From: Ruegeria sp. YS9
Lineage (GTDB): Bacteria > Pseudomonadota > Alphaproteobacteria > Rhodobacterales > Rhodobacteraceae
Assembly: GCF_024628725.1 (NCBI RefSeq)
Contig: NZ_CP102411.1
Span: 62,001 to 126,000, forward strand
Length of the DNA: 64,000 nt
Direction: 5' to 3'
Part shown: one piece after another, positions 1 through 64,000 of the stretch
How the letters are laid out: each line of letters starts with the position of its first letter
Numbering within the stretch: the stretch's first letter is position 1
Notes under the pieces: generated by a model
The model's database searches: none
What the model saw: the letters and a program-made list of their open reading frames with translations, nothing else
What the model was told of the DNA's origin: nothing
Translations under genes and position numbers: made by a program

Positions 1-768
1 TGGTGGTGTGGTATTATCGTCGCGGGGTATCTGCGCTCTTTCATTTCGAATGCGGTGGTATAGCTCCGTGGTTTCCTTCTCGGGCGCCACGTCGAGTTCG
101 CCACGCAAGAGTGCCTGTAACGTCTGATATTGTTCCATTGCCCGAGACGACCGCCGACTATTGGAAAACGCCTCCATGAGTCGTCGGTGGGCGGCCTCGT
201 TGAGCGGGTCCAGAGTGATCTGGCGCAGCGCCAGCCGGATTACGTTTTCGTGGTTGCCATCTTTCGCTTCGGCCTCGGCGCGCGTGGCAAGCGTGGTTAT
301 CAACCGTTCTGATTGGTGGCGTCGTTGGGCTTCCAACCATTCCTGCAATGTGGGGTCACCGACGTGTACGCCTTCCAGGAATTCGCCAAGCCGACAGAGT
401 AGGGCCACCGGAAGATCGACCGACAAACTATCCAGGTCGTATTCCATTCGCGCATCATCCAGCCAGACGCTGGCCACATCCGATTGAAGAAGTGATGCCG
501 CCGGTCCCATCACATCGCGCAGCCTGGACAGGGCTTGGCGCAAAGACGCGCGCGCTTGAGCTGGGCCGTGGTCGGGCCAGAGAAAGGCCGCCAGTTGCGG
601 ACGCGTCATCGTCCGGCCCCGTTCGGTGGCCAGCCGCGCCAGCAGCAACTGCCCCTTTCTTGAAGAAACCTTGGCCGCCTGTCCGTGTACTTTCAGCTCA
701 AAGGCGCCGAGCAGGTTCAGCGCAGAAGTCGCTCCTTCGCCTAACCTGTCACCGTAGGTCTCTGTCAT
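1..768 (-). CDS. SARP/BTAD-type transcriptional regulator (N-terminal part)
   Basis: An open reading frame runs leftwards from an ATG at 768 and is still open at base 1, so 256 residues are visible and the C-terminus lies outside the window. A GGAGG-like site precedes the start. The first ~90 residues look like an OmpR/SARP winged helix (segments LLGAFELKVHGQ, SSRKGQLLLARLA, ASLRQALSRLR). Residues ~100-240 look like a bacterial transcriptional activator domain (helical repeats, LDPLNEAAHRRLMEAF, ALLRGELDVAPEKET). In the family this pair is often followed by TPR or cyclase-like sensory domains, which cannot be checked here. Target unknown; the divergent MATE exporter is a neighbour but a regulatory link is only inference. 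Confidence 0.85.
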   Translation of the reverse strand, partial: MTETYGDRLGEGATSALNLLGAFELKVHGQAAKVSSRKGQLLLARLATERGRTMTRPQLAAFLWPDHGPAQARASLRQALSRLRDVMGPAASLLQSDVASVWLDDARMEYDLDSLSVDLPVALLCRLGEFLEGVHVGDPTLQEWLEAQRRHQSERLITTLATRAEAEAKDGNHENVIRLALRQITLDPLNEAAHRRLMEAFSNSRRSSRAMEQYQTLQALLRGELDVAPEKETTELYHRIRNERAQIPRDDNTTPP

Positions 769-944
769 ACCGTCCTCCACGTACCCAACTTTCACCGAGT
801 ATGTGCCCAAGGCAACGAAAGATTGGGAGGCCGACCAGTGAGAGGCGTCTTTTACGGCTTTGTCACGCGCTGAATTGCAGCCTGGTTACGGTGGATCGGG
901 ATTGGTGACCGAACAACGCAATCCAATATCGAAAGGATTCCAAA

Positions 945-1133
945 ATGACCAAAGATCTCATCTTTGCCGTCGCCGCTATAGCGCGCTTGGCACCCAGGTG
1001 GATGCAGGCAAGCGTCTGGTCGCAATCGACGTCGCTGAAACCCATACAGCCGTCGTCTTCGCGCCCGCTGGGTTTCACCGCGTTCATAGGAGCCAGCGCC
1101 ACGTTTGAGATCCTGAAAAGCGTCACGAACTAG
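945..1133 (+). CDS. Possible small ORF of unknown function
   Basis: A 62-codon frame begins MTKDLIFAVAAIARLAP after an AAAGGA site. The hydrophobic start is plausible but the rest is Ser/Pro/Arg-rich without recognisable domain. It fills the gap between the SARP regulator and the MATE gene. Antisense frames of similar length exist, so coding status is uncertain. Confidence 0.25.
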   Translation: MTKDLIFAVAAIARLAPRWMQASVWSQSTSLKPIQPSSSRPLGFTAFIGASATFEILKSVTN

Positions 1134-1216
1134 GGCTGAGCGATCCCGCAATCCACGCTCCAGGACTGCCTGTCTCGGGCGTGCCCGCAATGACAACCGA
1201 AATCCACGAGGCCGCC

Positions 1217-2593
1217 ATGACAGCTGCAGACATCACAACCGAAACCTTCCGTCCGCGCCGCCGCCGTTTAGCGCGCTATATTGATACCTGCGAGATGCGT
1301 AAGATCTCGCGTTTGGCCACACCTATCGCGTTGGTGGCGATGGTCAACATGGCCATGAGCATCACCGATACCTTCATGGTGGCCGCGCTTGGGTCACAGG
1401 CGATGGCAGCGGTGGCGATTGGCAGCGATTTCTATTCGATTCTATTCTATCTCGCGACCGGGCTGCTGGCGGGATTGTCCCCGGCCTATGCGGAAGCCTG
1501 GGCCAAAAGAGACTATGCACGGTTAGCCCGGCTGAGAACCGTTGGTTGGATGTTGTTGGCGGCCGCCGCCGTTCCAGTCATCCCTGCCATTTGGTTTGCG
1601 CCGAATTATCTTGGGGCGCTCGGGATCGACCAGGGTCTCTTGCTGGAAGGCACCGGCTATACACGGGCCATGGCCCTGACGCTGTTGCCCATGCTGGCGG
1701 TGACCTTCTACCGCAACCGCCTTACGGCATTGGAGAAACCTGGGTTGATCCTCAAAATCACCCTTGGGATCGTTCCGCTTAATGCGGGTCTGAACTGGGT
1801 CTTCATTTATGGTGCCGCCGGGTTCGACGGGATGGGTGCCACTGGCGCAGGCGTGGCCTCTTGCCTGTCCGCCATCTGCATTGCCATGGGGTTGGCCTGG
1901 CTGGCCTGGCGAGCGGAGGATCGCGGCCTAGCGTGTTGGATCGACTTCGCTGAGTTCAGGTCCGCGGTGCGGATCGGCTGGCCCATCGGCATCGCGACGC
2001 TCGCTGAAGTCGGCATCTTTTTGGGTGCCACATTGTTCATTGCCGCCATAGCCCCCCAGGACACTGCGGCGCATGCTATTGTCTTGCGGCTGGCGGGCTT
2101 CACATATGCCATCCCAGTAGGGCTTCTTCAGGCCGCGATGGTACGCATGGCGCGCCTTGGGGTCGATGCGCGGCGCGCGCACCGACGACGTGTCATCGCC
2201 AGCGCGACCGTGATCGCACTGGTCTCGGGTGGCGCATTGTTCCTGGCCCTTGCAGCTTTGGCGCTCCCCTTGTCGGAGGTGGTTATGGGCAATCAACCCG
2301 ATGCTGCCGTGCTGACACGAACTTTGGTGATGCTGATTCTGATCCTGGCAGCAATTGAGATTGCGGAGCCCTTGGGCACGACCTCAGCGGGACTCCTGCG
2401 TGGCTGCGACGACACGTGTGTTCCCATGATCATCAGCCTGTTCGGAAACTGGGGTGTCTCATTGCCGCTTGGGCTGGTGCTTTGCCTTGGATTTGAAACA
2501 GGCGCAATCGGTGTCTGGGTCGGCATGGGAATCGGCAACATCACTGCATCGCTGTTTATGTTTGTGCGTGTCAGGCACTACTGGCAGCGTTGA
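1217..2593 (+). CDS. MATE family efflux transporter
   Basis: About 458 residues with some twelve hydrophobic segments in two MatE halves. The first half opens with MRKISRLATPIALVAMVNMAMS and ITDTFMVAALG, the typical TM1/TM2 signature; the second half starts near SAVRIGWPIGIATLAEVGIF. The family exports cationic drugs or metabolites in exchange for Na+ or H+ across the inner membrane. The frame can be extended to ATGs at 1181 and 1190, but only the ATG at 1217 has a GAGG site at good distance, so that start is preferred. Substrate unknown. It is divergent from the SARP-type regulator at 1-768. Confidence 0.9.
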   Translation: MTAADITTETFRPRRRRLARYIDTCEMRKISRLATPIALVAMVNMAMSITDTFMVAALGSQAMAAVAIGSDFYSILFYLATGLLAGLSPAYAEAWAKRDYARLARLRTVGWMLLAAAAVPVIPAIWFAPNYLGALGIDQGLLLEGTGYTRAMALTLLPMLAVTFYRNRLTALEKPGLILKITLGIVPLNAGLNWVFIYGAAGFDGMGATGAGVASCLSAICIAMGLAWLAWRAEDRGLACWIDFAEFRSAVRIGWPIGIATLAEVGIFLGATLFIAAIAPQDTAAHAIVLRLAGFTYAIPVGLLQAAMVRMARLGVDARRAHRRRVIASATVIALVSGGALFLALAALALPLSEVVMGNQPDAAVLTRTLVMLILILAAIEIAEPLGTTSAGLLRGCDDTCVPMIISLFGNWGVSLPLGLVLCLGFETGAIGVWVGMGIGNITASLFMFVRVRHYWQR

Positions 2594-2716
2594 AACTCCG
2601 GGAGTGGGTGCATTCGATATGCGCTCACGGCAACTACCAGAAATGACGAGATGTGCTGCCGCTCCATGAAAACCTGGCGAAGGTCTGGGAGAGATTTCAC
2701 TTGATCGATCGCGGGT

Positions 2717-4063
2717 TCACTTTCGGTAATCTGACAATCCGAGCTCGTCCCACATCCAGCTGAAATCATAGTCTGCAACAGGAGAGCCGGTCTGGCGCGC
2801 GCTGCGGTTTTCGATTGTCTTCAGCCAGTCTATGACTTTCTTCCTGCCCGCCGTGGTGCGAGCGGCCTGGCGCGGGGTCTTGCCATCCAGGGCCGGGATC
2901 GGCTGATCAAGCGTGTCGCGGTAGTGATGGTCGAGATGTTCGTGGGCAATCTGATGGGCAAGGGCAGGGGGGATGTCCTCTTCTTCTGCCACTTCGCTCT
3001 CCAGGCTGTCATCCGCCATCATCTGTTCGGCGGTCTGGATTGATGTCAGCGGAGATTTCACCAGGTCGCCCAGGAGGTCCCGGACCAGGGCTTCGCCGCG
3101 TTCAGCGCGCGCTGCAGAGTTCACAGAAAGTGTGAGTGTCCGACCTTTCAGATCTAGGGACCCAAGCACGGAGGCCCCTGACATTGATTTGTCCAACACG
3201 AGGCCGGTGCCGTGCTTGGTGCCTGACGGGGTGTCGAGGTCAAGCCAGGTCCAATCCTTCTGGCCTGAGATCACGAGCTCTGCGGACTGTGTTAGCTTTT
3301 CAGATACCTGGCTTTGCGTCACTTTGCTGGCGAGGGGGAAGCGCATGTCGTGAAAGAGCAGGTTGTCGCCATCGCTGTTGCTGATTTGTGGTGGTTCCGG
3401 ATCCAGTAGGTTCGGCAGATGTGCGAAGAGCCAGGCATTGGTGAAGAGGGGTGCGGAACGGTGTAGCTGATCCTGTGTCAGCCTCAGTTCAACGTCGGGG
3501 TTCAATTTCAACACGGAGCGGAGCCCGTCTTCAAAAAACGCGACGGTGTCGGGGTCGAAGGGGAGCAGCGCCCCCGAGATCACGTTATATTCCCCCTGTG
3601 CGACAACCCGAGCTGCGATGCGATCCCATCGCTGCAGCATCTGCGTCGCGCTGTGTTCCCGGACGGTAACCGGCTCTGCGTCCGAAAGCATGTTGCGCAA
3701 GACCATGGATCTGCCGGGGTCTACCTCGCTCACCTCATAAAGGCTGACCGACGCGTCCCGCAAACCCTCGATATAGGCGCGGGTCTGCGCACTCTCTTTG
3801 GAACCGCTCCCTTTCAGATAGGCATCTACAGCGTTTTCGGCGTCCGGTCCGAATGTCCTGCCCAGCAAGTCTTCCAGGCCACCGCCCCACAGAACCATTG
3901 GCCAATCCTCGCCCAGCAGGTCGCCCAGATCCTCGAAATCGAGATCAAAGGCTTCGAGACTTGGCAGAAAATGCTCGTCCAACACGTCCGCGAGCCGCTC
4001 GTGCCAAATCTCGTCACGGGTGATAAACCGAATGAGCCCACCAAGATCGTTCCCCGTTGTCAT
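2717..4063 (-). CDS. Hypothetical protein with SEC-C/MbcA-like C-terminal segment
   Basis: A 448-residue acidic, soluble protein without signal peptide. The start at 4063 (MTTGNDLGG) is preferred over an upstream in-frame ATG because GGGAG lies about 9 bases before it. The body is not recognised. Near the C-terminus the segment DQPIPALDGKTPRQAARTT followed by a helix resembles the 'PALDGKTPREA' element seen in SEC-C-associated and Xre/MbcA/ParS antitoxin-like proteins, but no partner toxin is adjacent. Downstream on the same strand nothing follows; upstream lies the DUF6429 gene. Function unknown. Confidence 0.8.
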   Translation of the reverse strand: MTTGNDLGGLIRFITRDEIWHERLADVLDEHFLPSLEAFDLDFEDLGDLLGEDWPMVLWGGGLEDLLGRTFGPDAENAVDAYLKGSGSKESAQTRAYIEGLRDASVSLYEVSEVDPGRSMVLRNMLSDAEPVTVREHSATQMLQRWDRIAARVVAQGEYNVISGALLPFDPDTVAFFEDGLRSVLKLNPDVELRLTQDQLHRSAPLFTNAWLFAHLPNLLDPEPPQISNSDGDNLLFHDMRFPLASKVTQSQVSEKLTQSAELVISGQKDWTWLDLDTPSGTKHGTGLVLDKSMSGASVLGSLDLKGRTLTLSVNSAARAERGEALVRDLLGDLVKSPLTSIQTAEQMMADDSLESEVAEEEDIPPALAHQIAHEHLDHHYRDTLDQPIPALDGKTPRQAARTTAGRKKVIDWLKTIENRSARQTGSPVADYDFSWMWDELGLSDYRK

Positions 4064-4178
4064 CTTCAGCTTCTCCCTGTTCGCCAGACAGAGGCGATCT
4101 AGCGCAGATTGCAACCGCCAGCCAGATCACAGGCTTGTGCAGATCTGCGTTGCATGGATGGTCTTGTCGTGGCGAATG

Positions 4179-4415
4179 CTATGTCTTTGGCTCCCGCTCA
4201 AAAAGCTCTGCGAAAAGTTCTTTGGATCGATGCAGGCCTTGATCGGTCAACACCACCGATTTTGCCTTTCCAACCGGATCCAGGATCAACCCCTTCCGGT
4301 GCAAGCGGTCAAGCGCGTCCCAGTCAAAGCCTTTCCATGCGCGGCGCTCGTCATGCAGCGTCAACCAGAGCAGCGCCAGGACTGCCTCATCCACTTTGTT
4401 TTCATCTACGTCCAT
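4179..4415 (-). CDS. DUF6429 family protein
   Basis: A 78-residue protein beginning MDVDENKVDEAVLALLWL, followed by TLHDERRAWKGFDWDALDR and GKAKSVVLTDQGLHRS. This layout (winged-helix-like small domain, very conserved ERRAWKGFDWDAL core) is that of the DUF6429 family of Proteobacteria, whose role is unknown. An upstream in-frame start at 4490 would add 25 residues with no family similarity, so the ATG at 4415 is chosen although its ribosome binding site is weak. It precedes the SEC-C-like gene on the same strand. Confidence 0.75.
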   Translation of the reverse strand: MDVDENKVDEAVLALLWLTLHDERRAWKGFDWDALDRLHRKGLILDPVGKAKSVVLTDQGLHRSKELFAELFEREPKT

Positions 4416-4626
4416 AACCACAGCGGACGCGACAAGGGTCGGGCTCGTCAACCCTGATCCGGGGAATGGAGGGACTGCAAAGATCTTCAACTCGCATATG
4501 GTGCGACCAGAATGATAAGGCCGGGTGAAACCCGTGCCGCCTCACATCACGGGTATGAATCGCTCCCGGCGAATAGATATCGCATTGTCATTGGACAGCT
4601 GGGCTGTGCCAAGAAATACTGGGCGC

Positions 4627-4878
4627 ATGGAGCTGACAGACACCACACCTGTCCACCTGATCCATGTAGACCCTGACGTCAACATGGCACGGTTCTACGG
4701 AATAGAGTTGCAGCCGACGCTGTTTGGTGAAGTTTCCGTTCTTCGCACCTGGGGACGTATTGGCACAAACGGGCAAGCCATGATGGTGACGTACGATGAC
4801 GAAGCCCAGGCTGCTGACGCGCTCCATATACTTGAAAGACAAAAACGTCGCCGAGGCTATGTTCCGGTTGGAGCATAG
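4627..4878 (+). CDS. WGR domain protein
   Basis: Residues ~20-75 carry the WGR fold signature: NMARFYGIELQPTLFG, then VLRTWGRIGTNGQ, then acidic-aromatic strand and a basic C-terminal helix (ERQKRRRGYVP). WGR domains bind nucleic acid; small stand-alone versions are frequent on alphaproteobacterial plasmids and chromosomes and have no assigned function. At 83 residues it is a single-domain protein. Upstream extension to 4525 is possible but reads as non-conserved sequence. Confidence 0.8.
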   Translation: MELTDTTPVHLIHVDPDVNMARFYGIELQPTLFGEVSVLRTWGRIGTNGQAMMVTYDDEAQAADALHILERQKRRRGYVPVGA

Positions 4879-5015
4879 GCGATTGATCCCATGGTTAGAT
4901 GATGCGGCTTATTCAATGGAACGGTACGCAGCAAGGCATGTGTGAAAGCACCGCATCTGAGGTTCTTCCAACGTGGCAAGGCAACGCCAAAGGTGCCAAA
5001 CCAACGCGATATTGT

Positions 5016-5324
5016 TCAAGGTTTGTTGCTATCGATCCAGCGGGACATCAGAGTGCGATCCCGAAAGCACTCGTCCGGAACAGGACTGCGCTTGATCCGG
5101 GCGATGCGTTCCGCAAATGCCACCTGCTTCGAGCTTGGCCTTGTATCGCGAACGCGAGGTGCTGATCTCTGCGTGTCGATCCATTGGCTCATCGCGCGCC
5201 GATCTTGCTGGATTTCCCAGGGCAAAACGACGTTTTGTTGCTCTGCCAACTTGCGTGCATAAGCAAGTTGCTTTGCCGTTGCTGGCAGTGCTGTCTGTGT
5301 CTCTGAAATGGCAGTTTCGGGCAT
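5016..5324 (-). CDS. Tandem KQ-repeat hypothetical protein
   Basis: A 102-residue protein starting MPETAISETQT after an AAGGGG site. It contains two copies of one ~35-residue unit: TAKQLAYARKLAEQQ...DRRAMSQWID and SSKQVAFAERIARIK...DRTLMSRWID. Each unit is a KQ-x-x-[YF]A helix, a short linker with Pro, and a terminal MS-[QR]-WID box. Comparable KQ/ID repeats occur in small proteins on Rhodobacterales plasmids and in tails of some topoisomerases, hinting at DNA association, but no function is known. It faces away from the DUF3560 block. Confidence 0.7.
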   Translation of the reverse strand: MPETAISETQTALPATAKQLAYARKLAEQQNVVLPWEIQQDRRAMSQWIDTQRSAPRVRDTRPSSKQVAFAERIARIKRSPVPDECFRDRTLMSRWIDSNKP

Positions 5325-5919
5325 CAGTTTTTCCCCTTGGCAGCTTAGCAAAAGAATAGAACAAAAGGGGTTCAAAAGCAATCATATTGTGGGTGCTTAA
5401 CGTAAGTATACTAAATATAGTGTTTCCGTCGAGGCAGGATAACACGCGTGCTTTTGTTTTCTGACAAGACCACGCAAACGGTGAATTGAGACCCGCGCGC
5501 GGCGCGCGGTTCACATTGATCAATTGACAGGGCTGAGGATCGACGCGCTAAAGCGCGCTCACCCCGGCCCTGGCATTGTCCAATAGTGGGGCTGCTGTGA
5601 CCGGCAGGCCGGTCCCATCATCCCGATCCGCCCGCATCCTGCGTCGGGCCGGTCAAGGGGCAAGCGCCGCGCGGTGCGCGTCGTCTCCATGTCAAAAAAC
5701 CGGTTCCTCCCACGCGCGAGCGCGCGGTTCCCTCCCATTTTTTTGCCACTCCGACCCCGTGACAGTCCCGCCCCAGGCCACAGGCAGGGCTTCGCCCTCC
5801 TGTTCTGCCAGCCGATAGATGTGGTCCATCTATCAGCTAACAGATCAGAAGGCCGCGCCCATTGGCGGAAAGCTGGGAAACACCGGCAACCGCATCGCCA
5901 CGATAAGGAGACGCCACGA
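5325..5919. other. Non-coding region with several hairpins
   Basis: No convincing gene. AT-rich upstream sequence (5380-5440, with a TACTAAATATAGT element) could hold the promoter of the leftward KQ-repeat gene. Further right are several palindromic blocks: the GC-rich 5490-5510 segment, a CGCGCGAGCGCGCG block near 5718 followed by a T-run, an AGGGCTTCGCCCT hairpin near 5787, and the perfect 8-bp stem GATAGATG/CATCTATC at 5814-5834. These may be terminators or leader RNA of the DUF3560 operon. Confidence 0.45.
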
Positions 5920-7266
5920 ATGGCTGATTTTGATATTAATATCAGTGCAACTTACTCCCCCGAGGACAATAAGATCCGTTTGTATGCCTCGGAGCGATTG
6001 GACGCCGACACATACGAGCGCGTCAAAGCCGCAGGCTTCAAGTGGGCACCTAAACAGGAATTGTTCGTTGCCCCAATGTGGACCGTTGCCCGCGAAAACC
6101 TTGCGCTTGAACTGGCAGGCGAGATTGAACCCGAAGAAACCACAATGGCCGAACGGGCGCAGATCACAGCGGATCGCCTGGACGGGATCGCACAGAAACG
6201 CGCCGAACAGGCAAACGCATTTCACCGGGCCGCTGATGAACTGTCCCGTGCATTCGAATTTGGTCAGCCTATCCTTGTCGGGCATCACTCCGAGCGCAAA
6301 GCCCGCAAGACACAAGAGCGGATGCACAACGCAATGGACAAAGCCGTTAAGGCTCATGGCGCTATCGGTTATTGGCAATATCGCGCGGCAGGTGTCGAGC
6401 GTCATGCAAACCGGAAGAATGACCCCAAGGTGCGCGCGCGTCGGATCAAGAAACTACTGGCCGAGCTGCGCGACCTTCAGCGCCGGTTGAACGCTGCGCA
6501 TAAAGCCTTGGCAATGTGGGAAAGCGCGACCACTGACGCGCAAATCAGTTTCATTCTGGGCCGCAGCCCTTCGGTGCCTTGTGGCCTCTATTCGGCAGTT
6601 ACAGACGGCAAGACCACACCGGCAGAAGCCCGCGCGCAGTGCATCGAGGCCGCAAAACGCACCATCGAAAGCGACCACCTGTCCCGCTGGATCACTCACA
6701 CCTTGAACCGCCTTTCATATGAACGCGAAATGCTGGGCGATGTGCCACGTTTTGAAGGTGAGATTACGCCGACTCTGTTGCAAATGTTTGTCCGCGAACA
6801 CGGCGCAGACAAACCGAAGGGGAAAAAGGTCGATGACGATCTGTTTTCTGTGGAATGTGACGCCCCGTTGCCCGCTCATGTGGCCGATGGCAGCACCGTT
6901 GAGCTATCCGCCGACGAGTGGCGCGACTTGATGCAGTCTTGCGGGTACGTGCCGCCCGAAAAGAAACCGGCAAAGCCGCCTATTCTGAATTTCAAAGCGC
7001 AGAGCGGCAAATTTTTGGTTCGCAACCCGTGGAATAGAACAGTCGAGTTTGTTCCACAGGTGGAAATGACCAAGGCCGAATTTGCCAAAATTGGCACCGA
7101 CTACAGGGGAACGCGGCTTTCAGCTTGCGGCGCTTTCCGGGTGCGGATCGCACCGAACCCGAACCACGAAGGGCCGCGTTTCTCGGCTGGATGGGCTGCT
7201 ATCCTGATCACCGATCAAAAGCAGCATGACGCCCCTGCAGATTTTGACGAGGAAATTGCACAATGA
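5920..7266 (+). CDS. DUF3560 domain protein
   Basis: A 448-residue protein starting MADFDINISATYSPEDNKI, with an AAGGAG site 9 bases upstream; the longer open frame from 5674 lacks such a site. The N-terminal ~150 residues match the DUF3560 pattern: RLYASERLDADTY, AAGFKWAPKQELFVAPMW, the Arg/Lys-rich helix HHSERKARKTQERMHNAMDK and IGYWQYRAAGVERHA. The C-terminal half is less conserved. DUF3560 proteins are encoded on plasmids, phages and integrative elements and their role is unknown. It leads an operon: its stop overlaps the start of the next gene by 4 bases. Confidence 0.85.
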   Translation: MADFDINISATYSPEDNKIRLYASERLDADTYERVKAAGFKWAPKQELFVAPMWTVARENLALELAGEIEPEETTMAERAQITADRLDGIAQKRAEQANAFHRAADELSRAFEFGQPILVGHHSERKARKTQERMHNAMDKAVKAHGAIGYWQYRAAGVERHANRKNDPKVRARRIKKLLAELRDLQRRLNAAHKALAMWESATTDAQISFILGRSPSVPCGLYSAVTDGKTTPAEARAQCIEAAKRTIESDHLSRWITHTLNRLSYEREMLGDVPRFEGEITPTLLQMFVREHGADKPKGKKVDDDLFSVECDAPLPAHVADGSTVELSADEWRDLMQSCGYVPPEKKPAKPPILNFKAQSGKFLVRNPWNRTVEFVPQVEMTKAEFAKIGTDYRGTRLSACGAFRVRIAPNPNHEGPRFSAGWAAILITDQKQHDAPADFDEEIAQ

Positions 7267-7571
7267 CCCGTCATTGGGAAACCCACCTTTACACCTACGC
7301 TGTCGCGCTCACTCAGGGCGCGGCAATCCTGCCCGAGAATTTGCAGGGGAGGCGGCAAAAGGCAATCAGCCACGGTCACACGGAGGGAGAATGCCAGATC
7401 GTTGAAGCCGACCCGATGGAATACGTTCAGGAGGGTTTTTCGCGCCTGACCGTTCTGGGCAAGGCGGTCACAATGCGCCGTTTGATGGAGACCGGAATCG
7501 AGGCAAACACGGCGCAACGGATAGTCAACCAAGCCACGAACGCCCTTGAAGTTGAAAGGCTAGGACGATGA
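7263..7571 (+). CDS. Hypothetical plasmid-type protein
   Basis: A 102-residue soluble protein (MTRHWETHLYTYAVALTQG) translationally coupled on both sides through ATGA overlaps with the DUF3560 gene and with the methyltransferase gene. It ends in a helical stretch (TAQRIVNQATNALEVERLGR). The tight coupling supports that it is real. No domain recognised; it may be a small partner of its neighbours. Confidence 0.75.
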   Translation: MTRHWETHLYTYAVALTQGAAILPENLQGRRQKAISHGHTEGECQIVEADPMEYVQEGFSRLTVLGKAVTMRRLMETGIEANTAQRIVNQATNALEVERLGR

Positions 7572-8176
7572 CTCAGAAACGGCCAAGCATCTACTACCGC
7601 CCGAACAGGCCCCTAACCATTCCGGTTAGGGTGCGGCATGACGCGCCCCAACTGGACGAGCTGAAGGCCCCCGAGGTTATCGCCGTTGACAAGTTCACCG
7701 AATGCCACGTGACGCCCGATCCTGTAGCCGCGCGGATGGTTGGTTATCTCGGGCCGCAAGGTGACTATCTGACATTGGAGCCAAGCGCCGGGACCGGCCA
7801 GCTCGCAAAGGCGCTGATTGCATCAGGTCACAGCACTTGCGAATTGACTATGATCGAGCGCCACAACACGCTTGCGGCAAAACTGCGCGCCATTGGCCCC
7901 ACGATCAACCGTTGTTTTCTTGAGTATGCGGAGGAAGTCAGAGGCCGCGCGCAGTTTCCCCGTATCATCATGAACCCGCCTTTTAAGCAGGTACGCGCCC
8001 ACATCGAGGCGGCTTTGTCCCTGCTAGGGCAGGGTGGGCATGACGAACCGGCAACCCTTGTTGCCCTGGTCCCTGTCACATTCCACCACGACGAGGCCGA
8101 AGAACTCGAAACCTTGCCGCCAAACACTTTTTCGACGGCCAGCGTTCACACGAAAATCATCAGAATCCGCCGCTGA
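7568..8176 (+). CDS. Class I SAM-dependent methyltransferase with NPPF motif
   Basis: 202 residues with the motifs of N6-adenine or related amino-methyltransferases: motif I LTLEPSAGTGQLAKAL (SAM binding, residues ~58-74), an acidic motif II (TMIERHN), and catalytic NPPF in IIMNPPFKQVRAH (~135-147). Small solo methyltransferases of this type occur beside DUF3560 genes on mobile elements and may protect element DNA or modify another substrate. No restriction enzyme is adjacent, so it would be an orphan. Start ATG overlaps the previous stop. Confidence 0.8.
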   Translation: MTQKRPSIYYRPNRPLTIPVRVRHDAPQLDELKAPEVIAVDKFTECHVTPDPVAARMVGYLGPQGDYLTLEPSAGTGQLAKALIASGHSTCELTMIERHNTLAAKLRAIGPTINRCFLEYAEEVRGRAQFPRIIMNPPFKQVRAHIEAALSLLGQGGHDEPATLVALVPVTFHHDEAEELETLPPNTFSTASVHTKIIRIRR

Positions 8177-8186
8177 GGGAAAGCCG

Positions 8187-8381
8187 ATGTCTACAAAACC
8201 AATTGTCAGGATCGCTTGCGATGCAATGCAGTTTTTCGAAATCGACTTGCCGGATGGAACGGACCCGGAAACCTACGCCGATTCAGACGAAGCCCGTGCC
8301 CATTTTGCCGATCTGGTTTCGTTTGGCTTCATAGATTTTCAGCTTGTCCGCCGGTTTGACAGCGACGGAAAGGAGGTTTGA
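8187..8381 (+). CDS. Small hypothetical protein
   Basis: 64 residues beginning MSTKPIVRIACDAMQFFEI, acidic (DLPDGTDPETYADSDEARAHFADLV), preceded by GAGGGA at good spacing and 10 bases after the methyltransferase stop, so probably last gene of the DUF3560 operon. A GC-rich hairpin follows. No domain recognised. Confidence 0.65.
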   Translation: MSTKPIVRIACDAMQFFEIDLPDGTDPETYADSDEARAHFADLVSFGFIDFQLVRRFDSDGKEV

Positions 8382-8390
8382 CCACTGCTT

Positions 8391-8413
8391 GCGCGCCGCC
8401 ATGCGTGGCGCGC
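8391..8413 (+). terminator. Hairpin after the DUF3560 operon
   Basis: Inverted repeat GCGCGCC/GGCGCGC (8391-8397, 8407-8413) with a 9-base loop, followed by GGCTTTCTT. It lies 10 bases after the last stop codon of the operon, as expected for intrinsic termination, though the T-run is short. Confidence 0.55.
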
Positions 8414-8472
8414 GGCTTTCTTAGGTCGGCCAACACGCCTACCATTCCACAGTCTCAGATCAGAGGTCGCCT

Positions 8473-8649
8473 ATGAATCAAATTCTTCACCGCATCTATT
8501 TGTCAGGGTATGGCGGTTGGACAATGCCCCGGCCACTTCGCCGCATACTTGCGCGTTCGTCATTTCATCGCGCATGGCTGAGTGGCCGCAACGGCTGCTT
8601 TGTCGAGGCTGGCACACGTTACAGCCCAGCAAACCCCTATCCGGGCTAA
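8473..8649 (+). CDS. Possible 58-residue ORF
   Basis: ATG at 8473 has a GAGGT site 7 bases upstream and reads MNQILHRIYLSGYGGWTMP, basic and aromatic, to a stop at 8647. Length and ribosome binding site are in favour; lack of any recognised domain and loose spacing to neighbours are against. It could be a small plasmid-type protein. Confidence 0.4.
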   Translation: MNQILHRIYLSGYGGWTMPRPLRRILARSSFHRAWLSGRNGCFVEAGTRYSPANPYPG

Positions 8650-9094
8650 CCAGCTCATTCGGTTGTGGCGTCCCGGCGAACCGGGGCCACCGCCCCGATT
8701 AGCCAGGACTGTGCGCTTCCAGCGCACGGGGCCGCATGGCGGCCGGAACGGATCGGCTTTAACGTCCGCTGTTGCCGTGCTAATCTCACTAAGCCGACGG
8801 CAATCGGCAAAAACGCTCTTTTGAGCCAGTCGGCCCGATCGTTGCCGCGAGTCTGGGCCGACTGCCTTTCCCTCAAAACTCTAAGTTCTGCACACACCGC
8901 ACCAGGTCGCCGGTTCCACTGCGAACCTCTGTTTTTTGCGCGCCTGCCTTAGATCCGTCCCGATGAAAATGAGCGGCCAAGATACACGCCGCGCAGACCC
9001 GTAAACACCAAGCCCTACGATGCGCTGCGCGCGTGTTGACTGGTCTGCTTTCCCGGCGTGTTCGGGAGCCGCGAATTTTCAACAGGAGACAGAC
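8650..9094. other. Non-coding, structured region
   Basis: No supportable gene. The region carries repeated dyads: GTGCGC/GCGCAC near 8709, GCCGA/TCGGC before an A-run near 8792, and a perfect 10-bp inverted repeat CAGTCGGCCC/GGGCCGACTG at 8827-8836 and 8855-8864 followed by CCTTTCC. A structured RNA or stacked terminators are possible. Confidence 0.4.
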
Positions 9095-9256
9095 ATGAAA
9101 TACATTCGCAAAAAATCAAAACAGCTTCGCAAACTAGCAGCTCGCCGCCTAAAAGCCGTGAGAAAACAGCTTCAGAAAATCGACTTGAGCCTCAGCATCG
9201 AGGTCAACTTGATCTTCATTAAAATCACTTTCACTGCCAAACGCCGGGAGCCTTAG
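9095..9256 (+). CDS. Small strongly basic hypothetical protein
   Basis: 53 residues from an ATG with AGGAG 7 bases upstream. The first 30 residues are almost all Lys/Arg/Leu/Gln (KYIRKKSKQLRKLAARRLK), forming a highly basic helix, then a beta-like hydrophobic tail (LSIEVNLIFIKITFTAKRREP). It could be a nucleic-acid-binding small protein; this is inference from composition. It sits directly before the repeat cluster at 9266-9396. Confidence 0.6.
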   Translation: MKYIRKKSKQLRKLAARRLKAVRKQLQKIDLSLSIEVNLIFIKITFTAKRREP

Positions 9257-9265
9257 CTGTAATGA

Positions 9266-9396
9266 CCTGCAAACATAATCAGTTCGGCTTGCAATCATCC
9301 TGATTTTCGGCCTGAATTATTTGCATCTATCGGAGGGGCCAAACCCGGATTATCTGCGAATGAACCCAGATTATTTGCAACCAGCCTGCAATCATC
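9266..9396. repeat. Iteron-like cluster of six 12-bp repeats
   Basis: Six copies near the consensus GGATTATTTGCA in both orientations: 9266-9279 (reverse, one or two extra bases), 9288-9299 (reverse), 9313-9324, 9346-9357, 9367-9378 (forward), 9385-9396 (reverse). Start-to-start spacing is about 18-33 bp, often two helix turns. Such arrays are typical of replication origins (iterons), partition sites or integrase arm sites. No replication or integrase gene is next to it in the window. Confidence 0.6.
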
Positions 9397-9797
9397 CGCT
9401 CCGGCTCACATTAAATGCGAACAGGGTTTTCCCCGCGTTTTCAAGTATCTGCCTTCTCATCAAATTATCCAGCCACTGAACGTAGATTGTTGGACGCGAT
9501 TTCGAGACAATATTATTCAGCGGTTGTGGCGTCGTGGATGGCCATGCTCTGCTGTCTGGAAATCCCCCGTTTCCCAGATCCGCCGTTCGGACAAAGCGCG
9601 GCGAAGGCGTTGGGAGAGCCCAACCCGTAAATCCGATTTTCCCGCTACGCGCGCACGCGTCACAAAATAATACGGCATGAGCGAAAAATTCGGTGCCGCC
9701 CCGCGGCGCGACTACCCGTCATTCATGCAGACCGCGGCTTCGATCATGAATGCTGAATAACAAGCCCACGCAACTTGCATCATTCGAAGCACTCGTT
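9397..9797. other. Intergenic region without clear gene
   Basis: Between the repeat cluster and the glxA-type gene no ORF with a ribosome binding site is seen. A ~27-bp element at 9596-9622 (GCGCGGCGAAGGCGTTGGG...) resembles segments at 13567 and 15593 and is listed separately as a dispersed repeat. Confidence 0.4.
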
Positions 9798-10823
9798 CTA
9801 AAGCGCCGAAGGAGCCAGCGATAAGCGTTTCTTCCGATAGGCCGATGCAGGCATGCCCACATATCTCCGAAACGCATTTCGGAAACTTGATGGCTCTGTA
9901 TATCCAACCTCGGCAGCTATATCGTCGATGGGCATATCGGTCGTTTCCAGCATCTGTTTAGCCTCTTCGACCCTGAGCGTCTGAATGTACTCAACCGGGG
10001 TCTGCCCGGTGGCTTTGCGAAACCGCCGCAACAGACTTCGCTCGGTCAGACCGCTTCGGGCGGCCATGGCGGCAACTGGGGTTGGCAGGGCATAGTTATC
10101 CGCGGCCCAAACCTGGGCATCTGCAACCAGCGCATCCTCATGTTGTGCTCCCGCAATCAAAGAAGCGTAGTGCAACTGTCCTTCAGTGTGAGGCTGGAGC
10201 AAGTAAATCTTGGCGAGGCGTCGGGCCTCATCCTGTCCAGCAATTCGGCCGACCAGATACAGAACCAGATCACCCCACGCAGACGCTCCACCAGCGGTCA
10301 CAATCCGATGCCCGTCACCCGCAGGTATCAGAATTCGTTCTCGGCGCACGCGGACATCCGGGAATTTCCGGGCGATGACATCACAGAAACTCCAATGACT
10401 GGTGGCATCAAGGCCATCCAACAAGCCCGCCGCCGCGAGTAAGAGCGCACCAGAACAAACAGACGTGATGATTGCGCCGTCAGCGTACGCCTTGACAAGC
10501 CACGGGATCACCACGGCGAATTCATCTGGCAACGGTGCGTCAGGCGCAAGATGCAGATCAGGAACGATTACCAGGTCAGGTTGACCATAATCGGCCAGTG
10601 ATCCGTCCGGCGTGATACGTCGTCCGTTGATGTCGACATAAGGTGCTCCATCTACCGACAACATCTTGGCGTCAAAGATCTTCGCCTTGGGACGGGCCCC
10701 ATGTAGCATTTCCCAATCCCGGCCGACCGAGGCAAGTGCATCGAGAATACTGTAAGCCGTCGAGGTTCCGACGCAGGGCAAAGTCACAACCGTTGTACGA
10801 CAAGGGGCTTTGAATGTTTGCAT
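9798..10823 (-). CDS. GlxA family transcriptional regulator
   Basis: 341 residues in two domains. Residues ~10-185 form a DJ-1/PfpI-like domain with the nucleophile-elbow equivalent SVCSGALLLAAAGLLDG. Residues ~235-335 form an AraC-type double helix-turn-helix (MAARSGLTERSLLRRFRKATG, then IDDIAAEVGYTEPSSFRNAFRR). The family activates catabolic or detoxification genes after binding a small ligand. It is divergent from the methyltransferase at 10941, with about 117 bases between starts, so that gene and the following monooxygenase are likely targets. Confidence 0.9.
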   Translation of the reverse strand: MQTFKAPCRTTVVTLPCVGTSTAYSILDALASVGRDWEMLHGARPKAKIFDAKMLSVDGAPYVDINGRRITPDGSLADYGQPDLVIVPDLHLAPDAPLPDEFAVVIPWLVKAYADGAIITSVCSGALLLAAAGLLDGLDATSHWSFCDVIARKFPDVRVRRERILIPAGDGHRIVTAGGASAWGDLVLYLVGRIAGQDEARRLAKIYLLQPHTEGQLHYASLIAGAQHEDALVADAQVWAADNYALPTPVAAMAARSGLTERSLLRRFRKATGQTPVEYIQTLRVEEAKQMLETTDMPIDDIAAEVGYTEPSSFRNAFRRYVGMPASAYRKKRLSLAPSAL

Positions 10824-10940
10824 CGCTATGTCCGATATTCACCGTTTTGGTCAATCTTGGGCATATCACGACTCGCAACCTTGCGGCAATACCGATGCAG
10901 AAACAGACGATATGAACGCCAAAAACATCGGAGAAGCCCC

Positions 10941-12020
10941 ATGAACGACCAAACAACAGTTACTTTTGATGAGGCCAAGGCAGAGCGCTTTGGAGAGCAG
11001 ATGGTCGACACATTGAATAGTGCCGCGCTCGCGTTGATGACGTCGATTGGCCACCGTACCAACCTATTTGACGCGCTCGCCGGTTTACCCAACGCGACCT
11101 CGAAAACTCTGGCCGAGAAGGCTGGTTTAGCCGAGCGTTACATTCGTGAATGGCTGGCTGTGATGGTGACGTCAGGCGTGGTCGATTACGACCCCGGAGC
11201 CGGAACCTACAATCTTCCGCCTGAACACGCGGCGCTGCTTACTCGCGCGGCGGAACCCGACAACATGGCTGTAACCTGCCAGTTCATTGGTGTCATGGCC
11301 TCGGTCGAGGAGGACATGGTCGCACGGTTTCGAGATGGGGCTGGCACCCATTACCATGACTACTGTCGCTTTCATGAAGTCATGGCAGAAGACAGCGCTC
11401 AGCTGGTGGTATCGGCCCTGATAGAGCACATCCTTCCTGTGGAACCCGGTCTGATCGAGCGTCTTGAACACGGGATTGATGTTCTGGACGTGGGCTGTGG
11501 CGCAGGCCGCGCGATGATGGAACTGGCCCAAGCCTTTCCTGCAAGCCGCTTTATGGGGATCGATCTGTGTGAGGACGCCTTTACTGAAACGCAAGTCTCA
11601 GCGGCACGCATGGGTCTGAAGAACCTGACGTTTCGTGCGCAGGACCTTTCCAAGGTCAAGTCTCTGGGACGTTTCGATCTGATCACAGCGTTTGATGCGG
11701 TGCACGATCAGAAAGACCCGCAGGGATTGCTGGACCTTGTCTACCGCTCACTCGCCGAGGACGGATTGCTTCTGATGCAAGATATAGGCGGATCCCGGAA
11801 TCTAGAAACCAACATCCAAAATCCGTTTGCACCCCTGCTTTATTCCCTGTCGCTGATGCACTGCACGCCAGTGTCAATTGGGCAAGGCGGGCCAGGCCTC
11901 GGAGCAATGTGGGGCATTGAGACAGCACAGGAATACCTCGCCAATGCAGGCTTCGGGCAGGTCGAGACCCATCACCTGCCTCATGATCAACTCAACGCAT
12001 ATTTCTTCGCGCGCCGTTAA
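10941..12020 (+). CDS. Class I SAM-dependent methyltransferase
   Basis: 359 residues; start at 10941 (MNDQTTVTFDEAKAERFGE) has GGAG upstream. The N-terminal ~100 residues form a winged-helix-like segment (LFDALAGLPNATSKTLAEKAGL, ERYIREWLAVMVTSGVV). The Rossmann domain carries motif I DVLDVGCGAGRAMMELA (~residue 175) and an acidic post-I (GIDLCED). This is the layout of small-molecule O/N-methyltransferases with an N-terminal dimerisation domain. Substrate unknown. It is followed after 24 bases by a flavin monooxygenase, so the pair probably modifies one metabolite under GlxA-type control. Confidence 0.85.
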   Translation: MNDQTTVTFDEAKAERFGEQMVDTLNSAALALMTSIGHRTNLFDALAGLPNATSKTLAEKAGLAERYIREWLAVMVTSGVVDYDPGAGTYNLPPEHAALLTRAAEPDNMAVTCQFIGVMASVEEDMVARFRDGAGTHYHDYCRFHEVMAEDSAQLVVSALIEHILPVEPGLIERLEHGIDVLDVGCGAGRAMMELAQAFPASRFMGIDLCEDAFTETQVSAARMGLKNLTFRAQDLSKVKSLGRFDLITAFDAVHDQKDPQGLLDLVYRSLAEDGLLLMQDIGGSRNLETNIQNPFAPLLYSLSLMHCTPVSIGQGGPGLGAMWGIETAQEYLANAGFGQVETHHLPHDQLNAYFFARR

Positions 12021-12044
12021 GCGCACTGTTTTTGGAGTTCTCAA

Positions 12045-13265
12045 ATGACATTTCCCCATTCAACAACCGCCATCATTATCGGAGCCGGTCTTTCCGGGTT
12101 GGCTGCGGCCTCTGAACTGCGCGCCCGGAACATTCCGTTCACCATTCTGGAAGCGTCCGACAGGGTGGCCGATCCGTGGCGCGCACGGCATCCGAAGTTG
12201 CGGCTGAACATTCATCGCCATTTCGCCAGCCTTCCCGGATATCACGCACCTCGTAACTCGGACACCTTTTTGCCCCGAGATGCTGTTGTCGATTACCTGA
12301 GCGAGTATGCGCGTCAGTTTGCTTCCGATATCCACTTCGAGACCCGCGTCCTGTCAATCCTCCACGAAGACGACATCTGGCAGATTGAAACCAACAGGGG
12401 CACCTATTTCAGCGCTCACCTGATTGTCGCAACGGGGCGGGAGAAAGTGCCTGATATGCCCGTTTGGCCGGGCATGGAGGAGTTTGGCGGTCAAATCATC
12501 CACGCCGCCGACTTCGATGACCCCAGTGAATACGACGGGAAGAAAGTCCTTGTCATCGGGGCCGGCAACTCGGGCACAGATGTGTTGAATCATTTGTCTC
12601 GCTGTAACCCGGCGCAGGTCTGGGTTTCGGTCAGGCACGGGCCATCGATCCTGCCATCCCGCGTCTTCGGCTTTTCGCTACAGCGGCTGGCCAACCTCTT
12701 CACGCTATTCCCCAAATGGTCGCTCGATCCGATCTTTTCGATCATGCAGCGCGCCTTCTTTGGGAACCTGCGCCGCTATGGCTTGCGCCGCCATGTCATG
12801 GGCGGTGGTTCCCGGATGCTGAAAGACGGAGTAACCTTCGCTCTGGATGATGGTTTTGTCTCTGCGCTGAAGTCTGGTCGGTTTGCGGCCGTCAGCGAAA
12901 CCGTCGGCTTTTCACCCCACGCCGTTGAACTGGCAAGTGGTCGAAAAATCTACCCTGACGTAGTGATCTGCGCCACTGGTTATCGAGCAGATCTGGATGA
13001 ACTCTTCGGGCACATGGGTGCGTTGGACAACAAAGGTTACCCACTTCATCCGATGGGTCAGGAAGATCCCCGAAATCCCGGTCTTTGGTTCACAGGGTAC
13101 GGATTGTTGTTTCAGGGATTTTTCCACGCGGCGGGTATCAGCGCAAATCGCATCGCGACCCACATCGAAGCGTGTGCCAACGCGTCGTCCCAAGCTCAAT
13201 CATCAAGGCACCTTTCACAAGGTGTAAATCAAGGCGTTCGGTCTTTGGAAGAAGCAGCGCGATGA
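12045..13265 (+). CDS. Flavin-containing monooxygenase
   Basis: 406 residues with the two-dinucleotide fold of class B flavoprotein monooxygenases: FAD motif GAGLSG (residues ~14-19), the fingerprint FGGQIIHAADF near residue 147, NADPH motif GAGNSG near 169, and ATGYRADLDELF near residue 310. These enzymes hydroxylate or oxygenate N, S or ketone substrates using NADPH and O2. It follows the methyltransferase gene in the same orientation, and its stop overlaps the DUF1127 start. Confidence 0.88.
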   Translation: MTFPHSTTAIIIGAGLSGLAAASELRARNIPFTILEASDRVADPWRARHPKLRLNIHRHFASLPGYHAPRNSDTFLPRDAVVDYLSEYARQFASDIHFETRVLSILHEDDIWQIETNRGTYFSAHLIVATGREKVPDMPVWPGMEEFGGQIIHAADFDDPSEYDGKKVLVIGAGNSGTDVLNHLSRCNPAQVWVSVRHGPSILPSRVFGFSLQRLANLFTLFPKWSLDPIFSIMQRAFFGNLRRYGLRRHVMGGGSRMLKDGVTFALDDGFVSALKSGRFAAVSETVGFSPHAVELASGRKIYPDVVICATGYRADLDELFGHMGALDNKGYPLHPMGQEDPRNPGLWFTGYGLLFQGFFHAAGISANRIATHIEACANASSQAQSSRHLSQGVNQGVRSLEEAAR

Positions 13266-13474
13266 ACTTTTCAAACTCCGCACTGATGCAGCCGCCACCA
13301 AAGGGCTGGTGGCTGCATATCACAAGCATCTGTCAACTCTTTGGGAACCTCCTGCGCCGGAAACGGAAGGTTTATTGCTTGGACGAATTGCCTAACCATC
13401 TGTTGCGTGACGTAGGTCTTGAGCGCCTCATCGAATTGAAACCCAAGGCCAATTTCCAACACCGTCTGCTATAG
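13262..13474 (+). CDS. DUF1127 domain protein
   Basis: 70 residues; the last ~40 (LLRRKRKVYCLDELPNHLLRD then VGLER) are the DUF1127 signature of a basic helix followed by a 'L-xx-L-xx-H-L-L-R-D-V/I-G' segment. Short DUF1127 proteins of alphaproteobacteria bind RNA and affect phosphate and carbon metabolism regulation. Its ATG overlaps the stop of the monooxygenase, so translation is coupled. The N-terminal 30 residues have no counterpart. Confidence 0.75.
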   Translation: MNFSNSALMQPPPKGWWLHITSICQLFGNLLRRKRKVYCLDELPNHLLRDVGLERLIELKPKANFQHRLL

Positions 13475-13566
13475 CGTTTCTCGGGTCGGCTGTTTCCTGT
13501 AACTTAGGGTCAATTGCGGGAGAGCCTGAAATCCAAAGCTGCATGAGTTGCGGTCGTTCAAGGACG

Positions 13567-13600
13567 GCGCGGCGAATGTTGCCGATGAGCCCAAAGGTGA
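13567..13600 (+). repeat. Dispersed intergenic repeat, copy 2
   Basis: Segment beginning GCGCGGCGAATG and ending GAGCCCAAAGGTGA. It resembles 9596-9622 and 15593-15626, all in intergenic DNA. Consensus roughly GCGCGGCGAA-N-GCG-YGGGAGAGCCC. Probably a degenerate dispersed element of this genome. Confidence 0.35.
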
Positions 13601-13672
13601 CGTTAAAAGGCGACCTTGTCGGGCTGACAGAAGTCGAGTGTCGCGTTAAGTTCCTTAAAACAGGGGGAACGA

Positions 13673-15385
13673 ATGGACAGACGTCTTACGACGGTGCTTG
13701 CGGCGGACATTGTCGGCTACTCAGCACTGATGGATTATGACCGGGAAGGTACGATTAGTGCGCTCCGATCATTTCGTGAAGATACGCTCCAATTGCTTCT
13801 GAAAGCCCATGGCGGGACAATGATCAAAAGCTTGGGCGATGGTTGGATCGCCGAGTTTAAGTCCACATCAGACGCTGTAGATTGCGCTATCGCAATACAG
13901 TCTGCTCAGAAACCAGACAGTATCAAGCTTCGAATTGGCATTCATACCGGCGAGGTTGTCACCGAAGGCGACGACATTTTTGGTGATGGAATAAATGTCG
14001 CCGCTCGTCTCGAAGCAATGGCCGAGCCAGATCAGGTATTGTTGTCGGATACATCTCACAACAGTCTTGACCGAGGCGATGCATCCAAGTTCGACGGCGG
14101 TGAGCAGACGGAACTCAAAAACATCACGCGCCGCATTGGTGTTTGGTGCTGGCCTAAGGGCACTTCAGCCAACCTATCTCAAAAAACGGATGCTAGACCT
14201 GGGATTGCAGTGCTTCCATTCGACAATATGTCTGATGATCCCGAACAGGAATTCTTTGCGGACGGAATCACAGAAGACATCATCACAGAGTTGTCTCGTT
14301 TCCGCTGGCTGATGGTCGTGGCCCGAAATTCGTCCTTCACTTTTAAAGGCAAAAGCACGGATATTCGCGAAGTTGGTCGCATACTTGGAGTGCGCTATGT
14401 TCTCGAGGGCTCGGTCAGACGAGCAGGTCAACGCGTCCGCATTACTGGGCAATTGATTGATGCGGAAAACGGCAGTCATCTCTGGGCAGAACGCTTTGAC
14501 GGCGTACTTGATGATATTTTCGACCTTCAAGACAAAGTCACGCTGGAAGTCATTACAGCGATTGAGCCATCGCTACGGCACGCCGAAACAAACCGCGCGC
14601 GCGCGAAACCCACGGATAATTTGGAAGCCTATGAACTTTACCTGCGAGCGCAATCGCACTTCCACCTATTGACGGATGAAGACAATCGAGAGGCCATAAG
14701 GCTGACGACCCTCGCACTGGGTCGCGACCCGGAATATGCGTCAGCATCAGGTTTGTTGGCTTGGTTGCATATTCAACGCATGGTCCAAGGGCTTGAGCCT
14801 ATTGGCGAAGGGCCGAAAGAGGCCGTAAAAGCAGCCGAACGGGTGCTGCTTAGCGATCGTGCAGACGGGATCGCACTGGCGTATGCTGCGCATTCAATCT
14901 CAATGCTGGCGCGGGATTTACCACGCGCGCGGGTTGCGTTTAAACAAGCTCTCGAGCAGAACCCAAACGCCGCAACAGTTCACATGCTGGCGTCCATCAA
15001 CCTGTTTCTGCTTAATCGCCCAGAGGAGGCACTCAGCCACGCAACTCAATCTGTGGACTTCAGCCCGCACGATCCATTGCGCCATGCTGCTTATCTCGCT
15101 CAAGCAAGTGCACTATTCCATCTTGGGCGCTATGAAGAATCCATTAAGGCTTGCCGAAATGCCTTATCTGTGCGTTCAAACTTCGTAATGAGTCATCTCA
15201 TGCTGATCGCTGCTCTGGGCCACCTCACCGATGGTGATGCTGCTCGCGAAGCGGTTGCAAATCTTCAGGCTTTGCGCCCAGGGCTGACCGTAACCTCGGC
15301 GCAGACTCAATTACCAATATTCACTGTCCCATCTTGTGCAAACAATTGGCGTGAAGGTTGGTTAAAAGCAGGGTTACCGCAATAG
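13673..15385 (+). CDS. Class III adenylate/guanylate cyclase with TPR C-terminus
   Basis: 570 residues; GGGGGAA precedes the ATG. Residues 1-150 form a CHD cyclase domain: metal aspartates D12 (LAADIVGYSALMD) and D56 (SLGDGWIAEF), then RIGIHTGEV and NVAARLEAMAEP. Residues ~175-300 carry the region common in these proteins (GIAVLPFDNMSDDPEQEFFADG, YVLEGSVRRAG). Residues ~330-545 contain several TPR-like helices. In Rhizobiales and Rhodobacterales such proteins make cAMP or act as signalling hubs. It stands alone, with ~200 bases of non-coding DNA before it and ~350 after. Confidence 0.88.
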   Translation: MDRRLTTVLAADIVGYSALMDYDREGTISALRSFREDTLQLLLKAHGGTMIKSLGDGWIAEFKSTSDAVDCAIAIQSAQKPDSIKLRIGIHTGEVVTEGDDIFGDGINVAARLEAMAEPDQVLLSDTSHNSLDRGDASKFDGGEQTELKNITRRIGVWCWPKGTSANLSQKTDARPGIAVLPFDNMSDDPEQEFFADGITEDIITELSRFRWLMVVARNSSFTFKGKSTDIREVGRILGVRYVLEGSVRRAGQRVRITGQLIDAENGSHLWAERFDGVLDDIFDLQDKVTLEVITAIEPSLRHAETNRARAKPTDNLEAYELYLRAQSHFHLLTDEDNREAIRLTTLALGRDPEYASASGLLAWLHIQRMVQGLEPIGEGPKEAVKAAERVLLSDRADGIALAYAAHSISMLARDLPRARVAFKQALEQNPNAATVHMLASINLFLLNRPEEALSHATQSVDFSPHDPLRHAAYLAQASALFHLGRYEESIKACRNALSVRSNFVMSHLMLIAALGHLTDGDAAREAVANLQALRPGLTVTSAQTQLPIFTVPSCANNWREGWLKAGLPQ

Positions 15386-15739
15386 GTGACTGGTATAGTT
15401 GGTGAACATAGATTAACGCCACTCGACGCGAAGTTAGCGAAACCTCAGAAATTTGAAACCAAGAAAACTGAATCCCCGCAGTAAAGTCTTTATTACATTT
15501 TGCCACACTCAAAATCCTTACTGTCCGCTACTTTCCGGTTCGTCAGCGGTTCAGCAAAAGGTAGTTCGTCCCGGACCTGTCGCTCGTGGATAGCGCGGCG
15601 AAAGCGTCGGGAGAGCCCGAAAGTGAGCTATGCCGCGCGTTCAACGAAGGTCAGCTTGACGAAACGAAGCGCCAAACGTTTGCCAGACGAAATTTGAGCA
15701 TAGGCGCGAAGCCTTCCACCTGCTATTTTTAGGAAGGGT
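15386..15739. other. Non-coding region
   Basis: No ORF with a ribosome binding site is seen. It includes the dispersed repeat copy at 15593-15626 and a CAAACGTTTG palindrome near 15675. The AGGAAGGG at 15731 serves the next gene. Confidence 0.4.
15593..15626 (+). repeat. Dispersed intergenic repeat, copy 3
   Basis: Segment GCGCGGCGAAAGCGTCGGG then GAGCCCGAAAGTGA; it resembles the intergenic segments at 9596-9622 and 13567-13600. Function unknown. Confidence 0.35.
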
Positions 15740-17497
15740 TTGCAGGACGGGAAGCTGTTGGATCGCCAGCATTCAAAAGAGATTGACCGTGTCTTGAGCG
15801 GGTTCGATACAGGGCGAGACCGACTTGTCGCGGACAGCTGGCAGCGCTGTGTTGAGACCTATGGTATGGATCCCTCACGACAGGAACCAGCGTACATACT
15901 GCCTGACACCAAATTCCGTGAACATCTGGAACAATCCGAACGTCTGATCGCAACGGCGCGCTCGGGGCTGCAATCGCTGTTTGCGCAGGTGGCAGGGCAG
16001 AACTATGTCCTGCTGCTTGCGGATGCAGATGGCGTCTGCGTCGATTTCTTTGGCGACCGGAACTTCGAGGACGAACTCAGAACTGCCGGTCTTCATCTGG
16101 GATTCAAGTGGACGGAAGAGTTGGCAGGAACGAACGGGGTAGGGTCGTGTATCGTTACAGGTCAGCCGGTGACGATCCATCAGGGGGATCATTTTTCGAT
16201 CACGCATACGCCGCTGTCTTGTACGGCAGCGCCTATTTTCGATACCAAAGGTGGTCTTGCGGCTGTTTTGGATGTTTCGTTGTTGCGTGGCCCTTCGCCT
16301 AAGGCGTCGCAGAATCTGGCCATGACATTGGTGACGAATTCCGCCCGTCGCGTCGAGATGGCAAACCTGATGGCATCGACCAGGCGCGATTGGGTCCTGC
16401 GCTTTTCAGCAAGCCCCGAATTTCTCGAGGTCGATCCTGAAGCGGCGGTTGCAGTGGACGGAAGCGGCAAGATCATTGGTATGACCTCGGGGGCCCGACG
16501 CGCACTGGACCCGGACGGTTCGGGCCACCTGATCGGGTCGCAATTGCAGGACTGGCTTGAAATCAGTGTTGATGACATGCCGGAGTTCATGCGCGGCAGA
16601 CCGTCCGAAGACCGCGTTCTACACCTCAAGGACGGGCGAGCGCTCTATGGTCATGCCGTTGCGCCACAGACGTCGCAGATGACGGCGGCCCTGCGCAAGC
16701 GAGAACAGGTTCTGCCCGGAGCCCTTGGCAGTTTTGCGGGGCCGGATGCGGACCTTCAGCAGCTTTTGAACAATGCTGCGCGTCTTGCACCGACCAGCCT
16801 GCCGCTTTTGCTGACTGGTGAAAGCGGCACGGGCAAGACCAAACTGGCGCGTGCGATCCACATGGCCGATCCTGCGAGACAGGATTTCCACACAGTGATC
16901 TGTTGCGATACCGAGACATTCGATTTCTGCCAAACCATCGACCCCGGCACGCTGTTCCTGAGCGGTGTCGAAGACCTGAGCGAGCCTGCACAGGCCTCTC
17001 TTTTAGCAGTGCTTGAGCGGCGGGCTGATCTGAGGATCATTGCCTCATGTCGGCAGCCCCCGGCGGGATTGCAGGGCGGTCTGCGTGAAGATCTGCTGCA
17101 CCGGATTGCGGGGGCCACATTTTCTCTGCCGCCTTTGCGCCACCGAGCGGATCTGGATTGGCTAATTGATCGCCTGCTTCGACGGTTTGCAAGCCATGAT
17201 ATTCACCTGTCGACAGTCGCGCGCGCCGATCTGAAATCACGACTATGGAGCGGCAATATTCGTGAACTGGAACATCTGCTGCACAGCGCGGTCGCCCTGT
17301 GTCAGGACAACATCATCGACTTGACGGATTTGCCAGCCCCGGCGCTCGCCCCTGCGCAAAAGCTGGACTCAGATGATCTGGAAGCACTGCTGCGTGCTTG
17401 CGATTGGAATATGTCTCAAGTGGCGCGACGCCTTGGCGTGAACCGGTCGACAATCCTGCGCCGTGTGCGAAAGGCCGGGCTTATTCCACCTGCATAA
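15740..17497 (+). CDS. AcoR-like enhancer-binding regulator with degenerate AAA+ domain
   Basis: 585 residues from a TTG start behind AGGAAGGG. A GAF-type sensor spans ~70-205 (WTEELAGTNGVGSCIVTGQP is the AcoR signature). An AAA+ domain spans ~325-500: Walker A GESGTGKT at 360-367 is intact, but the stretch that normally carries the sigma-54 contacting GAFTGA loop is missing, and Walker B reads GTLFLSGVEDL rather than GTLFLDEI. A Fis-type helix-turn-helix ends the protein (CDWNMSQVARRLGVNRSTILRRV). It likely controls the FMO gene downstream without sigma-54, as R. capsulatus NtrC does; this is inference. Confidence 0.85.
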   Translation: MQDGKLLDRQHSKEIDRVLSGFDTGRDRLVADSWQRCVETYGMDPSRQEPAYILPDTKFREHLEQSERLIATARSGLQSLFAQVAGQNYVLLLADADGVCVDFFGDRNFEDELRTAGLHLGFKWTEELAGTNGVGSCIVTGQPVTIHQGDHFSITHTPLSCTAAPIFDTKGGLAAVLDVSLLRGPSPKASQNLAMTLVTNSARRVEMANLMASTRRDWVLRFSASPEFLEVDPEAAVAVDGSGKIIGMTSGARRALDPDGSGHLIGSQLQDWLEISVDDMPEFMRGRPSEDRVLHLKDGRALYGHAVAPQTSQMTAALRKREQVLPGALGSFAGPDADLQQLLNNAARLAPTSLPLLLTGESGTGKTKLARAIHMADPARQDFHTVICCDTETFDFCQTIDPGTLFLSGVEDLSEPAQASLLAVLERRADLRIIASCRQPPAGLQGGLREDLLHRIAGATFSLPPLRHRADLDWLIDRLLRRFASHDIHLSTVARADLKSRLWSGNIRELEHLLHSAVALCQDNIIDLTDLPAPALAPAQKLDSDDLEALLRACDWNMSQVARRLGVNRSTILRRVRKAGLIPPA

Positions 17498-17521
17498 ACG
17501 CACATGCCTTCGTGTTGCGCC

Positions 17522-17541
17522 CTTGTTGCGCGCGCAACAAG
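17522..17541. promoter_or_regulatory. Perfect 20-bp palindrome, likely operator of the AcoR-like regulator
   Basis: CTTGTTGCGCGCGCAACAAG is a perfect palindrome 25 bases after the regulator stop and ~105 bases before the FMO start. A further half-site TGTTGCGC lies at 17512. Sites of the TGTTGC-GCAACA type fit Fis-type helix-turn-helix dimers. Position between regulator and target favours an operator over a terminator, as no T-run follows directly. Confidence 0.6.
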
Positions 17542-17645
17542 TCTTGGGATTTTTGGCCGAGGTCAAGCGTTGAGCCGCCAAATCGACTTGCCCGAAGGGA
17601 CGCGGATTTGCCAGCCTTTTGCTCCGTGGAGATAGGGAGGATGAC

Positions 17646-19445
17646 ATGCTCGACACAACACTCTCGGATCAGGTGCAGGGGTTCCTGGATGACTTCGGTA
17701 CGGCTTTATCCCAAGGCGATATCGATGCCGCCTGCGATATGTTCCAGGACGATTGCTATTGGCGCGATCTGGTCAGCTTTACCTGGAATATCAAAACGGT
17801 CGAAGGCAAGGCGCAGGTGGCAGATATGCTCGCGCATCAGTTGGCCACAACAAAGCCGAGCGGTTGGAAAATAGCCGAAGGTGAAGTACCCACTGAAGAT
17901 GGCGGAATAACCACCGCATGGATCGAGTTCGAAACCGAAGTGGCACGCGGCTTTGGGTTAATCCGCCTCAAGGATGGCAAGATATGGACCTTGCTGACCA
18001 CGATGGTCGAGCTGAAAGGTCATGAAGAGCCTAAAGGGTTCAACCGCCCACTTGGGGCCAAGCATGGTGCGGGTAAACACAGGACCACATGGGCGGAAGA
18101 ACGGGCCCAAGAAGAGGCTGAACTGGGCAACAAAACACAGCCCTACTGCGTCATCATCGGAGGTGGTCAGGGTGGGATCGCCATGGGTGCGCGGCTGCGA
18201 CAGCTCGGCGTCCCGACGATCATCGTTGAACGGAATGACCGGCCTGGCGATAGTTGGCGCAATCGCTACAAATCCCTCTGCCTGCATGATCCGGTCTGGT
18301 ATGACCATCTGCCTTACATCAAGTTCCCGGAAAACTGGCCCGTGTTCTCGCCCAAGGACAAGATCGGCGACTGGCTTGAGATGTACACCAAAGTGATGGA
18401 GCTGAATTATTGGACGCGCACGACGGCCAAATCCGCCACCTTCGATGAAGACAAGGGCGAATGGACTATCACGGTGGACCGGGATGGCGAAGAGGTGGTG
18501 TTGCGGCCCAAGCAGCTGATCATGGCGACGGGTATGTCCGGCAAGAAACGCATGCCTGATTTTCCGGGTATGGATGTTTTTAAGGGTGAGCAGGCACATT
18601 CTTCGGAACACGACGGGCCGGCCAGATGGGCAGGCAAGAAAGTTGTCGTGGTGGGGTCCAACAACTCGGCCCATGACATCTGCGCCGCGCTTTGGGAAAA
18701 CGATGCCGATGTGACAATGGTGCAGCGGTCCTCAACCCATATTGTCCGCTCGGACACCCTTATGGAAATCGGACTGGGCGATCTTTATTCTGAACGTGCG
18801 GTGCGGTCTGGCATGACGACCGAAAAGGCCGATCTGATCTTTGCATCACTGCCTTATCGCATTCTGCATGAATTCCAGATTCCGGCCTATGCCGCGATGA
18901 AAGAGCAGGACAAAGAGTTTTATGACGGTTTGGAAAAGGCCGGGTTCTGGCTGGATTGGGGCGATGACGAAAGCGGGCTGTTCATGAAATACCTGCGCCG
19001 CGGATCAGGCTATTACATCGATATTGGGGCCAGCCAGTTGATCATTGATGGTGAGATCAAGCTGAAACGCGGTCAGGTTACAGCCCTTGATGAAACCGGA
19101 GTCATCCTTGATGACAGAACGCATCTGGATGCTGATCTGGTGGTCTATGCGACCGGGTATAATTCGATGAACGGCTGGGTTGCTGACCTGATGGGTCAGG
19201 ATATGGCGGATCGGCTTGGGAAATGTTGGGGTCTGGGCTCTGACACAACCAAGGACCCGGGGCCTTGGGAAGGCGAGCAACGCAATATGTGGAAGCCGAC
19301 ACAGGTTCCAAACCTTTGGATGCATGGTGGAAACCTGCATCAGTCCCGGCATTATTCACAGTTTCTCTCGCTGCAGATAAAGGCTCGGATGGAGGGCATC
19401 CTGACGCCGGTCTATGGCCTTCAAGAAGTGCATCACCTCAGTTAA
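17646..19445 (+). CDS. NTF2/SnoaL-FMO fusion monooxygenase
   Basis: 599 residues; GGGAGG lies upstream of the ATG at 17646. Residues ~1-125 form a SnoaL/NTF2-like domain (DIDAACDMFQDDCYWRDLV). Residues ~165-590 are a flavin monooxygenase: FAD motif GGGQGG (172-177), fingerprint FKGEQAHSSEH, NADPH motif VVVGSNNSAHDIC, and YATGYNSMNG. This fused type is widespread in Proteobacteria and is usually annotated as NAD(P)/FAD-dependent oxidoreductase; the substrate is not established. It is separated from the AcoR-like regulator by 148 bases holding the 20-bp palindrome, pointing to induction by a small molecule sensed by that regulator. Confidence 0.88.
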   Translation: MLDTTLSDQVQGFLDDFGTALSQGDIDAACDMFQDDCYWRDLVSFTWNIKTVEGKAQVADMLAHQLATTKPSGWKIAEGEVPTEDGGITTAWIEFETEVARGFGLIRLKDGKIWTLLTTMVELKGHEEPKGFNRPLGAKHGAGKHRTTWAEERAQEEAELGNKTQPYCVIIGGGQGGIAMGARLRQLGVPTIIVERNDRPGDSWRNRYKSLCLHDPVWYDHLPYIKFPENWPVFSPKDKIGDWLEMYTKVMELNYWTRTTAKSATFDEDKGEWTITVDRDGEEVVLRPKQLIMATGMSGKKRMPDFPGMDVFKGEQAHSSEHDGPARWAGKKVVVVGSNNSAHDICAALWENDADVTMVQRSSTHIVRSDTLMEIGLGDLYSERAVRSGMTTEKADLIFASLPYRILHEFQIPAYAAMKEQDKEFYDGLEKAGFWLDWGDDESGLFMKYLRRGSGYYIDIGASQLIIDGEIKLKRGQVTALDETGVILDDRTHLDADLVVYATGYNSMNGWVADLMGQDMADRLGKCWGLGSDTTKDPGPWEGEQRNMWKPTQVPNLWMHGGNLHQSRHYSQFLSLQIKARMEGILTPVYGLQEVHHLS

Positions 19446-19466
19446 AGCATGCGCTACAACCAAGAA

Positions 19467-19499
19467 GCGGACTTTCAATTTATTCGATTGAAAGTCTGC
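19467..19499. terminator. Bidirectional terminator hairpin
   Basis: Stem GCGGACTTTCAAT/ATTGAAAGTCTGC with one G-T mismatch and a short loop, then TTTG, between the convergent FMO and EamA genes. It can serve both strands. Confidence 0.65.
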
Positions 19500-19508
19500 T
19501 TTGTCCCG

Positions 19509-20375
19509 TTACGCGAAGTGCTTCGCACCGGCCACGCAAATCACGACGAAAACCGTTACCCCGATCATCGAAGGCGCGACCGGTTCCGCTAGTAAGGCCG
19601 CTGCAAGGATCAAGCCGAAAAATGGCTGAAGCAGTTGTAGCTGCCCAACACCTGCTGTGCCCCCGCGAGCCAGACCGCGATACCAAAACACAAATCCAAC
19701 CAGCATCGAAAAAATGGAGACGTATCCCAAACTGAGCCAGACAGGCATGCTCAAATCGGCAAATGTGTCAGGCCATGTGAAGATTGCGAGAATGACCATG
19801 AACGGTGATGACAAGACAAGCGCCCAGGAAATCACCTGCCAGCCGCCCAATCGACGCGAGAGCAGCGCCCCTTCGGCGTAGCCCAATCCGCAGGCGAGGA
19901 TGGCCGCCAGCATAAACAGGTCTCCAATCAGGGACACTTCTGCACTTTGCGTGAGGGCAAAACCAACGACGGCCGCACTCCCCAAGACGGAAAACAACCA
20001 GAACATTCCGGCCGGACGTTCGCCGCCGCGCAACGCGCCAAATGCAGCGGTACTCAAGGGCAAAAGCCCGATGAAGACGATTGAATGCGCAGCCGTGATG
20101 TGCTGAAGGGCCAAGGCTGTCAGCAGAGGAAAGCCGATCACGACGCCCAAAGCCACTGTTATGAGGGATCCCAGATCCGCCAGCGAAGGTTTAAGCTGTT
20201 TGAATAAGACCAGCAAACACAGTGCTAGAGCTGTCGCCAGCACGGCACGAGCCGAGGTCAGAAAAAGAGGGTCAAATCCATTTATGGCCACTCGTGTCGC
20301 GGGCAAGGATCCACTGAAGATCAGCACACCGATCAATCCACTGCCCCAACCCGAAAATGAAGACGTCATCGCCAC
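19509..20375 (-). CDS. EamA/DMT family transporter
   Basis: 288 residues with ten hydrophobic segments in two EamA repeats (first half GLIGVLIFSGSLPATRVAI; second half GDLFMLAAILACGLGYAEG). DMT exporters of this type release amino acids or other metabolites across the inner membrane. It is divergent from a MocR regulator with 110 bases and a dyad operator between, a common pairing in which the MocR protein controls the exporter. Confidence 0.88.
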   Translation of the reverse strand: MAMTSSFSGWGSGLIGVLIFSGSLPATRVAINGFDPLFLTSARAVLATALALCLLVLFKQLKPSLADLGSLITVALGVVIGFPLLTALALQHITAAHSIVFIGLLPLSTAAFGALRGGERPAGMFWLFSVLGSAAVVGFALTQSAEVSLIGDLFMLAAILACGLGYAEGALLSRRLGGWQVISWALVLSSPFMVILAIFTWPDTFADLSMPVWLSLGYVSIFSMLVGFVFWYRGLARGGTAGVGQLQLLQPFFGLILAAALLAEPVAPSMIGVTVFVVICVAGAKHFA

Positions 20376-20432
20376 ACAATCCTTTTTGGATCTTGTAGTG
20401 GAAGCGCTGTAGTAAATGCAGATACAGAACAG

Positions 20433-20452
20433 TACAGTTCACTCGAACTGTA
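20433..20452. promoter_or_regulatory. Dyad operator in the EamA/MocR divergent promoter
   Basis: Perfect inverted repeat TACAGTTC-N4-GAACTGTA, with an additional ACAGAAC half-site just to the left near 20424. Combination of a dyad with a nearby direct half-site is typical of GntR/MocR binding regions. It lies 34 bases before the MocR start and 58 bases from the EamA start. Confidence 0.6.
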
Positions 20453-20485
20453 ACGGTAGATGAACCCAAACAGATTGATTGTACC

Positions 20486-21880
20486 ATGGCCAAAGCGACC
20501 CGTCGCACACTCGTGATGGACCATATCACACGCAGGATACGGTCTCGTACATATAGCACAGGAACCAAGCTGCCGTCTGTCCGGGTGCTCGCACGTAGAT
20601 TGGGCGTCTCACCCTCGACCGTAGTTGAGGCCTACGACGTCTTGGCCGCTGAGGGCGTTATCTTTGCCCGACGCGGTTCTGGTTTCTTTGTTTCCGACCG
20701 CGTTCAGCCCTTTGTCGTGTCGCAAACCGGGCCACAGCTTGAGCGAGAGATTGATCCGCTTTGGGTCGCTCGGCAATCCATTGATGCAGAAGACAGCATG
20801 GAGAAGCCCGGATGCGGGTGGATGCCGTCAGACTGGATGCCTCTGGCGTCACTGCGTCGGGCCATGCGTAATGTGGCACGGGGCAACAGCAATGTGTTGA
20901 CCGATTATAGCAATGCAAAGGGGCACGCGGGCCTGCGCCAACACGTGGCACGCATGTTGGGCGATCAAAACATAGACGTCGACCCAAACACCGTTTTGCT
21001 TACAAATTCTGGGTCACAAGCGCTGGATTTGATCTGCAGATTGCTGCTCAAGCCGGGTGATACAGTTCTGGTGGACGATCCGTGCTATTTCAATTTTCAA
21101 GCCCTCTTGCGTGCGCATCAGGTCGCACTTGTTAGTGTGCCCTACACGCCCAATGGTCCCGATCTCACGATATTCGAAAGCGTTCTACGCAAAGAGCGTC
21201 CCCGACTCTATCTGACCAACTCGGCATTGCACAATCCAACTGGCGCGACGCTCTCAGCAGCGACCGCGCATCGCGTGTTATCTCTGGCCGAGACCCATGA
21301 TCTGCTTATCGTGGAAGACGCTATCTTTGCTGAGTTCGAGCCGGGCCTGTCTCCGCGTCTAGCCGCGTTGGATGGGCTGGACCGTGTTCTTACGATTGGC
21401 AGCTTCTCCAAGACGCTTTCGGCGTCGCTACGATGCGGATACATAGCTGCCAGGCCTAGCTGGATTGCCGCCCTGATCGACCTTCAGGTCGCAATCAGCT
21501 TTGGTGGGCCGAGCCCGATGGTGTCAGAATTGCTGCACGCAGCCCTCACCGATGGGAGCTACCGCAAACATATGGACACGCTGAGGGCCAAACTGGATCG
21601 CGCCCGCGCGCGTTCTATCGATGAGTTGGGCACCCTAAACATCAAGCCCTTCGTGTATCCCAAGGGCGGATTTTACCTATGGTGTGAGCTGCCAGACGGA
21701 AGGGATTCGGCCCTGCTGGCACGGGAAGCTCTCAAACAAGGCGTTGTGCTTGCCCCGGGAAATGTCTTCAGTCCGACCCGGTCCAAGAACTCGTTTATGC
21801 GCTTCAACGTGAGCCAGATGACGGGAGTGACGCATAAAAGGCTGCTTCGTGAGCTGATGAGTGCGGCCGAGCCACAATGA
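20486..21880 (+). CDS. MocR-type (GntR/aminotransferase) regulator
   Basis: 464 residues. The N-terminal ~70 carry a GntR winged helix (MDHITRRIRSRTYSTGTKLPS, LARRLGVSPSTVVEAYDVLA). From ~residue 110 a class I aminotransferase fold follows: LTNSGSQALDLICRLLL, NPTGATLS, VEDAIFAEF, and the PLP-lysine box SFSKTLSASLRCGYIAA. MocR proteins use PLP or an amino-compound aldimine as effector. The EamA exporter divergent to it is the probable target. Confidence 0.9.
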   Translation: MAKATRRTLVMDHITRRIRSRTYSTGTKLPSVRVLARRLGVSPSTVVEAYDVLAAEGVIFARRGSGFFVSDRVQPFVVSQTGPQLEREIDPLWVARQSIDAEDSMEKPGCGWMPSDWMPLASLRRAMRNVARGNSNVLTDYSNAKGHAGLRQHVARMLGDQNIDVDPNTVLLTNSGSQALDLICRLLLKPGDTVLVDDPCYFNFQALLRAHQVALVSVPYTPNGPDLTIFESVLRKERPRLYLTNSALHNPTGATLSAATAHRVLSLAETHDLLIVEDAIFAEFEPGLSPRLAALDGLDRVLTIGSFSKTLSASLRCGYIAARPSWIAALIDLQVAISFGGPSPMVSELLHAALTDGSYRKHMDTLRAKLDRARARSIDELGTLNIKPFVYPKGGFYLWCELPDGRDSALLAREALKQGVVLAPGNVFSPTRSKNSFMRFNVSQMTGVTHKRLLRELMSAAEPQ

Positions 21881-21940
21881 CCGCTTTGCGGAAGCCGCAT
21901 TGCAGCGTTGTTTGATGAAGCAAATGTCGGCATTGGGCCG

Positions 21941-23848
21941 TCAGCCGGGCGTATACCAGATCGGGGCCGTATAGGCGCGTTCGGTTGTAACCATCGGCAC
22001 TTCGGGTGGCATTTCGACGCCAAAGCGCTTGGCTTCATAGGCGGTCCAGCGCGGCGTGGGGATTTCAATGACCCGTGCGTAATAGAAGGACCGCAGTTCC
22101 GGATCAAAGTCGGGATCCGTCCAGATACCGATCAGTTCCGGGGCCCCGATGGTATTGGTCCAGGTGGCATTGGTCACGTCGACCGTATTGCCGACATCAC
22201 CCACTGTTCCATCTTCGTTTGGTTCCCGATCCCCGGACCAGACCACGTCATAGATCTTTTCCTGTCCGTTTCCATCGGAGTCGATCCAGCCCTTGATGAT
22301 CTGAATGCGGTCCAGATTGCCCGAGAGGGGATCGCGCAGGGCAGCCACCAAAAAGGACGGCACCTGGCCCTCCCGAGGTTGCGCTAGATCCCCTCCCATC
22401 GGCACGCCCTTGGCGTAACCGATATCCGCCGGCAGACGGCTGAGTGTGTCTTCCCCGGAGAATTCATAGCCCCCAAAGAATCGAACCAGCATGCGAGAGC
22501 CGGTTGTGCCATAGACCTCGCGCCGCTTCATCGCATCGAAAATGGCTTCGCGCGTGTTTTCGACAGCCCAGACCGCCGCATAGCCGCCTGCTGCCTGCTG
22601 CCAGCCAAGGATCGACAGATCCGGGTCAGGCGCCTCAATCACAGTATGCTTCCAGCGATGCGGTTCTGGCTCGACGCCGGAATGCTTGCCGAAAAAATTA
22701 TTCTCTTCGACTGCGGTCAGTCCATTATGGGCGTCGGTGCTGCCGATCTGACCAAACTTGAACGGGTTCACTCCAAACTGGGCCTCCAGCTTCATGCCGT
22801 TCTTCAGGGCTTCACGGGTGTACTCATACTGAAGCATGTCCGGCTCTTTCAGCTCTGTACCGTCCAGATTGGACCGGTCCCAGATGTCTTGATCCGCAAA
22901 GGCATCGTCAGGCGACAGCATCGGATGTGCCTCGCCTGTGCCTTTGATCTGGGTGACCTCGTAGAGCCGTTCGAACCGGTTGCGCAGCCGAATAATTTCG
23001 TCGGTCAAAGGGCCGCCGTCAAAGCTTTCCACATCGAACATGCGCCCGTTGCTGAGGTTTCCGTTATGCGGAATGGCAATGACATCGCCGCCGGTGCGCT
23101 CTTCGAACGCGGCCAGATGGCGCCACAGGTCTTCGGGGTTCTTGCTGTCATATTGTGAAAATGGCAGCGTCTGATTGGCTTCGTTCGCATCTCCACGAAA
23201 GATCACGTTGCGATGCAGGTTGTTGCCACCATTGGTGGTGTATTCGTACCCGATCACAGCCGAGAAACGGCCCGGTTCGTTGTAACGGTCTGCCAGTGCG
23301 GTGTATTCTCGCCAGGCATTCTTGACAGCCGCGCCACTCTCAATCGGAGGTTCGTCATCGGACAATGTGCCGACAATTTCCATCGCAGTGTCAAAGGCCC
23401 TTTGGTCATCACCGCTGGTCAGCGCATCGTACCATCGCTTACCGGTCTCTGTCGCCAGAATCTCCCGATCACCCTTCAATAGTTGTGGCATCAGCCCGTA
23501 CATTTCGGCGTGATCGGCAATGACCACGAAATCCAGCGGACGCGACAGCTTGGCGCGCAATCCATGAGTGGTGATCACCTCTTCACCGCGCGCAAAGCGA
23601 AAAGCATCTTCCTGTGTCAAACGGGTCATGGTTCCCGCATCAACGGAGACGATGGTGTGCAGATGCGTATCACCCCACATGGGTAGCGTTGGGAAATTGC
23701 GCCCGGCATAGGGGGAGAATTCCTCGGTCCCCAATACCTCCTTTACACTGTCTTCGTGCAGAGTGTGATCTTGGGCGACAACCGGACCTGACGCGATCGC
23801 GGTAACGAGAAGGAAACAGGTTAAGCGGTTTATCCGGGACCATATCAT
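21941..23848 (-). CDS. DUF3604 family secreted protein
   Basis: About 635 residues. The start at 23848 (MIWSRINRLTCFLLVTAIASG) is chosen since GAGGT lies 6-7 bases before it and it gives a clean signal peptide cleaved near VVAQ-DH; longer frames up to 24067 have none. The mature protein begins with WGDTHLHTIVSVDAG, a PHP-like H-x-H metal motif, with more His/Asp in DFVVIADHAEMYG, AIPHNGN and IGSTDAHNGLT. These residues suggest a periplasmic metallo-hydrolase; DUF3604 has no settled activity. It is divergent from an AraC regulator. Confidence 0.85.
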   Translation of the reverse strand: MIWSRINRLTCFLLVTAIASGPVVAQDHTLHEDSVKEVLGTEEFSPYAGRNFPTLPMWGDTHLHTIVSVDAGTMTRLTQEDAFRFARGEEVITTHGLRAKLSRPLDFVVIADHAEMYGLMPQLLKGDREILATETGKRWYDALTSGDDQRAFDTAMEIVGTLSDDEPPIESGAAVKNAWREYTALADRYNEPGRFSAVIGYEYTTNGGNNLHRNVIFRGDANEANQTLPFSQYDSKNPEDLWRHLAAFEERTGGDVIAIPHNGNLSNGRMFDVESFDGGPLTDEIIRLRNRFERLYEVTQIKGTGEAHPMLSPDDAFADQDIWDRSNLDGTELKEPDMLQYEYTREALKNGMKLEAQFGVNPFKFGQIGSTDAHNGLTAVEENNFFGKHSGVEPEPHRWKHTVIEAPDPDLSILGWQQAAGGYAAVWAVENTREAIFDAMKRREVYGTTGSRMLVRFFGGYEFSGEDTLSRLPADIGYAKGVPMGGDLAQPREGQVPSFLVAALRDPLSGNLDRIQIIKGWIDSDGNGQEKIYDVVWSGDREPNEDGTVGDVGNTVDVTNATWTNTIGAPELIGIWTDPDFDPELRSFYYARVIEIPTPRWTAYEAKRFGVEMPPEVPMVTTERAYTAPIWYTPG

Positions 23849-23956
23849 GATCATACCTCGTGCACGAAAAACGCTGTGATGATAAAATGATGAGGTAGTT
23901 TGCAATATGCGATTCTGGCCTGACCGACGGGATCCCGGTCCGCCCGAGGGGACGCA

Positions 23957-24934
23957 ATGACGGAAAACACCACGAACATGATGGCCGATACCGTTCGGGT
24001 TTTGCCCGTGAACGGCATAGAAGCCATGCAGGAAGGCGTCAAAGGCGCGTCGGTTGAACCTACACAACTTGGCAAGGGTGCGGTCAGGGGAAAGCTGACC
24101 TTTGCGGACCTTGGAGGTTCAGATCTGACCATCGGGCGACTTAGCGGGTCGCTGGCTATCAACGGACCGCTGTCGCAGGACCGACTTGTGCTTGGCGTAT
24201 TACTGGAGGCCAACGACACATCGCGGCAGTGGTCAACCTCCACCCGTACAGGCGATGTCGGAGTGTTCCCGGCTATGACAGAGCATGCATCAAGGTATTC
24301 AGGCCAGTCCGGCTATCTGACAATATCAGCCGATCTGGACGACATTCGTGAACGTGCCAAATTCCACGAAATACGGCTGCCGCGGAAGTTCTGGCGCAGG
24401 GGGCAAATGTATCGGGGATCGATTAACGCGATGCGACATCTTTTGAAGACCAGCCAATCAATCGAAGCGGCGTTGACAGATTCACGACATTCGATCTCCA
24501 TTCCGTCAGCCGCAGCATCTGCAAGGCGTGAGATTATTGATGCGTTTCTGTATAATTTCGATGGCGCCGTCGGCCTGGAACAACTACGCCATGTCGCTTT
24601 CAGGGACCCTCAGCGGGTTGTCCGGCAAGCACAGGAGTACATCTGGCAACACTCGCATCGCGCCGTCAGCCTGGAGGAGATCTGCGGGGACCTGCGCCTG
24701 TCAGGGCGTAGTTTGCATCGCGCCTTTCATTCGGTTCTGGATATCTCTCCGGCGGCATATGCGCGAAACTGGCGGTTGACGCAGGTCAGACGCCATCTGG
24801 CACAATCGAATGGTGCGGATGTAAGCGTAACTGAAATTGCTACCAGATTTGGCTTTTGGGAGCTCGGTCGGTTTTCCGCGCAATTCAGGGCATTGTTTGG
24901 AGAGCTTCCCAGCCAGGTTCTGGCGCGCCAGTAG
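23957..24934 (+). CDS. AraC family transcriptional regulator
   Basis: 325 residues with a C-terminal AraC double helix-turn-helix (~225-320): VSLEEICGDLRLSGRSLHRAFHS and VSVTEIATRFGFWELGRFSAQFRALFGELPS. The N-terminal ~200 residues form an AraC-binding-like domain without recognised ligand. Start ATG is 109 bases from the divergent DUF3604 start, which is its most likely target. Confidence 0.88.
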   Translation: MTENTTNMMADTVRVLPVNGIEAMQEGVKGASVEPTQLGKGAVRGKLTFADLGGSDLTIGRLSGSLAINGPLSQDRLVLGVLLEANDTSRQWSTSTRTGDVGVFPAMTEHASRYSGQSGYLTISADLDDIRERAKFHEIRLPRKFWRRGQMYRGSINAMRHLLKTSQSIEAALTDSRHSISIPSAAASARREIIDAFLYNFDGAVGLEQLRHVAFRDPQRVVRQAQEYIWQHSHRAVSLEEICGDLRLSGRSLHRAFHSVLDISPAAYARNWRLTQVRRHLAQSNGADVSVTEIATRFGFWELGRFSAQFRALFGELPSQVLARQ

Positions 24935-25205
24935 AAGTTGATCGGTTGTCATTATTGCCTTTCTACAACTCCAAAAGTTGATGATGCGCGAACGTCTGTT
25001 ATGGGGAAGCTGCACTGCGGCGTTTAATGACTTGGCCGAGGGCGGCTTTGGGCCGGTTGTTTATGTCCTTGAGAATAGGGCGGGGATGTATGCTGAGACG
25101 GTTCCAAGTTCTGCGCTCGAGTCTACAAGGGAAGTCGGCTGTGGCAGCATGCATTTGTATAAAGGTCGTGCTAAAATCTGTTCGTCTGTTTGGACGGGGG
25201 AAATC

Positions 25206-25922
25206 ATGCCGACAGCCATTCTGAACGGCGCGAAAATTTACTACGAAGATACTGGTGGCGAAGGCGAAGCGGTCTTATTCTCGCATGGCCTTCTGTTCAG
25301 CGGGGCCATGTTTGAAACGCAGGTCGCTCACTTGAGGGACCGCTTTCGCTGCATCACGTACGACCATAGGCGTCAGGGACAAAGCAGTGTGACCGAAAGT
25401 GGTTATGATATCGACTCGCTGACCGCCGATGCCGCAGAACTAATCAGAAGCCTGGACGCGGCACCTTGCCATTTTGTCGGCCTGAGCATGGGTGGGTTCG
25501 TGGGCATGAGACTGGCAGCTCGTGAACCAAGCCTTTTGAAATCGCTGACGTTGCTTGAAACCAGTGCTGATCCTGAAGAGCCAAAAAATGCTCCCAAATA
25601 TCGAATTTTGAACTTTGTGGCGCGATGGATCGGATTATGGGCCGCCATCAATCAGGTCATGCCAATAATGTTCGGTCGCTCTTTTCTTGCCGATCCAGAA
25701 CGAGCGGAAGAAAGGAAAAGGTGGTCAAAGGCAATTGTGAGCAGCCATCGGATCGGGATCACACGGGCGGTCAAAGGTGTGATTTCCAGAGAAGGCTGCG
25801 CCTCAACGAGAGTGAGAACCGTCACCTGCTCACCTACCTCTATGGCCCGGACGGCTATCTCCCTGCTGATCCATCGGTTTACGAAGGCGTACGCGAGACT
25901 GCGCGGCGGTATGGGTTTCTGA
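25206..25922 (+). pseudogene. Truncated alpha/beta hydrolase fused out of frame to PhnD remnant
   Basis: The first ~198 residues are an alpha/beta hydrolase: MPTAILNGAKIYYEDTGG, oxyanion-region SHGLLFSGAMFE, DHRRQGQS, and nucleophile elbow GLSMGG. After VKGVISREG homology stops abruptly and the frame continues through 40 unrelated residues (CASTRVRTV...). The lost part should carry the catalytic Asp and His, so the product is probably inactive. The foreign tail comes from reading the end of a phosphonate-binding-protein gene in another frame. GGGGG precedes the ATG and a TAAAAT element lies upstream, so it is likely still expressed. Confidence 0.75.
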
Positions 25923-25927
25923 AATGA
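25793..25927 (+). pseudogene. 3' remnant of a PhnD-like substrate-binding protein gene
   Basis: In the frame ending at 25927 the last 44 codons read ...HLLTYLYGPDGYLPADPSV and EGVRETARRYGFLK, the C-terminal end typical of PhnD/SsuA/transferrin-type periplasmic binding proteins. The stop overlaps the phnC ATG by 4 bases, as in an intact phnD-phnC-phnE operon. Upstream of ~25793 the sequence belongs to the alpha/beta hydrolase, so a deletion has removed most of phnD. Confidence 0.7.
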
Positions 25928-26694
25928 ACCCTGTGATTTCACTCAACGCGGTATCGCAGCACTTTGCCAGTGCGGCAGCTCTTGCAGATGTTTCACTGTC
26001 GGTGCAGCCGGGTGAAAGTGTCGCGCTACTCGGTCCTTCGGGAGCGGGCAAATCAACGTTGCTGGCGTTGTTGGATGGTCGTTCGAGCGGTTGGCAGGGC
26101 GAGGCCCAGGTGCTGGGCAAGTCACTTTTGGCAACAGGAATTCCATCCCGCGAGGACCGTGCCAATATCGGCTTTGTCTTCCAGGAATTCGCATTGGTTG
26201 ATCGGCAGAGTGTCTATCAGAATGTGATGAACGGTCGGATGGGCCGGATGAATATCTGGTCCTCACTCTGGGGGCGGTTCCGGGAAGAGGACCATATGTG
26301 CGTGACACGGGCGCTTCAGGATACGGGGCTGTCCGATCTGGCAAGCCGCCGTGCCGATCAGTTGTCGGGTGGACAACGGCAGCGCGTTGCGATTGCCAGA
26401 TGTCTGGCACAAGAACCCGAGTTGATCCTTGCGGATGAGCCCGTCAGCAATTTGGACCCTGCTCACGCAGAACGCATTCTGAGCCTGATCACCAGCTCTG
26501 CACGTAGCCGCGAAATCGGCGTCATTTTCAGCTCGCATCAGCCCGACCTGTCACGCCGCTTTGCTGAGCGCATCATAGGCCTGCGAGATGGCGTGGTATT
26601 GTTCGACAAACCGTCGGCTCAGTTGACCAGCGGGGACATCGATGAACTGTATCACGGTGCCGGTGTCACATCGGGGCTGCGTGTAGTCAGTTGA
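25924..26694 (+). CDS. phnC: Phosphonate-type ABC transporter ATP-binding protein
   Basis: 256 residues with a complete ABC ATPase: Walker A GPSGAGKST (~37-45), Q-loop FVFQEFALVDR, signature LSGGQRQRVAIARCLAQ, Walker B LILADEPVSNLDP, H-loop SSHQPDL. The YQNVMNGRMGRMN stretch is characteristic of PhnC. Family role: energising uptake of phosphonates, phosphite or related compounds with PhnE and PhnD. Here the binding protein is destroyed, so the gene may be a decaying remnant or use another binding protein elsewhere. Confidence 0.88.
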   Translation: MNPVISLNAVSQHFASAAALADVSLSVQPGESVALLGPSGAGKSTLLALLDGRSSGWQGEAQVLGKSLLATGIPSREDRANIGFVFQEFALVDRQSVYQNVMNGRMGRMNIWSSLWGRFREEDHMCVTRALQDTGLSDLASRRADQLSGGQRQRVAIARCLAQEPELILADEPVSNLDPAHAERILSLITSSARSREIGVIFSSHQPDLSRRFAERIIGLRDGVVLFDKPSAQLTSGDIDELYHGAGVTSGLRVVS

Positions 26695-27437
26695 TGGGTC
26701 GATCCGTCATTTGGGTCATGCTGGTGCTGGCGATCCTGTGGTCGCTGACCAGCGGAGATATGGGATTGGGCAAGCTGCCAGGCGCGGGACCCCGTCTGGC
26801 AGAGTTTTTGGGGCGTATGATCCCACCTGACCTGTCCGTTTGGCGCGAGGTTCTGACCGGGCTGGCGGAGACTCTGAGGATCGCCATTCTGGGAACATTG
26901 TTCGCCGTGATCCTGTCGGTGGGACTGGCCGTTTTGGCCTCTGAAACTATGGTACCACCAGCGATCTGGCGTCCCGTCCGTGCCTTGCTTGCGGTTATCC
27001 GGTCGATCCCGCTGATCCTGGTCGCTATGCTAATGGTGGGCGCTGTTGGGTTGGGTCCGCTTCCCGGTATACTGGCAATCACATTTCACGCGACCGGCAT
27101 GTTGGCAAAGTTCTATGCAGAAGCCATCGACAATGTTGCCACCGCTCCTGTGGCGGCGCTTGAAAGCGCAGGGGCCAACAGAATTCAACAGTTGCGTTGG
27201 GCAATCTGGCCGCAGATGGCGCCTGTGATCATGCGCGATACCGTATTTCGGTTTGAGCTAAATCTGCGCGAAAGCCTGATACTGGGCATTGTCGGTGCAG
27301 GTGGCATTGGGTTGTATGTGCAAACCTATGTACGGTCGTTTCAGTATGAAAAGGCTGCGACCGTGACGTTGGCAATCATTGTTCTGGTTTTATTGTCAGA
27401 GGCGCTGAATATGGCCTTGCAAAAACGGTTCAACTAA
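26694..27437 (+). CDS. phnE: Phosphonate-type ABC transporter permease
   Basis: 247 residues, five to six membrane segments, with the PhnE permease core: LTGLAETLRIAILGTLFAVIL, RSIPLILVAMLM, and the EAA-like loop AALESAGANRIQQLRWAIWPQ followed by RESLILGIVGAGGIG. ATG overlaps the phnC stop (TGATG). It completes the membrane part of the importer whose binding protein is broken. Confidence 0.87.
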   Translation: MGRSVIWVMLVLAILWSLTSGDMGLGKLPGAGPRLAEFLGRMIPPDLSVWREVLTGLAETLRIAILGTLFAVILSVGLAVLASETMVPPAIWRPVRALLAVIRSIPLILVAMLMVGAVGLGPLPGILAITFHATGMLAKFYAEAIDNVATAPVAALESAGANRIQQLRWAIWPQMAPVIMRDTVFRFELNLRESLILGIVGAGGIGLYVQTYVRSFQYEKAATVTLAIIVLVLLSEALNMALQKRFN

Positions 27438-27635
27438 GCCGGAATTTCCCAATTCTCTAAAGAAAAGGCTCGTGTCTTTCCTTTTCTTCCATCGCGGTTG
27501 AAGGTTGGATGCTTCGCTTGAAACCGGGCCGGTGTAGCCTGCTACACACGCCCTCGCGCTGGTTTGTTAAGGCCTCAAGCTTGCTAGATTGAAAATCGCC
27601 TGCGTTGAGGAAAATTCTTGGTGCCAATCTAGCGT
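27438..27635. other. Intergenic region with a hairpin
   Basis: No gene. A perfect stem GTGTAGC/GCTACAC at 27532-27547 and pyrimidine-rich flanks lie between the convergent phnE and transglutaminase genes and may terminate either transcript. Confidence 0.4.
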
Positions 27636-28397
27636 TCAAACGGATTCACCAGAGTTGCCATGGGAATGTGTTGCCGAAACATTTGCCACCAGCCTGCCAG
27701 TGCGTAGTGCTCTTACACGTGCGTTCATCCAATGCCTCACGACGACTCGGTACATCAGTTCACGAAAAAAGCCAAAGTTCTGCCTGTGACGGACATAAAA
27801 GGAGTCAGGTGAGTCAAAGTCCCCAAAATCCTGCACGATGCCGTTTCTTTGAATGTATGTGTCACGGCCTTCCCATTCGACCTGGGGATCGCTCAGGCAA
27901 TCCGTCCCCACACCATACCCACACAGGCTTTCTGTTTTGGGAAATGTCTGCTGCAACACGCGTAAGAAAAGCTCATCCAGAATAAAGCCTTCCAGCTTTA
28001 GCCACGTACCCTCTGCTTCGACTTCAACCCATGAATGCACAATCTCCGTCGGCGCCATCGGATAGAAAAGCTCGGGAACCACACCCCTCTGCAACTCTTT
28101 GTGGATCGTAAAGCCATGCAAACGGCATCGGATACCGCTGCCGCGAAACAGTGCCATCAGAAGAGTGCCCTTGGTATTGCATTGCCCATAGCCATTGGCG
28201 AGTACCTCTGATGCCGGGATATCGTCTGCACGGTTGTAACCAAAGGCAATCTCGTTACGCACGAAATCATAAATAGCGCCAATTCGATCCAAGACAGGCA
28301 GATCGGGCCAGCGCCGTTCCGTTATGAGTCCCAAAATTGCGGGTGTTTCAAAATCAAGCAGAGGTGTGGCGGTTAGCAACGGGTCTCGGTTCAGCAT
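27636..28397 (-). CDS. Transglutaminase-like domain protein
   Basis: 253 residues. The transglutaminase-like core is at ~40-145: RIGAIYDFVRNEIAFGYN, catalytic Cys in NGYGQCNTKGTLLMAL, and His in IVHSWVEVEAEG followed by a strand with LKLEGF. No signal peptide is seen, so it is probably cytoplasmic. Such domains act as cysteine proteases or amidases rather than as true transglutaminases. Immediately upstream, at 28428-28458, is a MerR-type promoter like those of the metal genes next door, which places it in the same putative regulon. Confidence 0.8.
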   Translation of the reverse strand: MLNRDPLLTATPLLDFETPAILGLITERRWPDLPVLDRIGAIYDFVRNEIAFGYNRADDIPASEVLANGYGQCNTKGTLLMALFRGSGIRCRLHGFTIHKELQRGVVPELFYPMAPTEIVHSWVEVEAEGTWLKLEGFILDELFLRVLQQTFPKTESLCGYGVGTDCLSDPQVEWEGRDTYIQRNGIVQDFGDFDSPDSFYVRHRQNFGFFRELMYRVVVRHWMNARVRALRTGRLVANVSATHSHGNSGESV

Positions 28398-28427
28398 TTG
28401 GTCTCTCGTCGAATCAACTCAGAAAGA

Positions 28428-28458
28428 CTTGTAATTGCTACAGTGACTATAGCTTCAA
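28428..28458 (-). promoter_or_regulatory. MerR-type promoter of the transglutaminase-like gene
   Basis: On the minus strand TTGAAG (-35, 28458-28453), a 19-bp spacer containing the dyad GCTATAG-TCA-CTGTAGC, and TACAAG (-10, 28433-28428). A 19-bp spacer with a central dyad is the hallmark of MerR-activated promoters. The start codon is ~30 bases downstream. It resembles the sites at 29033, 35955 and 37150. Confidence 0.6.
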
Positions 28459-28494
28459 GGGGCTAATTCCAGTTCGCAACGACGCTGCCCAGGG

Positions 28495-28923
28495 TTACGC
28501 GCCGATTTCTTCGTGATCAGTAAGACATTCGGAATGATCGCGCAGAACTTCGAGTACACGACAATCCGAGGTGTTGCCGCCACTGCATTCATGCACCATG
28601 CGCTCCAGCTCGGTCCGCAACGCTTCCAGCCGCGCCATTCTTTGCTCAATCTGTTTGAGTTGCCGGCGCGCGATACTGTCGGCTTCATGACAGGGGCGAT
28701 CCGGATCGTCGGACAAATCAAGCAGTTCGCGTATCGCCTCAAGCGAAAACCCCAGTTGGCGGGCGTGACGGATAAAAGCCAGGCGATCCAATTCGGTATG
28801 GCCATAACGCCGCTGGCCACCTTCGGTGCGCCCCGGTTCCGGCATAAGTCCGATCTGCTCGTAGTAGCGGATCGTCTGAACCTTGGTTCCGGTCTTTTTT
28901 CCAAGCGTTCCGATCGTCAGCAT
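28495..28923 (-). CDS. MerR family regulator with Pb/Cd/Zn-type cysteine triad
   Basis: 142 residues: MerR winged helix (MLTIGTLGKKTGTKVQTIRYYE, GQRRYGHTELDRLAFIRHARQLGFS), long dimerisation helix, and metal-binding loop with C78, C113 and C121 (plus C133). A cysteine at ~78 marks divalent-metal sensors (ZntR, CadR, PbrR) as opposed to copper sensors, which have Ser. It is divergent from the SCO-Dsb operon, with the dyad promoter at 29033-29063 between. The Zn/Cd/Pb ATPase at 33589-35922 is a probable target. The exact metal cannot be told from sequence. Confidence 0.85.
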   Translation of the reverse strand: MLTIGTLGKKTGTKVQTIRYYEQIGLMPEPGRTEGGQRRYGHTELDRLAFIRHARQLGFSLEAIRELLDLSDDPDRPCHEADSIARRQLKQIEQRMARLEALRTELERMVHECSGGNTSDCRVLEVLRDHSECLTDHEEIGA

Positions 28924-29032
28924 CTGGGTCTCCTTGCAAAGTTACAGCTTATGTAGGTTCAGGTCAGCACCGCACAATAGCACCTTCCAGCCGGTGGACC
29001 TGTGACACCCAGCCGCAGGCTCGAAATCACCT

Positions 29033-29063
29033 TTGAACCTCTAGCAGGTAGAGGGTGTACACG
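29033..29063 (+). promoter_or_regulatory. MerR-type promoter of the SCO-Dsb-PCu(A)C-M23 operon
   Basis: TTGAAC (-35, 29033-29038), 19-bp spacer (29039-29057), TACACG (-10, 29058-29063). The spacer overlaps the dyad CCTCTA-N5-TAGAGG (29038-29054), close to the core of pbr/zntA-type operators. Transcription would start near 29070, about 30 bases before the TTG start of the first SCO gene. Confidence 0.7.
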
Positions 29064-29100
29064 CCGTTCTGAACCAAGAATCGCAGGCGGACGGCTAACT

Positions 29101-29700
29101 TTGAAACTGACTGTATTTCAGAAAATCTTATGGGTGCTGGCTGGTGTCGCAACGGCGGCATTTGCCTATCTGATGTTGTGGTCAGATAACAGATCCGTAC
29201 GGACCGAAGAAGGTTCTGTCCCGTTCGAGGCCAGGTTCGAACTGACAGATCACTCTGGTGTTGTCCGTACTCAGAACGACTTTGCGGGCAAGTGGATGTT
29301 GGTGTTTTTTGGGTTCACCAACTGCCCGGACGTTTGCCCTACAACACTGTCCGAGGTGGCAGCAGTGCAGGAAGGCCTGGGAACCCAATCAAACCAAGTG
29401 CAACCCATCTTCATTTCAATTGACCCCGAACGCGACACTCCGGCCGTCTTGGCCGAGTATGTACCACTTTTCGATGCGGGGATCATTGGACTTACAGGCA
29501 CGTCAGAACAGATAGCGCAAACGTCCAAGACTTTTCCGATATTCTACGAACGGATCGAACAAGCCGCTGCACCGGACGGATACACGATGGGGCATACCTC
29601 TCATCTGTTTCTGTTCAATGAGGACGCTGGATTCGTTCAGTCCTGGTCATATGGCACGCCTCCCGAAGAAATTCTTGCGGATCTGAAACAGAGACTCTGA
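29101..29700 (+). CDS. SCO1/SenC family thioredoxin-fold protein
   Basis: 199 residues from a TTG start, chosen because the MerR-type promoter at 29033-29063 excludes earlier starts. One N-terminal membrane anchor (KILWVLAGVATAAFAYLML), then the SCO fold with metal ligands C-x3-C in FTNCPDVCPTTL and the distal His in GHTSHLFLF. SCO proteins carry copper or reduce thiols for CuA assembly of cytochrome oxidase, working in the periplasm. It is the first gene of an operon with dsbB, dsbA, PCu(A)C, a second SCO and an M23 peptidase. Confidence 0.88.
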   Translation: MKLTVFQKILWVLAGVATAAFAYLMLWSDNRSVRTEEGSVPFEARFELTDHSGVVRTQNDFAGKWMLVFFGFTNCPDVCPTTLSEVAAVQEGLGTQSNQVQPIFISIDPERDTPAVLAEYVPLFDAGIIGLTGTSEQIAQTSKTFPIFYERIEQAAAPDGYTMGHTSHLFLFNEDAGFVQSWSYGTPPEEILADLKQRL

Positions 29701-29705
29701 GCACC

Positions 29706-30128
29706 ATGTCCTGGTTTTCCAAAGATACACTTCTCGGCCTGGCCTGGGCGATTGCCCTGGTTGCTTCTCTTTCTGTTCTGTTCATTGGAGAGATCCTGGG
29801 GCAGACGCCCTGTGTGCTTTGCTGGTTCCAGCGCGCGTTCATGTTCCCATTGGCGATCGTACTGGGGCTTGGCCTGTGGTGGCAGGACCAGAACGTGGGC
29901 CGTTACGGGATAGCACTGGCATTGGGGGGCGCTGCTGTCGCCTTGTGGCACATGGGCCTGTATGCCGGTCTGATCCCCGAAAAAATCCAACCATGCTCAG
30001 CTAGCGGTCCGTCCTGCACGGACGCAAATCAAACTGTTTTGGGCGTCCCGATTCCGCTGATGGCGCTCGTTTCATTCGCGCTAATCGGCGTTCTGTGCGC
30101 CCTTTCACTCAAGGAGAAACAAGTATGA
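29706..30128 (+). CDS. dsbB: Disulfide bond formation protein B
   Basis: 140 residues, four membrane helices. First periplasmic pair CVLC (~36-39) after GQTP, and second cysteine pair in PCSASGPSC (~99-107) within a short periplasmic loop, the pattern of DsbB, which reoxidises DsbA and passes electrons to quinone. It starts 5 bases after the SCO stop and its own stop overlaps the DsbA-like start. Confidence 0.9.
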   Translation: MSWFSKDTLLGLAWAIALVASLSVLFIGEILGQTPCVLCWFQRAFMFPLAIVLGLGLWWQDQNVGRYGIALALGGAAVALWHMGLYAGLIPEKIQPCSASGPSCTDANQTVLGVPIPLMALVSFALIGVLCALSLKEKQV

Positions 30129-30784
30129 ACAGACGAGGCCTGATTTTGTCCGTTCTCGCATTTGGTGGCGCTGGTTTTGGAGCCGCCTCCTGGTACGTGA
30201 ACCGCCCGGCTGCTTCAGGCAACACCGAGCCTGTCGCACCCGAAATCGCTGAAACACTTATCCGTTCTTACTCGCCTGTTCTCGGCCCTAAAGACGCACC
30301 GGTTACAATTGTCGAATTTTTCGATCCGGCTTGTGAAGCCTGCCGTGCCTTTCATCCGGTCGTGAAGGACATCATGGCACAGCATGGAGACGCCGTGCGC
30401 GTTGTGATCCGGTACACCCCTTTCCATGGCGAAGGCTCAGAGGAGGCGATCCGCGTGCTTGAAGCGGCACGCATGCAGGGGGTCTTTGAACCGGTCCTGG
30501 AAGCCGTGCTGCGAGAGCAGCCCAAATGGGCCGCGCATGGTGCGCCTGAGCCTGGTCTTATTATTCGAATTGCAGCAGCGGCGGGACTGGATGCCGATGC
30601 AGCGCAGGCACAAATGCTCGCGCCCCAGACAGTCGGTGTTCTTAATCAGGATCGCGCTGATGTCGAAGCGGTCGGTATACGGCAAACTCCGACATTCTTC
30701 GTCAATGGCAAATCTCTGGATCCGTTTGGTGAGGCTGAATTGAGACGTCTGGTCGCTGCAGAAGTTGCAGCACTGCAAAGCTGA
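30125..30784 (+). CDS. DsbA family thiol oxidoreductase
   Basis: 219 residues; AAGGAG 9 bases before the ATG. Twin-Arg-like or Sec signal region (MNRRGLILSVLAFGGAGFG), then thioredoxin fold with active site FFDPACEACRAFHP (CEAC instead of CPHC) and the cis-proline loop GIRQTPTFFVNG. Coupled to dsbB by a 4-base overlap, so it is most likely its partner. Its role in this metal operon may be keeping cysteine ligands or substrates oxidised when thiophilic metal enters the periplasm; that is inference. Confidence 0.88.
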   Translation: MNRRGLILSVLAFGGAGFGAASWYVNRPAASGNTEPVAPEIAETLIRSYSPVLGPKDAPVTIVEFFDPACEACRAFHPVVKDIMAQHGDAVRVVIRYTPFHGEGSEEAIRVLEAARMQGVFEPVLEAVLREQPKWAAHGAPEPGLIIRIAAAAGLDADAAQAQMLAPQTVGVLNQDRADVEAVGIRQTPTFFVNGKSLDPFGEAELRRLVAAEVAALQS

Positions 30785-30802
30785 GCAGTAGCGAGAGGTA
30801 CT

Positions 30803-31282
30803 ATGAGACTCACTACAAAAAATACACTTCTGGCAGGTGTGCTTGCCGCATTCGGCACCACTGCCATTCTATCGGCACCGGTACTGGCAGGGGGCGACGA
30901 TGTTGTCGTTGAAGATGCCTGGTCGCGGGCCTCTATCGGCACCAACCGGCCGGGTGCCGCGTACATGACGATCCGCAACACCAGTGATGAGGTCGTCACA
31001 CTGACCTCTATCCGCACCGATCTTGCGATGATGCCCGAGATCCACCAGACATCGACCAATGCAGAGGGCGTCAGTTCCATGGCACCAGCTGGCGAGCTGG
31101 AAATTGCGCCCGGTGGTTCCGTCGCGCTTGAGCCCGGCGGGCTGCATGCAATGCTTATGCGGCTGCAACGCCCGATGACTGAAGGCGAGAGTTTTGCGCT
31201 GACCCTGATCTTTGCCGATGGAGCAGAAAAGACCGTCAACATACCGATATTCGGTATTGCTGCACGAGGCCCAGAGAACTGA
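30803..31282 (+). CDS. PCu(A)C family copper chaperone
   Basis: 159 residues with a signal peptide (to ~VLAGG). The PCu(A)C motif is visible: Met/His ligands in MMPEIHQTSTNAEGVSSM and GGLHAMLMRL, framed by DAWSRAS and RPGAAYMTIRN. These periplasmic proteins hand Cu(I) to cytochrome oxidase or to SCO. It lies between the DsbA-like gene and a second SCO gene, consistent with a copper delivery set. Confidence 0.9.
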   Translation: MRLTTKNTLLAGVLAAFGTTAILSAPVLAGGDDVVVEDAWSRASIGTNRPGAAYMTIRNTSDEVVTLTSIRTDLAMMPEIHQTSTNAEGVSSMAPAGELEIAPGGSVALEPGGLHAMLMRLQRPMTEGESFALTLIFADGAEKTVNIPIFGIAARGPEN

Positions 31283-31908
31283 TGCAGCGGCGACGTGTTC
31301 TCACATTTGGGGCTGCTGGAATTGGCGCAATCGGCCTGACACTCTTTGTCGGATGGTGGCAAGTGGATGGGCCGGGAGCGGCTCAATCAGTTCGCCTTCG
31401 TCCCCTTGCGTTGTCGGGCATGAACTTTCGCATGGTTGATCACGAAGGGACCCCCGTCACCCCGCAATCGCTGGTCGGACGTGCAACAATGGTGTTCTTC
31501 GGCTTTACCTACTGCCCGGATGTTTGCCCGACGACTCTTTCGGATATTTCCCTCTGGCTGGATGATCTGGGCAATGACGCGGACGAATTGAACGTCGTGT
31601 TCATAACCGTAGACCCTGAAAGGGACACGGTCGATGCCATGACCGATTATGTCAGCTACTTTCATCCAGCTATTCGCGGTTGGGTCGGCGTTTCGGACCA
31701 AATCGCGCAAGCCGCAGACGACTTTCGCGCCACTTATGAAAAAGTTCCTATGGAAGATGGCGACTACACAATGAACCACACCGCAAGTGTTTTTCTGTTT
31801 AACCCCACAGGCGAATTTGTCAGCACCATCGACTATCATGAGCAGAGAGAGTTTGCTGTACCCAAGATCCGCCGCGCTTTGAAAAGTGGAGCGGATACAA
31901 CATCATGA
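31282..31908 (+). CDS. Second SCO1/SenC family protein
   Basis: 208 residues, start overlapping the PCu(A)C stop by one base (TGATG). N-terminal anchor (RRRVLTFGAAGIGAIGLTLFVG), then FTYCPDVCPTTLSDIS with the C-x3-C pair and the His in MNHTASVFLF. It differs enough from the SCO at 29101 to be an old duplication. Probable partner of the adjacent PCu(A)C. Confidence 0.88.
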   Translation: MQRRRVLTFGAAGIGAIGLTLFVGWWQVDGPGAAQSVRLRPLALSGMNFRMVDHEGTPVTPQSLVGRATMVFFGFTYCPDVCPTTLSDISLWLDDLGNDADELNVVFITVDPERDTVDAMTDYVSYFHPAIRGWVGVSDQIAQAADDFRATYEKVPMEDGDYTMNHTASVFLFNPTGEFVSTIDYHEQREFAVPKIRRALKSGADTTS

Positions 31909-33272
31909 GCGCACGGTTTCTAGCAACCTCGGCGATCGCGATCAGCAGCGTCTCGATTGCTGCGATCATGTTCATTGCCTCGAACAGGTCTGAAATGACG
32001 GTGCCTGCGCCCACGGTCTTTCAGGTGCCCAAACTTCCTGCGGAACCGCAGACCACATCGGCTCTGTTGCTGAACGTACCATCGGCAGAACTCGCTCCAA
32101 GCCCCGTTTCGTTTCGACCTGTTCAGCCGGAACCCATTCAGGCAGAGGAACCTTTGCCTCCTGTTGAACCACCTTCACGAACATGGACGCGCGAGCTTGC
32201 GGTGGGTGACACACTCGACAGTATGCTGTCTGACGCGGGGATTGACGCAACCGATCGCGCTGAAATCGCACTTGCACTTGGCGCTGAATACGACTTGCGG
32301 CGCTTGCGGCCGGGTCACTCGATAACAGTCGTTGCAACGGCAGCGGATCAACTGCGGAGTGTGGAGCTCGCCGTGGAAGATGGCGTGAGAATTGAAGTGA
32401 CACTTAGCGAGACATTGTCCACGCGCGTGGTCTCACCGGAACCCGACACTGTCATTCTGGCCCGCAAAACAGAGATCGAAACTTCGATCTCAAATGCTCT
32501 GAGCACCGCAAAGATCCCGGTTCGTTTTGCGGTGGATCTCGCTCAGATGCTGAGCGGCACAGTGGATTTTCGACGCGATCTGACCGGTGGCGAAAAACTC
32601 CGTCTTCTCTGGCGCGAAGAAAGTATCGACGGCGAGAAGGTAGGCCAGCCGCAACTCATTTTTGCAGCACTGGAAGTGGATGACCAACTTTACGAAATAG
32701 CATGGCCAGACGCCGAAATTGGCCGCGCCGCAATCTATGTCGATGGTGAGCTTCTTCGCGTCTTCTCGCAACCAGTTGAGGGCGCGCGCCTGAGTTCTGT
32801 CTTTGGTCGGCGGAAACATCCGGTCTACGGCAATGTGCGGATGCACACCGGTGTCGATTTCGCTGCCGCACGTGGTACTCCGGTACATGCGACGGCTCCG
32901 GGGCGCGTGTCTTATGTAGGTTGGCGCGGGGGGTATGGGCGTGTGGTGGAAATCGCTCATGGATCGGACACGGTCACGCGATATACGCATCTTAGCGCAA
33001 CCGCCGATGGTCTGGCCAAAGGTCAGCGCGTGGAGGCTGGCGAGGTGGTTGGTCGTGTCGGGTCGAGCGGCACCGCGACCGGCCCCAATCTTCATTATGA
33101 AGTATTGGTCGACGGGCGACCAACGGACCCGCTTTCTGACGACCGACTTGCTGCCGCTGCGAACAACGAGGTTGAAAACGAAGCAGCGCGAAAACGCTTA
33201 AGAAATGCTCGAGCACAGCTTGAGAAACAGCTGGGCAATCCCGTCGCCAAAAAACGCGAATCTAGTTCGTGA
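31905..33272 (+). CDS. M23 family metallopeptidase
   Basis: 455 residues with an N-terminal membrane segment, a Pro/Glu-rich stretch (~40-95), a region like the OapA/LysM-type middle domain of cell-wall endopeptidases (~95-290), and an M23 LytM domain (~300-410): SVFGRRKHPVYGNVRMHTGVD with HxxxD, HLSATADGLAKGQRVEAGE, and NLHYEV with the second His pair. A coiled basic tail ends it. It should cleave peptidoglycan cross-links. ATGA overlap with the SCO gene shows it belongs to the metal-regulated operon, unusual for this family. Confidence 0.88.
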   Translation: MSARFLATSAIAISSVSIAAIMFIASNRSEMTVPAPTVFQVPKLPAEPQTTSALLLNVPSAELAPSPVSFRPVQPEPIQAEEPLPPVEPPSRTWTRELAVGDTLDSMLSDAGIDATDRAEIALALGAEYDLRRLRPGHSITVVATAADQLRSVELAVEDGVRIEVTLSETLSTRVVSPEPDTVILARKTEIETSISNALSTAKIPVRFAVDLAQMLSGTVDFRRDLTGGEKLRLLWREESIDGEKVGQPQLIFAALEVDDQLYEIAWPDAEIGRAAIYVDGELLRVFSQPVEGARLSSVFGRRKHPVYGNVRMHTGVDFAAARGTPVHATAPGRVSYVGWRGGYGRVVEIAHGSDTVTRYTHLSATADGLAKGQRVEAGEVVGRVGSSGTATGPNLHYEVLVDGRPTDPLSDDRLAAAANNEVENEAARKRLRNARAQLEKQLGNPVAKKRESSS

Positions 33273-33371
33273 GAGTTTCTTAAAACGGCTTCAGGTGCGC
33301 GGCTATCAGTTTGCGGGTATGCGCGCCTGAAGCGGACTGCACTCCAGAAGAACCAAATCAGAGGATGTAAA

Positions 33372-33536
33372 ATGATGGCAATCGCGGGGGCCTTGGTTGG
33401 CGCCGTTTGGGGTGGGGTCTTGGCAAAGCGCCGGAATGGCAACAGCCTTGATATTCTTCAATACGCTAAAGGATATGCCATCGCTTTTGGCCTGGTGGCG
33501 TTTTTTCTTTCAATCGCAGTTGTGCGCCTGATGTAA
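33372..33536 (+). CDS. Small membrane protein
   Basis: 54 residues from ATG 33372 with AGAGGA upstream. Two hydrophobic segments (MMAIAGALVGAVWGGVLA and YAIAFGLVAFFLSIAVV) flank a short polar part with Arg-Arg-Asn. It ends 20 bases before a terminator and so is likely the last gene of the SCO-Dsb-M23 operon. No family recognised. Confidence 0.6.
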   Translation: MMAIAGALVGAVWGGVLAKRRNGNSLDILQYAKGYAIAFGLVAFFLSIAVVRLM

Positions 33537-33556
33537 CGCGCCAGTAAGCAAGGCGA

Positions 33557-33582
33557 AAGCCGGACACCTTGAAGTCCGGCTT
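33557..33582. terminator. Bidirectional terminator
   Basis: Perfect stem AAGCCGGAC/GTCCGGCTT with an 8-base loop between the convergent M23 operon and P-type ATPase gene. Confidence 0.7.
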
Positions 33583-33588
33583 CCACTC

Positions 33589-35922
33589 TTATGTGGTCGC
33601 AGCGCCTATTCCTTGCGAGCCAAGGGTATTTGCCTTAGTCTGGGCGCTATGATCTTCCGGAGCTTTCAGAAGCCGTAAGGCATTGGCCACGACCAGCAAG
33701 GACACTCCGACATCCGCGGCGATTGCACCCCACATGGATGCCAGCCCAAAACCCGTCAGAGTGACAAACAATGCTTTGGTCGCAAGTGAGAAGCCGATGT
33801 TCTGACGGATGATCGACATGGTTCGACGTGAATGGTCGATCAGCCAGGGTACTTTACCGATGTCGTCGGTCATCAGAGCAATATCTGCGGTCTCGATAGC
33901 AGCGTCGGACCCAACTGCACCCATCGCAACCGCATAATGTGCCCGAGCCATCGCAGGTGCGTCGTTGACGCCATCGCCGATCATCGCAACCATCTCGTGC
34001 TGTTCTGCCAGTTCCTCAATCGCAGCGACTTTGTCTTCCGGCAGAAGCTGGGCCCGGACTTCGTCGATACCGACTTCGGCTGCTACCGCTCTCGCGGTTT
34101 GTTCGTTGTCACCCGTCAGCATGATGATCGACTTCACGCCCTGCGCGTGAAGCCGGGCAACGATGCTTCGGGCTTCGGGTCGAATGCGGTCCCGCAGCTC
34201 AAGCAAACCGGCGACTCCGTTCTCATCCCCGACAACCACAAGTGTGCTTCCCGCGCTCTCGATTTGGTTGCGCAATTCGGCAGGGATGGACGCGCCAAAG
34301 CCCTTTTCTTCAGCGAAGCGGTCGGAGCCAAGCCAGATATCTCCGCGCTCGATGCGGCCTTCAAGACCCCGACCGGGAACGGTTCGGATGTCTTCAGCCG
34401 CAGATATCGAAATGTCGGTCTGTTCTGCCCGGGTCAAAATGGCGCGGGCCAGCGGGTGTGAAGACCGAACCTCGAGGCTGGCAGCGCTCGCCAACAGCTC
34501 CTGCTCGGATGGGTCGCCCAGCGGATACACATTGGCGACTTCAGGCTCTCCCATGGTGATCGTGCCGGTCTTGTCCATGGCCAGTGCGGTGGTACGCCCG
34601 GGAGCCTCGATATATGCGCCGCCCTTAATCAGAACCCCAGCCCGGGCCGAAGCGGTCAAAGCCGCAACGATTGAAACCGGTGTGGAAATGACGAGCGCAC
34701 AGGGGCAGGCGATAACCAGAAGAACAAGTGCATTGTAAAACCAGAAACCCGACGATGCGCCAAATGCAAGCGGCGGGATCAGGGCGATAGCCACTGCGAC
34801 GACCATAACGATGGGCGTAAAGATCCGCGCAAATTTTGTAACCCACTGCTCAACCGGCGCACGGCGAGCATGAGCATCACCGACCATCCGGATGATCTTG
34901 GCAAGCACGGTATCGGACGCTGTTTTCGTCGCACGTATTTTGAGGGTGCCTTCACCATTGATTGTGCCGGCATAGACCTCATCATCCAGCTCTTTGGGAA
35001 TCAACGCGCTTTCACCTGTGATTGGAGCCTGGTCAACGGCACCGGCCCCTTCGATGACTTCCCCGTCAAGTGGAATGCGATCCCCACCCCGAACGATGAA
35101 GCTGTCACCGACAAAGACATCCGCCGCCGGGACCGTTGCCTCTGAGCCGTCAGCACGAACCAGCCGAACCGTCGGGGGGGCCAGATCAAGCAGCGCGGAT
35201 ACCGCGTTCCGAGCCCGTCCGACACTCCAGCTTTCCAGATAAAGCGAGAGCGAAAAGAAGAATGCCACCGTTGCCGCTTCGAAGAACTCGCCCAAAGCGA
35301 TAGCGCCACAGACGGCAACCACCATCAGCAGGTTCATATCCGGTGAAAGGCGTCGCGCCGAAGACCAGGCCTTGGGCGCCACCAGCCAGACGCCAAACAA
35401 GATCGCGACCGCGAACAAAGCTGCCTCGGGCAAAGGCATCGGAACCTCACCATGTCCCGAAAACAGCCCGAGCGCACCGCCCATGCCTGTTTCGAAAATG
35501 TGCCAGCCAAAACCCGCTGCCCAAAACCCTCCGCTGAGGATGGTGAACCGCCGCTGACGTGCAATATGCGCCGCCTGGTCCTGAGCGGCATTTCCGTCAT
35601 CCCATGGTTTGGCGGTCATACCAGTACTGGCAACCAGCAGCATGACATCTTCGTCAGACATCTTGGCAGCACTTTCAAGAAGCGTCATTCGACCGTTGAT
35701 GACATCAAAAGCGAGATGCTCTTCACCACCAACTTTCGGGCCGATAACCCGGTTCAGGATCGCAACCTCTTCGGCGCAATCAAGGCCAGAGACCTGAAAG
35801 CTTCTGCCACCTTCGGGAATCGGACCGACGGGCGCGATGTCACCACACCCGCTACTGCCGCACGCGTTGTGACCTTGTCTATTTTCGTGGTCATGGTCGT
35901 GGTTGTGGGTATCGGATGACAT
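33589..35922 (-). CDS. Zn/Cd/Pb-type P1B ATPase
   Basis: 777 residues. His-rich N-terminus (TDTHNHDHDHENRQGH-like, residues ~4-18), a metal-binding domain with single-Cys motif SGLDCAEE (45-52), and the P1B core: TGES (~302-305), CPC in VIACPCALVIS (406-408), DKTGT (450-454), HP locus [18 protein letters not shown]. The final membrane helix has ADVGVSLLVVANALRLL, keeping the Asp that marks ZntA-type Zn/Cd/Pb exporters. It effluxes divalent soft metals to the periplasm. The MerR-type promoter at 35955-35985 lies 33 bases upstream. Confidence 0.9.
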   Translation of the reverse strand: MSSDTHNHDHDHENRQGHNACGSSGCGDIAPVGPIPEGGRSFQVSGLDCAEEVAILNRVIGPKVGGEEHLAFDVINGRMTLLESAAKMSDEDVMLLVASTGMTAKPWDDGNAAQDQAAHIARQRRFTILSGGFWAAGFGWHIFETGMGGALGLFSGHGEVPMPLPEAALFAVAILFGVWLVAPKAWSSARRLSPDMNLLMVVAVCGAIALGEFFEAATVAFFFSLSLYLESWSVGRARNAVSALLDLAPPTVRLVRADGSEATVPAADVFVGDSFIVRGGDRIPLDGEVIEGAGAVDQAPITGESALIPKELDDEVYAGTINGEGTLKIRATKTASDTVLAKIIRMVGDAHARRAPVEQWVTKFARIFTPIVMVVAVAIALIPPLAFGASSGFWFYNALVLLVIACPCALVISTPVSIVAALTASARAGVLIKGGAYIEAPGRTTALAMDKTGTITMGEPEVANVYPLGDPSEQELLASAASLEVRSSHPLARAILTRAEQTDISISAAEDIRTVPGRGLEGRIERGDIWLGSDRFAEEKGFGASIPAELRNQIESAGSTLVVVGDENGVAGLLELRDRIRPEARSIVARLHAQGVKSIIMLTGDNEQTARAVAAEVGIDEVRAQLLPEDKVAAIEELAEQHEMVAMIGDGVNDAPAMARAHYAVAMGAVGSDAAIETADIALMTDDIGKVPWLIDHSRRTMSIIRQNIGFSLATKALFVTLTGFGLASMWGAIAADVGVSLLVVANALRLLKAPEDHSAQTKANTLGSQGIGAATT

Positions 35923-35954
35923 AGTTAGACCTCAAGAATCTCTGCGGTCCTTTG

Positions 35955-35985
35955 CAAATAGTTCCTACAGCAACTAGAGCTTCAA
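35955..35985 (-). promoter_or_regulatory. MerR-type promoter of the Zn/Cd/Pb ATPase
   Basis: Minus strand: TTGAAG (-35, 35985-35980), 19-bp spacer (35979-35961) with imperfect dyad CTCTAG-TTG-CTGTAG, TATTTG (-10, 35960-35955). Close match in layout to the sites at 28428, 29033 and 37150. The ATPase start is ~33 bases downstream. Confidence 0.65.
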
Positions 35986-36110
35986 TACCTTTTTCAATTT
36001 TTTTTCAATCCGGTTCGTTGCCCGCGATATTGATGCTTCATTCCTTCTTGCGGGCTGGCCGCGTGAATGCAATCTAGTCGCAGAAGACGTAAAAAATTTG
36101 GAACAGGTCA

Positions 36111-36383
36111 ATGCAGAAACGGATCGCAATTACCATCACGTTAGTCTCGATTACTGCCGGTTGCTCAGCCCAGTTCACAGGGGGCAAAAGCAAAGCATTC
36201 GAACCAGGTAACCTGCCAGATTCGGTCGTTGCACTGGCAGGGCCGGGGCAGGATCTGGCTACGGCACGCCTTTTACCAGATGACAATTGCTTCTGGTATG
36301 AGCACAGCGGACCTGTCGAGACGACATTGGTACCATTGCGCGCGACGAATGGCGCTCCGATCTGCGCCGCGCGCGACGCCTGA
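36111..36383 (+). CDS. Small lipoprotein
   Basis: 90 residues with a lipoprotein signal (ITITLVSITAGC lipobox, Cys ~18). The mature part is short and has a WYEHSGPVETTLVPLRATNG motif that recurs in Rhodobacterales lipoproteins of unknown role, with Cys pairs (DNCFWYEH, PICAARD). It faces the L,D-transpeptidase gene across a terminator; it has no visible MerR-type promoter. Confidence 0.7.
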   Translation: MQKRIAITITLVSITAGCSAQFTGGKSKAFEPGNLPDSVVALAGPGQDLATARLLPDDNCFWYEHSGPVETTLVPLRATNGAPICAARDA

Positions 36384-36393
36384 TAAAAAAAGA

Positions 36394-36420
36394 GGGCAGC
36401 GACGTCCACCTACGCTGCCC
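36394..36420. terminator. Bidirectional terminator
   Basis: Perfect stem GGGCAGCG/CGCTGCCC with A-tract on the left and AAAATTT on the right, between the convergent lipoprotein and L,D-transpeptidase genes. Confidence 0.75.
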
Positions 36421-36425
36421 AAAAT

Positions 36426-37088
36426 TTATGAGCGGGCTGTGACGCTATCTTCGGCCGAGTATAAGTATGCGGTCGAGCCGATTTTTACATGTGGGTAGAG
36501 ATCATTGATATGGGCCATGATCATTCTAACACATCCAGAACTTGCGCGACCACCGATGCTTCTGGGCTGAGGTGTACCGTGGATTCTGAGATAAGTATCT
36601 CGATCCCCAACGTATAGATAAAGGGCTCGAGAGCCGAGAGCATTACTTGGCCCGGGTTCCATGCCATCCCGAAATTCCGCGTATTCGGGGTTGCGCTCGA
36701 TCATTGAAGCCGTTGGTGTCCAATGTGGCCACTCGACCTTGCGCCGGATAGCATAGGTACCGGGCTCGTAAAGGTTCCCACGCGCGATCGCTACGCCATA
36801 GCGCATTGCTGTCCCGCCTTCCTCGATATGGTAAAGATAGCGCGCGACGGCATCGACATGGATGTCACCAGGAACCAAACCATCATTTGCTACGACACGT
36901 CGTGGTAAAAAACGGTCATGAACGCCCCATGGATTTGAGGTCGCTGGATCGTAATCAAATGGCGTGACCTGGCTGTCCCAATAGGTCTTTTGCGACGAGG
37001 TTGGCCATGTTTTGGCGATCAATGGACTGGCCGCAGACGCGGAGAACAGCGCAGTGGTTGATTGAATGAAATGGCGCCTTGTCAGCAT
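36426..37088 (-). CDS. L,D-transpeptidase (YkuD family)
   Basis: 220 residues with a Tat-like signal (MLTRRHFIQSTTALFSASAA). YkuD domain ~80-210: HVDAVARYLYHIEEGG, YGVAIARG, and the catalytic stretch LRIHGTPQPRSIGG ... SSGCVRM with His, Ser, Cys and Arg. These enzymes make 3-3 peptidoglycan cross-links or anchor outer-membrane proteins. A MerR-type promoter with a near-perfect CTCTAGC-T-GCTAGAG dyad lies upstream at 37150-37180, tying it to the metal regulon. Confidence 0.88.
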   Translation of the reverse strand: MLTRRHFIQSTTALFSASAASPLIAKTWPTSSQKTYWDSQVTPFDYDPATSNPWGVHDRFLPRRVVANDGLVPGDIHVDAVARYLYHIEEGGTAMRYGVAIARGNLYEPGTYAIRRKVEWPHWTPTASMIERNPEYAEFRDGMEPGPSNALGSRALYLYVGDRDTYLRIHGTPQPRSIGGRASSGCVRMIMAHINDLYPHVKIGSTAYLYSAEDSVTARS

Positions 37089-37149
37089 AGATCTCGTCCT
37101 GGTTCACAAGTTTAATGTATTTGCATCGCATTTTCGCGATCAAATTCGA

Positions 37150-37180
37150 GTCTTAAAGCCTCTAGCAGCTAGAGCTTCAA
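37150..37180 (-). promoter_or_regulatory. MerR-type promoter of the L,D-transpeptidase
   Basis: Minus strand: TTGAAG (-35, 37180-37175), 19-bp spacer with perfect dyad CTCTAGC-T-GCTAGAG (37160-37174), TAAGAC (-10, 37155-37150). The gene start is ~60 bases downstream. Best dyad of the four related sites. Confidence 0.7.
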
Positions 37181-37319
37181 GAGGCTTCAGGTAACACTTG
37201 GTTTACCTAGTCGACCATGTCGCCGGTTGCGTGAACCCTACTTCGGTCGAGTCTACTTCGGACTAGGTCGCAAAGACAATTGACAGAAACGAAGCCGCCA
37301 TTGTAGCGGTGAATTGTTT

Positions 37320-37508
37320 TCGGTTCCTGATGGCGGAAGCCAAAAGGATTAAATGGGAATACGGTTCGGTGTTTTTAACGGCGCCAATTCCGTAACTGCC
37401 CCCGCAACTGTGAGCGGAGAGCGATGCCAAGACACCACTGGTTCGTAATGGAACCGGGAAGGTTGGCGGAGCGAGCACCCGCGAGTCAGGAGACCTGCCG
37501 TAAAACGC
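37320..37508 (+). ncRNA. Cobalamin riboswitch
   Basis: The conserved elements appear in order: AAATGGGAATACGGT, AACTGCCCCCGCAACTGTGAG, GATGCCAAGACACCACTGG, GGAACCGGGAAGGTTGG, and the B12-box-like GCGAGTCAGGAGACCTGCC. Spacing fits a class I cobalamin riboswitch (about 190 nt). It ends ~85 bases before the CbiM start, where it should repress translation or transcription when adenosylcobalamin is abundant. Confidence 0.9.
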
Positions 37509-37592
37509 CGGGCTATGCCCAGACTGTATCTGTCGGCCTTACGGCCGATTCAACCTGACAAGCCGCCGGGTGAGGCGGTAGGGAGAAATAAA

Positions 37593-38276
37593 ATGCACAT
37601 CGAACCGGGCATCGTGAATGGTGCCAAAATCGCGCTTTCCTATGTTACCGCCGCAGGCGCGGCTACTTACGCAGCGAAAGAAACGTTTTCCACATTGCGT
37701 GCGAATGGACCTGCATCTTTTGTCATGCGCTCGGTGCTCGCCACCGTTGGTGTCTTCCTTTTCTTTGAAGTCCTGCCACACTTCCCGGTTGGTGTCTCTG
37801 AAGTCCACTTCATTCTGGGGTCGACGCTGTTCCTGCTTCTCGGTGCTGCACCCGCGGCTTTTGGATTGGCAGCCGGTCTGCTGATTCAGGGGGTGTTTTT
37901 TGCCCCGTTCGATCTTCCGCAGTACTTCATCAACCTAACCACTCTGCTGGTGCCGCTATTTGCGCTACAAGCATTGGCCAGCCGCATCATTGCACCCGGT
38001 ACAGCATATGTTGACCTCAAATATGGCCAAGCTCTTGCCCTGAGTGCGATGTATCAGGGGGGAGTAGTCGCATGGGTTGCGTTCTGGGCTTTCTACGGCC
38101 AGGGATTTGGTGCTGAAACTATGGCGTCGGTTCTGTCCTTTGGCGGTGCCTATATGCTGGTAATAGTCATCGAGCCGATTGCTGATCTAGCAGTGCTTGC
38201 GGCAGCCAAGGCGATGCGCGGTTTGAACAGCACAGGTCTGGTGACTCCGCGCTTGTACAACGCTGCGGAAGCTTGA
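37593..38276 (+). CDS. cbiM: Energy-coupling factor transporter permease CbiM (cobalt)
   Basis: 227 residues; start MHIEPGIVNGAK after GGGAG. The N-terminus Met-His-Ile-Glu-Pro is the CbiM/NikM hallmark, since the amino-terminal amine and His2 bind the metal. About seven hydrophobic segments follow (GVSEVHFILGSTLFLLLGAAPAA contains another conserved His). The riboswitch upstream marks it as a cobalt rather than nickel importer component. No CbiN, CbiQ or CbiO is adjacent, so partners must be elsewhere or it works alone. Confidence 0.88.
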   Translation: MHIEPGIVNGAKIALSYVTAAGAATYAAKETFSTLRANGPASFVMRSVLATVGVFLFFEVLPHFPVGVSEVHFILGSTLFLLLGAAPAAFGLAAGLLIQGVFFAPFDLPQYFINLTTLLVPLFALQALASRIIAPGTAYVDLKYGQALALSAMYQGGVVAWVAFWAFYGQGFGAETMASVLSFGGAYMLVIVIEPIADLAVLAAAKAMRGLNSTGLVTPRLYNAAEA

Positions 38277-38348
38277 CCAAAGTTTGAAGCGGTGCCCTAA
38301 ACTGGGGTTGCCGCGAAACAACTGGTAGTCGCAGGACCAAAGCTTATC

Positions 38349-38373
38349 GTGGCGCGTCTCGAGGGCGCGCCAC
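38349..38373. terminator. Bidirectional terminator
   Basis: Perfect stem GTGGCGCG/CGCGCCAC followed by ATTTGCTTTT, between cbiM and the convergent BTLCP gene. Confidence 0.7.
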
Positions 38374-38381
38374 ATTTGCTT

Positions 38382-39005
38382 TTAGCCGCTAAAAACCTGC
38401 ACCCAACGGTCAGGGTGTAGTGGGTCCTGTATTCTTAGGAATAGATACCTGGTTTCCTTCCACGTTTTGATCCTGTTGGTAACATTGTCCAGAACCAAGT
38501 CGCCTTCACTCGAGCGATAGACAAGAACAGCATGGCCATTGCGATTGGTGTCCAAGACAGTCGCAATTAGTAGCTTCGTAGGATCCAAACCATTCTGCAC
38601 AAGTTCAAACTTCTTTTGCAAAGCGAAGTCTTCGCAATCTCCTGACCCTTGCGTCGGCAGTGTCCAGTACTCCTTTGTCCCATATTGGCTTTGATCCGAA
38701 ACGGCACGAATCCTTCGATTGACGCGCGTGTTGATCGTTTTAACGATCTGATTTTCTTGCGCCACGGAGAGACCAGAACTACGAGCGCTCGCGCACGCCC
38801 ACGAATAATCTTTGCATAGTGTTTTGGCACCCGATGGCGCTTCAATCTTTCTATCAAGACCGATCGAGGGAAGCTCAGATGCTTGCGACGCAGCGGCAGA
38901 CACAAAAAAGCTGCATATAAAACAGACCATTGGGAGATAACCCAGCAGGTTTTTCGATAACACTCCCTGAACTAAAGTGGGATTTGTCATATCTGCCTTC
39001 TCCAT
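38382..39005 (-). CDS. Bacterial transglutaminase-like cysteine protease (BTLCP, DUF920)
   Basis: 207 residues; the start at 39005 has AGAGGAAC at good distance. Signal or anchor segment (LLGYLPMVCFICSFFVSAAAS), then the BTLCP fold: catalytic Cys in GSGDCEDFALQKKFEL, His in NGHAVLVYRS and Asp in LVLDNVTNRI. The best-known member, LapG, trims a surface adhesin under c-di-GMP control. No lapD or adhesin gene is present here. It is the second transglutaminase-like protein in the metal region. Confidence 0.85.
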   Translation of the reverse strand: MEKADMTNPTLVQGVLSKNLLGYLPMVCFICSFFVSAAASQASELPSIGLDRKIEAPSGAKTLCKDYSWACASARSSGLSVAQENQIVKTINTRVNRRIRAVSDQSQYGTKEYWTLPTQGSGDCEDFALQKKFELVQNGLDPTKLLIATVLDTNRNGHAVLVYRSSEGDLVLDNVTNRIKTWKETRYLFLRIQDPLHPDRWVQVFSG

Positions 39006-39352
39006 GCTCGTTCCTCTAAAGTATCCAAACTTCCCCGGCCAATGTGTTTTATTCCAAGCCTTCATGTGCTTAGGGGAATTGCAACAGCTTCTTAGCCTCT
39101 AGGGGTAAAGCGGCAAAAATTTGCAGATTCTTTGGTATTTCTTCCTTAGTTGACAGCATCAGAGCATCCACGCCATCACCAGCCCGGCATAGCTAACAGA
39201 GCGAATTAGAGGGTAAGCTGATCGCAATTCTCTCATTCAACAAAAATACAACAGAGATCGGCCGTCATCGCTGAGGGTTACGGAATACCGGGACAATGAA
39301 GCCGCTCCTCCGCAAGCTGAGATAGCCAGTTTCGGTTTTCCAGGCGCTGCAA
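39006..39352. other. Intergenic region
   Basis: No gene seen. An AGCCTCTAGGGGTAAA stretch near 39090 resembles half of the neighbouring MerR operators but lacks a proper dyad and -10. The rest shows no pattern. Confidence 0.35.
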
Positions 39353-39772
39353 TTAGTGGCCGCTAATGACATCTTTGACGAAAGGCTCGTTGAGCAACGC
39401 CGTTAGCAGGGGGCATGAGGCCGCACCCTCGGTGCAGGTCTGCACAAGTTCTGCCAGTGCTTGCTCCAACCGTTGGAGGGCGGCGATTTTTGACCTGACG
39501 TTGTCGAGATGTCTTGTTGCAACGTCTTCGACGTCACGACAAGCTTGCTCGGGCGCTTTGGACAATTCGCGAAGTGCGCATGCATCCTGAATGGTAAAGC
39601 CAAGATCGCGGCAGCGTTTGATGAATCTGAGCTCGGAGATTTCCCGTTCCGTGTATGCGCGGCGTCCCGAGGCGGTTCGACCGGCTTTCTCGACTATGCC
39701 TTCCCGTTCGTAATAGCGGATCGTCTCGACCGACAGACCGATCAATCTCGCCGCTTCGCCAATCGCAATCAT
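39353..39772 (-). CDS. MerR family metal regulator
   Basis: 139 residues: winged helix MIAIGEAARLIGLSVETIRYYEREG, hinge, helix, and metal loop with C78, C113 and C120 (also C54, C65). The seven-residue distance between the last two cysteines is closer to CadR than to MerR. It is divergent from a MerT-like gene, with a dyad promoter at 39788-39818 between, and probably regulates it. Confidence 0.85.
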   Translation of the reverse strand: MIAIGEAARLIGLSVETIRYYEREGIVEKAGRTASGRRAYTEREISELRFIKRCRDLGFTIQDACALRELSKAPEQACRDVEDVATRHLDNVRSKIAALQRLEQALAELVQTCTEGAASCPLLTALLNEPFVKDVISGH

Positions 39773-39787
39773 GTGATGACCTTTCCC

Positions 39788-39818
39788 TTGAACCTGTAGC
39801 TACTACAGGATGCATGTT
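39788..39818 (+). promoter_or_regulatory. MerR-type promoter of the MerT-like gene
   Basis: TTGAAC (-35, 39788-39793), spacer of 19 bp with perfect dyad CCTGTAG-CTA-CTACAGG (39793-39809), CATGTT (-10, 39813-39818). Dyad differs from that of the 28-37 kb regulon, suggesting specificity for the regulator at 39353-39772. Confidence 0.7.
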
Positions 39819-39917
39819 GTCGGTCATGATGTCGAATTTCACAAACCGCGCGAAGCAAGAATCGAGGAAGTCGAACCGGCTTCCGTTCGAGTTCGTCAAA
39901 GCCGGAGAAAGCTGACC

Positions 39918-40241
39918 ATGAGCAAGTTTGTTGGCGCGAGTTTTATTGGATCGTTTACCGCACTTGGCGTTGCGACCTGCTGCATCTTGCCGATGGCCTT
40001 GATTTTACTTGGCTTGGGAGGGAGCTGGCTGGCCGTATTCGGCAAGATCGCCGCCGCGAGTTATTACGTGCTCGGCGGTTCGACGGCCCTGCTGTTTCTC
40101 TCTGGCATCGTCGCGTATCGCCGTGGTTCGCTCGACCGCCTCAAATGGTGGCTGACAGGCAGTTTTGCGTTGACGGCCATCGCTTGGGTTATCGTGCTCA
40201 ACGAAATCCGAATAAATGATTTCCTGATAACCTTGATGTGA
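39918..40241 (+). CDS. MerT-like metal transport membrane protein
   Basis: 107 residues, three hydrophobic segments. The first holds a vicinal cysteine pair with proline nearby (GVATCCILPMALILLGLGGSW), as in MerT/MerF, which take Hg(II) from the periplasm. The second cysteine pair of MerT, in the cytoplasmic loop, is absent. Neither merP nor merA is nearby, so uptake for reduction is unlikely from this locus alone. Start at 39918 is chosen over an extended frame because of the membrane-protein start MSKFVGASFIGSF. Confidence 0.75.
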   Translation: MSKFVGASFIGSFTALGVATCCILPMALILLGLGGSWLAVFGKIAAASYYVLGGSTALLFLSGIVAYRRGSLDRLKWWLTGSFALTAIAWVIVLNEIRINDFLITLM

Positions 40242-40245
40242 CGCC

Positions 40246-40464
40246 ATGAGTGAAAAGCGCCCGAACCTTGTCAGCACGATCATCTGCCCGGAATGTGGAC
40301 ATTCAAGGCCTGAAACGATGCCAACAGACGCGTGCCAGTGGTTCTACGAATGCACATCTTGCGGAAAAGTCCTGAAGCCACTTCCCGGCGATTGCTGCGT
40401 CTACTGTTCCTACGGATCGGCTCCATGCCCGCCAATTCAGGCGGGCTACAAATGCTGCGGTTGA
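40246..40464 (+). CDS. GDCCVxC domain protein
   Basis: 72 residues rich in cysteine: IICPECGHS, ECTSCGKVLKP, then the diagnostic GDCCVYCSYGSAPCPPIQ, ending YKCCG. The two Cys-x2-Cys pairs suggest a zinc-ribbon; the GDCC motif (a selenocysteine site in some relatives) suggests soft-metal or redox function. Function is unestablished. It begins 4 bases after the MerT-like stop, so both form one MerR-controlled operon. Confidence 0.82.
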   Translation: MSEKRPNLVSTIICPECGHSRPETMPTDACQWFYECTSCGKVLKPLPGDCCVYCSYGSAPCPPIQAGYKCCG

Positions 40465-40488
40465 TACGGCGGCCGGGATGTCGGTTTT

Positions 40489-40520
40489 GTCCGCAAAGCC
40501 GGTCATCAGGCTTTGCGGAC
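40489..40520 (+). terminator. Strong terminator after the MerT/GDCCVxC operon
   Basis: Perfect 12-bp stem GTCCGCAAAGCC/GGCTTTGCGGAC with an 8-base loop, followed by GCGGGTATTTTTT. Confidence 0.8.
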
Positions 40521-40675
40521 GCGGGTATTTTTTCACCGTAAGCTGGAACTTGCCCGGTAGGACAAGGCAGGCGTGAAGTCACGGATCAACTGGTTTGCCG
40601 TGAAGAATGTCACGTAAACCGGGCAGAAGAAGCGAGCGCCGCGTTTTTCAGGATCTTGCCAGCGCCATCGGAACT

Positions 40676-41152
40676 TCATGCGGCCGGGTATCTGGCGAAC
40701 ACCTCTGTGGTTCCATCCTTGCGGATCAGGAAGACGTCAAAAGCTTCGCGTTCGCTTTCCGGCCCCATGCCTGGCGAGCCGAAAGGCATTCCCGGAACCG
40801 ACAGTCCGACGGCATCCGGGTGTTCGCCCAGCAGGCGCCGAATGTCAGCGGGCGGGACGTGTCCTTCGATCATGTAGCCCTCCACGCGGCCCGTGTGGCA
40901 TGACATCATGCCCTCCGGAATCCCATTGGCAGTTTTGTAAGCGTTCAAGGCCTCCCAAGCACTGTTTTCCACGCCTACTTCAAAACCTTCCGCCCGCATG
41001 ATTTTGATCCACGATCCGCAGCACCCGCAATTCGGATCCTTCAGGACATGGATTGAGGGACCGATTTTCGCTAAGGCGGGAAGCGCCGCGCTGCACGCAA
41101 TTGCCGCGGCTCCTTGCATCAAGCGGCGGCGGCTCAGGTTATTCATTGTCAT
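40676..41152 (-). CDS. DUF411 family metal-binding protein
   Basis: 158 residues with a Tat-type signal (NLSRRRLMQGAAAIACSAALP). Mature motifs of DUF411: VLKDPNCGCCGSWIKIMRAEG (CGCC), VENSAWEALN, the MMSCHTGRVEGYMIEGHVP segment and GLSVPGMPFGSPGM. Cys, His and Met distribution suggests copper or other soft-metal binding in the periplasm. An upstream in-frame start at 41197 lacks a ribosome binding site; GAGGG favours 41152. Confidence 0.87.
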   Translation of the reverse strand: MTMNNLSRRRLMQGAAAIACSAALPALAKIGPSIHVLKDPNCGCCGSWIKIMRAEGFEVGVENSAWEALNAYKTANGIPEGMMSCHTGRVEGYMIEGHVPPADIRRLLGEHPDAVGLSVPGMPFGSPGMGPESEREAFDVFLIRKDGTTEVFARYPAA

Positions 41153-41222
41153 GTTCCCTCTTGGGTAAACTTGTTTTAAACCGACATAAAATCGCACCGG
41201 TAGGATTAAAGCTGGACCGCAT

Positions 41223-41447
41223 TTACAGGGCCGACTTGTCCGTCACCCTCCGATACTCATCAGATATGGCTTTCTGGGCGACGCAGGGATTTCTCACAAT
41301 GATCTGACGCAAACTCTGCTCGGAAACGGAACCCTCGCTCTCCTTTTTTCGCTGCACCTGCCGCTCTGGGTCCTGCTTGGCAATAACCCGGTTCGCAAGC
41401 AACTCCGCTACCCTCCGTTCAAGGCCGGAATTGCGCCTATTTCTCAC
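41223..41447 (-). CDS. Possible small ORF after the Hg-type merR
   Basis: A 74-codon GTG-started frame overlapping the end of the MerR gene. The translation (SGLERRVAELLANRVIAKQ, then EQSLRQIIVRNPCVAQKAI) looks like a helical, charged protein rather than a random frame, but no family is recognised and no separate ribosome binding site is clear. Could be a remnant. Confidence 0.3.
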   Translation of the reverse strand: MRNRRNSGLERRVAELLANRVIAKQDPERQVQRKKESEGSVSEQSLRQIIVRNPCVAQKAISDEYRRVTDKSAL

Positions 41448-41850
41448 TGCTGCGTTCTATGGCACCCACGATCGAACAGTTCTGAATTCCACCACGCCCC
41501 GGACACGCCGCGATCAGCTCGTCCAGATTGTTCCTCAACCGTGCAAGCCCGTCGATCCGTTCCTGAATTTCGTCCCGCTTTTTGCGCGCTCTGGCCTGCA
41601 TCGCGACGCACTCGGTATTTGGTGCCGTGCGCAACTCCAGAATTTCCGCGATTTCTGCCAGCGAAAATCCGAGCTTCTTAGCGCCGGATATGAATTTCAG
41701 CCGCCAAAGCGTGTCACCACCATAGTCCCGCGCGCCGCCGTCAATTGGGCGCGGCGGCTGAGTGACAAGGCCCTTCCTTTCATAAAATCGGATCGTCTCG
41801 ACGCCTATCCCGGTCTCGCGCGCGGCCTGGCCGATCTTGAGTGGTTGCAT
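41437..41850 (-). CDS. MerR family regulator with Hg(II)-type cysteines
   Basis: 137 residues: winged helix KIGQAARETGIGVETIRFYERKGLV and LWRLKFISGAKKLGFSLAEIAEIL. Cysteines C81, C116 and C125 have exactly the 35- and 9-residue spacing of the mercury ligands C82, C117 and C126 of Tn501 MerR. The operator at 41877-41907 is also mer-like. Yet the gene it faces encodes a UPF0104 membrane protein rather than MerT/MerA. It probably senses Hg(II) or another thiophilic metal. Confidence 0.85.
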   Translation of the reverse strand: MQPLKIGQAARETGIGVETIRFYERKGLVTQPPRPIDGGARDYGGDTLWRLKFISGAKKLGFSLAEIAEILELRTAPNTECVAMQARARKKRDEIQERIDGLARLRNNLDELIAACPGRGGIQNCSIVGAIERSSEK

Positions 41851-41876
41851 CGCGGTCTCCCTCCGTCACCGTCATC

Positions 41877-41907
41877 TTGACACCGTATCATGATACGGAG
41901 GTTAAAA
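41877..41907 (+). promoter_or_regulatory. mer-type operator/promoter
   Basis: TTGACA (-35, 41877-41882), 19-bp spacer containing the perfect dyad CCGTATCATGATACGG (41883-41898), TTAAAA (-10, 41902-41907). The known Tn501 site has the same layout with CCGTAC...GTACGG. The UPF0104 gene starts 33 bases downstream; the MerR gene starts on the other side. Confidence 0.78.
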
Positions 41908-41939
41908 CATTGGGGTCTTGGTAGTTGCGAGGATGTCAA

Positions 41940-42968
41940 ATGCGGACCTTCCTGAAACGGTGGCTGCTGCCGATATTCGGCTCCGCCCTGGCGCTCTATC
42001 TGGTGTTTGCGCTCTACGGCAGCCTCGATTTTGCGCTGTTTCTGCAGGGCCTGCGCGGAGCCAACATGTTCTGGATCGCGATTCTTGCCGCCACCATCCT
42101 GCTGGAGCAGCTGATGAGCGGCTGGAAGTGGCGGCAGATCCTGTTCGACGTGAAACCGGTCGGCACCCTGCGGCTGACGGGGGCGCTACTGGCAGGTTAT
42201 GGCGCAAATGTCCTTGTCCCGCTCGGCATCAGCCCGCTGGTCCGGGCCTGGCTGGTTGCCCGGCTCGACCGCCTGAAGATGGCGACCGTGCTTGCAACCG
42301 CGATCATCGCCCGGTTCCTCGACGGCGTCGTTTTCGCCCTTTTTGCCGGAGCGGTGGCCGCCGCCGGCCAGATTCCACAGATCGAGGGTGACCTGCGGCT
42401 GGGATTGAGCGTTGCGGGCCTGTTGAACCTGATGCTTTTCGGCAGCCTGCTTTGGGTTCTGTTCCGGTTCCGCGCGTCACTTCTCAGCGAGGACCCTCTG
42501 GTCTGCCGACTCTTCGACTGGGCTGCCGCCCGCATCGGGGCCGATGGCGCGTATCTGCGCACCGCGCTCGGTGAAGGGATCGTCTGGCCACAGGCACGGG
42601 CCCGCCGCATCGCCGCCATTGCCGCAGCCATTGCGGGTAAGCTGGTGGCGACAACCCATTTCCTGTGGGCCGGGCTGGCGGTTGGCGTGGTGCTGAGCGC
42701 GTGGGATTACCTGTTCTTGATGGTGTTTGCCGGGTTCGCCATGGTTCTGGGTCGTTTCGTGCGCATCCCGGCGAGCTTTGTCTTTGGGGCGGGGTTCGCG
42801 CTCAAGGTGCTTGGCGTTCCGGACGAAACCGCCCTTCTGATGATCCTGTTCAACTATGTGCTGACGATCCTTCTGGTGGTCGGGATCGGCCTGACGGTGT
42901 TGTGGCAGAGCGGCATCGACATCCGCCGCGCCCGGGCGGAGGCAGAGGCGGCGAATGGCAAGGCGTAA
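41940..42968 (+). CDS. UPF0104/lysylphosphatidylglycerol synthase-type membrane protein
   Basis: 342 residues with eight or so membrane helices. The order of segments (FLKRWLLPIFGSALALYLVF, FWIAILAATILLEQLMSGWKW, GYGANVLVPLGISPLVRAW, RFLDGVVFALFAG) fits the LPG synthase transmembrane region (UPF0104) without the cytoplasmic transferase domain. Family members flip or handle lipids; function of the short form is not settled. GAGG precedes the ATG at 41940. It is the first gene behind a mercury-type promoter and overlaps the MFS gene by 14 bases. GC and third-position bias are higher than in the neighbours, suggesting separate origin. Confidence 0.8.
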   Translation: MRTFLKRWLLPIFGSALALYLVFALYGSLDFALFLQGLRGANMFWIAILAATILLEQLMSGWKWRQILFDVKPVGTLRLTGALLAGYGANVLVPLGISPLVRAWLVARLDRLKMATVLATAIIARFLDGVVFALFAGAVAAAGQIPQIEGDLRLGLSVAGLLNLMLFGSLLWVLFRFRASLLSEDPLVCRLFDWAAARIGADGAYLRTALGEGIVWPQARARRIAAIAAAIAGKLVATTHFLWAGLAVGVVLSAWDYLFLMVFAGFAMVLGRFVRIPASFVFGAGFALKVLGVPDETALLMILFNYVLTILLVVGIGLTVLWQSGIDIRRARAEAEAANGKA

Positions 42969-44205
42969 TCCCGAAGACACGAGATTTTGGCGCATCGCCG
43001 GTGCTGGTGCGGTGTTTCAGGGCGGGTCGGCGGCGGTGGACAGCGCGACGGTGGTGGCCAGTCTGGTGCATATGCTGACCGGTAGCGCGCTGGCCGTGGG
43101 CTATGCCAGCACGGTCCTGCGTCTTGGCTGGCTGCTGCCCCAGTTCGCGGTGGGCTACCTCGCCGAGCGCACCGATCGGCGCATGCCGTTCTACGCCCTT
43201 GGTGCCTATGGGCGGGCGATCACGGTCGCGATGATCGGTATGCTTCTGTGGTGGGGGGCCGACTGGCCGCAGGTCGATTGGCCTCCGGTTCCGCTGGCGC
43301 TCGGGATGCTGGGGCTGTGGACAATCTACGCCTTTGTCAGCGGCGTGGTCGCGGTGCCCTACAACGACATCGTCGGCCGGGCGATCCCGTCCGAGCGCCG
43401 CAGCCGTATGTTGGCCTGGCGCTTTTTCGGCGGCGGTGTTCTGGCGGTTCTGGTGGCGGGCGTTCTGCGACTTGCGCTCGACGTGATGCTGCCGCTCAGG
43501 GCCTATGCGCTGATCTTCTGGCTCGGCGCGGTGCTGATGATCGTCTCTGCGACGCTTTTTGTCGCCGCGGGTGAGCCCGCTACCGCTGCAAGGGCGCCAC
43601 GGGACCGCCCGGCCAATCTGTCTGGATTTCTGCGCGAAGGGGTCTCGACACTACAACAGGATCGCCGGTTCCGGCTGTTCCTGATCTTCCAATGGCTTGG
43701 CGCAGCGACGCTGATGGCGTTGCCGTTCTATGTCGTTGCCGCCAGCCGCAGCGGCCTCGGGGCGGCGGATGTCGGAACGCTGTTGGCGGCGCAGACCGTC
43801 GGCGCGCTGGCCTCGAATCCGGTCTGGGGCCGTATCGGCGACCGGATGGGCAAATTGCGCCTGCTGGGGATAGTGGCACTGGTGCGTCTCGGACCTCCGG
43901 TGCTGGTGTTGCTGCTTGTGGTCTCGAGTTCGGGGCTGACCGGTTTCGCGGCGCTGTTCTTCCTGATCGGCGTGATGATGAACGGGGTGACCATCGGCTA
44001 TCTCGGCTACCTGCTGGAGATCTCGCCCGACGACCGCCGTCCGGCCTATTCCGCGTGGTTTAACAGCTTTGCGGCCCCGGCGGCGCTGGCGCCACTTGTG
44101 GGCGGCGTGGTGGTCAGCATAATCGCCATCGAAGCCGTGTTCATCGCTGCGATCCTGGCCGCGCTGGGTCAGGTCGTGATCGCGGCGCGGCTGTCCCAAG
44201 TTTGA
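42955..44205 (+). CDS. MFS transporter
   Basis: 416 residues, twelve hydrophobic segments in two halves. The N-half has the short motif YLAERTDRRMPFYALGAYGR resembling MFS motif A, the C-half the counterpart VWGRIGDRMGKLRLLG. Exporters of this kind act on drugs or metabolites. It overlaps the UPF0104 gene by 14 bases, so both are expressed from the mercury-type promoter. High GC as in its partner. Confidence 0.85.
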   Translation: MARRNPEDTRFWRIAGAGAVFQGGSAAVDSATVVASLVHMLTGSALAVGYASTVLRLGWLLPQFAVGYLAERTDRRMPFYALGAYGRAITVAMIGMLLWWGADWPQVDWPPVPLALGMLGLWTIYAFVSGVVAVPYNDIVGRAIPSERRSRMLAWRFFGGGVLAVLVAGVLRLALDVMLPLRAYALIFWLGAVLMIVSATLFVAAGEPATAARAPRDRPANLSGFLREGVSTLQQDRRFRLFLIFQWLGAATLMALPFYVVAASRSGLGAADVGTLLAAQTVGALASNPVWGRIGDRMGKLRLLGIVALVRLGPPVLVLLLVVSSSGLTGFAALFFLIGVMMNGVTIGYLGYLLEISPDDRRPAYSAWFNSFAAPAALAPLVGGVVVSIIAIEAVFIAAILAALGQVVIAARLSQV

Positions 44206-44326
44206 TATAGCACTTTGTTTCACCACGGTCGCACAATTCGCTGTTCCTCTGTGGGGAACTTAAGATGGGTCAAGGCGAACTTTCTGTTTCTGGCCTAATA
44301 TTTTGGCATCGTGAATGGAGGCAATA

Positions 44327-44761
44327 ATGGCCAATGCAGAATCAACAGCGCGCGTGAAAACCAAGATTTCTGGTAGGGCCATGGCTGTGTTCGGTGTGAC
44401 CTTTTCCTTTTTGGCCATGCTGGTCAGCGGAGGCATTTTGTTTTTCGCTCCAATAGGTAAAATCTCCAATGCCACCGACTGGCAGGTGTTGGGCCTTGAC
44501 CGGCAAGGGTGGGATGACGTCCACATCGCCTTGGCGTTGCTGTTTGTCGGATTCTCCCTGTGGCACGCGGCGCTGCATATTCGAACCTTCAAAACGCTGA
44601 TCCTCGGCAACAGGATGTGTCCACAGGGGCATCGGATCGAAGCGATGATCGGAGCCGCTTTCGTGATCGCTTTGGTCACATTGACGGTGTTTGGGCTTCC
44701 GCCCGCGAATTGGCTGCTCGATCTCAATGAGTTCTTCAAGCACGAGTTCTGGGCAGGCTGA
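44327..44761 (+). CDS. DUF4405 domain membrane protein
   Basis: 144 residues; GGAGG before the ATG at 44327. Three hydrophobic segments, and His in WDDVHIALALLFVGFSLWHAALHIRTF spaced like b-type haem ligands of FdnI/cytochrome b561-like proteins, which the DUF4405 family resembles. It may carry haem in electron transfer. It stands alone before a terminator but borders the cytochrome cluster at 45-50 kb. Confidence 0.78.
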   Translation: MANAESTARVKTKISGRAMAVFGVTFSFLAMLVSGGILFFAPIGKISNATDWQVLGLDRQGWDDVHIALALLFVGFSLWHAALHIRTFKTLILGNRMCPQGHRIEAMIGAAFVIALVTLTVFGLPPANWLLDLNEFFKHEFWAG

Positions 44762-44774
44762 CCCAGAATGAACG

Positions 44775-44802
44775 CCCCCACAGCGAGGCTTCGCCGTGGG
44801 GG
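44775..44802. terminator. Bidirectional terminator
   Basis: Stem CCCCCAC/GTGGGGG with inner GCGA/TCGC pairing, between the DUF4405 gene and the convergent PepSY gene. Confidence 0.7.
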
Positions 44803-44826
44803 TCAAATCATCACAAGAAGTTTCGA

Positions 44827-45144
44827 TTAGTCGTCGCCTTTCTCGCTGTAGTCGTCATTCGTATCGGACATGTGGGGAACCGGTTCGCCAGTCGCTGCGT
44901 CCAGGTAGGCTTCGACTTCGTATCCATATACGTCGCGCATTTCGACTTCGTAGTAGCGGTCGTCATCGCGCTCAATTTCCAGAATTTGGTAGCCCTGCGC
45001 TTCAAGCTTGGCGGCAACCTCGCCAACGGGCATCCAAGTGACGGTCTCAGGTGACGCCGACGTGACCGTATCGGTGGCGGCGTTGACAGCAAAGGCCGCA
45101 GCGGTGGCGGTAAGCAGGGTGGCGGCAAAGAGGATTACTTTCAT
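44827..45144 (-). CDS. PepSY domain secreted protein
   Basis: 105 residues; GGAGA before the ATG at 45144. Signal peptide (MKVILFAATLLTATAAAFA), then one PepSY-type unit: VAAKLEAQGYQILEIERDD, YYEVEMRDVYGYEVEAYLDA, ATGEPVPH. PepSY proteins act as periplasmic inhibitors or sensors. Divergent to a second PepSY gene over a region with TGTCAG boxes, so both are likely controlled by the response regulator at 45578. Confidence 0.82.
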   Translation of the reverse strand: MKVILFAATLLTATAAAFAVNAATDTVTSASPETVTWMPVGEVAAKLEAQGYQILEIERDDDRYYEVEMRDVYGYEVEAYLDAATGEPVPHMSDTNDDYSEKGDD

Positions 45145-45218
45145 GTAGGTCTCCAAGATGAATTGGGCGGGATTGCCCTGTCGATATTCCTTTTTCTCAA
45201 ATGTCGCCTGATGCCGGT

Positions 45219-45246
45219 CTGACAGCCCGTGTCAGTGAACTGTCAG
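45219..45246. promoter_or_regulatory. Likely response-regulator boxes between the PepSY genes
   Basis: CTGACA at 45219-45224 and TGTCAG at 45230-45235 and 45241-45246; the two TGTCAG copies are one helix turn (11 bp) apart, the layout bound by OmpR-type regulators. The same hexamer recurs at 47586-47637 before the cytochrome operon. Confidence 0.6.
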
Positions 45247-45269
45247 TGGAAAGACGGTAGTTTGCCTAC

Positions 45270-45578
45270 ATGAAACACGCTTTGATCGTTCTGATATGCA
45301 CACTTGCCAGCACTGTCCTCGCATCCGAGGACCACGATGCGGCACGTGATGCAGTGCGCCAACATAAGGTCATTCCGCTCTCGAAGATTGTTCCGGACGT
45401 TTTAGAGAGATTCGATGCGTCGCTGCTCGAAGCAGAGTTCGAACGCGAGCATGGCGCGTATGTCTATGAACTGGAGTTGATCACGGGCTCGGGCCGAATG
45501 ATCGAAGTCATGGTGGATGCCACCACGGGTGCGATACTCGAAGTTGAGCAGGAAGGCTGGCAGGAAAGGGACGAATAA
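45270..45578 (+). CDS. PepSY domain secreted protein, first gene of the two-component operon
   Basis: 102 residues with signal peptide (HALIVLICTLASTVLAS) and one PepSY unit: VIPLSKIVPDVLERFDASLLEAEFE-type helix, YVYELELITGSGRMIEVMVDA, TTGAILEVEQE. It overlaps the response-regulator start by one base. Small PepSY proteins encoded with two-component systems often modulate the sensor kinase. Confidence 0.82.
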   Translation: MKHALIVLICTLASTVLASEDHDAARDAVRQHKVIPLSKIVPDVLERFDASLLEAEFEREHGAYVYELELITGSGRMIEVMVDATTGAILEVEQEGWQERDE

Positions 45579-46249
45579 TGCGGCTTCTCGCGGTCGAAGA
45601 CGACCCGATCATTCGCAAGGACGTGCAATCTGCTTTGGAAGCCTCTGGATTCCGCGTGGAAATCGGCGAGGACGGCGAGGACGCATGGTTTCTGGGGGAT
45701 ACCGAAGATTATGACCTCGTCGTTCTTGATCTCGGATTGCCGCACATGGACGGATTGAGCGTGTTGAAACGCTGGCGCGCCAACGGCCGGCAGATGCCCG
45801 TTCTGGTCCTGACAGCGCGCGGGGCTTGGCACGAACGGGTCGAAGGGATCGAAGCTGGGGCCGACGACTATCTGCCCAAACCGTTCCGGATGGAAGAACT
45901 TGTGACCAGGGCTCGGGCGCTGGTGCGCCGGTCTGCCGGGCATAGTGCTCCTGTGCAGACGTTGGGCGATTTGACCATCGACACGAACAGGATGTCCGTA
46001 GCTGTTCGAGGAGTGCCGATAACGGTGACCTCCCTGGAATACCGGCTTTTGTCCTACCTCATGCTGCACCGAGACCGCGTGGTGCCGCCAACCGAGCTCT
46101 TGGAGCATCTATATGGTGATGACGACGCCCGTGAGGCCAATGCGGTGGAGGCCATTCTCACCCGACTTCGCAAGAAGCTTGGGGCCGGCATTATCGGCAC
46201 CAGACGCGGGTTTGGATACTTTCTGGAGGCAGTGGAGGGCGATGGGTGA
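45578..46249 (+). CDS. OmpR-family response regulator
   Basis: 223 residues. Receiver domain 1-120: acidic pocket VEDDP, phospho-acceptor Asp in YDLVVLDLGLPHMDG (~51), Thr in VLVLTARG and Lys in GADDYLPKPF. Winged helix ~130-220 (VTSLEYRLLSYLMLHRDRVVP, AVEAILTRLRKKLG). Coupled to the kinase gene (4-base overlap). The 11-bp-spaced CTGACA/TGTCAG boxes nearby are probable binding sites, giving control over PepSY and cytochrome genes. Confidence 0.9.
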   Translation: MRLLAVEDDPIIRKDVQSALEASGFRVEIGEDGEDAWFLGDTEDYDLVVLDLGLPHMDGLSVLKRWRANGRQMPVLVLTARGAWHERVEGIEAGADDYLPKPFRMEELVTRARALVRRSAGHSAPVQTLGDLTIDTNRMSVAVRGVPITVTSLEYRLLSYLMLHRDRVVPPTELLEHLYGDDDAREANAVEAILTRLRKKLGAGIIGTRRGFGYFLEAVEGDG

Positions 46250-47589
46250 AAACGGGCTCTCTCCGCTTTCGGTTGTTCGTAGCCACTGCGCTGTCGGTTT
46301 CCATCGCGCTGATGCTGGCGTTCTGGGGGCTGGGGCTGCTCTTTGCCTCGCATGTGGAACGGCGTGCAATTGATGACCTCTCCGTCCAGCTCGACCAGAT
46401 ACTCGCAGGAGTGGAGCGGGATGAAAAAGGGAAAATTCGGATTGGATCGGCTCCGGCAGATGCCCGTTTCTCAAAGCCTTTTGGGGGCCTCTACTGGCAG
46501 ATCGAAGTTGAGGGGCTTCAGTTACGCTCAAGATCGCTATGGGATTTCGCTCTCGATCTTCCTCCGGATCATCTGAAGAGCGGGACCGTCCATGTGCACT
46601 ATCTCTCCGGGCCCGGGGAAAACCAGCTGCTTGTCATGGAGCGGAGCATTGTGCTTTCCACACGCCTTGGAGGCGTTCCGATGCGCGCTGCCGTGGCCAT
46701 GGATGCCTCTCAGCTTGAGAAAAGCACCGAAGAATTCCGGGAAGATCTTGTGCCTTTTACGCTTCTTCTGGCGCTTTTTATTGTCTTCGCTGGGGCGGTT
46801 CAAGTCATTGTCGGTCTTCGACCGCTAAATTCCGTCGAGCGGCGGATATCAAGGATCCGAACGGGAGACGTGAACCGGGTGGGCGAGGATTTCCCTACGG
46901 AAATTCGTCCCCTTGCAGCCGAAGTGGATGCCCTGCTCCTACAAAGGGAAAAGGACATCGAGCAGGCAAGGCACAGAGCGGGCGATCTCGCTCATGGCCT
47001 GAAAACCCCACTTCAAGCATTACTTGGAGATGCGCGCCGTGTTCGCGAGGCCGGATTGACTGATACCGCAGCGTCAATCGAAAGCACCGTCAAAAGCATG
47101 CATCGCCATGTCGAGCGTGAATTGAACAGGGTTCGTATTGCGACGCGAGCCGCCACGTCGAAGGCCGATCTCACCGAGGCTGCAAGTCGCGTTATTGCAG
47201 TAGTTCAGAAAGCCAGTTTGAACGACGCATTGAAATGGGATTTGGACGCGCCAGCGAATCTCGTGGTTGCGGCAGATATGGAAGATTTATCCGCAATTCT
47301 GGGTGCGATTACGGAAAACGCATCTCGCCATGCGAGGCGGCAAGTCAGGATATCAGCACGCAAACAGGCGACGCATGCAGTTCTGAGCGTTCTTGACGAC
47401 GGTCCGGGCATTCCACCAGACAAGATCGATACTCTCATGCGCCGGGGCGTGCGCGAGGACGAAACAGGAACCGGGCTTGGCCTGGCGATCGCGCGGGAAT
47501 TGACCGAGGCACTGGGCGGATCGCTGGAATTGATCTCCCGCGATCCGGGACTGATGGTTCGGATCACTTTGCCTCTGGCTGCTACCTGA
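46246..47589 (+). CDS. Sensor histidine kinase
   Basis: 447 residues from a GTG start. Two membrane segments (~8-35 and ~170-190) flank a periplasmic domain; then HAMP-like VGLRPLNSVERRISRIRTGD, dimerisation helix with phospho-accepting His in DLAHGLKTPLQALL, and ATPase boxes N (ITENASRHAR), G1 (LDDGPGIP) and G2 (GTGLGLAIAREL). The signal is unknown; linkage to PepSY and haem proteins suggests metal, NO or redox stress. Confidence 0.9.
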   Translation: MKTGSLRFRLFVATALSVSIALMLAFWGLGLLFASHVERRAIDDLSVQLDQILAGVERDEKGKIRIGSAPADARFSKPFGGLYWQIEVEGLQLRSRSLWDFALDLPPDHLKSGTVHVHYLSGPGENQLLVMERSIVLSTRLGGVPMRAAVAMDASQLEKSTEEFREDLVPFTLLLALFIVFAGAVQVIVGLRPLNSVERRISRIRTGDVNRVGEDFPTEIRPLAAEVDALLLQREKDIEQARHRAGDLAHGLKTPLQALLGDARRVREAGLTDTAASIESTVKSMHRHVERELNRVRIATRAATSKADLTEAASRVIAVVQKASLNDALKWDLDAPANLVVAADMEDLSAILGAITENASRHARRQVRISARKQATHAVLSVLDDGPGIPPDKIDTLMRRGVREDETGTGLGLAIARELTEALGGSLELISRDPGLMVRITLPLAAT

Positions 47590-47637
47590 CAATCACCTGA
47601 CAGTCCCCATCAGGCTGACATCAGTGCGCTTCTGACA
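47586..47637. promoter_or_regulatory. CTGACA repeats before the cytochrome operon
   Basis: CTGACA occurs at 47586, 47597, 47615 and 47632; the first two are 11 bp apart. Same hexamer as upstream of the PepSY pair. They occupy the 80-base gap between the kinase stop and the cytochrome start, so they probably serve as binding sites for the cognate regulator. Confidence 0.6.
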
Positions 47638-47670
47638 AACTTCTGGTGAGATTGATGAGAGGCAGAAGCG

Positions 47671-48810
47671 ATGAGAGAAGTTCCCGCGCCATTTGATGGG
47701 CTGGCCTATGACGGACATCTCGTCTGGGATCGATTCACTCGTGTATTTCATTGGGGGCTGGTAGCGTGCGTTTCCACCGCGTTGGTGTCTGGGTTCCTGC
47801 TGGACGCATCTTGGATTCGCCTACACCTGGTTTCCGGTTCCCTTGCCATTGCATTGGTTACTGCCAGAACTGTCTGGGGATTTACCGGCCCTACCTACGC
47901 GCGGTTTTCGCAGTTCTTACCAAGCTACCGGCAGGCTATCAGCCATCTGAGGGCCGGAGCGGCTCATGCGCGCCACATCGGGCACAATCCACTTGCTGCC
48001 TTGATGGTCTTTGTATTGCTTACCCTGATCGTCGGGCTTGGTTTGACAGGTGTCGCCAGCTTGGGCAGCGGTCTAAAATCAGGGCCGATGGCTGCCTTTT
48101 TGCCAGCATCACAGGGCCACATCTGGAGCAAAATTCACGAGTTGGCCGCTTTCGCGCTGTTGAGCTTCATTGCCCTGCATATCGGCGGTGTCGTTCTGGA
48201 AAGCCGCCGCAGCCGAGAGAACCTGGCCAGGTCGATGATAAACGGGCGCAAGGAGATGCGCGCCGGGGATTTGACTGCGCCGCCACGGCCTGCGCAGCGG
48301 GCGCTTGCCGCCCTTTTCATCTCGGGTCTTGTCATCATCGCCACCGGCGCGATCAACAGGATGTCACAGAGCCCACTGCCGCTCCCGCCGGTTGGGAGTA
48401 TGGCACTGGTCTACAGCGATGAATGCGCCGCCTGCCACATGGCTTATCACCCGTCCCTGCGTCCTGCCGCATCCTGGCAATTGATGATGGACAAGCTGGA
48501 CAGTCATTTCGGTGAGGACGCCACTCTGCCAAAGGAGACCGGTGACGAGATTACCGTTTGGCTGGTCAAGCACTCCGCGGAAACTGTGGACAGCAAGCCC
48601 GCGACCCTCTGGACGGGTTTGCAAGAAACCCTGCCGGTTGCCCTACCGAACACAGACATCTGGCAACGTCTTCACGGGTCGCTCGCCGATGGCACATTCA
48701 CCCGCCGCACCATCCATAGCCGCTCGAACTGTTTCGCTTGTCACAGGGATGCCGAGAGCGGCTGGTTCAGCCCTTTTCAGATTTCCGTTCCGAAGGAGCC
48801 TAAGCAATGA
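47671..48810 (+). CDS. Cytochrome b561 fused to a diheme cytochrome c (DHC) domain
   Basis: 379 residues. Residues ~15-225 form a four-helix b561-type membrane cytochrome (VWDRFTRVFHWGLVACVSTALV, LHLVSGSLAIALVTARTVWGF, HELAAFALLSFIALHIGG hold His ligands). Residues ~245-379 carry two CxxCH haem sites, DECAACHMAYHPSLRP and NCFACHRDAESGW, matching the separate DHC protein encoded at 49215. The product should pass electrons from quinol to periplasmic SHP/DHC. In Rhodobacter sphaeroides b561 and DHC are separate proteins, so the fusion is notable. Confidence 0.87.
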   Translation: MREVPAPFDGLAYDGHLVWDRFTRVFHWGLVACVSTALVSGFLLDASWIRLHLVSGSLAIALVTARTVWGFTGPTYARFSQFLPSYRQAISHLRAGAAHARHIGHNPLAALMVFVLLTLIVGLGLTGVASLGSGLKSGPMAAFLPASQGHIWSKIHELAAFALLSFIALHIGGVVLESRRSRENLARSMINGRKEMRAGDLTAPPRPAQRALAALFISGLVIIATGAINRMSQSPLPLPPVGSMALVYSDECAACHMAYHPSLRPAASWQLMMDKLDSHFGEDATLPKETGDEITVWLVKHSAETVDSKPATLWTGLQETLPVALPNTDIWQRLHGSLADGTFTRRTIHSRSNCFACHRDAESGWFSPFQISVPKEPKQ

Positions 48811-49199
48811 AACCAGTTCTTGTTCTTTCCGCCATCCTGTTGTCCCAGCCTGTCTTGGCGCAAGACACTTCCCCGCAGGCCTTGGTCGATCAATACAGTG
48901 CCGAGGCGGGTGCTGCCCCATCACCGAAAAACGGACGGGCGCTGTTCACGGTCAACCATGCAAGCGGAAAACCCCATACGCCCTCCTGCGTCACCTGTCA
49001 TTCGGCAGACCCTACAAAAGGCGGTCAGGCCCGCACCGGAAAGCCGATCGACCCCCTGGTTCCGCGCGTGAATTCAGAACGGTTCACCGACATGAAATTT
49101 GTCGAAAAATGGTTTGGGCGAAACTGCAACTCTGTTCTCGGCCGCGACTGCAGCGCGCAGGAAAAAGCCGACATCATTTCTTGGTTCATGAGCCTCTGA
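48807..49199 (+). CDS. shp: SHP-like cytochrome c (DUF1924)
   Basis: 130 residues with signal peptide (ILLSQPVLAQ). Single haem site PSCVTCHSADPTKGG; C-terminal NCNSVLGRDCSAQEKADIISWF matches the sphaeroides haem protein, a class I c-type cytochrome in which an Asn replaces the usual distal ligand and which binds O2 and NO transiently. It overlaps the b561-DHC gene by 4 bases and precedes DHC, the gene set known from R. sphaeroides. Confidence 0.87.
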   Translation: MKPVLVLSAILLSQPVLAQDTSPQALVDQYSAEAGAAPSPKNGRALFTVNHASGKPHTPSCVTCHSADPTKGGQARTGKPIDPLVPRVNSERFTDMKFVEKWFGRNCNSVLGRDCSAQEKADIISWFMSL

Positions 49200-49214
49200 G
49201 GAAAGGACACCACC

Positions 49215-49673
49215 ATGAAACGAATTCTTGCTGTAGCTGCAATAGCTCTGATTTCGGCGCCGGTTCTTGCCAGCGAAGGTGAGTTTATGCGGCCCGTAAC
49301 TCACGCCGCAACCAAGGCCGAATGCAGCGAATGCCACATGGCCTATCCGGCAGGATTCCTGCCCAGCCGGTCGTGGACAAAGATCATGACCACGCTTGAT
49401 GACCATTTTGGCGAAAACGCCATGCTGGACGACGCAACTCGCACAGAGATCGAGGCTTACCTGACCCAGAATGCCGCCGACGTCGGAGGGCGTTCGTCCA
49501 GCCTCCTCTACCGGATTGCGCCAGAGGATACGCCTCTGCGGATTTCCGAAATGCCCTGGTTCCGCTCGGAACATGACGGCGAGGTCTCGTCCCGAAAACT
49601 CCAGAAAGCAGGTTCCATGTCGAACTGCGCCGCATGTCATCGCGGCGCTGATCGAGGGATATTCGAGGACTGA
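49215..49673 (+). CDS. Diheme cytochrome c (DHC)
   Basis: 152 residues with signal peptide (IALISAPVLAS). Two haem sites: AECSECHMAYPAGFLPSRSW and SNCAACHRGADRGIFED. The layout and HFGENAMLDDATRTEIEAYL stretch match the DHC family, electron partner of SHP. It is homologous to the C-terminal domain of the fusion protein at 47671, showing duplication within the operon. Confidence 0.88.
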   Translation: MKRILAVAAIALISAPVLASEGEFMRPVTHAATKAECSECHMAYPAGFLPSRSWTKIMTTLDDHFGENAMLDDATRTEIEAYLTQNAADVGGRSSSLLYRIAPEDTPLRISEMPWFRSEHDGEVSSRKLQKAGSMSNCAACHRGADRGIFED

Positions 49674-49721
49674 CAAACGAGCTTGGCGGGCATTTGCCTT
49701 TGGACAGAGTTAACCGCGCCG

Positions 49722-50270
49722 TCACCCAATTTTGACCCGCGTGTCGGTGACGAACTCGTAGGGGGGCAGATCGAGGTTGCGGGGCGCCGGGCCTTTCCGA
49801 ATTCTGCCCGACGTGTCGTAATGTGAACCGTGACACGGACAGAACCAACCGTCCCAGTCTCCGGTGGGTTCGCTGCCGCCCTGCCCGAGTGGTATGCATC
49901 CCAGATGGGTGCAAACGCCAATAACTACCAGCCATTCCGGTCGCTGTACGCGCTCGGCGTCAGGTTGCGGGTCGATCATTGGTGCATCGTCTTCTGCTAT
50001 CGCCAGCGCGATCCGCTCTTTAGTCCGGTGGTCTATAAAGATCGGCTTGCCTTTCCATTTGACAGTGATCCTCGTTCCTGGTCCGACACCTTCAAGATCT
50101 ATGTCGACAACGGCTTGGGCGGAGATGTCTGCACTGGGGTTCATGCTGTTAACAAGTGGCCAGACCGCAGCACCCGTGGCCACTATGGCTGCACTGCCGG
50201 TGACATAATACAAGAAATCGCGCCGAGATTCGGGCTCTGAAGGTACCTTTCTTTCAGAAAAATCAGACAT
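49722..50270 (-). CDS. petA: Rieske iron-sulfur protein, orphan copy
   Basis: 182 residues; GGGAGG before the ATG at 50270. Twin-arginine/anchor region SRRDFLYYVTGSAAIVATGAAVWPLVNSMNPSAD, then the cluster-binding boxes GVCTHLGCIPLG and FCPCHGSHYD, and the proline loop GPAPRNLDLPPY. This is the Rieske subunit of the alphaproteobacterial cytochrome bc1 complex. No petB or petC follows, so it is a solo copy, perhaps a replacement or alternative subunit, or partner of the neighbouring b561. Confidence 0.9.
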   Translation of the reverse strand: MSDFSERKVPSEPESRRDFLYYVTGSAAIVATGAAVWPLVNSMNPSADISAQAVVDIDLEGVGPGTRITVKWKGKPIFIDHRTKERIALAIAEDDAPMIDPQPDAERVQRPEWLVVIGVCTHLGCIPLGQGGSEPTGDWDGWFCPCHGSHYDTSGRIRKGPAPRNLDLPPYEFVTDTRVKIG

Positions 50271-50375
50271 TTTGTTCCTCCCGTGCGTCAGTACCGGGCT
50301 CATCGAATGATAGGACTCGGACGAGGTGGATCAGTCGCCCTGGTCCTCTTCTTCTTCATCGCGATGCCCCATTCC

Positions 50376-50486
50376 CTATTCATCAGAGTGATCTTCGTCG
50401 GTGTCACCGTGCGAAGCCATTACAGGCAGTGCACCGGCCGTCAGGGGCAGTGCAATTGCGGCTATCCGTATTGGAGCTGCTAACAT
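50376..50486 (-). CDS. Possible 36-residue secreted peptide
   Basis: ATG 50486, preceded by GGAAGGGAAA, reads MLAAPIRIAAIALPLTAGA then MASHGDTDEDHSDE. It is a signal peptide followed by a very short His/Asp tail, with metal-binding potential. Small size makes it uncertain. Confidence 0.35.
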   Translation of the reverse strand: MLAAPIRIAAIALPLTAGALPVMASHGDTDEDHSDE

Positions 50487-50599
50487 GGCAATTTCCCTTC
50501 CTTCTTGGATTACGTATTTGCTCTGCTCAGTTGGCCGTTCCTACTCCTTGTTGCGCAGTGTTCTTGCCGCAAAGCCGCCAGCTATACAGGGCGCCGTTC

Positions 50600-50878
50600 T
50601 CAGTGTTTGCCGTGGCCGCGATGCATTAAGAAATGCATGCCCACGCAGACCAGCAAGAACAGCAACGGAGAACTGAGCAAAGGATAGAGTGTCTCGCGGT
50701 ATTCCCAGCCCAGAACAGCGGCGCCCAACGCGATCGCAATGACAACCGGGAGCCAATTACGCTTGGCACCGTTGGCCGTCTGATCTTCGGTTTTGGGCGC
50801 TTCGGGCGTTTCGTCAGAGCTGACCCTTTCGGTCGTCTCCTGTGTGGCGCGAGTTTCGTCGAAATTTGATTGGGTCAT
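50600..50878 (-). CDS. DUF2933 family small membrane protein
   Basis: 92 residues; GGAGG precedes the ATG at 50878. Acidic N-terminal ~40 residues (TRATQETTERVSSDETPEAP), one or two hydrophobic segments (WLPVVIAIALGAAVLGW, LLSSPLLFLLVCVGMHFLM) and a His-rich end MHRGHGKH, the DUF2933 signature. Such proteins are common in copper and mercury islands. Its start overlaps the APC permease stop. Confidence 0.75.
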   Translation of the reverse strand: MTQSNFDETRATQETTERVSSDETPEAPKTEDQTANGAKRNWLPVVIAIALGAAVLGWEYRETLYPLLSSPLLFLLVCVGMHFLMHRGHGKH

Positions 50879-52209
50879 AGCTGATTTGCCTCCTTTTCGA
50901 TGATCCATTGTTTGAGAAAGATGCGCTCGTAGGCGAAGACCAAGCCGACGCCAGCAAGGGCATATACCACGATCATCGGGTCGGAGCGCAGCTTGAGTAT
51001 TGTGAACGCGGTCAGGACTACGCAGTCCAGCGCCAGGGCAGTTAACAAGACCCAACCCCGAGCGTTGATCTGACTGCGCAGCCGGTGCCAAACGCCCCAA
51101 TGCACGGCCATATCCATCACCAGATAAAAGAAAGCACCAAGCGAGGCGATGCGCGACAGGTCGAACAACACCGCAAGCAGACCCGCAATCACGACCGTGT
51201 AGATCAGCGTGTGAGACTGGATGCTGCCCGTCATGCCGAAATGGCTGTGCGGGATCATTTTCATGTCGGTCAGCATTGCCAGCATCCGTGATACGGCGAA
51301 CACACTGGCAATCAGTCCTGAGGCGGTGGCAACCATCGCCAGCGCAACGGTCAGGTAGAAACCACCCTGCCCCAAGACTGGTCGGGCGGCTTCTGCCAAG
51401 GCATAGTCCTGTGCGGCACGGATCTGGTCGGGTGGCAGGCTGGCACCCACGGCGAAGGCGACCAACAGATAGATCACTGCGCAGATCGCGATCGAGATCA
51501 TGATGGTGCGCCCGACATTGCGGTGTGGGTCGACGATCTCGGCACCGCTATTAGTGATTGTGGTAAATCCCTTGAACGCAAGGATCGAAAGAGCCACGGA
51601 CGCGATGAAACCCAGCGGCCCGGCGGGGGCGGTGCCTTGCGCCTGCCAGTCGCCGCCCGCGGCCCACAGCGCGGCAACGCCAAACACTGCGATCCCACCG
51701 ATCTTGAGCACAGACATGACAATGGACCACAACCCCACCGAGCGGTTCCCCGACCGGTTGACCGCGTAGGCGAAGACGATCAGCGAAACCGCGACCATCG
51801 GCACCAACGGCCCATCTTCGATGTTGAATGGGCGGAGCGCGTAGGTTGCGAAGGTGCGTGCGACGAGGCTTTCGTTGATCACCATCGACAGCGCCATCAA
51901 CAACGAAGCCGCTGCCGCTACAGCACCCGGACCATATGCTTTTGTCAGGATCATCGCGATCCCGCCCGAAGACGGCCAGGCGTTGGACATGGCAATATAG
52001 GTGTAGGCGCTGAACGCCGTCACGATGGCTCCGACTACGAAAGACAGCGGAAACCATGGCCCAGCAAGCCCAGCGATCTGGCCTGTCAGCGCAAATATCC
52101 CCGCACCGATCATGACACCGGTGCCCATGGCGACCGCACCCGTCAGCGATATCGAACCTGATTTCAAGTTGCCTACGCCCTCGTGCGTCATATGCTTGTG
52201 CGCGCTCAT
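50875..52209 (-). CDS. APC family amino acid/cation permease
   Basis: 444 residues with twelve hydrophobic segments. The N-terminal stretch [26 protein letters not shown] is the APC signature around TM1 (GAGIF). It overlaps the copper ATPase gene (4 bases) and the DUF2933 gene, so it belongs to the copper operon. Members move amino acids or amines by proton coupling; its role with metals is unclear and could be polyamine or thiol-amino-acid uptake. Confidence 0.87.
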
Positions 52210-54557
52210 ACCTTCGTCCCCCTCAGGCGCAGCGCATTCAACACCACTGAAATCGACGAAGCACTCATGGCGAAGGCGGCGAACATCGGACTTATCAAGA
52301 TGCCGAAGAGCGGAAACAGAAGACCTGCCGCCACCGGAACGCCCGAGGCGTTGTAGACCAGGGCAAAGAATAGGTTCTGCCGGATATTGCGCATGGTAGC
52401 GCGGGCCAGCCTACGGGCGCGCACGATGCCATCGAGGCTACCGTTGACCAGCGTGAAGCCTGCGCTTTCGATCGCCACGTCGGCACCGGTCCCCATTGCA
52501 ATGCCCACATCGGCCTGCGCTAATGCGGGTGCGTCGTTCACCCCGTCACCGGCCATGGCGACCTTGGCGCCTTTCTCCTGCAGTTCGCGAATTATGCGGG
52601 CCTTGTCCTCGGGTAGAACGTCGGCTCGAATCTCATCGATACCCAGACGTTCGGCCACCGCCTTTGCAGTGCGTTCGTTGTCACCAGTCGCCATGATGAT
52701 TCGGAAACCCAGCTCGTGCAGCGCCTTGAGGGCGGCGGGTGTTGTTTCCTTGACCGGGTCGGCGACGCTGACCAACCCCGCCACTGAACCATCAAGCATC
52801 ACGAACATCACCGTTTCGCCGTCATCCCGACGCGCATTGGCCTTGACCGTTAGTTCGGTCGCCTCGAGTCCGAGATCGGTGACCAGTTTCAGGTTGCCGA
52901 GCGCGACGGGGCGGCCATCCACCGTGCCTTTCACGCCTTTACCAGTCACCGCCTCGAAGTCACTGGCGTCGGACAGGGCCACGCCACGTTCCTCGGCTCC
53001 TGTGACGATTGCCTCAGCTAACGGGTGCTCCGAGCCCTTCTCCAGCGTTGCGGCCAGCCGCAGCACCTCGACTTCGTCATGGCCAGGTTCGGGTATTACG
53101 GCCACAAGCTTTGGCTTGCCCATGGTCAGGGTGCCGGTTTTGTCGACGATCAAAGTATCGATCTTCTCGAACCGCTCCAGCGCTTCGGCATTTTTGATCA
53201 GCACTCCGGCCTGCGCCCCGCGCCCCGTGGCCGTCATGATCGACATCGGAGTGGCCAGACCAAGCGCGCACGGGCAAGCTATGATCAGTACCGACACCGC
53301 TGCGATCAAGGCGTAGGAGAGTGCCGGAGCCGGTCCCCAAACCGCCCATGCAATGAAGGCCAATACAGCGATGCCAATGACCGCTGGCACGAACCATCCG
53401 GCAACTTTGTCGGCGTATTTCTGGATCGGTGCGCGCGAGCGTTGCGCGTTGGCCACCATTTCGACAATCTGGGACAGCATTGTGTCAGAGCCCACTCGGG
53501 TTGCTTCGATTACAAGACTACCGGTGCCGTTGATTGTGGCCCCTGTGACCGGCTCGCCTTGTACCTTTTCGACCGGAACCGGTTCGCCAGAGATCATGCT
53601 TTCGTCAACAGATGAGCGCCCGTCGAGTACAATGCCGTCTACTGGCACCTTGTCGCCGGGGCGTACGCGAAGGCGGTCACCTACCTGTACTTCTTCAAGC
53701 GGAATTTCCTCTTCACTGCTGTCAGGGCGGATAATGCGGGCGGTCTTTGCGGCCATGTCCAGCAAAGCGCGGATTGCCTTTCCTGTGCCTTCGCGTGCCC
53801 GCAGTTCCATCACCTGCCCGAGCAGAACAAGTGTAACGATAACTGCGGCAGCCTCGAAATAGACCCCAACATGGCCTTCTGAATCTCGAAAACCGTCCGG
53901 AAATATGTGGGGCATCAATACGGCGACAACGCTGAACAGCCACGCGGCCGAAACCCCCATGGCAATCAACGAGAACATGTTCAGGTTCATGGTGCGAAAC
54001 GAATTCCACCCTCGTTCCAGAAATGGCCAACCGCACCAAAGAACGACCGGAGTGCCAAGTATCAGTTCAATCCATAGGGTTGTTCGCTCACCAAAAATCT
54101 CTCGCACACCAGACAGCCCAACGTAGGGGCCCATCGTGAAAACCAAAAGTGGAAGCGTCAGAACCGCACCTACCCATAGGCGCCGGGTGAAATCCACCAG
54201 TTCCGGGTTCGGCCCCTCGTCCACCATCGCCGCGCTTTCCAGCTCCAACCCCATGCCGCAGAGTGGACAGGACCCGGGATGGGTTTGCCGCACCTGCGGA
54301 TGCATCGGGCAGGTATATACGGGTCCGTCATAGCCTGTCGGAACGATGTCATATTCACCGTTCTCGTCCGCCGCGCCATGATGCGCGGAATGGTGGTGAT
54401 GCGCATGCGCATCCACCTCGCCCTCGGGCACAAGGTGCATCCCGCATTTGGGACAGTCGCCGGGCCCAGATTGACGCACGTCAGAATGCATGGGGCAGAC
54501 GTAAGCGACCTCGGTCGGGCCGTTCGCGTGGATTCTGATGTCGTGGTCTTCTGTCAT
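52206..54557 (-). CDS. copA: Copper-translocating P1B ATPase with two heavy-metal-binding domains
   Basis: 783 residues. Two heavy-metal-binding domains ([20 protein letters not shown] at 19-38 and [20 protein letters not shown] at 81-100) flank a His-rich linker ([11 protein letters not shown], 50-60), replacing the usual CxxC ferredoxin-like domain. ATPase core: SGEP (323-326), CPC in [11 protein letters not shown] (428-430), DKTGT (472-476), [25 protein letters not shown]-terminal helix with FALVYN and [15 protein letters not shown] (Met-Ser-Ser) as in Cu(I) exporters. It should pump Cu(I) or Ag(I) outward. The APC permease gene overlaps its end. Confidence 0.92.
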
Positions 54558-54623
54558 GTTCTGCTCCCTGGTTTAAGCTTTGGTCGTAGAGCCGTTTAAT
54601 TACACAATGCCGGGCACAGTCCT

Positions 54624-55673
54624 TCAGGGCAGAACAACCATCTGGTGGCCCTCACCCAGTATCGGCATTTCGGTAATAGCCGTCAGGCTGACTTGATCGA
54701 CGATCCAGACCTTCGGTTCGGTTCGGCTTGATACCATCACTTTGCCTGAGTTCGGTATGGTCGTCAGGTGATAAGGTGCCGGTGACAGGTTGGTCGAGCG
54801 CTGTTTGCCCGTAGCAAGATCAATCGACAACAACCGGTCGGTGCCTTTGGCGGCCACGAACAGTACGCCCTCGCGGTCGGACAGGCCGATCCCGTGCAAC
54901 TCGCCTCCAATGTCATAGGTTTCGGTGACAGAACCGCTGGCAAGATCTACGCGGAAGGCCTTGCCACCATCACTGTCGGCTACGAAGGCGACGCTGCCGG
55001 TGGCGTTAAGTACAAGATGCTCAGGGCCTTCGCCGACGGGCATGTTGCGTACGACGAAGCCTTTGACGACATCCACTTCGCTAAGTGTACCATTGCCGGT
55101 ATTGGTGACATAGACCCTGTCGCTGTCAGGCGCGAATACCGCATAGTTGGGCATTGGCCCGGTTGCTACGAAACCAAGGAAGCTGAGCTTATCGAGATCG
55201 ACGATCGAAATACCGTCACCGCCCGGATGGGTCGCCACCGCGAACCGCCCGTCGGGCGACACCGCAGTGTGATGCACCGCACCTGGAACCTCGATCTGGC
55301 GGACGACCTCGCGTGTTTCCGCATCAAGGATCGTCAGCAGGCTCCGCCCCTTGTCTTTGGGCAACGCGGTGACATCGCGCTTGGCGTGGTGCGCAGCGTG
55401 TTCATCCTCGGACATACCTTCGGGTTTTGGTGGCGTTGTGGCCTCGGTTTCTGCGTAGCTGCCCGCGACCAGGTACTTAAAGCCGGGCGCGCCGGCCAGC
55501 CCATGGACCGCCACGAGCCTCGGCAGCCGCTCGACGGTCTTGCCGGTTTCGGAGTCGATCACCAGAACCGAGTCCGCGCTGCCTTCGGGAATGAACACGG
55601 TTGCCGCCAGCGTGAGCGAAGGCGCAGTCAAAGCTGCGACGGACAGGCCTGCGGCCAGATTGAACAGGGTCAT
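54624..55673 (-). CDS. YncE-like beta-propeller protein
   Basis: 349 residues with a signal peptide (AALTAPSLTLAA). Repeating blade motifs are visible (SVLVIDSETGKTVERLP, GISIVDLDKLSFLGFV, TLSEVDVVKGFVV, AFRVDLASGSV, RLLSIDLATGKQ), consistent with a seven-bladed propeller of YncE/surface-layer type. A His-rich insertion DEHAAHHAKRDV could bind metal. Recurrent next to copper pumps in Rhodobacteraceae, its role is unproven. Confidence 0.82.
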   Translation of the reverse strand: MTLFNLAAGLSVAALTAPSLTLAATVFIPEGSADSVLVIDSETGKTVERLPRLVAVHGLAGAPGFKYLVAGSYAETEATTPPKPEGMSEDEHAAHHAKRDVTALPKDKGRSLLTILDAETREVVRQIEVPGAVHHTAVSPDGRFAVATHPGGDGISIVDLDKLSFLGFVATGPMPNYAVFAPDSDRVYVTNTGNGTLSEVDVVKGFVVRNMPVGEGPEHLVLNATGSVAFVADSDGGKAFRVDLASGSVTETYDIGGELHGIGLSDREGVLFVAAKGTDRLLSIDLATGKQRSTNLSPAPYHLTTIPNSGKVMVSSRTEPKVWIVDQVSLTAITEMPILGEGHQMVVLP

Positions 55674-55789
55674 TTAGGTTTCCTTTCGTCAACTGAAACG
55701 CGCACATTGGCGGGCACGTGCAGAAAAATCCGGTAGATGACGGCCATCAGGAAGGGCGTCAAAAGCAGGGTCAGAGCGATGGCCTTCAT
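55670..55789 (-). CDS. Small single-span membrane protein
   Basis: 39 residues; AAAGGA before the ATG at 55789. MKAIALTLLLTPFLMAVIYR forms one membrane helix followed by IFLHVPANVRVSVDERKPK. Its stop overlaps the YncE start by 4 bases, evidence for translational coupling. Confidence 0.6.
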   Translation of the reverse strand: MKAIALTLLLTPFLMAVIYRIFLHVPANVRVSVDERKPK

Positions 55790-55805
55790 GGCTTTGTCCT
55801 TTCAA

Positions 55806-56165
55806 TCAGTTGAGTTTTGTGCGAGCCGCAAAGACATTGAACAGTCCGCCGAACAGCAACGCGGCGTACCAGCCGTAGAGAAACGCCCATAACAGTCCCA
55901 ACAGGAATGAGGGCAGGCTGAGCCAAGTCATTCCGGGCATCAGGCCGATCCAAGCCCGGTACATGGCAAAACTTGGAAAGATCAGGTCAAAGGCCACGCA
56001 CAGCAGGTAGGTTGCGGCCAGAAACAGGCTGAGCGCCCAGCCAAGGGTTGTCACCGGAACACCGGGATGATGTTCTTGTGTCCCCATCACACAGGGGCCA
56101 CAGGTCAGGCGCAACAGTGCGAATAGCACCACGCCCGTGACGAAAAAGTACAGAATGGTAAGCAT
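55806..56165 (-). CDS. DUF5676-like membrane protein
   Basis: 119 residues; start at 56165 behind GGACAC. Three to four hydrophobic segments. The second half (LPSFLLGLLWAFLYGWYAALLF, GGLFNVFAAR) and FDLIFPSFAMYRAWIGLMPG match the DUF5676 pattern; a cysteine pair LTCGPC and EHHPG lie in the loop. Common in heavy-metal islands. It lies in the same leftward operon as the YncE and small membrane genes. Confidence 0.75.
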   Translation of the reverse strand: MLTILYFFVTGVVLFALLRLTCGPCVMGTQEHHPGVPVTTLGWALSLFLAATYLLCVAFDLIFPSFAMYRAWIGLMPGMTWLSLPSFLLGLLWAFLYGWYAALLFGGLFNVFAARTKLN

Positions 56166-56249
56166 GGTAAGTGTCCTGAACTGAGTTGGGCCGCAATCAA
56201 CGGCTTGGGGCAGACCCCGGAGCGATTCCGGAGCCATTGCCGGTCACGT

Positions 56250-56618
56250 TCAGGACAGGTTTGGCGGATGTGGTAGTGGTGCGACCGGCAGGCTTGCGCG
56301 TGGCCGGAACCGTTCTGGCGCCACGGGCGTAGCAATACGCATCGAGAGCAATTCAGGTGCTGCCATAACTGCCATCGCATAACAGCCCGGGTGCACTGAG
56401 CAGTCTAATTCTTCTGATGGATGAGACGCGGGATACCCACCGCTGTCATCGATAACGAGCTCGGCCTGGGTAGCGGCCTTCGCGATGTCATGCCCGGCAT
56501 GGGACGGCACAACAGAGATCAGCATCGAAACCACCAACGCACAGATCAACAGGACCTGCAGCCGGCCCATGGCTCGGGCCGTCCGTGTCGCAGTTGATAT
56601 CCATTGTGCGCGGATCAC
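56250..56618 (-). CDS. Hypothetical secreted/membrane protein
   Basis: 122 residues from a GTG overlapping the TVP38 stop by 4 bases. Hydrophobic segment LQVLLICALVVSMLISVVPSHA is a signal or anchor. The mature part has CSVHPGCYAMAV and a Pro/Arg-rich end; Cys-x4-Cys suggests metal or disulfide. Resembles small proteins of copper islands but no family is named. Confidence 0.6.
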   Translation of the reverse strand: MIRAQWISTATRTARAMGRLQVLLICALVVSMLISVVPSHAGHDIAKAATQAELVIDDSGGYPASHPSEELDCSVHPGCYAMAVMAAPELLSMRIATPVAPERFRPRASLPVAPLPHPPNLS

Positions 56619-57337
56619 TTAGGGTTTCCTCCATTCTCCAACAGTTTAGGACCGCTTGGATCGGTCGCATTGATCTGGCTCAATTCGTGGTCTGAAGAGC
56701 CAACGGGCATCTTGCGTTTCCAAGCCAACCAAATAAGTGGCGCCCCCGTCAACAGCCCAATCCCGATAACCGCAAGGCTGGTGCCGCCTGTCGCGGTTTC
56801 GGTAATCTGGCTGCCCAGATGGGCCAAAACGAAACTGGCCGGCAAGAGTCCAGCCAAGGTGGCCAGTGCGAACCGCCAAAATTGAAGTCGGGTCAGACCG
56901 GCGGCGTAGCTGAGCATGTCGAAAGAAACGAAAGGCATCAGGCGGCTGGTGAACACGGTCAACATCAGGGCATTCTGCGATCCAAGCAACCCTATGTCCA
57001 GCTTGTCGCCGAACCACCGGCGCAGCGCGTCGCGCCCCAACCAACGGGCTATCAGGAACGCCAGCAGCGCCCCCAACTCCGCCCCGATAGCAACCAATGC
57101 GGTTCCCAGCCCATGCCCATATGCCACCCCGGCAGCGACAGCGATCGGAGCGCTGGGGATTGGGCTGGCAACCACTGCGGCTGTCATGAAGCCGATGATG
57201 ACAATGGGTCCGAACGGGCCGGCCCAATCCACCCACGCAGTAATGACTTCGCGCGATAGTCCTGCGTCCAACGCGCCAGACAGCCACAACCAGATGGTGG
57301 CGATCAGCAACGCGATCAAAGCCGCGATGAAAACCAA
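56615..57337 (-). CDS. TVP38/TMEM64 family membrane protein
   Basis: 240 residues, six hydrophobic segments. Conserved family stretch: GPFGPIVIIGFMTAAVVASPIPSA, GVAYGHGLGTALVAIGAELGALLAFLIARWLGRD, and SRLMPFVSFDMLSYAAGLTRL. DedA/VTT-type proteins move lipids or metal-dependent substrates. Part of the leftward copper-associated operon. Confidence 0.83.
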   Translation of the reverse strand: MVFIAALIALLIATIWLWLSGALDAGLSREVITAWVDWAGPFGPIVIIGFMTAAVVASPIPSAPIAVAAGVAYGHGLGTALVAIGAELGALLAFLIARWLGRDALRRWFGDKLDIGLLGSQNALMLTVFTSRLMPFVSFDMLSYAAGLTRLQFWRFALATLAGLLPASFVLAHLGSQITETATGGTSLAVIGIGLLTGAPLIWLAWKRKMPVGSSDHELSQINATDPSGPKLLENGGNPK

Positions 57338-57423
57338 ACGGCTATTGCTGTGCAGGCCTTCCAGCTTTCGTTCCTCCTATGACATAGCCCTCCACCCCTA
57401 TACGGGAGTGACGGATTCCGAGG

Positions 57424-57531
57424 TCACTTAGCGATGTATTTGACCAGTGCCACGATCGCCAGAACGATCAACACTGCAATCAGCAACATCCAGATCATGC
57501 CAAACCCCATTCCAGCGCCATACCCCATCAT
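57424..57531 (-). CDS. Small Met-rich membrane peptide
   Basis: 35 residues; GAGGAAC before the ATG at 57531. MMGYGAGMGFGMIWMLLIAV is followed by a hydrophobic helix and KYIAK. Small Met/Gly-starting membrane peptides are frequent in copper clusters. Too short for firm support, but the ribosome binding site is good. Confidence 0.5.
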   Translation of the reverse strand: MMGYGAGMGFGMIWMLLIAVLIVLAIVALVKYIAK

Positions 57532-57589
57532 CGCTTTGTTCCTCAGTGGTTTGTGGCCGAGTGCGATAACCCGGCTACACGGTTGCGTT

Positions 57590-58132
57590 TCAGTTGTTGG
57601 TTTCAGAAGACTTTGTCACAGGTTTCGAGGACTTCATGCCGTGTTTCGGCGACATCGTCTTTGCGCCTTTCTCGATTTCCCCTGTGGTCACCGCGCCATC
57701 GCCATTGGCATCCAGATGCTGAAATCGGTCCACCATGGTTTCGCGGATCAGCCCGGAATGCAGCGCTTCGAACTCATCAATCGACAGGTTGCCATCTCCA
57801 TTGACGTCATGCGCCTGCATCCGGGCCTTCAGACCTTCGGCGATCTCAGATTCGCTCGGGCGACCGTCCTCGTCCATGTCCAGAACCGCCAGCCAGTTGC
57901 CGCCCATCATACCCTTGCCATGCATACCACCCATCATCTGGCCATGCATTTTCACCATCATTTGCATCATGCCTGCGTGATCGCCCATCATGCCGCCGGG
58001 CGCACCCTGCATCATGCCGCCCTGATGGCCCTGCATCTGCGCGCTGCTGCCATGCTGACCGGCGGCAAACGCGGGCAGCGCCATCAAAGTCGCGGCAATG
58101 GCTCCAGCGGCCAGCGTGAACGTGCGTTTCAT
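57590..58132 (-). CDS. EF-hand protein with Met/His-rich tract
   Basis: 180 residues; GAGAGG before ATG 58132. Signal peptide (MKRTFTLAAGAIAATLMALPA), then a ~55-residue tract very rich in Met, Gly and His (QGHQGGMMQGAPGGMMGDH, MQMMVKMHGQMMGGMHGKG), then EF-hand loops: DMDEDGRPSESE, DVNGDGNLSIDE and DANGDGAVTTGE. Likely a periplasmic buffer binding copper by Met/His and calcium by EF-hands; that is inference from composition. Divergent from the two-component system at 58305, with symmetric repeat boxes between. Confidence 0.8.
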   Translation of the reverse strand: MKRTFTLAAGAIAATLMALPAFAAGQHGSSAQMQGHQGGMMQGAPGGMMGDHAGMMQMMVKMHGQMMGGMHGKGMMGGNWLAVLDMDEDGRPSESEIAEGLKARMQAHDVNGDGNLSIDEFEALHSGLIRETMVDRFQHLDANGDGAVTTGEIEKGAKTMSPKHGMKSSKPVTKSSETNN

Positions 58133-58214
58133 GAATCTCACCTCTCGGTTTTTTGTTGCGACACCAATCATATGGCTCCTGACAGACCCACCACTACCCC
58201 CCTGCCCAGCCTGG

Positions 58215-58263
58215 TTTGTATCGCTTTGTCGCAATCCACCTGCATGATACAAAGCGATACAAA
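58215..58263. promoter_or_regulatory. Symmetric GATACAAA boxes between EF-hand gene and two-component operon
   Basis: Right arm GATACAAA at 58246-58253 and 58256-58263 (10 bp apart); left arm carries TTTGTATC at 58215-58222 and TTTGTCGC at 58225-58232. The outer 15-mers form a perfect inverted repeat (TTTGTATCGCTTTGT/ACAAAGCGATACAAA). Tandem half-sites at one helix turn are typical of OmpR-type regulators, so the cognate regulator likely controls both directions. Confidence 0.65.
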
Positions 58264-58304
58264 AAAGCCGGGATTTGCTCAGAGCCGGGGCTTATGATTG
58301 AACC

Positions 58305-59030
58305 ATGACAGAAACACCGCATATCTTGATTGTCGACGACCACCGCGAAATCCGCGATGCGGTCAGCCGCTACCTTGAAAAGAACGGATTACGGGCCAGC
58401 ACTGCGGGCGACGCTGTCGAGATGGACGCGCGATTGGCCGCCGGACGGTACGACTTGATCGTGCTGGATGTCATGATGCCGGGCGAAGACGGGATTTCAG
58501 TTTGCCGCCGCCTATCCGCTACCGGAGGACCACCGATCCTGATGCTGACCGCATTGGGTGAAGACACCGACCGTATCGTAGGGTTGGAAATCGGGGCCGA
58601 CGACTATCTGCCCAAGCCGTTCAACCCTCGTGAATTGCTGGCTCGGATCAAGGCCATCCTGCGACGCACCGAAACCGACGCGCGCCCAGTTAGAGGTCTG
58701 GCGGGCAAACGGATCGCATTTGGGGACTGGGTTTTAGATACCGACCGTCGCACCTTAACTGCAGCGGATGGAACCGAAGAAATTCTGACAACTGCCGACC
58801 TTAAGCTGTTGGCCGAGTTCCTTCAACGGCCGCGCAAGGTGATGTCGCGAGATGCTCTACTGGACTTGACCGCAGGTCGCAGCCCGCATCTATTCGATCG
58901 TACAATCGACAACCAGGTTAGCCGCCTACGTCGTAAGATCGAAGCTAATCCAGCGCGGCCGAAACTCATCACCACCGTAAGGGGTGGCGGTTATTGCTTG
59001 TCGACTGACGTACGCGAGCTTACGGGATGA
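58305..59030 (+). CDS. OmpR-family response regulator
   Basis: 241 residues. Receiver: IVDDHREI, phospho-Asp in YDLIVLDVMMPGEDG, LMLTALGE, GADDYLPKPF; winged helix with TTADLKLLAEFLQRPRKVMSRD and TIDNQVSRLRRKIE. It overlaps the kinase gene by 4 bases. Boxes at 58215-58263 and the divergent Met/His-rich protein suggest copper/silver response. Confidence 0.9.
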   Translation: MTETPHILIVDDHREIRDAVSRYLEKNGLRASTAGDAVEMDARLAAGRYDLIVLDVMMPGEDGISVCRRLSATGGPPILMLTALGEDTDRIVGLEIGADDYLPKPFNPRELLARIKAILRRTETDARPVRGLAGKRIAFGDWVLDTDRRTLTAADGTEEILTTADLKLLAEFLQRPRKVMSRDALLDLTAGRSPHLFDRTIDNQVSRLRRKIEANPARPKLITTVRGGGYCLSTDVRELTG

Positions 59031-60424
59031 AAGCCTTTGCGCAGAGTTTACGCGGTCAGCTTATCCTTTTGATCATCGCGGCGTTGGCTGCGGCGCAACT
59101 GGTCAGCCTGTGGCTCTTCGTTGATGAACGTTCGATGGCAGTACACATGGCCCTTGGACTGGAAACCGCTGGTCGCGCTGCAAATATCGCGCGACTGATC
59201 GAAGAAGCTCCGCCCGAGATGCACGATGCGATCTTGCGGGCGGCGAGCTCTCCGCTTGTGCGTTTCAGCCTTACAAATACACCAGCGGTCGACCACACTG
59301 GGCACAACGCTGATGGGACGGTCGAAAATACCATTCGCAGAATTCTGCCAGGCTATGAAAACCGACCGATTAGGGTCGAACTACATGAGTTCTCGCCTGA
59401 TATGCTGCCGGTCGAAGGATTTCCGTCTACGATGGCTGAAATGCACATGGCAATGATGCGTGATGACGTATCCGCAGTAGAAATGCAGCTGTCGATCGCT
59501 CTGTCGACTGATCAATGGCTCAACGTGGATACCCGGTTCCACAACCCACCATTGCAATGGCCTTGGCAATCCTTTGTCAGCTTCGGTTTCACAGCAACTC
59601 TGATTCTGGGTGCTACCATTTGGTTTCTACTGACACGGCTGACCGGCCCGTTGCGCCGCCTGTCACTGGCTGCAGACCAGTTTGGTCGCGGTGAAGACGT
59701 CCAGGAACTGAAGGTTTCTGGTCCGACCGAGGTGCGAGATTTGACACAGGCGTTCAACCATATGCGTGACAGGCTGACTCGCTATGTTGCCGATCGGACC
59801 AGGCTATTGGGGGCGCTGGGTCACGATTTGCGGTCGCCACTGACGGGATTGCGGGTTCGCGCCGAACTGGTGGAGGAAGAGGACACCCGTGACCATCTGA
59901 TCGAGACCATCGAGGAAATGCAGGAGATGGTGGACTCCACCCTGTCATTTGCCAAGGGCGTAGCCACGCGCGAACCTTCCAGTACCGTCCCAATTGGTGA
60001 ATTCGTAACCAAAACGACCGAAGACATTGTGCAAGCCGGTGACACGGTTGAGGTATCGGTCGCAGACAATCCGGCCGTCACGCTTCGGCCGATACTGATG
60101 AAGCGAGCTCTGCGCAATATCATTGAAAACGCCTGCCGGTATGGTGCCCGGGCCAACGTCTCGGTCATGCAAGAGGGGAATGAGGCAAAAATATTGATCC
60201 AGGATCAGGGGCCCGGCATCCCCGAGCATATGCTCGATGCGGTATTCGACCCATTCGTGCGGCTTGAAACATCCCGCTCGCGAGAGACTGGCGGAACCGG
60301 TTTGGGGCTGTCGATCGCACGTACGATCATCCAGTCGCACGGTGGCACGATAGAATTGCTAAACGGGGAAACTGGCGGCTTGTGCGCTAAGGTGGTTCTG
60401 CCAGTTTTTGAGGGCCAAACGTAA
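59027..60424 (+). CDS. Sensor histidine kinase
   Basis: 465 residues with two membrane helices (LILLIIAALAAAQLVSLWLF and the one near residue ~190). The periplasmic part contains His/Met-rich stretches (VDHTGHNADG, MAEMHMAMMRDD) that may bind copper or silver. Then HAMP, the His box in GALGHDLRSPLTGLR, N box NIIENACRYGA, G1 DQGPGIP and G2 GTGLGLSIA. Operon partner of the regulator at 58305. Confidence 0.9.
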   Translation: MKAFAQSLRGQLILLIIAALAAAQLVSLWLFVDERSMAVHMALGLETAGRAANIARLIEEAPPEMHDAILRAASSPLVRFSLTNTPAVDHTGHNADGTVENTIRRILPGYENRPIRVELHEFSPDMLPVEGFPSTMAEMHMAMMRDDVSAVEMQLSIALSTDQWLNVDTRFHNPPLQWPWQSFVSFGFTATLILGATIWFLLTRLTGPLRRLSLAADQFGRGEDVQELKVSGPTEVRDLTQAFNHMRDRLTRYVADRTRLLGALGHDLRSPLTGLRVRAELVEEEDTRDHLIETIEEMQEMVDSTLSFAKGVATREPSSTVPIGEFVTKTTEDIVQAGDTVEVSVADNPAVTLRPILMKRALRNIIENACRYGARANVSVMQEGNEAKILIQDQGPGIPEHMLDAVFDPFVRLETSRSRETGGTGLGLSIARTIIQSHGGTIELLNGETGGLCAKVVLPVFEGQT

Positions 60425-60497
60425 CTTGTGAACACAATCGGCACGTTCTGAAAGCTTATTGGAAGCGCACCGCCTTGGGCCAGTTTCAGGTGTGGGC

Positions 60498-61118
60498 TCA
60501 ATCGCAGCGGCGGAGAACACTGGCCTGGAAAGACTGACTTTCCCCCCAAGGGGTTTGGTGCAGGTGATGGCGATGCGCGACGAGTTCAAAGTGTTCCTCG
60601 AAAAGCATGGCGATATCGCTCGGACTATAGCGGGCGACCGGGAGACCACTGCAAGTCTCCGGCCCATCAAGTGCAAACGTAGCAATGATCACATGGCCGC
60701 CAATTTTTACCCCTCTCTTCACGCTTTCCAGATAGGCCGCGCGTTGCGATGTATCCACGAGAAAGTGAAAAACCGCCCTATCATGCCAGACGTCATATCT
60801 GCGATCGGGGACCCAAGAAGTTATATCTGCGGAAATCCAAGTGACTGTTTCAGCGGCGCGCCCCAACCTTTCCCGGGACGTGTCCAACGCGACCTGCGAT
60901 AGATCGAGAACTGTCACGTCATGGAGCCCCTTCGCAAGCAACGCTCCAGCAAGACGAGATGTACCTCCACCAATGTCGATGACGGATGAAGGCTTAGACA
61001 CTCTGATCAACTCGATGAGTTCAAGCGATATCTCTGGATCATCCTCGAGCCAACTCAATTGGGTGTCAAACTTCTCGCCATAGACATCGTCCCAGTGCTC
61101 TCTTGTGTTAGCTGTCAT
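60498..61118 (-). CDS. Class I SAM-dependent methyltransferase
   Basis: 206 residues from MTANTREHWDDVYGEKFDT, with motif I SSVIDIGGGTSRLAGALLAKG, post-I TVLDLSQVAL, and motif II YDVWHDRAVFHFL. The sequence layout (HWDDVY start, WHDRAVFHFL) is that of small thiol or metalloid/small-molecule methyltransferases (TehB/TPMT-like). Substrate unknown; position in a metal cluster would fit metalloid methylation, which is inference. Convergent with the kinase gene. Confidence 0.82.
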   Translation of the reverse strand: MTANTREHWDDVYGEKFDTQLSWLEDDPEISLELIELIRVSKPSSVIDIGGGTSRLAGALLAKGLHDVTVLDLSQVALDTSRERLGRAAETVTWISADITSWVPDRRYDVWHDRAVFHFLVDTSQRAAYLESVKRGVKIGGHVIIATFALDGPETCSGLPVARYSPSDIAMLFEEHFELVAHRHHLHQTPWGESQSFQASVLRRCD

Positions 61119-61684
61119 GTCGTATCGTTTTCCCAAGTCGTCGCCCTGGAGATATCCTCATTTTGACCGCTCCGCGCTGCGTTTTCGACTGAAGCAAAAA
61201 CCAACAAGGCAACGCCCCAGACAATTCGACGCTGGTCCGTTGAATGGCCGCGTGAAGTCATCTCTGCGACAATGTAGTACACACATTCCAATTGTGAAAT
61301 GTTTTATGTGGGATTTGCTTGTCGGTCAGACTTCCACTGGGCTGCGCAAGCAACTCCAGAATTTAGCGCAAGTTTAACTGCAGTGGCGCGGGGCGGAGAT
61401 ACCGAAGCGTTGGCAGTTTGTGTACTGCTTGCCTGGATTGCTCTGTTCCTTCAGAACAGCCGGAAGATTTTCTGAGCTTTGGAGCTTCAATCAGTCAACG
61501 AATTGCTTATAGCGCCTTTAACCGACAATGGACTGATAACTTATGAGCAGAGCCACAGATCGTTAAAATACGATTTGGTTCTTGAGTGGCTCCTACTCCA
61601 TTTCTCTTAGTTCATAGAATTTCCTACGGTCCTTGAAACGGCGAACAATCACATCATTGGTGAATAGCTGCCGCATCAACAGAC
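61119..61684. other. Intergenic region without clear gene
   Basis: About 565 bases with no supportable ORF. A hairpin CTGTTC/GAACAG lies near 61440-61456. Near 61600-61675 a minus-strand stretch reads MRQLFTNDVIVRRFKDRRKF and stops after 27 codons, possibly a gene remnant. Lower GC than neighbouring genes. Confidence 0.4.
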
Positions 61685-62026
61685 TCAGTTTTTCATGATT
61701 GCGCCGATCGCATACATACCACCATCGCTTTTGACCAACATCAGTGTGACTTCGTCACCGGCGCTAATCTCACCCATCATCTGGGCATTCTCAAGAAGCT
61801 GCAAATCCATCGTCATCGCGGGCCACCCGATCTCGGGGATCGGATCATGGCTGACGTTGGCGGTTTCGTCGCCAATTGAGTTCACCAAAGCTTTTGCGTG
61901 AACCGCCCCTTCCATCTGTTCGGACGACATGGACATGTTGGAATGGTCCATGTCGTGGTTCGTTTGCGCGAAGCTGGTTGTCGTAGACACGGCCAATAGG
62001 GCCACAATAGCAGTCAAAGTTCTCAT
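61685..62026 (-). CDS. CusF-like periplasmic copper-binding protein
   Basis: 113 residues; signal peptide (MRTLTAIVALLAVSTTTSFA), then NHDMDHSNMSMSSEQMEG with Met/His, and the OB-fold CusF core GAVHAKALVNSIGDETANVS, PIPEIGWPAMTMDLQLLE, ISAGDEVTLMLVKSDGG. The W-x-M-x-M arrangement is the Cu(I)/Ag(I) site of CusF. It follows the CusA-type gene by 29 bases, forming a copper/silver efflux set. Confidence 0.85.
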   Translation of the reverse strand: MRTLTAIVALLAVSTTTSFAQTNHDMDHSNMSMSSEQMEGAVHAKALVNSIGDETANVSHDPIPEIGWPAMTMDLQLLENAQMMGEISAGDEVTLMLVKSDGGMYAIGAIMKN

Positions 62027-62055
62027 CAGATGCTCCTGTTTCAAGGTTGTGAGTA

Positions 62056-64000
62056 TTATTCTGCCGGAAGCGCAGGGGGCACTTCCTGGATCGTGTGGGA
62101 GATCTCTCGGTTCACGCGATTGAGCGCGAGCCGTTTCCAAATCACGAATATTGCGGGAATGACGAAAAGCGTAAGAAGGGTCGCTGTCACCATGCCCCCA
62201 ATCATCGGCGCAGCGATCCGCTGCATGATTTCAGAGCCTGTACCGGTGCCGTACATGATGGGTATCAATGCTGCAAAGATCGTGGCTACAGTCATTACCT
62301 TCGGCCGAACCCGAAGAACGGCTCCTTCGAACACCGCGTCTTCGATATCGTCACGTGTCAGCTTTCGCTGTTCCGATTGCGCCAGCCCTCGACGTTTCTC
62401 CCAAGCAAGATTGAGGTACAACAACATGACAATCGCTGTTTCCACCGCAACTCCCGCCAGCGCGATGAAACCCACGAGTACAGCTATCGAAATATCGAAG
62501 TTAAGATACCACAGGAACCAAACCCCACCTGCCAATGCGACCGGAAGCGCCGCAAGAATTATCCCGACCTCAATCACCCGATTGAACGCCAAGAAAAGCA
62601 TGAGCGTGATAATTAGTAGGGTTGCAGGAGCAACGATCGTCAGCCTGTCCTGCATTCTCTCTATGTACTCATACTGCCCCGACCAAGTCAGCGAATAACC
62701 TGGAGGCAGGTTGACCTTTTCTGCAACCGCCTCTTGTGCTTCGGCTACATATCCGCCCAGGTCGCGCCCCGCTATGTCGATGAACACGAACCCGGTTCGT
62801 CGAGCGTTCTCCGATCGTATCATTCCCGGCCCGTCAACTATTCGAATATCGGCGAGAGCGGACAGTGGCACATGAGCACCCGACGGTGTGACGACAGGAA
62901 GATTTTCGAGCCGTTCCGGGCTGTCTCGCCATGCTTGAGGGTACCGTAGGTTTATCGGAAACCTCTCCAGCCCCTCCACAGATTCCGACACTTGCATACC
63001 GCCAATTGCAGTCTGAACTACGTCCTGAACTTCTCGAACACTCATCATGTATCGGGAGGCGGCATCTCGTTTGACGTCGATTTCGATGAAACGCCCGCCA
63101 ACAGGTCGCTCTGCGTAGGCGGAAGCCGTTCCATCAATATCAGCGACCGCACGTTCTACTTCGATCCCGATATCTGTAATGACCTCCAAGTCGGTGCCGG
63201 AAATTTTGACACCGACAGGAGTACGGATACCTGTCGCAAGCATATCGATGCGGTTCTTGATAGGTTGGATCCAAACATTTGTAACGCCCGGAACCTGAAC
63301 GATACGATCGAGCTCATTCCGGATTTTCTCCATTGTCATGCCCGGTCGCCATTCTTTTTCTGGCTTGAGTTGGATAGTGGTCTCCACCATTGTTAGTGGT
63401 GCTGGATCGGTTGCAGTCTCCGCACGCCCAACTTTACCGTGAACAGTTTCGACTTCAGGCACGGTCGCGATCAGGCGGTTGGTCTGCTGCAGCACCTCAC
63501 GGGCTTTTCCCGTCGAGATCCCGGGGTAGAAGCTCGGCATGTAGAGAAAATCGCCTTCGTTCAACTCGGGCATGAATTCAGAGCCGATTCTCTGGTACGG
63601 GTACCACATGGACGTCACCAGAACGCCAGCCAACAGTGTTGTTGCCCATGGCCAGGCAATTGCCGCATCCAGAAATGGGCGGTACAGGAACACGACCAAG
63701 CGATTAAGCGGATTTTTTCGCTCCGGTAGAATACGCCCCCTTACAAAGTAACCCATTAAAACCGGAACCAGCGTTATTGAAAGGATGGCGGCTGCAGCCA
63801 TGGCGTAGGTCTTGGTATAAGCGAGTGGCGAGAAGAGCCTACCTTCCTGATTTTCCAGCACGAAAACAGGCAAAAAACTAACCGTGATAATCGCCAGAGA
63901 ATAAAAAAGGGCTGGTCCCACCTCAGAAGCGCACTCTTGCACAATCCGCCATCGGTTCTCTGCTGTGAGCTTTTCTTTTTCCAACCGCCTGTGCATCGCC
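62056..64000 (-). CDS. cusA: CusA/CzcA family heavy-metal RND efflux pump (C-terminal part)
   Basis: The frame is open to the window end at 64000, so only the C-terminal ~650 of about 1040 residues is seen. Visible parts: membrane helices (LFYSLAIITVSFLPVFVLENQEGRL-like), large periplasmic loop with EFMPELNEGDFLYMPSFYPG, TVPEVETVHGKVGRAET, and last helices ending VNREISHTIQEV. HME-RND pumps expel Cu(I)/Ag(I) or Zn/Co/Cd; the downstream CusF-like gene favours Cu/Ag. The membrane fusion and outer-membrane parts should lie to the right of the window. Confidence 0.9.
   Translation of the reverse strand, partial: AMHRRLEKEKLTAENRWRIVQECASEVGPALFYSLAIITVSFLPVFVLENQEGRLFSPLAYTKTYAMAAAAILSITLVPVLMGYFVRGRILPERKNPLNRLVVFLYRPFLDAAIAWPWATTLLAGVLVTSMWYPYQRIGSEFMPELNEGDFLYMPSFYPGISTGKAREVLQQTNRLIATVPEVETVHGKVGRAETATDPAPLTMVETTIQLKPEKEWRPGMTMEKIRNELDRIVQVPGVTNVWIQPIKNRIDMLATGIRTPVGVKISGTDLEVITDIGIEVERAVADIDGTASAYAERPVGGRFIEIDVKRDAASRYMMSVREVQDVVQTAIGGMQVSESVEGLERFPINLRYPQAWRDSPERLENLPVVTPSGAHVPLSALADIRIVDGPGMIRSENARRTGFVFIDIAGRDLGGYVAEAQEAVAEKVNLPPGYSLTWSGQYEYIERMQDRLTIVAPATLLIITLMLFLAFNRVIEVGIILAALPVALAGGVWFLWYLNFDISIAVLVGFIALAGVAVETAIVMLLYLNLAWEKRRGLAQSEQRKLTRDDIEDAVFEGAVLRVRPKVMTVATIFAALIPIMYGTGTGSEIMQRIAAPMIGGMVTATLLTLFVIPAIFVIWKRLALNRVNREISHTIQEVPPALPAE

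Follow-up and report, generated by a model that had tools for sequence, protein, structure and literature searches.

A mobile set of MerR-type promoters joins a predicted metal exporter to envelope genes in Ruegeria sp. YS9 and its relatives

The genes considered here lie in a 64,000-nucleotide stretch of contig NZ_CP102411.1 of the marine bacterium Ruegeria sp. YS9 (the window, to which all coordinates refer). A family scan bore out the gene identities given in the original prediction, returning Transglut_core, MerR, two SCO1-SenC, DsbB, DsbA-like, PCu(A)C, M23, heavy-metal P-type ATPase and YkuD families. Six of these genes form an operon on the forward strand. It begins with a SCO1/SenC protein (29101..29700, PF02630), whose start is uncertain, the TTG at 29101 best fitting the N-terminus by eye, and continues with a DsbB-like disulfide oxidase (29706..30128, PF02600), a DsbA-like thioredoxin-fold protein with a CEAC motif (30125..30784, PF13462 and PF01323), a copper chaperone of the PCu(A)C family (30803..31282, PF04314), a second SCO1/SenC protein (31282..31908, PF02630) and an M23 peptidoglycan endopeptidase of MepM/Shy-like type (31905..33272, PF01551), which matches the ShyC, ShyA and MepM models, always below cut-off. 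A 54-aa ORF on the same strand (33372..33536) has a membrane-like translation by eye and is a hypothetical protein in the THAF33 annotation of a near-identical plasmid. Elsewhere in the genome, PCu(A)C has one diverged paralogue (36% identity) and the second SCO1/SenC protein has one on contig C1 (28%). A second DsbB homologue was not found in the genome at E<=1e-3, indicating that the DsbB of the operon is not simply a spare.

The P-type ATPase gene (33589..35922) and the L,D-transpeptidase gene (36426..37088) are both on the reverse strand. The ATPase exceeds the cut-off of the Cd model TIGR01512 (501.4 bits against 313.5) but stays under that of the Cu model TIGR01511 (387.1 against 397), scores from which it was assigned to the Zn/Cd/Pb-exporting class. 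The transpeptidase (YkuD, PF03734, 78 bits) carries a Tat-like leader, RRHFI, by eye and, in an alignment of 7 orthologues, the motif SSGC(186). Between the two genes, on the forward strand, we noted a small ORF that looks like a lipoprotein by eye (36111..36383) and is absent from the original prediction. No Pfam family was found for it. It is a frequent neighbour of the transpeptidase gene, also on contigs of ∼4 Mb where no ATPase is nearby (L270, L271), and none of 59 of its upstream regions has an operator in its own direction.

The transglutaminase-like gene encodes a protein of 253 aa (27636..28397, reverse strand; PF01841, 45 bits). It had been presented as an envelope remodeller; however, no signal peptide is obvious by eye and nothing shows such a role. 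Homologues are numerous (4286 at E<=1e-3), and Cys73, His121 and Asp141 are invariant in 40 aligned sequences. The AlphaFold2 model is good (pLDDT 85), but its best PDB match, the putative cysteine protease 3isr, is weak (TM 0.38), and no function could be gained from structure.

Divergent from the operon, the merR gene (28495..28923, reverse strand) encodes a regulator of 142 aa in which PF09278, PF13411 and PF00376 score above cut-off. The cysteine triad previously attributed to it was recovered: Cys78, Cys113 and Cys121 align with cysteines of the solved CadR chains and of 5gpe, which we take to be a PbrR-type protein, and are invariant in four aligned MerR sequences, two of them identical; a further cysteine is Cys133. 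Against the NCBIfam models the regulator falls below every cut-off compared, the highest score being that of CueR (TIGR02044, 120.3 bits, cut-off 147.4), followed by CadR-PbrR (TIGR02047, 107.9 bits, cut-off 151.45) and ZntR (TIGR02043, 100.7 bits, cut-off 167.95). Two further merR genes, 52% and 44% identical, are present in the genome and have near-identical operators.

Four 31-bp promoters, S1 to S4, were read directly at the coordinates predicted for them. They consist of TTGAA(C/G), a 19-bp spacer with a CT(A/C)TAG dyad and a TA-type -10 element (TANNNN). S1 (28458-28428, reverse strand; TTGAAG-CTATAGTCACTGTAGCAAT-TACAAG, dyad CTATAG/CTGTAG) is upstream of the transglutaminase-like gene, and S2 (29033-29063, forward strand; TTGAAC-CTCTAGCAGGTAGAGGGTG-TACACG) is located between merR and the first SCO gene, upstream of the six-gene operon. 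S2 also stands upstream of merR, on the opposite strand. S3 (35985-35955, reverse strand; TTGAAG-CTCTAGTTGCTGTAGGAAC-TATTTG) precedes the ATPase gene, and S4 (37180-37150, reverse strand; TTGAAG-CTCTAGCTGCTAGAGGCTT-TAAGAC) precedes the L,D-transpeptidase gene. The placement of the dyad within a 19-20 bp promoter spacer, as in MerR operators, is thus found in all four promoters, and it is kept in relatives.

The common pattern has four exact matches in the window, as against none in 100 dinucleotide shuffles. When up to 3 mismatches were allowed, a single extra site appeared at 39788, adjoining another merR (shuffles: mean 0.03, largest 1). In the whole 4.3-Mb genome there are six exact cores, S1 to S4 and two on contig C1, each of the latter flanked by a merR paralogue on one side and a cation-efflux (CDF) gene on the other. 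Since up to 2 mismatches gave fewer sites with the real pattern (8) than with its reversed control (12), only exact matches in the genome were counted. An origin of S1 to S4 by chance was rejected on the window shuffles, the genome search and the reversed-pattern control in 199 family genomes described below.

Conservation was read in 86 loci, 80 of which are the genome loci most similar to the M23 protein used as seed (the best 80 of 163), over 250 bp upstream and 30 bp inside each gene with a covered start, in its own direction. In this set the site is present before the transglutaminase-like gene in 70/70 loci, the SCO operon in 81/81, the ATPase in 62/62 and the L,D-transpeptidase in 62/63. 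The total is 275 of 276 orthologous promoters, and no site precedes any of 18 other gene types. The dyads, whose loss in relatives would have spoken against the original prediction, are therefore conserved. After clustering at 97%, information content reaches 1.7-1.8 bits per position inside the site and 0.5-1.1 in the flanks, and the TA of the -10 element is kept in 44 of 46 distinct sites. Covariation between half-sites in these 46 sites, calculated without regard to kinship, weakly suggests dyad pairing: positions 5/21 are complementary in 61% of sites, the mean of 2000 shuffles being 39% and their maximum 61%, and positions 8/18 in 63% (shuffled mean 47%, maximum 67%), with values near the shuffled ones for 9/17 (54% versus 52%) and 12/14 (52% versus 50%).

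Of the 97 exact sites in 199 family genomes, 95 are upstream of metal-exporter or module genes (103 rows, own S1 to S4 and two G193 sites being listed twice), some of the gene matches being weak (a transpeptidase of 32% in L138, a CDF protein of 34% in L146 and ATPases of 36% and 40% in L140 and L120); the reversed pattern gave none in the same genomes. A separate check of the ATPase and CDF labels bore them out. The transglutaminase-like gene has the site at 28 of its 31 readable promoters, or 24 of 27 without repeats; of 33 places, one was unfetched (G030) and one had an uncovered start (L253), and the misses are L238, L252 and L296. For the L,D-transpeptidase, 74 places gave 57 distinct promoters after exclusion of repeats, unfetched places and upstream regions under 200 bp. 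The operator is present at 12 of the 14 copies with the module ATPase in the fetched stretch and at 2 of the 43 others, L011 and L285 (ATPase match of only 35-36%) being scored among those without the module ATPase.

The module is also found on plasmids of Phaeobacter, Sulfitobacter, Rhodobacter, Antarctobacter and Dinoroseobacter, in Dinoroseobacter shibae on pDSHI01, and many of its relatives are near-identical plasmid copies. A longer form, with ZIP, lspA and lnt, occupies 78 of the 86 loci (80 being the best of 163); this form, that of most relatives, was absent from the original prediction. No lspA match was detected in the window between 24 and 42 kb. Among the loci having SCO1 in the same set (best 80 of 163), merR is divergent from it in 79 of 82, which indicates that merR travels with the module.

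MerR-family regulators activate transcription by distorting DNA. The evidence supports a common MerR-type operator at four promoters, joining the metal exporter to the SCO/Dsb/PCu(A)C/M23 and L,D-transpeptidase genes, and we consider it probable that the module is a mobile MerR regulon for divalent metals of the Zn/Cd/Pb type, coupling export to a metal-induced renewal of envelope functions. This class of metals is favoured by the ATPase scores, above the Cd cut-off and below the Cu one; counting against it, CueR is the best, sub-cut-off, model of the regulator and the operon has copper chaperones. MerR would sit on the dyad within the over-long 19-bp spacer and, once metal is bound through Cys78, Cys113 and Cys121, would twist the DNA and so activate all four promoters. 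One output would be the export of cytosolic metal by the ATPase, to which most relatives add CDF and ZIP transporters. The other, we infer, would be the renewal of envelope functions poisoned by thiophilic metal in the periplasm, i.e. cell-wall processing by the metal-induced L,D-transpeptidase and M23 protein, disulfide formation by DsbA/DsbB and copper delivery to the oxidase by SCO and PCu(A)C, and in most relatives also lipoprotein maturation by LspA and Lnt. The single DsbB and the leaderless-looking transglutaminase-like protein count against this explanation, as do the many near-identical plasmid copies among the relatives, the choice of the 80 genome loci by M23 similarity and some transpeptidase copies: L223 lies near M23, ZIP and lspA and yet has no site, and L200, L215 and L219, near the ATPase or lspA/ZIP, have only a 3-mismatch site.

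The four sites could instead be common to several MerR paralogues, the module being part of a larger cellular Zn/Cd stimulon rather than the regulon of the linked MerR. Judging from their near-identical operators, the two paralogues on contig C1 could act on S1 to S4; moreover, in other genomes the operator-bearing transglutaminase-like gene adjoins a merR resembling the chromosomal paralogue, and 27 of the 103 site rows place the operator before an ATPase gene with no merR adjoining (own S3 counted twice). We regard this explanation as possible, short of probable, the near-constant association of merR with SCO1 speaking against it. That the sites are conserved merely through recent plasmid spread, with no function implied, is suggested by the many near-identical copies, but seems highly improbable: the sites are kept while the flanks diverge, the transglutaminase-like gene keeps its site in loci with a different gene order, and most transpeptidase copies found apart from the ATPase have none.

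A response to copper, with the operon repairing the copper supply of the oxidase and copper-broken disulfides, would agree with the CueR score, with the two SCO proteins, PCu(A)C and DsbA/B, and with Ruegeria sp. B32, where the neighbours of a heavy-metal ATPase and cueR include an L,D-transpeptidase of 67% identity and a small hypothetical gene. We nevertheless find it unlikely, as that score is under the cut-off, Cys78 aligns with a CadR cysteine, the ATPase clears the Cd cut-off but misses the Cu one, and the operator class of the module precedes CDF and other metal-ATPase genes, whereas in L195 the site of the cueR-adjoining ATPase has the form TTGACCTTCC...GGAA. For the transpeptidase of L195 a CueR-type site was also sought, and the best candidate, a 5-mismatch match, was rejected. 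Finally, in a pbr-like lead/zinc locus the ATPase would export metal and the envelope enzymes would serve in maturing or anchoring periplasmic factors that bind or precipitate metal, the wall not being a target. The frequent lspA and lnt fit this explanation, as does the pairing of a P-type ATPase with PbrB and PbrC in the PbrR locus (excerpted text of PMC1526738; CH34 genome paper). It deserves serious attention, although we do not favour it: lspA has no match at 24-42 kb of the window, a PbrB-like phosphatase is annotated in none of the six stretches' tables, which are incomplete, and the L,D-transpeptidase, M23, DsbA/B and SCO proteins are left unexplained.

Most accounts of metal resistance invoke pumps, binding of the metal or its conversion. 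The conserved and mobile promoter set connects the pump with folding in the envelope, with the maturation of lipoproteins and with the cross-linking of the cell wall. Within the regulon of export and renewal that we prefer, target renewal might even constitute a mode of resistance besides export, sequestration and chemical change, a proposal we make tentatively and with some doubt. The sensor would induce mobile copies of envelope enzymes inactivated by metal (the L,D-transpeptidase with its active-site cysteine, the Dsb and SCO thiol proteins, Lnt and M23), and the cell could rebuild wall, lipoproteins and oxidase while metal is pumped out of the cytosol. If renewal is true, marine bacteria exposed to metal would be selected for changes in cell-wall cross-linking, and which envelope parts metals damage becomes a testable question.

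No description of the module was found in the titles and abstract openings retrieved from an open-licence library. In other Rhodobacterales the operator also precedes a transglutaminase-like gene of 59-66% identity, the adjoining merR being similar to the chromosomal paralogue; in eight such loci a CDF gene and a methyltransferase gene follow in six, CDF alone in one and neither in one, and these stretches have no SCO/Dsb/M23/L,D-transpeptidase matches. The CadR/cadA and ZntR/zntA divergons share with the module the dyad in a 19-bp spacer, the CadR-aligned cysteine and an ATPase or CDF target. However, they usually control the transporter alone, according to the part of PMC1526738 consulted, and the MerR of the module is under the NCBIfam cut-offs for both regulators. 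In Mesorhizobium, Zn induces CadA, the neighbouring CcdA and signal peptidase II, and for CadA and CcdA the induction by Cd is significant as well (PMC3668242, in extracts). Here too an alphaproteobacterium combines a P-type ATPase with a thiol-disulfide protein and signal peptidase II, with CcdA where the module has DsbA/DsbB/SCO; the words 'transpeptidase' and 'peptidoglycan' are absent from the main text of that paper. Among described systems, the pbr/cad locus comes nearest. Like the module, pbr of Cupriavidus metallidurans (PbrR, PbrT, PbrA, PbrB, PbrC, PbrD) is plasmid-borne, and it too has a MerR activator whose promoter contains a 19-bp spacer and a P-type ATPase, the module counterpart of which has S3; a type II signal peptidase is present in most module relatives. 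PbrB, PbrD and PbrT were not noticed in the module, though not through a dedicated search. The original prediction had held the coupling under one regulator to be undescribed. Already known from pbr is a MerR-controlled locus with both a P-type ATPase and PbrC, for which a signal peptidase role is predicted (PMC1526738, same part), but the module differs by its several separate promoters with one operator type and extends beyond pbr with L,D-transpeptidase, M23, SCO, Dsb, PCu(A)C and the transglutaminase-like protein and, in most relatives, Lnt.

Direct reading of the sequence located the four promoters of the original prediction, which had proposed a single metal-sensing MerR regulon reaching envelope-remodelling genes. 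These candidate operator/promoters precede a transglutaminase-like (TGL) gene (S1, 28458-28428, minus strand), an SCO1-DsbB-DsbA-PCu(A)C-SCO-M23 operon (S2, 29033-29063, plus strand), a P-type ATPase gene (S3, 35985-35955, minus strand) and an L,D-transpeptidase (LDT) gene (S4, 37180-37150, minus strand). All four consist of TTGAA[C/G], a spacer of exactly 19 bp and a TANNNN -10 box, and the spacer carries the dyad CT(A/C)TAG...T(A/G)(G/T)AG. The pattern built from these shared features has four exact matches in the 64-kb window versus none in 100 shuffles; when up to three mismatches are allowed, the sole extra site (39788-39814) lies ahead of another merR gene (shuffles: mean 0.03, largest 1). 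The exact core occurs six times in the 4.3-Mb genome, and the two additional sites, both on the 3.2-Mb contig C1, stand ahead of cation-efflux (CDF) genes and adjoin merR genes 52% and 44% identical to the module merR (28495-28923, minus strand). Genome-wide, only exact matches were given weight, because at up to two mismatches the reversed-pattern control (12 sites) exceeds the real pattern (8 sites).

Conservation of the operator was examined in 86 loci, comprising the best 80 of 163 genome loci by M23 alignment, the window and five plasmid records. Sites were scored at readable promoters only, with at most two mismatches, within 250 bp upstream and in the gene's own direction. An operator precedes TGL in 70/70, SCO1 in 81/81, the ATPase in 62/62 and LDT in 62/63 cases (the sole exception being locus L095), so that the predicted conservation at orthologous promoters is borne out at 275 of 276. 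Under the same directional rule, none of 18 other gene types in these loci, merR and later operon genes included, is preceded by one. Counting distinct upstream sequences only, the operator is found at 29/29, 41/41, 33/33 and 31/32 promoters, respectively. With clustering at 97%, information per position is 1.68-1.79 bits in the site, 0.49-0.86 upstream and 0.68-1.13 downstream, a contrast that the pattern-based choice of windows inflates little, since 275 of 276 promoters passed.

Most of these loci hold a longer form of the module, with ZIP, lspA and lnt each present in 78/86 and CDF1 in 67/86; the Ruegeria loci among the matches listed show the short form. Of the 82 loci having SCO1, 79 carry a merR gene that diverges from it and is at least 70% identical to a query. 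Annotated plasmid records from Phaeobacter, Sulfitobacter, Rhodobacter, Antarctobacter and Dinoroseobacter show the layout, and a protein search for M23 relatives (E up to 1e-80) returned 144 plasmid records, many near-identical, 101 of them typed as conjugative.

Surveys of 199 family genomes, which are independent of M23 anchoring, gave 97 sites for the full 27-bp pattern in 63 genomes and none for the reversed pattern. According to tblastn, in which a few gene matches are weak, the gene following these 97 distinct places (hand-counted out of 103 rows) is an ATPase in 28, CDF-type in 27, TGL in 14, SCO in 6, LDT in 3 and other in 19. Sixteen of the latter encode P-type ATPases that contain a heavy-metal-associated domain; the rest are a cut-off ORF bearing just this domain (L105), a transposase (L133) and a place without match (L171). 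The operator in L133 (G193:C45) matches ATPase-type operators exactly, and the DDE transposase gene that follows it looks like an element inserted behind the promoter. TGL promoters carry the site in 28 of 31 readable cases (24/27 without repeats). In eight loci TGL is the first gene of an operon that diverges from a merR resembling the chromosomal paralogue, with CDF and methyltransferase genes behind TGL in six; the tie between TGL and the operator is therefore independent of the plasmid module.

The LDT survey of the same genomes gave 74 homologue places, with 57 distinct promoters read. Where the module ATPase lies in the stretch, a site with at most two mismatches is found at 12/14, the remaining two carrying a three-mismatch site; where it does not, the site is found at 2/43. 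L223, with M23, ZIP and lspA nearby yet without a site, is an exception to this split. The operator-bearing LDT thus belongs to a family whose other members mostly have no operator; a second LDT on the same contig (C3:9157-9804), about 70% identical, has none. A small lipoprotein-like ORF (36111-36383), without a Pfam family, adjoins LDT both within the module and in many module-free loci, and may encode a partner or regulator of LDT. The pairing occurs near a copper-type regulator too: in Ruegeria sp. B32 (L195, 6001-10099), cueR and a heavy-metal P-type ATPase gene neighbour an LDT of 67% identity and a small hypothetical gene. In a rearranged form from Paracoccus sp. Arc7-R13 (L196, 1-4968), a helix-turn-helix regulator gene separates an ATPase gene from M23-DUF411-LDT, and operators point in both directions, one with 0 and the other with 2 mismatches.

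The window belongs to the 130,925-bp contig C3, one of six in the genome. C3 is probably a plasmid, since Ruegeria sp. THAF33 plasmid pTHAF33_b, the nearest record, is 98% identical over the full 16-kb query (26000-42000). About 120 bp from S4 lies a cobalamin riboswitch (37304-37516, plus strand; 117 bits, gathering threshold 31.5), and behind it a CbiM-type cobalt uptake gene (37596-38276, PF01891). At 39353-40241, another merR and a related site, TTGAACCTGTAGCTACTACAGGATGCA (three mismatches), stand ahead of a gene for a small membrane protein with weak MerT likeness (23 bits, under the cut-off of 32.9); in THAF33, a GDCCVxC (seleno)protein gene comes after the MerT-like gene. Since a third MerR (41437-41850), a further P-type ATPase with heavy-metal-binding domains (52206-54557) and an AcrB-family exporter (62056-63996) share the stretch, C3 looks like a larger metal-resistance region.

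Family scans upheld the predicted gene identities. The module ATPase passed the Cd subfamily cut-off and missed that for Cu. The module MerR scored under the CueR (120/147 bits), CadR-PbrR (108/151) and ZntR (101/168) cut-offs, and these models therefore leave its metal undecided. In alignment, the three cysteines of the module MerR coincide with cysteines of solved CadR chains; this pattern alone does not identify the metal, because PbrR requires Cys14, Cys79 and Cys134 for lead (PMC3431237). LDT has an intact SSGC motif by alignment and, by eye, a Tat-like leader; no leader was seen by eye in TGL.

The regulon would be predicted to combine metal export with renewal of metal-sensitive envelope functions. 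A main rival is a pbr-like maturation of periplasmic factors instead of envelope renewal. Export with renewal is favoured because of the LDT operator pattern and of three further points. The genome encodes relatives of M23 (41% identity over part of the length), SCO (28%) and PCuAC (36%), while DsbB has none in it at E≤1e-3. Copper inhibition of L,D-transpeptidases is reportedly the subject of a 2018 title by Peters. In Mesorhizobium, Zn and Cd both induce CadA and CcdA, and Zn also induces a signal peptidase II (PMC3668242).

The original observation is thus real and conserved, and the four-promoter system is a new form of MerR metal regulon, not a new category. MerR regulators are known to activate promoters that have a 19-bp spacer, PbrR among them (PMC3431237); the promoters described here share that spacer and, by analogy, would be activated in the same manner.
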